NCBI GenBank assembly: GCA_900315885.1
Contig: ONAT01000013.1
Location: 1 to 33,071 of the forward strand
Source of the DNA: an uncultured Erysipelotrichaceae bacterium
GTDB taxonomy: Bacteria; Bacillota_I; Bacilli_A; RFN20; CAG-826
Direction: 5' to 3'
DNA: 33,071 bases
Under the pieces are notes generated by a model that was not told where the DNA came from, made no database searches, and worked only from the letters and a program-made list of their open reading frames with translations. This document shows, piece by piece, positions 1-33,071 of this stretch (position 1 is the stretch's first letter; each line of letters opens with the position of its first letter). The translations under genes were made by a program, and so were the position numbers.

Positions 1-2
1 TG

Positions 3-92
3 TCTCTTATGGCTATAGAAGTTTTAAAAGATTTAGAGCTAGAATCATGCTTATTTTATCTTATAAAAAAAAAGAGTGATGTATACCACTAG
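3..92 (+). other. C-terminal tail of an ORF entering from the left edge
   Basis: An open frame runs in from the window edge and stops at TAG (90-92). The last codons read S-L-M-A-I-E-V-L-K-D-L-E-L-E-S and end K-K-S-D-V-Y-H. No family is recognisable from 30 residues. It is followed by the repeat cluster at 101-170, so it could be the end of a transposase gene just inside an insertion-sequence terminus, but this is a guess. It may equally be non-coding. Confidence 0.25.
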
Positions 93-100
93 GATACACA

Positions 101-170
101 ACTCTAGATGTCATAGTTTTAGGGTTTTTTATTGATCATTCCACTCTATTCCACCCTAAATGTCATAGAG
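101..170. repeat. Direct plus inverted repeat cluster, possible mobile-element end
   Basis: ATGTCATAG occurs twice in direct orientation (108-116 and 160-168), and TTTTAGGGT (117-125) is mirrored by ACCCTAAA (153-160). Read outward, both sides carry CTCTA, ATGTCATAG or its complement, and TTTAGGGT, like two variants of one terminal sequence. It lies just past the stop of the incoming ORF. The rest of 171-252 holds only a short hairpin (CCTTTGTC/GACAAGG near 180-200) and nothing coding. Confidence 0.35.
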
Positions 171-252
171 CCATTATTTCCTTTGTCTACTTGACAAGGT
201 ATGCATTATTAACTTAAAGAGGTCTTTTGTTTTTAATTGAGATAATTAGTTT

Positions 253-849
253 TTATATTAGTTTATTAGTTTTTAAATAATCAATTAGTTTTTCACTTGC
301 TTTTGCGCGATGTGATATTTTATTTTTTTCTTCTTCGCCAAGTTCGGCATATGTTTTTGTAAATCCATCAGGAATAAATATTGGATCGTATCCAAATCCA
401 CTTGTGCCAGTGAAAATGTCAGAAATATGACCAGGTACAATTCCTTCAAAGAATATTGGCTTTTCTTTATGTTTAGCTAGTGTAATTACACAATGGAATT
501 GTGCATCACGTTTTTTGTCTTTTAACATATCAAAAATAGCTTGGCATTTTTCTTGATAAGTATGACCTTTCATAAAGCGTGAGGAGTGAATTCCTGGGAA
601 ATTATCTAACGCTAATATCTCTAATCCAGAGTCATCTGCGATAACATATTCATCAGTTAAATTAGTTACTGCATTGGCTTTGATTAAAGAATTTTCTTGA
701 AAGGTATTGCCGTTTTCAATTGGGTCAACATCAATATTCATCTCACTTAAAGATTTGATAATAACATTTTTATAAGGTTCAAATATTTCTTTATATTCAC
801 GCAATTTGTTTTTGTTATTACTACTTATTACTATCACTAGATTTTTCAT
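253..849 (-). CDS. rdgB: XTP/dITP diphosphatase (Ham1/RdgB family)
   Basis: This cytosolic house-cleaning enzyme hydrolyses non-canonical purine triphosphates (dITP, ITP, XTP) to monophosphates plus pyrophosphate, keeping them out of DNA and RNA. The 198-residue length is normal for the family. Visible motifs are the N-terminal substrate-binding S-x-N-x-x-K-x-x-E segment (residues 9-19), the metal-binding A-D-D-S-G-L (about 71-76), S-x-R-F near 90, the glycine-rich G-F-G-Y-D-P-I-F, and the C-terminal S-H-R-A-K-A. The start is the ATG at 849 with AAAGGAAA about nine bases upstream. It overlaps the end of the XRE-membrane gene by 29 bases, so the two are probably co-transcribed and translationally coupled. 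No clear terminator follows. Confidence 0.95.
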   Translation of the reverse strand: MKNLVIVISSNNKNKLREYKEIFEPYKNVIIKSLSEMNIDVDPIENGNTFQENSLIKANAVTNLTDEYVIADDSGLEILALDNFPGIHSSRFMKGHTYQEKCQAIFDMLKDKKRDAQFHCVITLAKHKEKPIFFEGIVPGHISDIFTGTSGFGYDPIFIPDGFTKTYAELGEEEKNKISHRAKASEKLIDYLKTNKLI

Positions 850-1678
850 TATTTTTATTTTCCTTTGCTTTTAACTCTTTATTAAATTTAATTGAGAAAA
901 TAGGTAACAATATTATCGCAATAATTGAGCCTAAGATGAGCATTAAAAGAGATAATGCTATACAAAGGGTAAATGAGAATATTGTGTAAATAAGTTTTAT
1001 AATTACAGCAAGAAACTTATTATCAAGTTTGATGCCAAATATAACCTTTGGCCATTTAGTATTTAATAATAAAGTATCTTGAATTAATTTTATAAACCAA
1101 CCGCCACGTTTAATAAAGAGAAGTTCAATGATAGAAAAAGCACCAACACCAAGAACTATTAAGCCGATTCCTAGCCAAGTAGCCACATCTTTAGAAATGA
1201 AAGTATCGCTAGTTAATAAGATGATACCTAAAGCAACAAAGAGAACGCCAATAATTCCTCCGATGATAAATCCCATCGCACGATTATCACGCATTTTTTT
1301 TACTTCTTGGTTTGCTTCATCATCTTTTTCTTTGTCTTCTTTAATATCTGTCTTTTCTTGTTTTTTTTCTTCAGCTTTAACTTCTATAATTTCGTTTTCT
1401 TTAGTGTCATCACTAGGAGTATTAGTTTCTTCAGTTTTTTCTTCTTTTTTCTCATCTAAAGAAACATCGTCTTTTGGTTCCTTGTCTGGTGTAGTTAATT
1501 CACTTAAATCAACTTCAAAAATCGAACAAATTTGATTTAAAATTGCAATGCTAGGTTCAGTTTCTCCACTCTCGTAACTTTCTAATTTCCCAAGATCTAT
1601 ACCTAATTTTGTTGCTAAATCTTCTTTACTCATTCCTTTACTTTCTCTTAAGTTAGTAAGCTTATCTTTTATCAACAT
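821..1678 (-). CDS. XRE-family HTH protein with acidic/lysine linker and C-terminal membrane domain
   Basis: The 285-residue protein has three parts. Residues 1-61 form a Cro/CI-type helix-turn-helix (S-K-E-D-L-A-T-K-L-G-I, then L-E-S-Y-E-S-G-E-T-E-P-S). Residues 64-130 are a low-complexity linker made almost wholly of K, E, D, T and S. The remainder carries about four hydrophobic segments (134-156, 166-189 and two within 223-265). It is therefore likely a membrane-tethered DNA-binding protein, both HTH and basic tail cytoplasmic. The ligand or signal is unknown. The RBS is AAGGGGTG just upstream of ATG 1678. The promoter at 1704-1731 carries a short palindrome that could be an autoregulatory site. 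It is the first gene of a unit with rdgB, whose start lies inside its last codons. Regulatory target: not visible. Confidence 0.85.
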   Translation of the reverse strand: MLIKDKLTNLRESKGMSKEDLATKLGIDLGKLESYESGETEPSIAILNQICSIFEVDLSELTTPDKEPKDDVSLDEKKEEKTEETNTPSDDTKENEIIEVKAEEKKQEKTDIKEDKEKDDEANQEVKKMRDNRAMGFIIGGIIGVLFVALGIILLTSDTFISKDVATWLGIGLIVLGVGAFSIIELLFIKRGGWFIKLIQDTLLLNTKWPKVIFGIKLDNKFLAVIIKLIYTIFSFTLCIALSLLMLILGSIIAIILLPIFSIKFNKELKAKENKNNEKSSDSNK

Positions 1679-1703
1679 AACAACACCCCTTTTTCACATT
1701 TTT

Positions 1704-1731
1704 ATTATATCAATTTTTCAAATAGTTGAAA
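1704..1731 (-). promoter_or_regulatory. Promoter of the XRE gene with palindrome over the -35
   Basis: Read on the minus strand, TATAAT (1709-1704) is a consensus -10; 16 bases upstream is TTTCAA (1731-1726). The -35 is one arm of a perfect TTTCAA-4-TTGAAA palindrome (1716-1731). This is the natural place for an operator of the adjacent XRE protein, which is inference. Confidence 0.55.
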
Positions 1732-1900
1732 CAAAAATATACATATTTGTTAGATGATAGCATAGTCATAAACATACTATTTTTATATAATTTTAGATGC
1801 TAATAAAAGGTTGTATTACTAGTATAAATGCTTAACAGTGTTTACTTAGTTAGTAGTCTTCATTTTTCTTTGTAAGTTCTAAAAATAATTGGAGATGTAT

Positions 1901-1948
1901 TTTATCAACTGATTTTTACATAATTGATAAAATTAAATAAAAATCAGT
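1901..1948. repeat. Two mutually exclusive inverted repeats in a 357-base gene-free stretch
   Basis: ACTGATTTTTA (1908-1918) pairs perfectly with TAAAAATCAGT (1938-1948). TTTATCAA (1901-1908) pairs with TTGATAAA (1924-1931). The second lower arm lies in the loop of the first pair, so the two stems interlock. No U-tract follows on either strand as in a simple terminator. Apart from the XRE promoter and the tRNA terminator I see nothing else in 1679-2035, and no ORF. Confidence 0.5.
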
Positions 1949-1997
1949 GTCTCATTATGACAAAAAAACAAATATAATGATTAGTGGGACAAGAAGC

Positions 1998-2023
1998 AAA
2001 AAAAAGCCCGATTTCATCGAACT
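1998..2023 (-). terminator. Intrinsic terminator of the tRNA pair
   Basis: On the minus strand AGTTCGAT, loop GAA, ATCGGGCT forms an eight-pair stem (with G-U pairs) followed by seven T. It sits 13 bases downstream of tRNA-Gly. Confidence 0.85.
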
Positions 2024-2035
2024 TTTTATACATAA

Positions 2036-2109
2036 TGGAGCAGGTGACGGGAATCGAACCCGCATAATCAGCTTGGAAGGCTGATGTTCTACCACTGAAC
2101 TACACCTGC
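2036..2109 (-). tRNA. tRNA-Gly (anticodon TCC)
   Basis: A 74-base cloverleaf with acceptor stem GCAGGTG/CACCTGC, D-arm with GTAGTTCAGTGGTAGAAC, anticodon loop CTTCCAA (anticodon TCC), T-arm GCGGGTTCGATTCCCGT, discriminator T and encoded CCA. Second of a pair with tRNA-Asp, seven bases apart, so both come from one transcript. Confidence 0.97.
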
Positions 2110-2116
2110 AATTTAC

Positions 2117-2193
2117 TGGCGGACCAGACGGGAATCGAACCCGCGGTCTCTTCCGTGACAGGGAAGCATGTTAGGCCGCTACACCACTGGTCC
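2117..2193 (-). tRNA. tRNA-Asp (anticodon GTC)
   Basis: A 77-base cloverleaf with acceptor stem GGACCAG/CTGGTCC, D-arm GTGTAGCGGCCTAACA, anticodon loop CTGTCAC (anticodon GTC), T-arm GCGGGTTCGATTCCCGT, discriminator G and encoded CCA. First gene of the tRNA transcript. Confidence 0.97.
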
Positions 2194-2215
2194 ATGCAAC
2201 TTTGCTTACTTGTAA

Positions 2216-2243
2216 ATCTTATCACATTGCCAATAAAAATCAA
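2216..2243 (-). promoter_or_regulatory. Candidate promoter of the tRNA pair
   Basis: On the minus strand TTGATT (2243-2238), 16-base spacer, TAAGAT (2221-2216), placed about 22 bases before the tRNA-Asp 5' end. No coding sequence intervenes. Confidence 0.5.
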
Positions 2244-2263
2244 GATATTTATGAAAAAAATAA

Positions 2264-2578
2264 CTAAAAGTTCTTATCAATAAGTCGTTTTAAACTGTTT
2301 TGTGGTATATAGCCAACTTGTGTAGCTTTTAATTCACCATTTTTGATAAACAATAGAGTTGGGATAGAAAAGACATTATACATTTGAGCAATGTCACTCA
2401 AACTATCGACATCGATTTTACCTATTTTTAATTTTCCTTCGTATTCTTGATCTATATCTTCAAGAACAGGTGTCAACATGCGACATGGTCCACACCATGT
2501 GGCAAAAAAATCAATAATAACAAGGCCATCTTTAATAAAGTCTTTAAATTCTTCAGCAGTGTTAATGTGTGTAATCAT
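2264..2578 (-). CDS. trxA: Thioredoxin
   Basis: A 104-residue single-domain thioredoxin, the general cytosolic dithiol reductant. The active site is F-F-A-T-W-C-G-P-C-R-M (cysteines near 29 and 32), with the cis-proline segment S-I-P-T-L-L-F near 72 and the usual closing G-E. There is no signal peptide. The RBS GAAGGAGAT lies upstream of ATG 2578. It follows the TraX-like gene by 20 bases in the same direction and is probably the last gene of a trx-traX-CPBP unit. No thioredoxin reductase gene is in the window. The stop lies about 70 bases before tRNA-Asp, with only a weak AT hairpin between. Confidence 0.93.
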   Translation of the reverse strand: MITHINTAEEFKDFIKDGLVIIDFFATWCGPCRMLTPVLEDIDQEYEGKLKIGKIDVDSLSDIAQMYNVFSIPTLLFIKNGELKATQVGYIPQNSLKRLIDKNF

Positions 2579-2598
2579 AATAATAATAATCTCCTTCT

Positions 2599-3435
2599 TT
2601 AATATATTAGCATAAATATTAAAAATAGTATTGCGATATGCACTGGATAAAATAAGTAGTTGAAAATTCTATATCCATCACTATCATACCCACGTTTGCC
2701 GTTATACATGAAAATAATAAATATTGCTAACATACTATAATCTTGTAAAGTCATAGCGATTCGTATGTTAAATGATGGTATTAATGTTGTTACAAGATAA
2801 TACAAAACGTTAACAATTATAAGAGCAACGCAATAACCAATATTAATATTTCTTTGATAGTCTGGCGTTTCTTGATAATTAGAATATGGTTCTAAAGCCT
2901 CAAAGGCAATATCTTTTGATTTTTTGTCCGCTAAAAGATGAGCCACGGATAGAAGTGCAAATAACACAAGGCCATAAGAAGCATAGTCGGGATTTAAGTA
3001 ATTTGGTACAACAACAAAGTGTGGAACAAATGATAAACCAACTAAAAGAATAGCAAAAAGCGTGTAAATTCCTTTACGTTTAATAAAATATGCAACTACT
3101 GCACCAAGGAACAAAGTTAAAAACAAATTGCTTGGTATGGCAATATGAAATTCAAAACTTTCAAGAATTAAATATACTAAGCCTAGTCCAATTGCACATC
3201 CACCAAGACGAAAAAGATAATACGAAATGTGTCTAGTGCGATAAACACCCTCCACAATCATTGTAGCAAAAAGTGGAAAAGATAAACGTCCAATTATTCT
3301 TAAAATGACATAGGCTAGTGATGTTGTTTCAATAAAGCCAAACATTGCCATGAATAAGGCAATGTGATCAATTACCATAGTAATTGTCGCAATTAATCTA
3401 ATCCAAAATTGATTTAAACATAATTGTTTTTTCAT
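2599..3435 (-). CDS. TraX-family polytopic membrane protein
   Basis: The 278-residue protein has about eight to nine hydrophobic helices and opens with the family hallmark: a short polar start, then I-R-L-I-A-T-I-T-M-V-I-D-H-I-A-L-F (residues 12-28). Next come a R-x-x-G-R-L-S-F-P-L-F-A segment and V-E-G-V-Y-R-T-R-H. TraX was named for F-pilin N-acetylation on the F plasmid; most Firmicutes members are chromosomal and without a pilus, and are thought to be acyltransferase-like, with substrate unknown. No pilin or conjugation gene is nearby. It starts at ATG 3435, five bases after the CPBP gene ends, and lacks a strong RBS of its own, so coupling is likely. Confidence 0.85.
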   Translation of the reverse strand: MKKQLCLNQFWIRLIATITMVIDHIALFMAMFGFIETTSLAYVILRIIGRLSFPLFATMIVEGVYRTRHISYYLFRLGGCAIGLGLVYLILESFEFHIAIPSNLFLTLFLGAVVAYFIKRKGIYTLFAILLVGLSFVPHFVVVPNYLNPDYASYGLVLFALLSVAHLLADKKSKDIAFEALEPYSNYQETPDYQRNINIGYCVALIIVNVLYYLVTTLIPSFNIRIAMTLQDYSMLAIFIIFMYNGKRGYDSDGYRIFNYLFYPVHIAILFLIFMLIY

Positions 3436-3440
3436 AAAAA

Positions 3441-4190
3441 CTATCCATTATATTGTGCTAACTGTACGATTGTAACAATTAGATTGTTAGTTAAATGAGC
3501 AGCAGTAGATGCCGCTAAGGATTGTTCGTGATCGTAAACGAAGCATAACCAGGCACCAGCAAACATATATGAAGGTAAATTTAATAATTCGCTTCCCATA
3601 TTGGTGCTGTTGAAATTGAAGTGTATTAATCCAAAGATTACTGCTGTAGCAATGTAAGCCAGTGGGCGATTAAATTGTTTAATACCACCAAAAATGCCTA
3701 GTCTATAACCAACTTCTTCGGTAAATGGAGCAAATAATACACTTGTAACAGTCATTAAAACTGGTAAGGATTTGAATGATTCACGAATTGCGGCTTCATT
3801 ATCACTTATGGTCAAATCAATATTAAGTAAAATAGCAATATAATTACAAATTGCACCAATAAACATAGTGCCAACTAATAAAACAATGCCATACATAACG
3901 CCAAATAATATTTTAGTAATCTTTTTATATTGCATTATGACATCTCTAAATCCGCCAAACCATAAGTAAATAAACACTGAAATAGCGGTAAATCCATAAC
4001 CAACAAAACTTATGATTGTGTTTTGGCAAGCTTCGCTCATCTCAGCAATTGAAGGTATTTTTAATAAAATTACACCGAAAAAGATATAAAAGAATAATAA
4101 ACCAGCATAACTAATTAAATAGCAGATTAAATGACTTAAAAAGCTATGCTCTTTTTGATTTTCTATATTTGATTGATTTGTGTTTTCCAT
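3441..4190 (-). CDS. CPBP-family intramembrane glutamic endopeptidase
   Basis: A 249-residue, multi-spanning protein of the CAAX-protease/bacteriocin-processing (CPBP, Abi) family. All catalytic motifs are present: E-E-V-G-Y-R (E158, E159, R163), F-G-L-I-H-F (H190) and H-L-T-N-N (H232, N235). Bacterial members process peptides or confer self-immunity to bacteriocins; no bacteriocin or lipid-anchored substrate is visible here. The N-terminal 15 residues are polar. The RBS AGTGAGGTG precedes ATG 4190. It leads a leftward unit with TraX and thioredoxin and is transcribed divergently from the giant repeat-protein gene, sharing a 146-base intergenic region. Confidence 0.92.
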   Translation of the reverse strand: MENTNQSNIENQKEHSFLSHLICYLISYAGLLFFYIFFGVILLKIPSIAEMSEACQNTIISFVGYGFTAISVFIYLWFGGFRDVIMQYKKITKILFGVMYGIVLLVGTMFIGAICNYIAILLNIDLTISDNEAAIRESFKSLPVLMTVTSVLFAPFTEEVGYRLGIFGGIKQFNRPLAYIATAVIFGLIHFNFNSTNMGSELLNLPSYMFAGAWLCFVYDHEQSLAASTAAHLTNNLIVTIVQLAQYNG

Positions 4191-4304
4191 AATTGCACCT
4201 CACTGACAATAATATATTAATCATTAATTTATTTAAAAGCAATCGAAAGAGTTTTTTTAAAATTGTATTTTTTGATTTTTAACACATATATTTATAAATA
4301 TATA

Positions 4305-4329
4305 TGTTATAATATGTTCAAGTGAGGTG
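4305..4329 (+). promoter_or_regulatory. Extended -10 promoter and RBS of the giant gene
   Basis: TGTTATAAT (-10 TATAAT at 4308-4313, extended TGn) lies downstream of a long AT palindrome (ACATATATTTATA mirrored, 4284-4307). Transcription would begin near 4320 and the RBS AGTGAGGTG is at 4321-4329, so the leader is very short. This RBS contains the GTG that would otherwise look like the start codon; ATG 4337 is the real start. Confidence 0.6.
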
Positions 4330-4336
4330 TTTTTTA

Positions 4337-7300
4337 ATGTTAGATTTTTCAAATTTATTAATTTCACTGATTGATGTCACACCTGATTTAGTAAAAAGTA
4401 TTTTTAACTATATCTTTATTGGCATTATTGTTTTAATCGCAATTGGCGGATTAATTGCGATTACTCGAGGAGTTTGGAATGAAACTTTTAGACTTATTTT
4501 TATTGGAGGATTAGTAATTTTATCTTATATATTTGCAGGGCAAATTGGCGATAAGATTGCTACAATCAACATATCATCTTATTTTCCAAATCCGATACAA
4601 ATAACGGACACGTCGAACGTCAGGGTAACAACTATTAGCGAAACTCTTCAAAATATTATAATTGCTATGGGAAATGCGCAAGGAGAAGGCGTAGGAAATT
4701 CTATTGCTAATCCAGATACAATTGCTCTTGTCAATGAATTAGCAATGATGATAATTCGCCTCATTACTTTCTTTATATTAGCAATTTTAATTATTACTGT
4801 CGGAAATTTACTAGCAACACTCTTATATCACTTGTTATTTAAGCACCTTATTTCACATAAAATTCGCAAAGTATTCAAATTGCGTTTGGTCGCATTATTA
4901 GAAGGAATAGTAAGAACGTCACTTGTTATGTCAATGCTTATTGTTCCGTTTAGTTCACTCTTAAATAGTGTTTCAAAAGCTATTAAAAATGGCAACACAT
5001 ATGAAAATAAAGAGATGTTAGATAAGAGTACATATGATAGCATTATGAATTTTATTAGTGCGTATGATGAATCTTATTTGGCTAAACTGTTTTCTTGGAC
5101 TGCTGATGAAAATGGTAATACTTTAGATATGAAACTCGCTAATGTCATTACTAGTAGTGGTGATAGTCAACTAAAATTTACCGATGAGTTGACAAATATT
5201 TTGACTACTAGTTGGTCTTTCTTTGCTAGTGGCGCAGTTTCTTTTGGCGAAGAAGGCTCAGTAGTTCTAGACTTATCAGTTCTTTTTGATAGTGCGTTTG
5301 TTAGCATGATTATCTCTCAACTTACTTCATCATCTGTCGTTATGCAACTTCTTCCAGTTGCGGCTGAAGTAGCGATTAACTCAAAAGAAATTCAAACATT
5401 CATGGATACGAATAAAGTTAATTTAGAAAATGTAGATTGGGAACACGACTTGAATGCAGTGTCTTCGCTTTATTCTGATTTATATGAAACAGGTATTATT
5501 AACGATGATACACTTACGAATCCTGAGCAAATGCTTGATTACTTGCTTGATGCCGATATGAATAATAGTCAATCAAGATACGAAGCAATTGTTGATGTAA
5601 TGACTCAATTAGATAACATACAATTATTAAACGAACTATTACCTGCAACCATTTGGTCTTTAGCAAATAAACAAGATGCAGAAGGTAATTATTCAGAATT
5701 ACACAATTTTGTTCCAGAGACATTTGAAGAATTTAAGACTATTAAGTGGGGAGATGAACTTGCGACAGTTTATGATTCTACTTATAGAATTAATAAAGTC
5801 ACAAATAATGGATTGCTAAAATATATTAAAAATACTAATAATAAAGATCAAACTGAACAAAAACGTTTGACAAATACAAAATTTGAAGAAACAGAAGCTA
5901 ATAAAACAGCAGTAGAGGAATTAGTTTCTTCTATTACTGATAATGTTAATGACATAATACCTATTTTAGTAGGTGAACGTAATGAAGATGGAACATTCAA
6001 AAACATCGATGAAGAAACGGGTATGATTAAGGTTATTGATGGTGTGCGTGTCAGATGTTTATTTGATAGCTCATTAATTTGTTATGGATTCTCCTCACTT
6101 TCAAGTACGATTGTATCTGCTTTGTTGGATCAATTTGAAACTTCACTCAATTGTGAAATTCAAAGAGATGATATTGTAGAAGCAGTAGATTCTTTAAAAA
6201 CAAGAAAAGCTTTCAAGACTGAATATGCAGCAATGCTTGATATTGTCGGCGGTGTTGCAGGAAATGAAAGCACCAAAGGGTTATTAAAAGGCGAACAAAT
6301 TGAAGAATACACAGATGAAATGTGTCAATCTTTAAAAGAATCCGTGGCAAATGTCGATAATTCAAAGATTTTAAGTGCAACAATTCCAGAATTATTGAAA
6401 GCCAAATTAAATGATGAAAGCACTAAAGAATCATTGGGTAAAATCGGAATTGATGTCGCAACGATTAATTATGATGTTGATAGTCTTGGGTTAGAACTTG
6501 GCAAATTCCTTGATATGCTTGCGCCTGCTACTCGTGTAATTAAAGCATTTAGTGAAGAAGATGGCAAAACAAAGACACTTGAAGAGAAAATTGAAGCCAC
6601 TAATTCAAGTGATATAAAGACAATGCTTAAAGCAATTGAAAGTTCGGATATTATTAATCACAAAGTCGAGGGTGAAAAACAAAACTTTGAACGCGTATTT
6701 GATTATGTGTTTGAAATTATGGGATACTCGGGTAAGATTACAGATTCACCAAATCTTACTAATGTTGTATGGACAAGTGAAATAGATACACTAGGAGATT
6801 TCTTTGATACACTTAAAACCACAAAAATTACTAAGGTTTTATCAACCGATGAAAGTGGTAATACTCCGGATTATCTTGATCCTAATGTCCTAGCACCAGA
6901 ATCAGTGTCTGAAGTGTTTGCGTCAATCAATGATTCCAAGACATTAAAAGAAGGTTTTGGCTCGATACTTGATAATAAGTTGTTGCCTCAACTTTCATCA
7001 ACAGTCACAGTCGAAGGATTATCCTTCACAAATATTGCTGATTGGAAAGAAGAAGGAAGAAATTTTGCCAATATGCTTGAAAGTATGCAAAACTTGAAAA
7101 AATCTGGTAAAGATTTAAATAATCTTGACTTCCTCAATAGCGACGCTATAGATGAAAATGGTGATTTATTAACTCAAAACTTAGCCAAGGCACTTGCAAA
7201 ATCTCAATTATTTGAAAGTAAATATGATTTCGGAACATTCCTTTTAGATAAATTAGGCTCTACATCAACATCTATTGATTTCCATGATTTAGATGATACA

Positions 7301-10123
7301 ACAAAGATGGATAAAACAACAGCAATATTCCACACTATCGCAGATGATAATAAATGGGATGAAGAAATAGATATTATTTTTGATTTCTTAAAAGCTGTTC
7401 AAAATGTTGGTGAAAATGATGGAGCAACAGATACAAAAGGAACGCATGGTATCGAATTAGTTACAAATAAGCCACAAGATTATGTTGATTTATTTACTAG
7501 TGATGGTACGAAGACTGTTTGTAATGTTACAAATTATGTAGGATTAAATAATTCGGAAGCCTTGAGAATGGTTATTGTTAATGCTATTAAAAAAGCTATT
7601 AATTCTATAAGTGTTACTGGTATGGATTTTGATATACAAGATACCATTAATCTTAAAGCACTTGTGGATATGGATAACAAGGCTGAAAGAAATGAAGAAA
7701 TAGATACAGTTTGCAAAGTTATGGATGATTTTGATCGAATTGGTTCTAAGAACTTTGCTACTATTAAAGCTAATGCTGATGGTGAACTTGATATCTTGAA
7801 AGATGCAATGACAAATGTTCACAATTCAAAGATGTTAAATACTCTTAAAACAGGTAAAGACTTAACAGTATTTGAAAATGTCGCTAAAGCTTTTATCTCG
7901 GCATCAGGAATCACTGATGAAATGATGACAGGTAAAGTTAATTCAACAATGGAATTAAGATATAACAACTCGCAAGATATTATTAAGAGTGTGCCAAATA
8001 ATTACTGTAATGAAACTAGTGAAGATCACTGGATTGATGAATATGATTCGGAAAATAGACTTGTAAGACAAGGCGAAATATCAAAAGTAATCGAAATCGT
8101 TAAAGTAGCACAAGATGTTGACTTTAACAATGTTTCATCTGATCAAGAATGTATTAAAACAAAAGCTGGAGAAATAATGCCTCTAATTAACGAATCAGAA
8201 TTATTATTTAGAGTCTTACCTTATTCTGTTAATCAATTTGTTAATAACACTTCCACAACATCATTCTCACCATCATTTGATTTGAAAGCAGCAAAAGCAA
8301 CTTATACTTACGATGCTACAATCAAAGATTATGTAAAAATGAACTCAGGAAGCGACGATTCAGAAGTTGAGTTATTATGTGTAATTATGAGTAAATTCTC
8401 AGAATTATCTAATCTTTCTGCAGGTGGATTTAATCTTCAAACTTTAAAAGCAGATAATAAATTAGAAGATATGAAAGAAGTCTTAAAAGCACTTTCTATC
8501 TCTAGTGTCTTTAACTTAGAAGGTTCAAATGTTGCAGGCAAAGATACAGTATTTATTCAAACAATGAATGAATTATGTAATCAATCAAGTTTGGCAAACT
8601 TCATTTATGATGATACTTTGTATCATGATTTCTACGCAGCGGATGGTATAACTAACGCAAGCGAAAACATTTCTAAGAAGATTAATGATTACGACGCTAA
8701 AACAAAAGTTGGTTCTGAAACTTGGTCAATGGAAATTGATAATCTTGCTAATATATTTGATAAAGTTATGAACATGAATGATACTAATGCGACTTTAGAA
8801 AGCATTGAAAATATTAACATTGATAAGATGTCACCAGCACAATTAACAATGATATTCAACGCTATTAACGAAAGTGAATTATGTTATGATGCTGTCCCAG
8901 TTAATGTTAAGAGAGCATTCACTAATGTTTCTATTGATTCTTTCTCTAAGAACCGTGAGAACTATATCTTGGGTGCAACTCGTGAAGAAAGTAGAGTAAT
9001 GTATCGTCAAGAAGAAATTAATAATATTAACGATATATTAGAAGGATTTAGTACAGTTGTTTATGACTCAGAAGATCCAAATAAAATTGATCATGTCGAG
9101 TACATTAAATTCAATGATTCTTCATTCTCTGTCACAGAACTAGTAGAAACTAAAGGTAAATCTTTAACACCACTTATTAGATTCTTAACAAATTCAAATG
9201 TATTTGAATCATGCCGTGGAATTGTCTTGAAAAACGCAATTAATTCCGTTGGATTTGCAGATAATATTCGTAATGATTATGATGAATTTGAATCGGGTTT
9301 AGAAATTACAAACGTATTCGATAAGATATTTGAACAAATTGAAAACAGTGAAAATAAAGATAGACAAATTGCCTTTGAAGGTAACGCCTTAGATTCAATT
9401 GTTAAAAACTTAGAAGAGATTATTGCTAATAATAATGCTCATTCTGGCGAAAGCGATTATAATGCCTTTACAAATATGAGTTCTTCAACAATTAATACAA
9501 TTCTAAGTAGTTGTTATTCTGGTGATACTAAAGCATTAGTAAGCTGTGAGATTGTCTCGGGATTTGTCTCGAATAGTATTGCTGATTCCGAATATCTTGA
9601 TGATTTGTATTACGAAAGTGGTACTGTCGCAAAGAGTTGGTTTGATAATTGGTATTATGAAGGCCCAACTGACTTTAAGTATCCATTATTTAATGACTTA
9701 GAGCGTAACACTATTACTTCATTAGTAGATAGCATCAAAACAATTAAAAATATTAAAATTGAGATTTCACTTGGTGGAGTTAATGTCACTAACTTTGATA
9801 ACACTATAATTGACCAAATCTCTGCTACATTAGGCACTATGGAAGATGAAAATGGAAATCAATCTAAGATTGGTAGATATTTATACGAAAAAGGTATTTA
9901 TCGCCCACTTATGATTTCTAATCCAGGCGTTTGTGGAATTGCAAATACGGGTAAAACAATATTATTTGCAACACATACAGAAGAAGGCACTTCATTTAGC
10001 GAAGGTTATGCAAGAATGATTACTCCTGAATACGCTGACCAAGAAAATGAAAATTTCAAGTTCTCAAACGTAAAAGCTGAAGTTGACAAAATGTTGCGCG
10101 CCATTATGTCAGTAGCTGCTTAA
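4337..10123 (+). CDS. Giant (1928 aa) CvpA-like membrane-anchored protein with about 14 divergent repeats
   Basis: I do not recognise a characterised homologue. Residues 21-42, 51-70, 135-158 and 184-208 are hydrophobic helices. The first pair with the R-G-V-W-N-E-T turn (44-50) resembles the CvpA/colicin-V-production fold, and basic K-H-L-I-S-H-K-I-R-K (169-178) fits positive-inside. That puts the remaining 1700 residues outside the cell. The outer part is acidic and rich in N, D, S and T, and is built of repeats. Helix A, W-x-x-E/D-I/L-x-x-L/I, sits near 368, 471, 606, 718, 812, 903, 1007, 1120, 1246, 1343, 1463, 1559, 1656 and 1788. Helix B, with N-x-S-K/E-x-L, follows 40-75 residues later (e.g. 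676, 867, 956, 1073, 1164, 1287, 1513, 1620). There is no LPXTG, signal-peptidase site or C-terminal anchor. It is a single-gene unit closed by a strong terminator. Role in surface structure or adhesion is speculation. Confidence 0.9.
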   Translation: MLDFSNLLISLIDVTPDLVKSIFNYIFIGIIVLIAIGGLIAITRGVWNETFRLIFIGGLVILSYIFAGQIGDKIATINISSYFPNPIQITDTSNVRVTTISETLQNIIIAMGNAQGEGVGNSIANPDTIALVNELAMMIIRLITFFILAILIITVGNLLATLLYHLLFKHLISHKIRKVFKLRLVALLEGIVRTSLVMSMLIVPFSSLLNSVSKAIKNGNTYENKEMLDKSTYDSIMNFISAYDESYLAKLFSWTADENGNTLDMKLANVITSSGDSQLKFTDELTNILTTSWSFFASGAVSFGEEGSVVLDLSVLFDSAFVSMIISQLTSSSVVMQLLPVAAEVAINSKEIQTFMDTNKVNLENVDWEHDLNAVSSLYSDLYETGIINDDTLTNPEQMLDYLLDADMNNSQSRYEAIVDVMTQLDNIQLLNELLPATIWSLANKQDAEGNYSELHNFVPETFEEFKTIKWGDELATVYDSTYRINKVTNNGLLKYIKNTNNKDQTEQKRLTNTKFEETEANKTAVEELVSSITDNVNDIIPILVGERNEDGTFKNIDEETGMIKVIDGVRVRCLFDSSLICYGFSSLSSTIVSALLDQFETSLNCEIQRDDIVEAVDSLKTRKAFKTEYAAMLDIVGGVAGNESTKGLLKGEQIEEYTDEMCQSLKESVANVDNSKILSATIPELLKAKLNDESTKESLGKIGIDVATINYDVDSLGLELGKFLDMLAPATRVIKAFSEEDGKTKTLEEKIEATNSSDIKTMLKAIESSDIINHKVEGEKQNFERVFDYVFEIMGYSGKITDSPNLTNVVWTSEIDTLGDFFDTLKTTKITKVLSTDESGNTPDYLDPNVLAPESVSEVFASINDSKTLKEGFGSILDNKLLPQLSSTVTVEGLSFTNIADWKEEGRNFANMLESMQNLKKSGKDLNNLDFLNSDAIDENGDLLTQNLAKALAKSQLFESKYDFGTFLLDKLGSTSTSIDFHDLDDTTKMDKTTAIFHTIADDNKWDEEIDIIFDFLKAVQNVGENDGATDTKGTHGIELVTNKPQDYVDLFTSDGTKTVCNVTNYVGLNNSEALRMVIVNAIKKAINSISVTGMDFDIQDTINLKALVDMDNKAERNEEIDTVCKVMDDFDRIGSKNFATIKANADGELDILKDAMTNVHNSKMLNTLKTGKDLTVFENVAKAFISASGITDEMMTGKVNSTMELRYNNSQDIIKSVPNNYCNETSEDHWIDEYDSENRLVRQGEISKVIEIVKVAQDVDFNNVSSDQECIKTKAGEIMPLINESELLFRVLPYSVNQFVNNTSTTSFSPSFDLKAAKATYTYDATIKDYVKMNSGSDDSEVELLCVIMSKFSELSNLSAGGFNLQTLKADNKLEDMKEVLKALSISSVFNLEGSNVAGKDTVFIQTMNELCNQSSLANFIYDDTLYHDFYAADGITNASENISKKINDYDAKTKVGSETWSMEIDNLANIFDKVMNMNDTNATLESIENINIDKMSPAQLTMIFNAINESELCYDAVPVNVKRAFTNVSIDSFSKNRENYILGATREESRVMYRQEEINNINDILEGFSTVVYDSEDPNKIDHVEYIKFNDSSFSVTELVETKGKSLTPLIRFLTNSNVFESCRGIVLKNAINSVGFADNIRNDYDEFESGLEITNVFDKIFEQIENSENKDRQIAFEGNALDSIVKNLEEIIANNNAHSGESDYNAFTNMSSSTINTILSSCYSGDTKALVSCEIVSGFVSNSIADSEYLDDLYYESGTVAKSWFDNWYYEGPTDFKYPLFNDLERNTITSLVDSIKTIKNIKIEISLGGVNVTNFDNTIIDQISATLGTMEDENGNQSKIGRYLYEKGIYRPLMISNPGVCGIANTGKTILFATHTEEGTSFSEGYARMITPEYADQENENFKFSNVKAEVDKMLRAIMSVAA

Positions 10124-10128
10124 TAGAT

Positions 10129-10157
10129 AACCCTTAAGGAAACTTAAGGGTTTTTTA
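10129..10157 (+). terminator. Intrinsic terminator of the giant gene
   Basis: AACCCTTAAG, GAAA tetraloop, CTTAAGGGTT, then a run of T. It begins six bases after the stop codon. Confidence 0.95.
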
Positions 10158-10211
10158 TCTTTTTGGTTTAATTATTAATGCTTAAATGCTAGAATTAACA
10201 TAGGTGATAGC

Positions 10212-10814
10212 ATGTATTCTATTTTAGAAGAATCTATAGGACAAATTGAAATTAGCCGATCAGTATTTATTGCTATCGCTAGACATATCGAATCAAAAGA
10301 TGAAATTAAAGATGTTTTAATTGACATCAAAAAGAAGTGTCCCAAAGCAAAGCATTATTGTTATGCCACGATTATAGGAGATTATCAAAAATCATCAGAT
10401 GATGGTGAACCTAAAGGTACAGCAGGAAAACCAATTCTTGATGTGCTTAAAAAATGTGAATTAGATAAGGTCATTGTTGTGGTTGTAAGATATTTTGGTG
10501 GCGTTTTATTAGGAGCATCGCGCTTGTTACGAGCTTATGTAGAAAGCAGTAATCTTACACTTGAAAAAGCTACGAAATATAAAATTGTGGAAGGCTTTAG
10601 ATATTCTCTTGAAGTAGAATATGCCTTATTTGACGAGTTAAAGAATTATTTGATTAGCAATGATGTAATTATTGAAGAAAGTCGTTTTGAAGAAAAAATC
10701 TATTTGACGATATTTACGAAAGAAGACAACATGAAAGATTTAGATAATGTCTTTAATAAAAAAATTATTTATCAGTTACTTGCACATACTTATAAATACA
10801 TGAAGGAGGCTTAA
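10212..10814 (+). CDS. yigZ: YigZ/IMPACT (UPF0029) family protein
   Basis: The 200-residue protein has the N-terminal UPF0029/IMPACT domain: S-R-S-V-F-I-A near 16-22, H-Y-C-Y-A-T, the signature S-D-D-G-E-P-K-G-T-A-G-K-P-I (about 66-79) and V-R-Y-F-G-G-V-L-L-G-A (about 96-106). A short ferredoxin-like C-terminal domain follows, as in E. coli YigZ. The family is nearly universal; eukaryotic IMPACT regulates GCN2, but the bacterial role is undefined (ribosome or tRNA binding has been proposed). RBS AGGTGAT precedes the ATG, and an extended -10 (TGCTAGAAT, 10187-10195) lies upstream. It leads a unit whose next gene, mrp, starts two bases after its stop. Confidence 0.93.
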   Translation: MYSILEESIGQIEISRSVFIAIARHIESKDEIKDVLIDIKKKCPKAKHYCYATIIGDYQKSSDDGEPKGTAGKPILDVLKKCELDKVIVVVVRYFGGVLLGASRLLRAYVESSNLTLEKATKYKIVEGFRYSLEVEYALFDELKNYLISNDVIIEESRFEEKIYLTIFTKEDNMKDLDNVFNKKIIYQLLAHTYKYMKEA

Positions 10815-10816
10815 TT

Positions 10817-11632
10817 ATGGCAGAAGAATGTAATCATAATTGTGGTAGCTGTTCACAAAGTTGTGACCACCGCATTGAAAAAGCAAAATTAAATGAGTAT
10901 TCAAAAGTTAAAAAAATTATTGGTGTTATCTCAGGTAAAGGTGGAGTAGGAAAAAGTCTTGTTTCTTCTTTACTCGCTAGTGGCTTAGCAAAAAAAGGAC
11001 ATCGTGTTGGTATCTTAGATGCCGATATTACCGGTCCATCTATTCCTAAGTCATTCGGAATAAAAGAAAAAGCAACAGGAGAAAACGGAATCATATATCC
11101 TGCAATTTCTAAATTAGGGATTCAAATTATGTCCGCGAATATGCTTTTAGAAAACGAGGATGATCCAATTATTTGGCGTGGACCAATGATTGGTGACTTA
11201 GTCAAACAATTCTACACTGATGTTTTATGGCTTAACGTTGACTATATGGTCGTGGATATGCCACCAGGAACAGGAGATGTTGCTTTAACAACTTTCCAAT
11301 ACTTACCAGTTGATGGCATTATTATTGTGACATCACCACAAGACTTAGTCGCTGGAATTGTCCGTAAAGCAATAAAAATGGCAAATGAGATGAATGTACC
11401 TATTTTAGGATTGGTAGAAAACATGTCTTATGTTGAATGTCCAAAATGCGCTGAAAAGATTTATATATATGGTCAATCACATGTTGATGTAATTGCAAAA
11501 CAATTTGGACTTTCAGTGTTAGGTAAAATCCCTCTAAGAGAAGATATTTCGCAACTTGTCGATAAAGGGGAAGTTGAAGATATTGATTTAAATAATCTTG
11601 ATGACGCAATTACAAAAATTGAAAATATGTAG
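10817..11632 (+). CDS. mrp: Mrp/NBP35-family Fe-S cluster carrier ATPase
   Basis: A 271-residue P-loop ATPase that binds and delivers iron-sulfur clusters in the cytosol. Residues 5-16 hold four cysteines in a C-x3-C-x2-C-x3-C array, as in anaerobic Firmicutes Mrp proteins. The deviant Walker A G-K-G-G-V-G-K-S spans 40-47, D-A-D-I-T-G-P-S follows, then V-V-D-M-P-P-G-T-G-D (Walker B/switch), and the cluster-bridging C-P-K-C near 207-210. The N-terminal DUF59 (MIP18) domain of longer Mrp proteins is absent. The RBS AAGGAGG overlaps the end of yigZ. Possible clients in the window are AddB, whose nuclease carries a 4Fe-4S motif; that link is inference. Confidence 0.95.
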   Translation: MAEECNHNCGSCSQSCDHRIEKAKLNEYSKVKKIIGVISGKGGVGKSLVSSLLASGLAKKGHRVGILDADITGPSIPKSFGIKEKATGENGIIYPAISKLGIQIMSANMLLENEDDPIIWRGPMIGDLVKQFYTDVLWLNVDYMVVDMPPGTGDVALTTFQYLPVDGIIIVTSPQDLVAGIVRKAIKMANEMNVPILGLVENMSYVECPKCAEKIYIYGQSHVDVIAKQFGLSVLGKIPLREDISQLVDKGEVEDIDLNNLDDAITKIENM

Positions 11633-11644
11633 AAGGTGAATATT

Positions 11645-12892
11645 ATGGTAGAAGAGTATATTGAAAGAAGAAAGAAATTTATTGATTTGTTGCCAGAAAA
11701 CTCAATCGCTATTGTGTTTGGTGGCGATGAAATTCGTATGACTGCGGATGAATCATTTCCGTTTCAAATCGATCATAACTTATTTTATTTAACAGGTATC
11801 AAACAAGCTCAAACAATTTTAATGATTATTAAAAACTCTTTAGAAGCAAAAACATATTTATTTATCCAAAAATTTGATGCTTTAAAAGAAGTTTGGACAG
11901 GAATTCGCTTAAAAAGTGCAGAAGCTAAAGCAATCTCAGGCATTGAAAATGTTTTATTTTTAGATAACTACGAAGATAAACTTGACTCTTCACTTAAAGA
12001 ATTAGATAATCCAAAAATATTCTTAGATTTCGCTAGTGCTGCAAACTATGGAGATATGGAGACATTTGTTTCTGTCGCTGATTATAAAAAAGCGCTTGAA
12101 GACAAATATAAACATATCGAAATATTAGATTCATGTGAATATTTCACACGTTTAAGAATGATTAAATCTGATTTTGAGATTTCTGAAATGCGTAAAGCAA
12201 TTGCTAACACTAATAAAGGCTTATTAGCAATTTTAAAAAATCTAGTGCCAAATAAAAACGAATATGATATGGCAGCGTTATTTAAATATGTTGTAGCCTT
12301 AGATGAAAATTCTAAATTAGCGTTTAATACCATTGCTGCAAGTGGAAAAAATGGTGTTATTTTACATTATCCAAATCCAATGAATAAATTGCACAACAAA
12401 GATTTAGTGCTTTTTGATTTAGGATCTGACCACCATGAATATAAAGCTGATATATCTCGTACTTACCCAATTAATGGAAAGTACACTAAAGAGCAAAAGA
12501 AGATTTATGAAATTGTTTTAAATTGTAATAAACGCATTATTGATATGATTAAACCAGGTCTAAAGATTAGTGATTTACAAGAAGAAGCACGTAATTTTAT
12601 GGCTGGTGAATTAATGAAAATTGGTTTAATTGATGATCCAAAAGATATTATTAAGTATTACTACCACAATGTCTCACATCACTTAGGTTTAGACACTCAC
12701 GATTTATCAGATCGTAGTTTACCTTTAGAACCAGGAAATGTTATCACAGTAGAACCAGGTCTATACATTAAAGAATTAGGAATTGGTATTAGAATCGAAG
12801 ATGATGTCTTAGTTACACCAGAAGGTTCTTTATGCTTATCTAGTGAAATTGCTAAAGAAATAGATGATATTGAAGCATTAATGAAAGAGTAG
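11645..12892 (+). CDS. pepP: Xaa-Pro aminopeptidase (aminopeptidase P, M24B)
   Basis: A 415-residue cytosolic metallopeptidase that removes an N-terminal residue preceding proline. Residues 1-150 form the AMP_N domain (F-G-G-D-E-I-R-M-T-A-D-E-S-F-P-F). The pita-bread domain follows with all metal ligands visible: D258 and D269 (L-F-D-L-G, then K-A-D-I-S-R-T), H346 (V-S-H-H-L-G-L-D), E370 (V-E-P-G-L-Y) and E385 (R-I-E-D-D). The in-frame GTG at 11636 lies inside the RBS GAAGGTGA, so the start is ATG 11645. It lies in the yigZ-mrp-pepP-malQ-glpK unit with short gaps of 12 and 7 bases. Confidence 0.95.
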   Translation: MVEEYIERRKKFIDLLPENSIAIVFGGDEIRMTADESFPFQIDHNLFYLTGIKQAQTILMIIKNSLEAKTYLFIQKFDALKEVWTGIRLKSAEAKAISGIENVLFLDNYEDKLDSSLKELDNPKIFLDFASAANYGDMETFVSVADYKKALEDKYKHIEILDSCEYFTRLRMIKSDFEISEMRKAIANTNKGLLAILKNLVPNKNEYDMAALFKYVVALDENSKLAFNTIAASGKNGVILHYPNPMNKLHNKDLVLFDLGSDHHEYKADISRTYPINGKYTKEQKKIYEIVLNCNKRIIDMIKPGLKISDLQEEARNFMAGELMKIGLIDDPKDIIKYYYHNVSHHLGLDTHDLSDRSLPLEPGNVITVEPGLYIKELGIGIRIEDDVLVTPEGSLCLSSEIAKEIDDIEALMKE

Positions 12893-12899
12893 GCAAAAT

Positions 12900-14372
12900 A
12901 TGGAAAAAAGCGCGGGGTTATTACTACATATCTCAGAACTTCCATCAAAATATGGAATTGGTTCTTTTGGAATTGAAGCAAAACGATTTGTAAAACTTTT
13001 GAAATTAGCAGGTCAAAAATATTGGCAAGTTTTGCCTTTAAATCCTGTTGGTGAAGGAAATTCTCCTTATTCTTCCTCGTGTTCATCAGCTTTAGATCCA
13101 TATTTTATTGATTTGGATTTATTAGAAAAAGATGGATTTCTCACCAAAGAAGAGATTACTAATAATAGCAAGAAAAACACGGGACGCGTGGACTATGAAT
13201 ATTTATCCACTCATCGCTATAACCTTTTGTTTTTAGCCTCAAAGCGATTGCTTCAAAGCAAAACTAAAACAAAAGTATATAATTTTTATAAAAGAAACAA
13301 AAAATGGTTAAAAGATTATGCTTTGTTTAATATTTTAACTGATATTTATCATACGGAATGGTCTTCTTGGCCTATGAATTATCGCAAGCACAAGAACAAA
13401 GACTTAGAAGAATTAATAAAGAATAAGCAAGAAGAATTTAATTGTTATGTAACGATGCAATATCTTGCTTATAATCAATATTTAAAATTAAAAAAATACG
13501 CGAATAAAAACGGAGTTAGAATGGTAGGAGATTTGCCAATTTATGTTTCTTATAATTCTAGCGATGTTTGGGCACACCAAAACGATTTTATGCTTGCAAA
13601 ATGCGGAAAACCTTTGTTTATAAGTGGTATGCCAGCGGATGATATGTGCAAAGATGGACAAGTTTGGGGCATGCCAACATATAACTATGATTATATGCGC
13701 AAAAATGGCTTCAAGTGGTGGAAATCAAGAATTTGTCAAACTTCAAAATTATATGATTTGTTACGCCTTGATCACTTTATTGGTTTTGCGGAATATTATG
13801 CAATACCATATGCGACTTGTCTAGCAAAAGATGGAAAATGGATGAAAGGTCCAGGAACAGAATTAATAGACATCATCCTAAATTATTCAAAAGCGGATCT
13901 CTTCGCAGAAGATTTAGGTTACCTTAGCAAAAATGTTATTGATTTATTAAATTATTCTAAAATCGCGGGAACTAAAATTTTTGAATATGGCTTTAATAGC
14001 GATAAAAATAATCCACATATTCCTAATAATTACCCATATAACGCTATTGCGTATTTAGGTAATCACGATAATGATGTCTTTAAGAACTTTATAATTACGC
14101 ATCCTAATGATGAAAAGAATATTCGGGATTATTTAAATATTTCAATTTATGATGACATCATTGAAGAATCAATTGAAAATCTCTTTGCTTCTAAAGCAAA
14201 AATTACAATTCTTATGGTTCAAGATTTATTGAAAATGGGAAAAGAATCACGTATTAATGTGCCAGGAACACTAAGTAAAAATAATTGGTCATTTAGATTT
14301 AAAAAGAGCGATTTTAAAAAGGAAAGATTTTTGGAACTATTTGAATTGACGTGTAAATATCAAAGATATTAA
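12900..14372 (+). CDS. malQ: 4-alpha-glucanotransferase (amylomaltase, GH77)
   Basis: A 490-residue enzyme that transfers maltodextrin segments between acceptor glucans with release of glucose, in cytosolic maltodextrin or glycogen use. The N-terminus shows the GH77 opening G-L-L-L-H-I-S-E-L-P-S-K-Y-G-I-G and P-L-N-P-V-G. Catalytic residues visible are the nucleophile D291 (L-R-L-D-H-F-I-G-F), acid/base E337 (F-A-E-D-L-G) and transition-state stabiliser D390 (G-N-H-D-N-D). The usual G-V-P-P-D-Y loop reads G-M-P-A-D-D-M-C-K-D-G-Q-V-W-G-M-P, a modest deviation. It starts seven bases after pepP with only a weak GAGTAGG RBS. No maltose transporter or phosphorylase is in the window. Confidence 0.95.
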   Translation: MEKSAGLLLHISELPSKYGIGSFGIEAKRFVKLLKLAGQKYWQVLPLNPVGEGNSPYSSSCSSALDPYFIDLDLLEKDGFLTKEEITNNSKKNTGRVDYEYLSTHRYNLLFLASKRLLQSKTKTKVYNFYKRNKKWLKDYALFNILTDIYHTEWSSWPMNYRKHKNKDLEELIKNKQEEFNCYVTMQYLAYNQYLKLKKYANKNGVRMVGDLPIYVSYNSSDVWAHQNDFMLAKCGKPLFISGMPADDMCKDGQVWGMPTYNYDYMRKNGFKWWKSRICQTSKLYDLLRLDHFIGFAEYYAIPYATCLAKDGKWMKGPGTELIDIILNYSKADLFAEDLGYLSKNVIDLLNYSKIAGTKIFEYGFNSDKNNPHIPNNYPYNAIAYLGNHDNDVFKNFIITHPNDEKNIRDYLNISIYDDIIEESIENLFASKAKITILMVQDLLKMGKESRINVPGTLSKNNWSFRFKKSDFKKERFLELFELTCKYQRY

Positions 14373-14384
14373 AGGAGTAAGAAA

Positions 14385-14633
14385 ATGCAATATTATGTAG
14401 CAAAAGAAATTAACATTTTATTTGCTTATGATAAAAAATCAGATTTTTTAGCCTTGTTTAATTACAAATTAAAAAAGTGGGAATTATCAAAATATTCTTT
14501 TATCCAAATTAGGCATGATTTTTGCCTTAATGAGATAAAAAACGAAGAAGTTTTACGACTTACTAACAATTTGCTGCCAAGCGAATTATATGATTGTTTT
14601 GTTGAAACAATAAAAAATAATAAAATTATATAA
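14385..14633 (+). CDS. Small orphan protein, 82 aa
   Basis: I do not recognise this protein. It has an excellent RBS (AAAGGAGT before ATG 14385), lies 12 bases after malQ, and its TAA lies against the glpK RBS, so it is translated as part of the unit. It is aromatic-rich and basic in the middle (Y-K-L-K-K-W-E-L-S-K-Y-S-F), has no signal peptide, no membrane segment and two cysteines (near 46 and 71). The pattern suggests a small alpha/beta cytosolic protein. Its position between two carbohydrate enzymes hints at a regulatory or accessory role, which is inference only. Confidence 0.75.
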   Translation: MQYYVAKEINILFAYDKKSDFLALFNYKLKKWELSKYSFIQIRHDFCLNEIKNEEVLRLTNNLLPSELYDCFVETIKNNKII

Positions 14634-14644
14634 TGGAGGTTAAT

Positions 14645-16126
14645 ATGGAAAAATATATTTTATCAATTGATCAAGGAACGACGTCATCAAGAGCTATATT
14701 ATTTGATAAAAATGGTAAAGCTCAATTTAAAGCACAACGTGAAGTAAATTTGATCTATCCACATTCTGGTTGGGTCGAAGAAGATGCAATCGAAGTTTAT
14801 AGTTCAGTTGTAGATGTTATAAACGAAGTATTAATTAAAGCTAATTTAAAACTTGAAAATATTGAAAGTATTGGTATCACTAATCAACGTGAAACTACAG
14901 TTGTTTGGTATAAAGATACAGGATTACCAGTTGGTAACGCTATTGTGTGGCAATCACGTCAATCAAAAGATATTTGTGATGCTTTAAAATGTAAAGAAGA
15001 TTTTATTCGTGAGAGAACAGGACTTATTATTAATCCATATTTCTCGGCGTCAAAGATTAGATTTATTTTAGATAAATATAATTTACAAAGTGAAGCTGAA
15101 GCAGGAAATTTAATGTTTGGCACAATTGATAGCTGGCTTATTTACAAATTAACTTTAGGTAAGGTTCACGCTACAGATGTCACGAATGCTTCAAGAACTC
15201 TTTTATATAATATTTTTGAAAATAAATGGGACGATGAATTATTAAAACTATTTAATATTCCTAAGAGCATGTTACCAGAAGTACATGAATGTTCATATCA
15301 TTTTGGTGACGCAACAGTAATGTTTTCAAATACAACAATACCTATTACGGGTGTTGCGGGCGACCAACAAGCTTCACTATTTGGTCAAACTTGCTTTGAA
15401 AAAGGTGAAGTTAAAAATACTTATGGAACAGGATGTTTTATGTTAATGAATATTGGCGAAGATCCAATTTTATCAAAAAATGGTTTATTAACCACAATTG
15501 CCTGGCAAATTAATGGAAAGATAACTTATGCTCTTGAAGGATCTGTCTTCATTGGTGGAGCATCAGTGCAATGGTTACGTGATCAAATGAAATTAATTAA
15601 TAAAGCTAGCGATAGCGAAGTATCGGCTCAAAAAGTTAACGATTCATGTGGTGTTTATGTCGTGCCAGCTTTCGTTGGATTAGGAACACCTTATTGGGAT
15701 AACAATGCGCGTGGTGCAGTGTTTGGTTTAACAAGAGCAACTAATAAATATCATTTTATTAGAGCTACTCTTGAATCTATTGCTTATCAATCAAAAGATT
15801 TAATCGAAACTCTTAAAAAAGATACACAGATTAATATTAAGAGTTTAAATGTTGATGGTGGAGCGACTGCAAATAATTATTTAATGCAATTCCAATCTGA
15901 TATTATTGAAACGCCAATTAAACTACCAGCATGTTTAGAAACAACAGCATTAGGTGCAGCTTATTTAGCGGGACTTTATACAGGCTTTTATAAATCTACG
16001 AATGATATTAAAACAATACATATCATTGATAAGAAATTCACACCATCAATGGCAAGAAAAGAAGTTAAAGACCGTTATAAAAAGTGGAAGCTAGCAGTTA
16101 AAGCTACACGAGTATTCGAGTGGTAA
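14645..16126 (+). CDS. glpK: Glycerol kinase
   Basis: A 493-residue FGGY kinase that phosphorylates glycerol to sn-glycerol 3-phosphate. Visible motifs are I-D-Q-G-T-T-S-S-R-A (8-17), N-Q-R-E-T (80-84), the FGGY signatures around V-A-G-D-Q-Q-A-S-L-F-G-Q (237-248) and the C-terminal D-G-G-A-T-A-N. The ATG at 14633 is part of the GGAGG RBS region; ATG 14645 is the start. In Bacillus and Enterococcus GlpK a histidine in the loop before I-P-I-x-G is phosphorylated by HPr; in the best ungapped alignment from I-P-I backward that position is M226 here. No glycerol facilitator or glpD is adjacent. Last gene of its unit, followed by tandem hairpins. Confidence 0.97.
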   Translation: MEKYILSIDQGTTSSRAILFDKNGKAQFKAQREVNLIYPHSGWVEEDAIEVYSSVVDVINEVLIKANLKLENIESIGITNQRETTVVWYKDTGLPVGNAIVWQSRQSKDICDALKCKEDFIRERTGLIINPYFSASKIRFILDKYNLQSEAEAGNLMFGTIDSWLIYKLTLGKVHATDVTNASRTLLYNIFENKWDDELLKLFNIPKSMLPEVHECSYHFGDATVMFSNTTIPITGVAGDQQASLFGQTCFEKGEVKNTYGTGCFMLMNIGEDPILSKNGLLTTIAWQINGKITYALEGSVFIGGASVQWLRDQMKLINKASDSEVSAQKVNDSCGVYVVPAFVGLGTPYWDNNARGAVFGLTRATNKYHFIRATLESIAYQSKDLIETLKKDTQINIKSLNVDGGATANNYLMQFQSDIIETPIKLPACLETTALGAAYLAGLYTGFYKSTNDIKTIHIIDKKFTPSMARKEVKDRYKKWKLAVKATRVFEW

Positions 16127-16132
16127 ATATTA

Positions 16133-16160
16133 GGACATCTTGTGATGTCCTTTTACTTTT
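16133..16160 (+). terminator. Intrinsic terminator after glpK
   Basis: GGACATC, loop TTGT, GATGTCC, then TTTTACTTTT, seven bases after the stop codon. Confidence 0.93.
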
Positions 16161-16164
16161 ATAG

Positions 16165-16205
16165 GCAAATCCAGGTAAGTTTTCATTTTGATAGATTTGC
16201 TTTTT
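16165..16205 (+). terminator. Second, weaker hairpin-plus-T-run after glpK
   Basis: GCAAATC (16165-16171) pairs with GATTTGC (16194-16200) across a 22-base loop and is followed by five T. It may be a backup terminator. Confidence 0.45.
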
Positions 16206-16254
16206 AGTATACATAAGTATACTATTGCTAAAACCGAGTCATTTAATCTATAAT
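16205..16254 (+). promoter_or_regulatory. Promoter of addBA with abutting 8-4-8 palindrome
   Basis: TAGTATAC, ATAA, GTATACTA forms a perfect palindrome at 16205-16224. It abuts a candidate -35 TTGCTA (16225-16230), 18-base spacer, -10 TATAAT (16249-16254). The palindrome has no long T-run and looks like a dimeric-repressor operator. It is not the GAAC-N4-GTTC LexA box of Firmicutes. Confidence 0.55.
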
Positions 16255-16274
16255 TTATATTAGGTAAAAAGATT

Positions 16275-18596
16275 ATGAGAATAGATATTAAGAGTAAAGA
16301 TTTTATATTAATAACGCCTAGTGAATATCATAATGATCTAGTTAAATTTTTGCGTGCGGATTTAAATATAAAATTTAAAATCTATTCTAAAGAAGATGTT
16401 ATTTCATCATTTTATGGAAAATATGATATTTTAAGCATTATTAAAGTTATGAATGACTTAGATTTATCTTTTGAAAACGCTAAGATGCTATTAGATAACA
16501 TTAATTTTTCATATAGTGATTATAATGATAAAATACGTAAGTTATACGATATTAGAACAAAACTTGAACAAGATAATTTATTAACAACAAACGAATATTT
16601 AGCGCATGAATTTGTAAACAAAGATGTCTATGTTTATGGCTATGGAGAAATTGATGTTGAGTTAGAAGCTGTTTTAAATAAATTAAACACTAAAACACAT
16701 TTTTTGGGCTTTACTAATGATAAATACATTCCACAAATCCACGAATTTAAGACTATTAACGATGAAGTATATTTTGTTTTAAATTCTATTTGTGATTTGC
16801 TTAATAATGGCGTAAATCAAAAGGATATTGTGCTTGTTATAGATGAAAATAGATATGCTTTTGCTATTAACAAAATGTGTGAGCAATTTAATTTACCAGC
16901 ACTTATAGACTTAGAAGTTAGTTATTTATATAAACCACAAGTTTTAAAACTTGTCAATGAAATTGAAATAACAGGACTTGATGATTTTGTGCGTTATAAC
17001 GAATTTAGTGATGATGCTGTGATTTTAGAATTATTACAAATAATTAATGATTACCATTTATTAACTATTAAAGATGCATATAAACAAATCGCAACATTAA
17101 AATCAATTTTAAGTGCCACAAAAATAACTGAAAGTAGTGATAAATATTTTGTAACAAAATCAAGTTTAGGCCTTAGTGATGAATCAAAATATTATTTCTT
17201 TTTAGGCTTTAATCAATCTAAATATCCGAAAATTCAAAAAGATGATGATTACTTAACCAATAAAGAAAAAACTGCAATCCATCACATAACAAGTTTTGCC
17301 TCTAACACGGTTTCTAAATCTAAATTAGTTTCAGAAATCACTAATACTAAAAATTTGTTTATAAGTTATTCTTTAAATTCTAATAACAACGTTGAATACC
17401 CATCGAGTTTGATCAAAGAATTTAATTGGAAGGTTATTAAAGATAGTTACGCTAAAAACATTTATTCTAAAAAAGAGGGAATGAAGATTTTAGCAAAACT
17501 TGAAGATTTAAAACGCAAATACGCTTTTGATAGCGATTTAAGACATTCGTATATGCATTTATTTGAAGTGCCTTATCTTACTTATAATCATAATTTTGAA
17601 ACTATTACTAGTTATAGACCAACAAGCACAAAAAGGGTTTACTCGTATTCAAACATTAAAGATTATTTTATTTGCCCATTTAAGTATTATTTAACACGTA
17701 TTCTAGCAATTGATGATTTTGAAGATACTTTCAATACAAAAATAGGACAGTTATTTCATAAAGTTTTAGAAAACATTTATGATGATGGATTTGATTACAA
17801 TCTAGAATACAAAAAAGCTTATGAATTGTTCTCTTTTACAGCACGTGAAGAAGTATTACTTGAAAAGATACAAGCAGAATTTAAATATTTTGTTTCAATG
17901 TTATTAAATCGTAAAAATAACATGAATTTAAAATATGCTTTGAAAGAAAAAACATATATTGAACCAATTAGTGACGAAGTAAGTGTTAAAGGTGTAATCG
18001 ATAGTGTGATAATAACAAACGATAATGAAAAAGAATATTATTCAATTGTTGACTACAAAACAGGAAATGAAAAATATCAAAGAGAAGAAGTTGATTTCGG
18101 TTTTTCAATGCAACTTCCTACATATGCCTTGTTGTTACAAAATGAACCACAATTCAAAGATAAAGAACTTATTGGTTTTTATATTCAAAGAATATTAAAT
18201 GATGAAATAAATTTACCACGTGGTAACGAAACAAACTTTATCGCCGATAATTTTAAATTAGCGGGTGAATTTAGTGTCGACTTAAATAAAATGCGTACAT
18301 TTAGTCGCGATTTAACAGGTGTTAAAAATTTAAAAGATAACATAACTATTGGTAAGAAAAGCACCAATACACATGAACAATTTGAAGAGATTATTAATTT
18401 AGCAAAACAAAAATTCTTGGAAGCAGATCAAGCTATTCAAAAAGGATTTTTTGATATTAGTCCTGCTAAAATTGTGGGAAAATCAGCACAAGATATTTGT
18501 AAATATTGTCCGTTTGGCGATATTTGTAATAAAGAAGATAATGATTATCGATTATTAGAAATAAAAGGAGATGACACAAATGGCGTGGACGAATGA
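16275..18596 (+). CDS. addB: AddB/RexB-like helicase-nuclease subunit, short form
   Basis: This is the partner of AddA in double-strand-break end resection. At 773 residues it is far shorter than the roughly 1150 usual for Bacillus AddB. The loss is in the N-terminal helicase-like region, which has no Walker A. The C-terminal nuclease is complete: D576 (V-K-G-V-I-D), D593-Y-K595 (I-V-D-Y-K-T-G) and Q-L-P-T-Y-A. Cysteines C467 (I-C-P-F-K-Y-Y) and C742, C745, C751 (C-K-Y-C-P-F-G-D-I-C) match the 4Fe-4S cluster that pins the nuclease domain. It ends with TGA inside addA and overlaps it by 17 bases, indicating coupling. RBS is weak (AGGTA). Named from domain and context; sequence identity to known AddB looks low. 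Confidence 0.9.
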   Translation: MRIDIKSKDFILITPSEYHNDLVKFLRADLNIKFKIYSKEDVISSFYGKYDILSIIKVMNDLDLSFENAKMLLDNINFSYSDYNDKIRKLYDIRTKLEQDNLLTTNEYLAHEFVNKDVYVYGYGEIDVELEAVLNKLNTKTHFLGFTNDKYIPQIHEFKTINDEVYFVLNSICDLLNNGVNQKDIVLVIDENRYAFAINKMCEQFNLPALIDLEVSYLYKPQVLKLVNEIEITGLDDFVRYNEFSDDAVILELLQIINDYHLLTIKDAYKQIATLKSILSATKITESSDKYFVTKSSLGLSDESKYYFFLGFNQSKYPKIQKDDDYLTNKEKTAIHHITSFASNTVSKSKLVSEITNTKNLFISYSLNSNNNVEYPSSLIKEFNWKVIKDSYAKNIYSKKEGMKILAKLEDLKRKYAFDSDLRHSYMHLFEVPYLTYNHNFETITSYRPTSTKRVYSYSNIKDYFICPFKYYLTRILAIDDFEDTFNTKIGQLFHKVLENIYDDGFDYNLEYKKAYELFSFTAREEVLLEKIQAEFKYFVSMLLNRKNNMNLKYALKEKTYIEPISDEVSVKGVIDSVIITNDNEKEYYSIVDYKTGNEKYQREEVDFGFSMQLPTYALLLQNEPQFKDKELIGFYIQRILNDEINLPRGNETNFIADNFKLAGEFSVDLNKMRTFSRDLTGVKNLKDNITIGKKSTNTHEQFEEIINLAKQKFLEADQAIQKGFFDISPAKIVGKSAQDICKYCPFGDICNKEDNDYRLLEIKGDDTNGVDE

Positions 18597-21500
18597 GCAA
18601 AAAAAAGCTATTGATGAATTAAGACATACCAATGCGATTGTGTCAGCGGGCGCAGGTTCAGGAAAAACTGCAGTCCTTACCGAAAGAGTATTTCAAATTA
18701 TCAAAAATAAAGAAGCTCGTGTTGATGAACTTTTAATTTTAACATTCACTAATGCTGCTGCGCACGAAATGAAAGACCGTATTATCAAAAGATTAAGAGA
18801 TGAGGGCTTATTTGCACTTGCGGATCAAGTCGAAGGTAGTAATGTTACGACTTTTGATGCTTATGCCTTATCATTAGTGAAAAAATATAATTATTATTTT
18901 GATATTGCTAAAAATGTAAGTGTTATTGACGATAATATCTTACATGTCAAAGAAAATGAAATTCTTAACAATATGTTTGATGAACTATATGAAAAAAAAG
19001 ATGAGGCGTTCATTAAATTAATTCATACATTCTGTATTAAAGATGATGAGCCAATTAAAGTTTTTGTGAAAGATATCTTAAGTAATGCTGAAAAGTGTGT
19101 TAATAAAGATGAATATTTATTAACCGCGAATGCATTTGCCTATAATGAAGATTTCTTTAATGTGGTAATTGAAGATTTAATGCAATCAATTAAACAAACA
19201 ATCTTAACAAAGATGAATTTGCTAGACCATATGAATAACACTTTTACCGCGGACGCTATTAGAGATAGTTATCAAGCACTTCTAGATATTGATAATTTTG
19301 ATGATTTTTGTGCATGTATAGCAACTTATAAAAACGTTGAAACACGAAAAGCCCAATTTAAACTCGATGAAGAAGATAAAAAATTAAAGAAGATAATCGA
19401 TTTAGATGTAAATCAATATAAGTTATTATGCGATAAAAAGAGATTGCACGACTTTTTATTTAATCCTAAATATCAAGAATCATGTGTAACATTATTTGCC
19501 CTAGCTCGAGAACTAAATCATCGCTTAATGAATTATAAGAAAAGTAAAAATGCTTATTCATTCTCAGATATTGCAAATATGGCATTACAAATTGTGCAAG
19601 ATAAAGATATTAATAAAGAACTTAAAGAAGGCATTAAGTTTATTATGGTTGATGAATATCAAGATACTTCCGATATTCAAGAAACATTTATTTCTGCTTT
19701 AAGTAATAATAATGTCTTTATGGTAGGAGATACTAAACAATCTATTTATGGATTTAGAAACACTAATTGTGAAATCTTCCAAAATAAATATGAAAACTTT
19801 AAAAAAGGCATTGGGGGAGAAAAAGTAGATTTAGTTCAAAACTTTAGAAGTCGAAAAGAAGTTATCGATGATATCAATAAGATGTTTTCTTTCATAATGT
19901 CAAAGAAATATGGAGCGGTTGATTATAAAATAGACCATATCACTATTGCGGGTAATAAAGATTATGATAAAGCAGGAGAAGCGCTTTTATCGCATCAAAC
20001 CGAGATATATCGATATTTTAATTATGAAAAAGAAACGCGTAAGAAAAGCGAAGAAATTGAAGCAAGAATCATTGCCCAAGATATTTTAGATAAAATTAAG
20101 GTTATAAAAATATTTGATAAAGACAACAAGTCGCTTCGTGAGGCTGAATATCGTGACTTTGCCATATTAGTGGATAAACGTAAACATTTAAATACTTTTA
20201 AAAAAGTGTTTGATGAATATAAAATTCCAATTAGTATTGATAAACCAAGTGCCTTAATATCTTCTAAAGTTGGTTATGTCTTTAGCAATGCTTTAGTTTT
20301 ACTTCAAAAATTAAAAGATGAGACATACGATAATGAGTTTAAACATGCTTTAATTGCTTTAATGCGATCTTTTGTTTATCAAGAAAACGATAATAGCATT
20401 TATGAAGTTATGACAAGCGAAAATATGCTTCAAACGCAAGTTATAAATGATTTATTGCCAATTGCTAAGGAGCTTGATGAATTGACGCTTAGTCAAATTA
20501 TTCGTCGTGTTTATCATGCATTAGATATCTACAATAAATTAGTCTATATTGGAGATGTTGAAAATAACGAAAGTGCTTTGGATGCCTTGATTGACGCAAG
20601 TAAGACAATGGAAGAACTTAATTTCTCTTTCTTAGAATTTATTGCGTATTTACAAACACTTCGCAGCGAAGAAACAGATTTTGATAAAGAAATAAAACAA
20701 AACGTTGAAGGTGTTGTTTTAACTTATACAATGCATCACTCAAAAGGATTAGAATATCCTATTGTTTACTTACCTTGTTTAGATAATGACTTTTATAAAG
20801 GTGGAGGCGCAAAATCTAAATTTAAAATTTCTAAAAAATATGGATTATTATTCCCTGTTGTTGATGAATCACAAAAATATATAAATGTTCTTGATTATTT
20901 AAATAAAGAACAAGATAAAGAAAGCACTATTAGTGAAAAGATAAGATTATTCTACGTTGCTTTAACTAGAGCAAGAGAAAAAGCTATAATCTTACTTAAT
21001 GACTTTAATAGTAAAGAAATATATGATTTATCCACAATTAAAACTTTCCATCAATTAATAGATTATTATCAAACGCAAGGACATACTCCAATAAGTGAAA
21101 AAGAAAAAAGTGTTGTAGATATTGATTTGGATAATGCTGAAGAAAATACAAATTATCATGATAATTTAGTGACATTTATTGCTAAGAATCCTATTGATAG
21201 TGAACTTGTTACTTCCCAAAAGAAGGCATCGAAATCGATATCGCTTGATGTTAACGCAAGTACTTTAGAATATGGTAGTAAGTTACATTATCTTCTTGAA
21301 TTAACCGATTTCAAGACAAAAGATACTTCATTTATTAAAGATAAGAAAGAGAAGAATTTAATAGATAAAGTATTAACTTTAGATATATTTAATGATTTAA
21401 CTAATACAAACATCTATAAAGAATATTCGTTCTTTGATAAAGATAACGATTTAAACGGAGTTATTGACTTATTACTTATTAATTCGGATGATATAAAAAT

Positions 21501-21648
21501 TATCGATTACAAAACTAAAAATATAGATGATGAAGCATATGTAACGCAACTTAAGTATTATCAAAATTTCATTGAAAAATCTTTCAAAAAGAAAGCAAAA
21601 ATATATCTTCTTTCCATTATCAATGCGGAATTAAAGGAGATTAATTAA
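18580..21648 (+). CDS. addA: AddA helicase-nuclease subunit
   Basis: A 1022-residue UvrD-type (SF1A) helicase fused to a RecB-type nuclease. Helicase motifs in order: S-A-G-A-G-S-G-K-T (22-30), L-T-F-T-N-A-A-A, V-D-E-Y-Q-D-T-S, V-G-D-T-K-Q-S-I-Y-G-F-R, Q-N-F-R-S, T-M-H-H-S-K-G-L-E-Y-P and Y-V-A-L-T-R-A-R-E. The C-terminal nuclease shows G-S-K-L-H-Y-L-L-E, D963 (G-V-I-D) and D976-Y-K978 (I-I-D-Y-K-T-K) with Q-L-K-Y-Y. It moves along DNA from a broken end and degrades until a Chi-like site. The upstream ATG 18571 directly abuts AAAGGAG, so ATG 18580, nine bases downstream, is the start. Confidence 0.96.
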   Translation: MAWTNEQKKAIDELRHTNAIVSAGAGSGKTAVLTERVFQIIKNKEARVDELLILTFTNAAAHEMKDRIIKRLRDEGLFALADQVEGSNVTTFDAYALSLVKKYNYYFDIAKNVSVIDDNILHVKENEILNNMFDELYEKKDEAFIKLIHTFCIKDDEPIKVFVKDILSNAEKCVNKDEYLLTANAFAYNEDFFNVVIEDLMQSIKQTILTKMNLLDHMNNTFTADAIRDSYQALLDIDNFDDFCACIATYKNVETRKAQFKLDEEDKKLKKIIDLDVNQYKLLCDKKRLHDFLFNPKYQESCVTLFALARELNHRLMNYKKSKNAYSFSDIANMALQIVQDKDINKELKEGIKFIMVDEYQDTSDIQETFISALSNNNVFMVGDTKQSIYGFRNTNCEIFQNKYENFKKGIGGEKVDLVQNFRSRKEVIDDINKMFSFIMSKKYGAVDYKIDHITIAGNKDYDKAGEALLSHQTEIYRYFNYEKETRKKSEEIEARIIAQDILDKIKVIKIFDKDNKSLREAEYRDFAILVDKRKHLNTFKKVFDEYKIPISIDKPSALISSKVGYVFSNALVLLQKLKDETYDNEFKHALIALMRSFVYQENDNSIYEVMTSENMLQTQVINDLLPIAKELDELTLSQIIRRVYHALDIYNKLVYIGDVENNESALDALIDASKTMEELNFSFLEFIAYLQTLRSEETDFDKEIKQNVEGVVLTYTMHHSKGLEYPIVYLPCLDNDFYKGGGAKSKFKISKKYGLLFPVVDESQKYINVLDYLNKEQDKESTISEKIRLFYVALTRAREKAIILLNDFNSKEIYDLSTIKTFHQLIDYYQTQGHTPISEKEKSVVDIDLDNAEENTNYHDNLVTFIAKNPIDSELVTSQKKASKSISLDVNASTLEYGSKLHYLLELTDFKTKDTSFIKDKKEKNLIDKVLTLDIFNDLTNTNIYKEYSFFDKDNDLNGVIDLLLINSDDIKIIDYKTKNIDDEAYVTQLKYYQNFIEKSFKKKAKIYLLSIINAELKEIN

Positions 21649-21649
21649 A

Positions 21650-22105
21650 ATGGATGATAAATATATTTATCTTGAATGCATTGTTTTATATCAAGAAGAA
21701 GTCCTTTTAGTTGATATGATGCATAATAATACAATTAGGACTTGTTTTCCGATTAAAGAAAGAGAAATTGGAGAATCAAAATTACAAGCCGCAATACGCA
21801 TATGTTATGAATTAACTGGTGTAATCGTGACACAAAGTGATTATGTTAATGAATTAAAAAGCAGACCATTAAAAACAAAAATTGGTAATAGTGAAGTAAG
21901 TAATGGCATTATCTACACTTTGGTCTTTAGAATAAAAGATAAGCAAAAAATAGAAGTGTTAGATTCATCCATTAAACAAGCTTACTTTATGCGCTTATCA
22001 CAGTTAAGTGATAAAAAGATTACGAAAAATTTAATTGGAGTTATTAATGATTTAAAAGAAATTGGAGGAAATAATTATGATAGAATTTCAAACAAAAATG
22101 AATAA
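21650..22105 (+). CDS. Nudix-like protein with degenerate Nudix box
   Basis: The 151-residue protein looks like a Nudix fold: N-terminal strand pair Y-I-Y-L-E-C-I-V-L-Y, then a helix A-A-I-R-I-C-Y-E-L-T-G-V (47-58) in the place of A-x-R-E-L-x-E-E-T-G. Against the consensus box G-x5-E-x7-R-E-U-x-E-E-x-G-U it keeps E42, R50, E54 and G57 but has K36, I51 and L55 for the first glycine and two metal-binding glutamates. Hydrolase activity is therefore doubtful; it may bind a nucleotide or act as a regulator. RBS AAGGAG ends inside addA; it starts one base after addA stops, and its last 29 bases overlap the YcxB-like gene. Confidence 0.7.
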   Translation: MDDKYIYLECIVLYQEEVLLVDMMHNNTIRTCFPIKEREIGESKLQAAIRICYELTGVIVTQSDYVNELKSRPLKTKIGNSEVSNGIIYTLVFRIKDKQKIEVLDSSIKQAYFMRLSQLSDKKITKNLIGVINDLKEIGGNNYDRISNKNE

Positions 22106-22607
22106 TGAGGCAGTTAAAAGTCTAACCAAAATGGAAAAAAAGAAAGTTATGAAATTTTTAATAGGCTTTGCTGTTCTGTTTATAGCTTTTGGGGTTTTAT
22201 TTGCTTTTATTTTGCCTAATACTAGTGAGGATTTAAAACAACTAGGAATATTCTTATTAGTTTTTGGAGTTATATATCCTCCTATAGTTTTCTTTATTGC
22301 TAATGCCGCACAAAAGAAAACTAATAAATCAATGAAACTATTAAGTGAGGATACAGAAGTTACTTACAAGTTTGATGATGATAAAGTATGGATAATTCAA
22401 CAAAAAGGAGAAGATTTTAAAGCCACAACTGAGGCGGCTTATCGTTACTTTTTTCAAGTAATTAAAACTAAAACACATTATTTTCTTTATATTGCAAATA
22501 CACAATGTCATGTAATACCTAAAGATTCTCTTGTGAGTGGAAACTTAGAAGACTTAGATCAAATCTTACGTCGACATTTTGGTACAAAGTTTATTGAGAA
22601 GAATTAA
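22077..22607 (+). CDS. YcxB-like two-helix membrane protein
   Basis: A 176-residue protein with two hydrophobic helices (about 27-47 and 55-76) and a C-terminal soluble domain. The domain shows the YcxB-like pattern: Y-K-F-D-D-D-K-V-W-I, a Y-R-Y-F-F-Q-V-I turn, a strand H-Y-F-L-Y-I, then V-I-P-K-D-S-L. Members are common in Firmicutes and have no established function. The TTG at 22062 lies in front of the RBS GGAGG (22064-22068), so ATG 22077 is the start. It is the last gene of the addBA unit and overlaps the Nudix-like gene. Confidence 0.8.
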   Translation: MIEFQTKMNNEAVKSLTKMEKKKVMKFLIGFAVLFIAFGVLFAFILPNTSEDLKQLGIFLLVFGVIYPPIVFFIANAAQKKTNKSMKLLSEDTEVTYKFDDDKVWIIQQKGEDFKATTEAAYRYFFQVIKTKTHYFLYIANTQCHVIPKDSLVSGNLEDLDQILRRHFGTKFIEKN

Positions 22608-22647
22608 AAATTTTAGTTTACTTTTGTAATAATCTATATATAGTAAT

Positions 22648-22698
22648 GGATACATTGAACATGCACCTAGCGATAGGATTGCGGTGTATCCTTTTTTT
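22648..22698 (+). terminator. Branched hairpin with T-run after the addBA unit
   Basis: GGATACA (22648-22654) pairs with TGTATCC (22685-22691), followed by seven T. Inside is CCTA-GCGA-TAGG, a small GNRA-capped stem. It works as a terminator 40 bases after the YcxB-like stop. Promoter-like TTTACT-16-TATAGT (22617-22644) lies just in front, so a short RNA is an alternative reading. Nothing else is seen in 22608-22806. Confidence 0.65.
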
Positions 22699-22806
22699 GT
22701 GTCTTATTGGCGATTTTTTTGAATTACAAATATATAAAATATGTTAGTGGAAATAGTAAATGCAACAATTAAATAGATAAAATAAAAAAAACATTATAAA
22801 AAAGTG

Positions 22807-22862
22807 TTGACATTGACATATAGATGCATATAATATAGTTGAACGATTGAATAAACGTTCAA
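22807..22862 (+). promoter_or_regulatory. Promoter and operator of the metal-resistance unit
   Basis: TTGACA (22807-22812), 16-base spacer, TATAAT (22829-22834). Immediately downstream TTGAACG (22839-22845) and CGTTCAA (22856-22862) form a perfect seven-base inverted repeat over the expected transcription start, the usual place for an ArsR/SmtB operator. Confidence 0.85.
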
Positions 22863-22880
22863 ATGAAAGGCGGCGCAATC

Positions 22881-23234
22881 ATGGCAACTAAAATTGATGA
22901 AGCTATCGACAATCACAATGCTTTGGTAAAAGATGTCAGAAGTCATTTGCCAGAAAATGAACAAGTTGATAGTCTAGCAAATTTATTTAAAGTATTCGGT
23001 GATTCCTCACGCACAAAAATTATGTCTTGCTTAGAAATAAGGGATTTGTGTGTTTGTGATATCGCAGAAATCTTAGACATGACTGTTTCTGCTGTTTCAC
23101 ATCAACTTAGAATATTACGTGATGCTAAGTTAGTCAAAGCCACAAAAATGGGCAAAGAAGTTATGTATTCTCTTGATGATGACCATGTATCACAAATATT
23201 TGAATGTGGTCTCTCACACATAAATGAGAAGTAG
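22881..23234 (+). CDS. ArsR/SmtB-family metal-sensing repressor, CadC/SmtB-like
   Basis: A 117-residue winged-helix repressor expected to leave DNA when Cd, Zn or Pb binds. The DNA-recognition helix is A-V-S-H-Q-L-R-I-L-R (71-80). D-L-C-V-C-D carries C57 and C59, the helix-4 pair of the CadC thiolate site. The C-terminal helix shows D100-x-H102 and H113-x-x-E116, the spacing of the SmtB/CzrA/CadC alpha-5 zinc site. The N-terminal cysteines of CadC are missing; acidic residues and H12 are there instead. The ATG at 22863 is followed by the RBS AAAGGCGG, so ATG 22881 is the start. It precedes a metallochaperone and a CPC ATPase and is flanked by two palindromes with TTGAA/TTCAA half-sites, so autoregulation is likely. 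Confidence 0.93.
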   Translation: MATKIDEAIDNHNALVKDVRSHLPENEQVDSLANLFKVFGDSSRTKIMSCLEIRDLCVCDIAEILDMTVSAVSHQLRILRDAKLVKATKMGKEVMYSLDDDHVSQIFECGLSHINEK

Positions 23235-23272
23235 TTTAGTGGCTTAATAACCGCTTTAAAAAACAAAAACAC

Positions 23273-23288
23273 TTGAATAATCATTCAA
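23273..23288. promoter_or_regulatory. Second metal-repressor operator, before the HMA gene
   Basis: TTGAAT-AATC-ATTCAA is a perfect 6-4-6 palindrome whose half-sites resemble those at the arsR promoter. It lies between the repressor and HMA genes, with AGGAGG eight bases after it. The TTG in its left arm is not a start codon. Confidence 0.75.
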
Positions 23289-23308
23289 ATGTTACAGGAG
23301 GTATTTTT

Positions 23309-23527
23309 ATGAGAAAAGTATTTGAATTAGAAGATTTGGATTGTGCAAACTGCGCAGCAAAGATTGAGGAAGCAATTTCCCATCTAGATGGAGTTAAATA
23401 TGCTTCAGTTTCTTTCATGACACAAAGAATGGTGCTTGTTATTGAAGACGATAAATTTGATCAAGTGCTTGAAAGTGTTAAAAAGACAATCAAAAAAATA
23501 GAGCCAGATTGTTCAATCAAATGCTAG
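23309..23527 (+). CDS. Stand-alone heavy-metal-associated (HMA) domain protein
   Basis: A 72-residue metallochaperone: one ferredoxin-like HMA domain with the metal site L-D-C-A-N-C-A-A-K (C13 and C16) in place of G-M-T-C-x-x-C. The D-C-x-x-C variant is typical of Zn/Cd/Pb rather than Cu domains. A further cysteine pair ends the protein (D-C-S-I-K-C). The RBS AGGAGG lies seven bases before ATG 23309. The ATPase 15 bases downstream lacks an N-terminal HMA domain, so this protein is most likely that domain encoded separately. Confidence 0.93.
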   Translation: MRKVFELEDLDCANCAAKIEEAISHLDGVKYASVSFMTQRMVLVIEDDKFDQVLESVKKTIKKIEPDCSIKC

Positions 23528-23542
23528 ATGGGGTGACAATAA

Positions 23543-25441
23543 ATGAGTAAAAAACAAAAAAAGAATTTAATACGCATTATTGTTGCTCTATCACTATTTC
23601 TTATATTATTTGTCATTGATAAAACACTAAATCTAGCTTCGTTTATTAATGGACCTTTAAATTGGCTTTTACCATTTGGCTTATATCTCATTGTATATAT
23701 TATTATCGGTTACGATGTAATTATTAAAGCTGTTAGAAATATTGCTCATGGACAAGTATTTGATGAAAATTTCTTAATGCTTGTAGCAACAATTGGAGCC
23801 TTTGCCTTAGCAATTTATAAAGGTGTTAATCAAATGGAAATTGAAGGATTTGATGAAGCATGTGCCGTATTACTCTTTTATCAAGTCGGAGAATTCTTCC
23901 AAGATTACGCTGTTAATAAGACAAGAAAATCAATTTCTTCTTTAATGGATATTAGACCCGATTATGCTAATGTATATCGCGATGGTAAACTTGAAATATT
24001 AGGACCAGAAGAAGTAAAAATTGGTGATATCATTGTTATTAATCCGGGTGAAAAAGTCCCACTAGATGGTGTAGTCATTAAAGGCAATACTTCTTTAGAT
24101 ACAAAATCATTAACAGGTGAGTCTTTACCTCGTGATGCGAAAGAAAATGATGAAATCATAAGTGGTGCTGTTAACCTTACTTCACAAATTGAAGTTAAAG
24201 TTACTAAAGAATTCTATGATTCTACAGTTTCCAAGATTCTTGAATTAGTCGAAAGTGCGACAAATAAAAAATCAAATTCTGAAAACTTTATTTCCGCTTT
24301 TGCGCGTGTCTATACTCCAATCGTTGTCATATTAGCTTTATTACTAGCAATTGTTCCAAGTCTTATTACTGGAAATTGGGAAATATGGGTATATCGTGCT
24401 TTAAGTTTCTTGGTTGTCTCTTGCCCTTGTGCATTAGTTATTTCAATTCCATTATCGTTCTTCTCGGGTATTGGAGTTGCTTCTAAACGTGGTATCTTAA
24501 TTAAAGGATCAAACTACTTAGAAAAATTTAGTAAAGCCAATATCTTCGTTTTTGATAAAACTGGTACGTTAACAAAAGGTAATTTCGCTATTGCAAAAGT
24601 TAATCCTAGTGCTAGAAAAGATGAAATTTTAGGCTTGGCCGCAATTGCAGAACAAGGTTCAAGTCACCCAATTGCTAAATCGATTCTCAGCGCATACAAA
24701 GGTAAAATCGCAGATGGCTATGTAATTACTAATGTCGCTGGTGAAGGAATTATTGCTAAAAAAGACCGTGATATTATTTATTGTGGTAATGAAAAACTTA
24801 TGAAAAACAACAAGATTAAATATGATGTTTTAAATGAAGTAGGCACAATTATTTATGTCGCACACAATAATGAATTCATAGGTTCAATTGTTATTAATGA
24901 TGAAATAAAGAAAGAAAGTAAAGAATTAATTTCTTACTTAAATTCCAAACATTATGAATCAGTTATGTTAACTGGTGACAATGAACAAGTCGCAGAAAAC
25001 GTGGCAAAAGAATTAGGACTTAGTAAAGTTTATGCTTCACTTTTACCACAAAATAAAGCAGCTTATGTTGAAGAAATGTTAGCACAAAAGAAATCAAACG
25101 ACGTCTTATGCTTTGTTGGCGATGGTATTAACGATGCCCCAAGTATTATGACCGCAGATATCGGTATTGCGATGGGTGGCGTTGGAAGTGATGCTGCAAT
25201 TGAAGCAAGTGATATTGTCTTAATGAAAGATGATTTAAGCAATATTATTGATGCTCAAAGAATATCTCATAAAACGATGACTATCGTCAAAGAAAACATT
25301 ATCTTTGCCATAACTGTCAAAGTCTTAATCCTTATCTTATCTGCACTTGGTATTGCTAATATGTGGTTAGCGGTGTTTGGTGATGTCGGTGTAGCAGTTA
25401 TAGCAATATTGAATGCGATAAGATTATTCCGTATTAAATAA
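23543..25441 (+). CDS. cadA: Cd/Zn-transporting P1B-type ATPase without N-terminal HMA domain
   Basis: A 632-residue membrane ATPase that exports divalent soft metals. It begins with the membrane domain and has no metal-binding N-terminus. Motifs: T-G-E-S-L-P (actuator), C294-P-C296-A-L-V (metal site in the sixth helix), D338-K-T-G-T-L-T, S-S-H-P-I-A-K, and G-D-G-I-N-D-A-P. The last helices carry T-V-K-V-L and F-G-D-V-G-V-A, matching the lysine and aspartate of the ZntA/CadA subgroup. Start ATG 23543 has GGGGTGA upstream. It closes the repressor-HMA-ATPase unit at a shared hairpin. Confidence 0.96.
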   Translation: MSKKQKKNLIRIIVALSLFLILFVIDKTLNLASFINGPLNWLLPFGLYLIVYIIIGYDVIIKAVRNIAHGQVFDENFLMLVATIGAFALAIYKGVNQMEIEGFDEACAVLLFYQVGEFFQDYAVNKTRKSISSLMDIRPDYANVYRDGKLEILGPEEVKIGDIIVINPGEKVPLDGVVIKGNTSLDTKSLTGESLPRDAKENDEIISGAVNLTSQIEVKVTKEFYDSTVSKILELVESATNKKSNSENFISAFARVYTPIVVILALLLAIVPSLITGNWEIWVYRALSFLVVSCPCALVISIPLSFFSGIGVASKRGILIKGSNYLEKFSKANIFVFDKTGTLTKGNFAIAKVNPSARKDEILGLAAIAEQGSSHPIAKSILSAYKGKIADGYVITNVAGEGIIAKKDRDIIYCGNEKLMKNNKIKYDVLNEVGTIIYVAHNNEFIGSIVINDEIKKESKELISYLNSKHYESVMLTGDNEQVAENVAKELGLSKVYASLLPQNKAAYVEEMLAQKKSNDVLCFVGDGINDAPSIMTADIGIAMGGVGSDAAIEASDIVLMKDDLSNIIDAQRISHKTMTIVKENIIFAITVKVLILILSALGIANMWLAVFGDVGVAVIAILNAIRLFRIK

Positions 25442-25468
25442 AAAAATTCCTCATTATGAGGAATTTTT
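25442..25468. terminator. Bidirectional terminator between cadA and the binding-protein gene
   Basis: AAATTCCTCAT is mirrored by ATGAGGAATTT with A-rich and T-rich flanks on both sides. The two genes converge on it and the minus-strand stop codon lies within its right arm. Confidence 0.9.
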
Positions 25469-26465
25469 ATTTGCTAAAAGTATTATTAACAATGTTTTCA
25501 AATGGTGCCGGTTTATCTAATTCACCCGCCATTGTTACAATCTCAATTAAGCGATTATAGTTTTCTTCTTTTAATTCAAGAGAAGTTGGCCATGCTTGAA
25601 TATTTAGATAGTTAGTCATAACACGAGTTATTTCTTCATTATCACTAGAGACAAAAGAAGGACTTAAGGCTTCCACTAATTCATCCATAGAAGCACTATA
25701 AACGAATTCTAAGCCTTTTTTGATTGCGCGTGTGAATTTATTAATCGTTTCTGAATTATCGCTAAGATAATCTTTTAAAGAAGAATAACAAGTATAAGGA
25801 ACGACACCACTAGATTCACCAATAGAAGCTACGATATGACCGATTCCGTTTCTTTCAACTTGTGAAGCCGAAGGTTCAAATAAAGTAACATAATCTGATT
25901 GTCCAGCCGTAAATACTCCTGCCATAACATCGAAATTAACATCAGTGCGAATATTAACATCAGCGTTTAAATCTTCACCATTTCTTGTTACGGTTAAGCC
26001 TTGATTTTTTAAGACGTATTCAAGAGTCATTTCGGGCATTCCACCTTTACGTCCACCGATAAGTGTTTTTCCTTTTAACATATCATAAGTAAAGTTATCA
26101 ATCTTTTCACGACCTAAAAGGAACGAACCATCTTTTTGGGTTAATTGGGCAAAGTTGACAGCATAATTCTTTTCGCCACCATTATAAACATAAACAGTAG
26201 CTTCTGGCCCCATAAGTCCAATTTGTGCTTCTTTAGATAATAATGCTGCCATTGTCTTATCAGCGCCAGGAGTGGTTATGACATTGACATTTAATCCTTC
26301 ATCTTTAAAATAACCTTTATTGATGGCAATATATTGGGGAGCGTAAAACAAGGAGTGCGTTACTTCCGCGACTGTAATATTAGTTAATCCATCATTCTTA
26401 CAGCTATTTAAAAATAAAGAGGATAAAAATAAAGCAGTTAATAATAACTTTTTAATCTTTTTCAT
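25467..26465 (-). CDS. ABC-transporter substrate-binding lipoprotein, NMT1/THI5 (SsuA/ThiY)-like
   Basis: A 332-residue secreted lipoprotein: basic start, hydrophobic core and lipobox L-N-S-C (C22). The mature part has the NMT1/THI5 fold: F-Y-A-P-Q-Y-I-A-I-N-K-G-Y-F-K-D-E-G-L, then G-A-D-K-T-M-A-A-L-L-S-K-E-A-Q-I-G-L-M-G and G-R-K-G-G-M-P. Relatives bind alkanesulfonates, taurine, HMP-type pyrimidines or riboflavin precursors; the substrate cannot be read off here. No TPP riboswitch is visible. The matching permease and ATPase lie at 28169-29717 beyond galT, and the two transcripts share a near-identical upstream sequence. RBS AGGTGAT precedes ATG 26465. Confidence 0.92.
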   Translation of the reverse strand: MKKIKKLLLTALFLSSLFLNSCKNDGLTNITVAEVTHSLFYAPQYIAINKGYFKDEGLNVNVITTPGADKTMAALLSKEAQIGLMGPEATVYVYNGGEKNYAVNFAQLTQKDGSFLLGREKIDNFTYDMLKGKTLIGGRKGGMPEMTLEYVLKNQGLTVTRNGEDLNADVNIRTDVNFDVMAGVFTAGQSDYVTLFEPSASQVERNGIGHIVASIGESSGVVPYTCYSSLKDYLSDNSETINKFTRAIKKGLEFVYSASMDELVEALSPSFVSSDNEEITRVMTNYLNIQAWPTSLELKEENYNRLIEIVTMAGELDKPAPFENIVNNTFSK

Positions 26466-26473
26466 TAAATCAC

Positions 26474-26498
26474 CTACATTAGTGTATTACTATCTTTT
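26474..26498 (-). promoter_or_regulatory. Shared upstream element, copy 1
   Basis: On the minus strand AAAAGATAGT-AATACACTAAT-GTAG lies just before the RBS of the binding-protein gene. Nearly the same string precedes the ABC ATPase gene (29732-29758). TACACT could be a -10, and the conserved block a common promoter or operator. Confidence 0.5.
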
Positions 26499-26552
26499 AT
26501 TTGTGTGACATTTTGGCACTAAATAAAGCATATATTGTGCGGTTATAATTAC

Positions 26553-26580
26553 TTGACATTATTTAGGTAATAATTAAAAT
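26553..26580 (+). promoter_or_regulatory. Promoter of galT
   Basis: TTGACA (26553-26558), 16-base spacer, TAAAAT (26575-26580). The gene starts 43 bases further with RBS AAGGGGA. Confidence 0.65.
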
Positions 26581-26623
26581 TAAAATGTAAGAATAAAATA
26601 TTTATATTTTATAAGGGGAAATT

Positions 26624-28144
26624 ATGAAAGATATTAAAGTTATTATTGAAGAATTAATTGAATACGCAAAGAAACATCTATATTTAGAAAACTTGGATGC
26701 ATTATACAAAAGAAATTTATTGCTAGATATTTTAGGCGTTGATATACCTTATATGGGCGAAAAATTAAATTTAGATTATATTAAAGATTTGAAAGTTCCA
26801 GATATCTTACTTGATGAAGTAAGAGAATATTTAACAAGTAAAAATGCTGAAAATATTGAACTTACAATTGTAAAAATAATGGGATTATTATCACCTTTAC
26901 CTTCGCAAGTTGATAAAAAAGCACATGATTTAGAAAAAAGTCATCACGGTGAAGGATTAGATTATTTATTTGATTTATCTATTAAAAACAACTACATTCA
27001 AAAAACTGCGATTGATAGAAACATATTTTTCACGAAAGATTATGGAAGTAATGTTGTCGAAGTGACGATTAATTTATCAAAACCAGAAAAAAATAACAAA
27101 GATGTTGCTAAATTATTAATTAAGACAAATAACATTAAGTATCCAAGTTGTTTATTATGCAAAGAAAACATTGGTTATACAGGACGAGCGGATCATCCAG
27201 CAAGAGAAAACATTCGTTATTTAACAATGAAATTAGGTAATGAAGATTGGTTCTTACAATATTCTCCATATGCTTATTTTGATCATCACGCAATTGTGGT
27301 AAATAGTGAACACCACAATATGACTATTAATAACACAACATTTCATAAATTATTAGAATTTGTTGATTTGTATCCAACTTTCTTTGTGGGCTCAAATGCT
27401 GATTTGCCAATCGTTGGAGGTTCAATCTTAAACCATGAACATTATCAAGGTGGAGCACATAATATGCCTTTATTTAAAGCAAAAGATAAAAAAGTGTTCT
27501 TTGATAATGGAAAAGTTAAAGTTTCTTCTTTGGATTGGTATAGTGCGGTTATTCGTGTCGAATCAAAAGATTTAGAAAAAGTAAGTGAAATGTCTAAGAA
27601 AATCTTTAATGCATGGGTTAATTATAGTGATGAAAGCGTTGATGTTATTGCTTATACAGATGGAGTGCGTCATAACACAATTACCCCAATTGCAAAAAAG
27701 AATAATGACATTTACCAAATGAATCTCGTTTTACGTAATAACAGATGTAACGAAGAACATCCAGATGGTATCTTCCATTCACATAAAGAAAACCATCACA
27801 TTAAACAAGAAGGTATTGGACTTATTGAATCATTAGGTTTATTTATTCTTCCACCTCGTTTAAAACGTCAAATGGGTTATGTAGAAGAAATGCTAATGAG
27901 CAATGAAAAGAATCCTGTTGAGACATATGTTAAAAAATATGAAGAATTAGTTATTCATCAACAAATGATGGAAGATTTAGTTAATACTCATGGTATAAAT
28001 TTAAGTAAAGAGAAAGCTATGTCTGTTGTCAAAGATAAAATCGTTGATATTTGTAAGGAAATTTTAATTAATTCTGCAGTATTTAAGGATGATAAAAAAG
28101 GCAATATTGCTTTTGAAAAATTTGTAAAAGAAGCATTAAAATAA
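26624..28144 (+). CDS. galT: UDP-glucose--hexose-1-phosphate uridylyltransferase (GalT type 2)
   Basis: A 506-residue Leloir-pathway enzyme that exchanges UMP between UDP-glucose and galactose 1-phosphate. Length and sequence are those of the Firmicutes GalT type 2 family. The active site is G-G-S-I-L-N-H-E-H-Y-Q-G-G with H271, H273 and Q275; H271 would be the flanking and H273 the uridylylated histidine. Earlier blocks include C-L-L-C-K-E-N-I-G-Y and S-P-Y-A-Y-F-D-H-H. Neither galK nor galE is nearby. It is a monocistronic plus-strand gene sitting between the binding-protein gene and the permease/ATPase genes of an ABC importer, all on the minus strand, and is bounded by a bidirectional terminator. 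Confidence 0.95.
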   Translation: MKDIKVIIEELIEYAKKHLYLENLDALYKRNLLLDILGVDIPYMGEKLNLDYIKDLKVPDILLDEVREYLTSKNAENIELTIVKIMGLLSPLPSQVDKKAHDLEKSHHGEGLDYLFDLSIKNNYIQKTAIDRNIFFTKDYGSNVVEVTINLSKPEKNNKDVAKLLIKTNNIKYPSCLLCKENIGYTGRADHPARENIRYLTMKLGNEDWFLQYSPYAYFDHHAIVVNSEHHNMTINNTTFHKLLEFVDLYPTFFVGSNADLPIVGGSILNHEHYQGGAHNMPLFKAKDKKVFFDNGKVKVSSLDWYSAVIRVESKDLEKVSEMSKKIFNAWVNYSDESVDVIAYTDGVRHNTITPIAKKNNDIYQMNLVLRNNRCNEEHPDGIFHSHKENHHIKQEGIGLIESLGLFILPPRLKRQMGYVEEMLMSNEKNPVETYVKKYEELVIHQQMMEDLVNTHGINLSKEKAMSVVKDKIVDICKEILINSAVFKDDKKGNIAFEKFVKEALK

Positions 28145-28170
28145 AAAAAAGAGGATTAGTCCTCTTTTTT
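28143..28170. terminator. Bidirectional terminator between galT and the permease gene
   Basis: A-run, GAGGA, TTAG, TCCTC, T-run: a short stem with A/T tracts on both sides that serves the converging genes. The permease stop codon begins inside it. Confidence 0.9.
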
Positions 28171-28978
28171 ATTTATGTGCCTTATATTTGGAGTAACGGT
28201 AGTATTTTTCAATTGTATTAAGTAAAAGATACATGAGTAAAGCAATGACACCTAAGATAAATACGCCCATCATCACTAAATCTAATTTAAACACTTGTCC
28301 ACCATAGACAACTAAGTATCCAATTCCTTCGCGTGATACTAAAAACTCACCAACAATGACGCCAACCCAGCTCATTCCGATGTTTATTTTTACAATGTTT
28401 AAAATATTAGGAATGTTTGAAGGTAATACTAATTTAGTTAAGATTTGAAACTTACTAGCACCCATAGTTTTCATCATTTTTATTTGTTCTTTATCAACGG
28501 AAGAAAAGTAGTTATATGCGGACATAATTGTTACGACAATAGAAAGTGAAATGGCAACAAGAACAATTCCTTTTATGCCAGTCCCCGCCCAAATAATAAG
28601 AATTGGGGCTAAAGCTGTTTTTGGTAAAGCATTAAGCACAACAAGGAACGGATCTAATACTTTCGCTAAATTGTTATTCCACCATAAGATAACTCCTATT
28701 ATTAAACCCACGATAGTGCCAATTATTAAACCGAGCAATGTTTCATAAACACTAACGAAAACATGGTTAAATAATGTTCCACTTTTAACGTATTTAATTA
28801 AAAGTTCGAAGATGGCGCTTGGCTTTGATACTAAAAACACATTGATAATGTTTAAATGTGCGAGTAATTCCCACAAAAAAACAAAAGCTACTCCTAAGCC
28901 AATTTGGGTTAATAATATAATAGTTTTCTTTCTTTTGATATGCTTTTTGTAATTAGAAATTGAATCAATTTGTTTCAT
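28169..28978 (-). CDS. ABC transporter permease (SsuC/TauC/ThiX-like)
   Basis: A 269-residue inner-membrane permease with about six hydrophobic helices and the binding-protein-dependent transport signature. The EAA-type cytoplasmic loop is visible as M-K-T-M-G-A-S-K-F-Q-I-L-T-K-L-V-L-P (E-A-A-x3-G consensus with M-G-A for the core), followed by N-I-P-N-I. Before it lies A-L-P-K-T-A-L-A-P-I-L-I-I-W-A-G, typical of SsuC/TauC. Its ATG lies 14 bases inside the ATPase gene, whose TGA overlaps the second to fourth codons, so translation is coupled. It pairs with the binding protein at 25467 by family logic. Confidence 0.93.
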   Translation of the reverse strand: MKQIDSISNYKKHIKRKKTIILLTQIGLGVAFVFLWELLAHLNIINVFLVSKPSAIFELLIKYVKSGTLFNHVFVSVYETLLGLIIGTIVGLIIGVILWWNNNLAKVLDPFLVVLNALPKTALAPILIIWAGTGIKGIVLVAISLSIVVTIMSAYNYFSSVDKEQIKMMKTMGASKFQILTKLVLPSNIPNILNIVKINIGMSWVGVIVGEFLVSREGIGYLVVYGGQVFKLDLVMMGVFILGVIALLMYLLLNTIEKYYRYSKYKAHK

Positions 28979-29717
28979 GGTTGTTCAACTCCTTAAAAAT
29001 GATATCAAAATATTCTTGGAATTCTTTAGTTTTGCGTATTTGCGTAGGTGTTTTGTTTGCTTTATCTTTGATTTTAATATCTAGTACTTTTTTTATGATG
29101 CAAGGACGGTTAGATAAAACGATTACTTTATTAGCAACACTTATGGCTTCCGAGATATCGTGTGTTACAATTATCGCTGATTTTTGTTCTTTCCTTATAA
29201 TGTTATAAACATCATCAAGAACAAAAAGGCGAGTTTGATAATCTAAGGCCGAGAATGGTTCATCAAGAAGTAATAAATCTGGCTTTAAGGCTAATGTACG
29301 AATGAGGGCGACACGTTGTCTCATCCCACCAGATAATTCGTTAGGATAGTGATGGGCAAAGTCATTTAAGCCATATTTGTTAAGCAAATCATGTACGTAG
29401 TTAAGATTTTCTTTAGTTTTAGATTTAGAAATTTCTAAACCAAGGCTAATGTTATCTAAGACATTTCGCCACATGAATAAGTTATCACGTTGAAACATAT
29501 ATCCAATCTTACTATTTCGTTTTATGTCACCACTTGTGGGTTGTTCTAAATCACTAGCTAAATTTAAAATAGTAGACTTACCACATCCTGATGGTCCAAT
29601 AATAGCGATTATTTCATTTTCAAATAGGGAAAAACTAATATCTTTTAAAACATCAATTTGACCAGAATCTGAAAAGAAAGATTTGGATACATTTTCAAAT
29701 GTTACTAATGGATTCAT
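28965..29717 (-). CDS. ABC transporter ATP-binding protein (SsuB/TauB-like)
   Basis: A 250-residue nucleotide-binding subunit. Motifs in order: Walker A G-P-S-G-C-G-K-S-T, Q-loop M-F-Q-R-D, signature L-S-G-G-M-R-Q-R, Walker B L-L-L-L-D-E-P, D-loop S-A-L-D and switch histidine V-T-H-D. It powers the permease encoded by the overlapping downstream gene. It ends with TGA, which overlaps the permease start and shows TGA is a stop here. RBS AAGGAGG precedes ATG 29717. An upstream element shared with the distant binding-protein gene supports joint regulation. Confidence 0.95.
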   Translation of the reverse strand: MNPLVTFENVSKSFFSDSGQIDVLKDISFSLFENEIIAIIGPSGCGKSTILNLASDLEQPTSGDIKRNSKIGYMFQRDNLFMWRNVLDNISLGLEISKSKTKENLNYVHDLLNKYGLNDFAHHYPNELSGGMRQRVALIRTLALKPDLLLLDEPFSALDYQTRLFVLDDVYNIIRKEQKSAIIVTHDISEAISVANKVIVLSNRPCIIKKVLDIKIKDKANKTPTQIRKTKEFQEYFDIIFKELNNHETN

Positions 29718-29731
29718 GTGCGACCTCCTTG

Positions 29732-29758
29732 CTACTATTAGTGTATTGTAAATCTTTC
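29732..29758 (-). promoter_or_regulatory. Shared upstream element, copy 2
   Basis: On the minus strand GAAAGATTTAC-AATACACTAAT-AGTAG lies before the RBS AAGGAGG of the ABC ATPase gene. It matches copy 1 (26474-26498) except for small indels and a few substitutions. Confidence 0.5.
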
Positions 29759-29790
29759 ACAATGTGCTTTAAAAAGCTATTAATAGGCAT

Positions 29791-29818
29791 TTGATATATA
29801 AATAAAATAGTTTATAAT
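29791..29818 (+). promoter_or_regulatory. Promoter of the 202-aa orphan gene
   Basis: TTGATA (29791-29796), 16-base spacer, TATAAT (29813-29818). The RBS AGTGAGGT follows at 29829, giving a very short leader. Confidence 0.75.
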
Positions 29819-29841
29819 GTTTACGATAAGTGAGGTATCTT

Positions 29842-30450
29842 ATGAATAAGTATTTGGACAATTACTACCGTCTTTTTTCTGAAGATGATAAAGAAGTATA
29901 TAAAGCAGTATTAGAAAAGAAAGATTGGGTATTGGTTCCTCTTTTTTTACCAGGAAATTTATCTGTTACCAACGATGAAAAAGGACAAAAACATTTTAAA
30001 GGAATTGAAGCACTTTTTGACGATGTCATACCTTTTGATAAACTTGATGATGATAAATTAGATGGTTTCCGTTTTGTTAAATTTAAAAAATCAATTAAAG
30101 GAGATAAGCATCCTCATTTTTATATTGAGTACGACTTTAATAAAATTGATCAAAAAGGATATCAGACAATTGTTGCGAATTTTTATCCATGTATGACAAA
30201 AGAAGAACTTGAAATTATTAAAGAATCAAGTGATATAAAAGAATTATTAAAGCGCTTTATGATAGGAAATGATAATGAAGCAGTTATTATTCTTCATGAA
30301 CAAAATCTTTTGAATAATGCTTTCTTTGCTCCTGTGATGCGTCGAGTAATTGTTGATAAGAATGCTCCTCAAGAAGTAAAAGATGTTTTAAAAGAATTGC
30401 ACGAAGAAAAAGGCATTGAATATGTCGAAAAAGATTTTATAATTAAATAA
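29842..30450 (+). CDS. Hypothetical cytosolic protein, 202 aa
   Basis: I do not recognise this family. The protein is highly charged, with no signal peptide or membrane helix. The first half has strand-like stretches (W-V-L-V-P-L-F-L-P-G, F-R-F-V-K-F-K-K, H-F-Y-I-E-Y-D-F) and an acidic turn (D-K-L-D-D-D-K-L-D-G-F). The second half is helical (K-E-E-L-E-I-I-K-E, V-K-D-V-L-K-E-L-H-E-E-K). No catalytic motif is obvious. The GTG at 29830 lies in the RBS AGTGAGG, so ATG 29842 is the start. It has its own promoter and a bidirectional terminator, and is divergent from the ABC ATPase gene. Confidence 0.85.
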   Translation: MNKYLDNYYRLFSEDDKEVYKAVLEKKDWVLVPLFLPGNLSVTNDEKGQKHFKGIEALFDDVIPFDKLDDDKLDGFRFVKFKKSIKGDKHPHFYIEYDFNKIDQKGYQTIVANFYPCMTKEELEIIKESSDIKELLKRFMIGNDNEAVIILHEQNLLNNAFFAPVMRRVIVDKNAPQEVKDVLKELHEEKGIEYVEKDFIIK

Positions 30451-30467
30451 ATTGATTTTGAGCATTT

Positions 30468-30493
30468 AAAAAGGCCACATTATGTGGCCTTTT
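30468..30493. terminator. Bidirectional terminator between the orphan and the endonuclease gene
   Basis: AAAAGGCCACAT and ATGTGGCCTTTT form a perfect stem with A and T flanks; the two genes converge on it. Confidence 0.93.
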
Positions 30494-30494
30494 C

Positions 30495-31643
30495 TTATTT
30501 TCTTTTGTTTAAGATGTCTTCACTTGATAAATAAATTATCTCTTTAATATCTTGTTGTTCATCATTGATTATTTTGATTTGTTCATTAGTCATTTTTGAT
30601 TTTTTAGCTCTAGGGTCATATTGAGCACAAATGGATTTGGTTGTTTCATTTGTGTCGCCCCATATTTTACACGCTAAAGTGCGGTCATCAATAAATGGGT
30701 TTCTATTTCCTTGAACGCCTTGAGCACCATCGTTTCTTCTTATTTCGGTATCATCAATGCCATATACTAAATTCCACTTAAGTAAATCGGATAATTTACC
30801 CATCATATTATCTCTATTTTTGTTAGAAGTGGCATGATAATCTAAATCTACTAGTTGAAGTTTTGGAGAAGCAACAACACAATAGAAGATAATTCGTGCA
30901 GAAATTCCACGGTAATATTCAGTCATTCCATCTGCGTACGGATCCCAACCATTTGTACTGTGATTCTTACCTTCAACATAGAAAGAATTTCCTCTACTCG
31001 AGTTATCAGAACTTAACGTTGGTCGTGTCATATGAATATCGCCTTCAACTAAATTTCCACCATGAGAGTTTGGCCATACGTGCTCTTTATTCATTGAACC
31101 TTTAGATGCTGAAGTGCCTCTATAAAATGCGATATATTGGGATGGATTTTTTGGATCGTAGTCTGTTTTATTATAATAATTCCATAATCCACCATAACCA
31201 GGAGTATATGTTCTCTTTTGACTATTGAGTGATTGAAGTTCACTTAGTAAGGCGGTTCCATCTTTACTAAAATCAATGCTTGCATAATAATTTTTGATAG
31301 TTTGATTATTGTTAATCAAATCATCTTCAAATCCTGTAATTAGTGATGTTGTATTAGATGTAGATGTGCTAATAGAAGGAGTTACAGATGGGAGTGATGG
31401 AAGCGGAAGCGAAGGCTTTTCGCTAGTTTTTGAATCTGAATCTTGATTATTACTTGGTAAATTTGTACTAATATCAATTGTTGATGTACTAGTATTAGTA
31501 TCACTTGAATCTACAATGCTTGGATTTGTTATACTTGGTGTTATAACGCTAACATTTGATGGAAGTGTTGGCGTTTGACTAGTTGGAATTCCGCAACCAG
31601 TTAATAAAACGAATAACGCTCCAAAAATTAATTTCTTTTTCAT
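30495..31643 (-). CDS. Secreted endonuclease I lipoprotein
   Basis: A 382-residue lipoprotein nuclease. The signal peptide ends in L-L-T-G-C (C17). Residues 18-104 are a flexible linker rich in S, T, N and P. The catalytic region carries the endonuclease I (EndA/BsnI) beta-beta-alpha-metal motif N-K-E-H-V-W-P-N-S-H-G-G (general base H188) and D-I-H-M-T-R-P, then S-S-R-G-N-S. It probably degrades extracellular DNA for nucleotides and stays anchored to the membrane, reaching out on its linker. A longer frame from 31691 would start inside the upstream gene's terminator; ATG 31643 with GAGGTATC upstream is the real start. Confidence 0.93.
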   Translation of the reverse strand: MKKKLIFGALFVLLTGCGIPTSQTPTLPSNVSVITPSITNPSIVDSSDTNTSTSTIDISTNLPSNNQDSDSKTSEKPSLPLPSLPSVTPSISTSTSNTTSLITGFEDDLINNNQTIKNYYASIDFSKDGTALLSELQSLNSQKRTYTPGYGGLWNYYNKTDYDPKNPSQYIAFYRGTSASKGSMNKEHVWPNSHGGNLVEGDIHMTRPTLSSDNSSRGNSFYVEGKNHSTNGWDPYADGMTEYYRGISARIIFYCVVASPKLQLVDLDYHATSNKNRDNMMGKLSDLLKWNLVYGIDDTEIRRNDGAQGVQGNRNPFIDDRTLACKIWGDTNETTKSICAQYDPRAKKSKMTNEQIKIINDEQQDIKEIIYLSSEDILNKRK

Positions 31644-31671
31644 AATAGATACCTCTAAATCATTATGACTA

Positions 31672-31700
31672 ATTATATAATAAAAAGCCACGCTTTACAA
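31672..31700 (-). promoter_or_regulatory. Promoter of the endonuclease gene
   Basis: On the minus strand TTGTAA (31700-31695), 17-base spacer, TATAAT (31677-31672). The -35 lies inside the terminator hairpin of the upstream glycosyltransferase gene. Confidence 0.75.
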
Positions 31701-31715
31701 TCAGTAAAATGTGGC
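31682..31715 (-). terminator. Terminator of the glycosyltransferase gene
   Basis: On the minus strand GCCACATTTTAC, loop TGATT, GTAAAGCGTGGC, then TTTTT. One internal mismatch. It starts 13 bases after the stop codon. Confidence 0.85.
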
Positions 31716-31727
31716 CTATTGTAGCAG

Positions 31728-32969
31728 TTAATTGTTACCAATTAATTCTTGCTCTTTTTTTGGGAATACTTCACGCATATTAACTAACAAAATAATAATT
31801 ATTGCTAAGTTAATAAGGGCTGATAAGCGAACACAATCTTGACCTAAGAATTTGAAGATATATTCACCAGTTAAGAAATGCGTGTAGTTATTAACAGAAG
31901 AGAATATCATTAGCGGCGCTAAATAGTATTGTTTTTTTCTTACGATTACATACATTAAGATAAACATATCAGCCATAAAGAAATATCTTTCGTGCATGTG
32001 AGGTAAAACAAATGGAGTTATAATTGCGTACAAAGCAGCGACATAAAGCATATTATTTTCGTTGCATTCGACTTTTTTGTAATACAATACAAACATAATA
32101 AATAGTAGAACTGCAAGAGCAAACAAAATAGAAACACCTTTATTAAAACATTCGGCAAGTAAAGTCATTTCTAGAAAAGCATACATTGAACCAGCACCAT
32201 AATTCAAATTACTATATTCACCAAATTGTTTACCAATAATTGCGAATGGTTTTACGAATTCTCCTCCGACAAAATAACAAGGTAAAGCACTTATCATAAA
32301 GCCAACAGGAATAAGTAATAAATGCCATAAACGATATTTTTTGTTTAGCCACATAAATCCAAGAAGTGGCACAAAGAAAATAGTTTGAATTTTGAAAGAG
32401 AACGCTATTCCTAAGAGTAAACTTCCAAAAATGTTTTTCTTTTTTAAAAATAATAAGAAGGTATAGACAATAAGACAAACGTATATTTGGTCACATTGTC
32501 CCCACAAAGCCGAATTAGCAAAAACGCTTGGAGCAAATAAAACAATTAAATAAGAAATCAAAAATGTAATCTTTTTCTTGCTAAAATGATATGTTACAAG
32601 GCCAACACCAATAGCTAAAGCAAAATCAAAAAAGAAACTAATTGATTTAATAATTGCAATTGGCCTACCACCCAAATAACTCATCAAAGCAAGTAAATTA
32701 TTATAACCGAGAAGATAATCGTTATTCGTGGCTTGATCTATAGTTTTTAAAGCCAAGAAGTGACCGTTTTCACGGAAATAATTAAACCAAGGAACTAAGA
32801 AACTAGCCATATCTCCACTTAAATAATCAATAAATAAGATACGCATTGCTAAGGCGATTACAGATAAAACAATAAAAACAATAAGTAAGAGATGTTTTCG
32901 AAAGGATTTATTAAAATTTTCAAAAACATTATTGGACCATTTGTTGAATGAATCTAAGAATTTTTTCAT
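31728..32969 (-). CDS. GT-C membrane glycosyltransferase, Gpi18-like (COG5542 type)
   Basis: A 413-residue polytopic protein with about ten hydrophobic helices. After a basic N-terminus and first helix comes S-G-D-M-A-S-F-L-V-P-W (near 51-61), the outward loop with the catalytic acid of GT-C enzymes. Two further blocks are diagnostic for bacterial relatives of the Gpi18/PIG-V mannosyltransferases: A-L-W-G-Q-C-D-Q-I-Y and P-H-M-H-E-R-Y-F-F. These enzymes use a polyprenyl-phosphate sugar and glycosylate a lipid or protein at the outer face. Donor and acceptor are not readable. The RBS is a modest AAGG before ATG 32969. The upstream region carries a perfect palindrome over an extended -10, suggesting repressor control. 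Confidence 0.88.
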   Translation of the reverse strand: MKKFLDSFNKWSNNVFENFNKSFRKHLLLIVFIVLSVIALAMRILFIDYLSGDMASFLVPWFNYFRENGHFLALKTIDQATNNDYLLGYNNLLALMSYLGGRPIAIIKSISFFFDFALAIGVGLVTYHFSKKKITFLISYLIVLFAPSVFANSALWGQCDQIYVCLIVYTFLLFLKKKNIFGSLLLGIAFSFKIQTIFFVPLLGFMWLNKKYRLWHLLLIPVGFMISALPCYFVGGEFVKPFAIIGKQFGEYSNLNYGAGSMYAFLEMTLLAECFNKGVSILFALAVLLFIMFVLYYKKVECNENNMLYVAALYAIITPFVLPHMHERYFFMADMFILMYVIVRKKQYYLAPLMIFSSVNNYTHFLTGEYIFKFLGQDCVRLSALINLAIIIILLVNMREVFPKKEQELIGNN

Positions 32970-33046
32970 AATTGCCTTGTATTATAGAATTACTCAATTA
33001 AAAGAATAGTTCTATAACATTCCTTTCTTTGAGAACTGAGTGTTTA

Positions 33047-33071
33047 ATTATACCATCTGGCCAGATGGTAT
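33047..33071 (-). promoter_or_regulatory. Extended -10 promoter under a perfect 22-base palindrome
   Basis: ATACCATCTGG (33050-33060) and CCAGATGGTAT (33061-33071) are exact inverted copies with no spacer. On the minus strand the palindrome runs into TGGTATAAT, an extended -10 (33052-33047). The -35 would lie beyond the window. An 80-base leader follows before the glycosyltransferase gene and could fold through ACTCAATT/AACTGAGT. A second TATAAT at about 32982 is too close to the start codon to be convincing. Confidence 0.55.

Follow-up and report, generated by a model that had tools for sequence, protein, structure and literature searches.

A giant acidic helical-repeat protein with a CvpA-like membrane domain in uncultured Bacilli

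We analysed a window of 33,071 nucleotides (the whole stretch of DNA under study, contig ONAT01000013.1 from an uncultured Erysipelotrichaceae bacterium of the family CAG-826) and found that it encodes a giant protein in which a diverged CvpA-like membrane domain is followed by a long array of helical repeats, predicted to lie outside the cell. We propose that this giant is a CvpA-anchored integral-membrane surface stalk or coat with an acidic helical-repeat ectodomain outside, a reading to which we give an even chance.

The open reading frame runs from 4337 to 10120 on the + strand, with an ATG at 4337 and a stop codon at 10121-10123, and its 1,928 codons give the 1,928-residue product that the preliminary description had reported. 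A ribosome-binding site precedes the start codon, and an in-frame GTG at 4322 lies 5' of that site. The signals around the frame are:

4308-4313, + strand, exact TATAAT, a -10-like hexamer of a putative promoter, read from the sequence
4324-4329, + strand, GAGGTG ribosome-binding site 5' of the ATG at 4337, read from the sequence
10129-10152, + strand, strong intrinsic terminator, AACCCTTAAG-GAAA-CTTAAGGGTT followed by a T-tract (1 found against 0.1 expected)

The same description had credited the gene with its own promoter and terminator. The terminator is well supported; the promoter is plausible from the exact hexamer, but a promoter scan rose only weakly above shuffled sequence (5 versus 2.1, sd 1.5). 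We regard the frame as a real gene because the three other members of the genus have long open homologues (1,883-1,903 residues, ~43% identity), as do many genera of the family.

The N-terminal domain, which the preliminary description had missed, is a diverged CvpA and not a new domain. It comprises about 220-260 residues with hydrophobic segments at 16-48, 49-72, 128-169 and 184-209, and the features ahead of the repeats are:

4337..4996, + strand, CvpA (Colicin_V)-like four-helix membrane domain, residues 1-220, predicted to have its N- and C-terminus outside
4997..5167, + strand, juxtamembrane segment, residues 221-277, with a DAYNNSxFAxxFNWTxDxxGxTxD motif

In a Pfam comparison, the window's giant scored 13.4-13.9 bits against PF02674 (Colicin_V; E 0.05-0.08), which is below the cut-off of 29.3. 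PF02674 was matched by eight of 23 giants at E up to 1, 3.2e-4 being the best value; every other Pfam family matched one of them at most. When the profile of the giants' N-termini was aligned with six CvpAs found via PF02674, hhalign returned a probability of 95.2% (E 2.5e-8, 217 columns), as against 3.6% or less for the TraX and CPBP membrane proteins used as negative controls. The N-terminus is best called CvpA-like, that is, homologous to CvpA by profile though below Pfam's membership score. It shares with CvpA the four-helix membrane domain, in the same order, and the topology class; canonical CvpAs, in contrast, have ~160-260 residues, and the giant adds a 1,700-residue helical-repeat ectodomain after the last membrane helix. 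To our knowledge, no member of the CvpA family has an established mechanism.

The topology was read from the distribution of positive charge in 36 homologues, where K+R per residue is 0.256 in the loop between helices 1 and 2 and 0.342 in the loop between helices 3 and 4, versus 0.024-0.095 elsewhere. By the positive-inside pattern, these loops put the N- and C-termini outside and thus the ectodomain outside the cell, so that the entire 190-kDa repeat region is predicted to be extracytoplasmic. The genome also encodes a short CvpA-like paralogue of 296 residues (27% identical to the giant's domain; Colicin_V E 3.3e-4) on its contig 11 (L118:3861-4751), where the gene adjoins a probable acyltransferase and a Y-family DNA polymerase. 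Short CvpA-like proteins of ~280-305 residues are found in all four genus genomes and in several other genomes of the family. A candidate third CvpA of the same genome, at C17, was rejected, as it sits in a gene resembling a CBS-domain transporter.

The preliminary description had seen about 14 divergent two-helix repeats in the outer region by eye. A single-sequence self-BLAST of the giant found no repeats. At the profile level, self-alignment of a family profile built from 36 sequences gave off-diagonal scores up to 395, with no more than 45 for the reversed profile and no more than 22 for five column shuffles. Because the four genus orthologues cannot slip register between distant relatives, an alignment restricted to them serves as a register-safe check, and it still gave a best off-diagonal E of 1.2e-5 (0.015 in the reversed control), which speaks against the similarity being an artefact of mixed registers in the family alignment. 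With the same four orthologues, the first half of the giant matched the second at E 1.5e-5 (reversed, 0.12). On these profile comparisons the case for repeats far above chance, yet invisible to single-sequence BLAST, is solid.

Fifteen units were defined from the helices seen in two AlphaFold models. In unit-versus-unit hhalign comparisons, 43 of 105 pairs were similar at E < 1e-3, versus one in the reversed control, and 12 of the 15 proposed units proved mutually homologous (U01, U02 and U04-U13); U03 is a marginal member that carries an insert, and U14 and U15 are unsupported as repeats. The repeats of the preliminary description are thus confirmed, but not their two-helix make-up, since the models give each unit three main helices (A, B1 and B2). 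The tryptophans on which it had drawn (W368, W471, W812, W903, W1007 and W1463) are all at the positions given. The units are:

5168..5425, + strand, repeat unit U01, P-type, residues 278-363 (hhalign to U02, E 5e-8)
5426..5734, + strand, repeat unit U02, P-type, residues 364-466 (hhalign to U01, U04, U06 and U10)
5735..6190, + strand, unit U03, marginal, residues 467-618, with a helix-free insert at ~547-575 (matches only U08, E 1e-4)
6191..6472, + strand, repeat unit U04, P-type, residues 619-712 (hhalign)
6473..6757, + strand, repeat unit U05, V-type, residues 713-807 (best partner U11, E 2e-6)
6758..7030, + strand, repeat unit U06, P-type, residues 808-898 (hhalign)
7031..7342, + strand, repeat unit U07, V-type, residues 899-1002 (hhalign)
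7343..7666, + strand, repeat unit U08, P-type, residues 1003-1110 (best partner U12, E 6e-9)
7667..8062, + strand, repeat unit U09, V-type, residues 1111-1242 (best partner U11, E 5e-18)
8063..8347, + strand, repeat unit U10, P-type, residues 1243-1337 (best partner U12, E 6e-12)
8348..8710, + strand, repeat unit U11, V-type, residues 1338-1458 (best partner U09, E 5e-18)
8711..8986, + strand, repeat unit U12, P-type, residues 1459-1550 (hhalign)
8987..9289, + strand, repeat unit U13, V-type, residues 1551-1651 (best partner U09, E 1e-4)
9290..10120, + strand, C-terminal part with candidate units U14 and U15 and a tail, residues 1652-1928, least conserved, repeat membership unsupported

The units fall into two types. 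P-type units (U01, U02, U04, U06, U08, U10, U12) have the consensus W..Ei..l..i...l ... n.S.ll...lP..l..al, and V-type units (U05, U07, U09, U11, U13) have Ei.nl.dll ... S.IFn ... t.F...l; the median hhalign probability is 90 within the even (P) units and 54 within the V units (U03 excluded), versus 15 between P and V. Since the two types alternate, the true period is a P-V pair of ~215 residues. A simple period of 90-135 residues, as first suggested, does not hold, the actual spacing of the units being 86-152 residues within this double repeat. Searched with models of the P and V units, the 45 proteins yielded 322 units, and their reversed sequences yielded none. The AlphaFold models of residues 1-1010 (mean pLDDT 69, with values of 75-88 for most of 340-970) and of residues 880-1928 (mean pLDDT 73) are all-helical; with pTM of only 0.53-0.56 from shallow alignments (9-10 sequences), an extended solenoid is no more than a candidate shape.

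No known family accounted for the protein over its length. Against Pfam and NCBIfam, the whole sequence gave matches at chance level only (PBECR3 0.068, ATP synthase delta 0.15, scaffold protein 0.17, AMIN 0.58), a profile search of PDB sequences gave no match at E 1, and a BFVD search found nothing. Foldseek and VIA-align against PDB folds returned HEAT solenoids, alpha-catenin and TRPM at non-significant scores (best Foldseek E 0.019-0.023 with TM ~0.1, VIA Z no higher than 5.6), in a comparison where the length of the models may mask single-domain matches. The preliminary description had gone on to propose a new surface architecture. That term is reasonable because no known repeat or fold matches and the topology places the region outside the cell; what we describe is, however, a class-wide family at a conserved locus and not an isolated invention.

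The giant is present in all four genomes of the genus, and a single-sequence query matched 45 of 116 genomes of the family. With a profile of residues 1-748 we obtained matches in 114 of 196 genomes of the order and 129 of 395 of the class, counts that include some short CvpA-like paralogues. In a phylum-wide sample, all of the matches listed were in the same class. Relatives of 1,000 to ~6,000 residues are spread over the class Bacilli, and the distant giants have the same four-helix N-terminus followed by P-type units. The largest, from other families of the class (L112 and L113/L126; genomes G329 and G388), include the longest open frame, of 6,056 residues, in G329, and a 4,800-residue gene adjoining a 1,001-residue one, both with that N-terminus and P-type units. 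Named records retrieved with a seven-row alignment are MAGs titled uncultured Bacilli, Erysipelotrichales, Bacillales or Bacillota. One giant-bearing record titled as a Staphylococcus epidermidis MAG (CAMBSI010000014.1) seems to be of an uncultured Bacilli lineage and is probably mislabelled. The giants apparently form an undescribed family, which is an ancestral trait of many mycoplasma relatives that have small genomes and mostly no wall.

Almost every locus of the family places the giant between a divergent CPBP-TraX-thioredoxin group and YigZ-Mrp-PepP-GlpK(-AddB). In the window, these neighbours are:

2264-2578, - strand, thioredoxin, left neighbour, synteny in nearly all family loci
2599-3435, - strand, TraX-like protein (Pfam), left neighbour, synteny in nearly all family loci
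3441-4190, - strand, CPBP/Rce1-like protease (Pfam), left neighbour, synteny in nearly all family loci
10212-10814, + strand, YigZ/UPF0029 (Pfam), right neighbour, syntenic
10817-11632, + strand, Mrp ATPase (named from sequence resemblance), right neighbour, syntenic
11636-12892, + strand, PepP-like aminopeptidase (named from sequence resemblance), right neighbour, syntenic

In 14 of 15 loci from genomes without the giant the slot is empty and CPBP directly faces YigZ; the fifteenth (L108) is without YigZ too. On a tree of four flanking genes, presence and absence require ~11 changes against a shuffled mean of 13.4, the former figure being approximate as one locus labelled 'none' (L066) carries a diverged 884-residue copy. 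Distances between giants track those between the flanking genes (Pearson 0.78, Spearman 0.38). Within the genus the ectodomain is collinear and evolves at a rate like that of ordinary neighbours (identity 40% for the giant, 44-45% for TraX, 43-48% for CPBP and 41-43% for AddB). A horizontally acquired adhesin was rejected on the fixed locus and the Pearson correlation. Repeated independent insertion at one site is unlikely, and the simpler reading is therefore that the giant has been inherited vertically, was ancestral at this slot and has been lost cleanly and repeatedly elsewhere. One genome (G021, loci L041 and L064) holds two giants, one of 612 residues in the canonical slot and one of 2,190 residues at another locus, which suggests duplication or relocation followed by truncation. 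Elsewhere in the window, an ArsR-type regulator, a CopZ-like metal-binding protein and a CadA/ZntA-like P-type ATPase in a row (22863-25441) probably form a metal efflux operon; at 25467-29717, a GalT-like gene stands between an NMT1/THI5-like binding protein and, farther along, an ABC permease and ATPase, which together are a probable uptake system for thiamine precursors, interrupted by another gene; and a secreted lipoprotein-like endonuclease I (30495-31691; PF04231, 2.2e-16) probably serves nucleotide scavenging.

RFN20-, RF39- and Acholeplasma-like Bacilli occur widely in animal guts and are mostly uncultured. The families CAG-826 and CAG-288 of the order RFN20 are predicted to be peptidoglycan-deficient and without srtA/B in a 2024 survey of envelope genes of these Bacilli, in which CvpA is unmentioned (PMC10868615). 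Our sample agrees with these predictions: PBP transpeptidase domains occurred in only 4 of 38 genomes of the family, of which three belong to the window's genus, SEDS proteins above the cut-off in one of 57 genomes and sortase in none of the 57, in scans whose controls behaved as expected. The motif LPxT[GA] was likewise absent from the last 120 residues of every giant examined, a further difference from LPXTG/sortase surface proteins. The window's genus retains two diverged PBP-type transpeptidase genes (contig 21 of G000, 98589-99395 and 70379-71272), and nearly all other sampled genera of the family have none; a strong PBP and a SEDS gene found together on contig 48 of G002 could be contamination or a relic wall cluster. 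Since giants occur both with and without PBPs, their function does not require peptidoglycan, and a membrane-embedded anchor fits a family in which most members are without PBPs and all those sampled are without sortase.

In the reading we favour, the CvpA-like four-helix domain would anchor the giant in the membrane with both termini out, such an anchor being used because sortase is missing from these bacteria and peptidoglycan from most of them. Beyond the fourth membrane helix the ~1,700-residue ectodomain would reach outward, its diverged three-helix modules strung together in P-V alternation to make an alpha-helical-repeat stalk of possibly extended shape. Its composition is strongly acidic (pI 4.37, charge -133), and across 42 giant sequences the pI is 4.05-4.66 in all (median 4.09), with -10 charges per 100 residues. 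Many copies could make up an anionic protein brush, and conserved repeat surfaces may bind partners or substrata. The coat or binding role is argued from anatomy, as neither the tip nor the units match a known binding domain or solved fold; for a coat, universal presence might be expected, yet many genera have lost the gene. A bolder proposal, which we consider fairly unlikely, is that CvpA-anchored giants of about 600 to ~6,000 residues, class-wide and ancestral, make up the chief protein layer on the surface of Bacilli that are deficient in wall and have no sortase, where they would in effect replace the wall-anchored surface proteome lost in the descent towards the mycoplasmas.

Frequent loss would fit a niche-dependent function, such as that of an adhesin whose helical stalk presents a C-terminal binding tip of 250-300 residues to host mucosa, particles or microbes. 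For a lineage that is mostly wall-less and probably lives with hosts, adhesion by a giant surface protein is plausible, and residues 1783-1928 are the least conserved part of the repeat region both family-wide and within the genus (33% versus ~35-48% for other units), as a ligand-facing tip might be. Pfam and PDB searches, however, recognised no lectin, Ig-like domain or other module of adhesins in the giant. Moreover, its variation is mild and even along the length, without gain or loss of units in the genus, unlike that of many phase-variable adhesins. We hold the adhesin tentatively, as somewhat unlikely. Its role would resemble that of the legs of Mycoplasma mobile, whose Gli349 projects ~50-97 nm from the membrane (PMC6935860); the two, compared by description only, are both giant surface proteins of wall-less relatives, but Gli349 works in a motor-driven gliding machine and the neighbours of the window's giant are housekeeping genes.

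Conservation is highest in the membrane domain and the segment just outside its fourth helix (58-63% within the genus); of the ectodomain, residues 221-277 are conserved best in the family as a whole (83% identical in the other three members of the genus). This would suit a CvpA-type transporter or channel with the ectodomain as a gate, receptor or substrate-handling module, for instance in solute export or envelope-stress sensing. The membrane part of MarP, a mycobacterial serine protease, is of CvpA type. MarP (Rv3671c) couples four N-terminal membrane helices to a C-terminal periplasmic module (PMC4992679), although that module is a ~200-residue trypsin-like protease and the giant has neither a protease nor another Pfam domain; E. 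coli CvpA is required for deoxycholate resistance and has been proposed to be an exporter (PMC6705877). We nevertheless find a transporter distinctly unlikely, since a 1,700-residue array seems excessive for gating and the separate ~300-residue CvpA-like protein in the same genomes means that a transport role need not sit in the giant. Very unlikely, in our judgement, is a scaffold role, in which an extracytoplasmic alpha-solenoid would, like HEAT-type scaffolds, organise the other envelope proteins or lipoproteins in a cell that has no wall. Constraint is even along the length, and HEAT-type solenoids (CAND1, karyopherins) head the fold matches, but at non-significant E of 0.02 or worse and TM-scores of ~0.1, and frequent loss argues against a core scaffold. 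HEAT/armadillo proteins, including the PP2A scaffold, are all-helical repeats as well, but have two-helix units of ~40 residues, whereas the giant's units measure ~90-130 residues, contain three main helices and alternate between two types.

A further parallel by description is offered by Giant1-3 of Apilactobacillus kunkeei, a member of the Bacilli with a 1.5-Mb genome, which are likewise giant extracellular proteins of mainly alpha-helical repeats (PMC12863079); these have an N-terminal beta-solenoid and a C-terminal SH3b-like wall-binding domain, whereas our giant has a CvpA-like anchor and showed neither domain in Pfam searches. In summary, the family supplies a helical repeat new to Pfam and PDB and attaches a new module to CvpA, a widespread bacterial membrane domain. 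Being very large, probably surface-exposed and held by an anchor that needs no wall, the giants are a concrete candidate for how a surface may be built without peptidoglycan or sortase.
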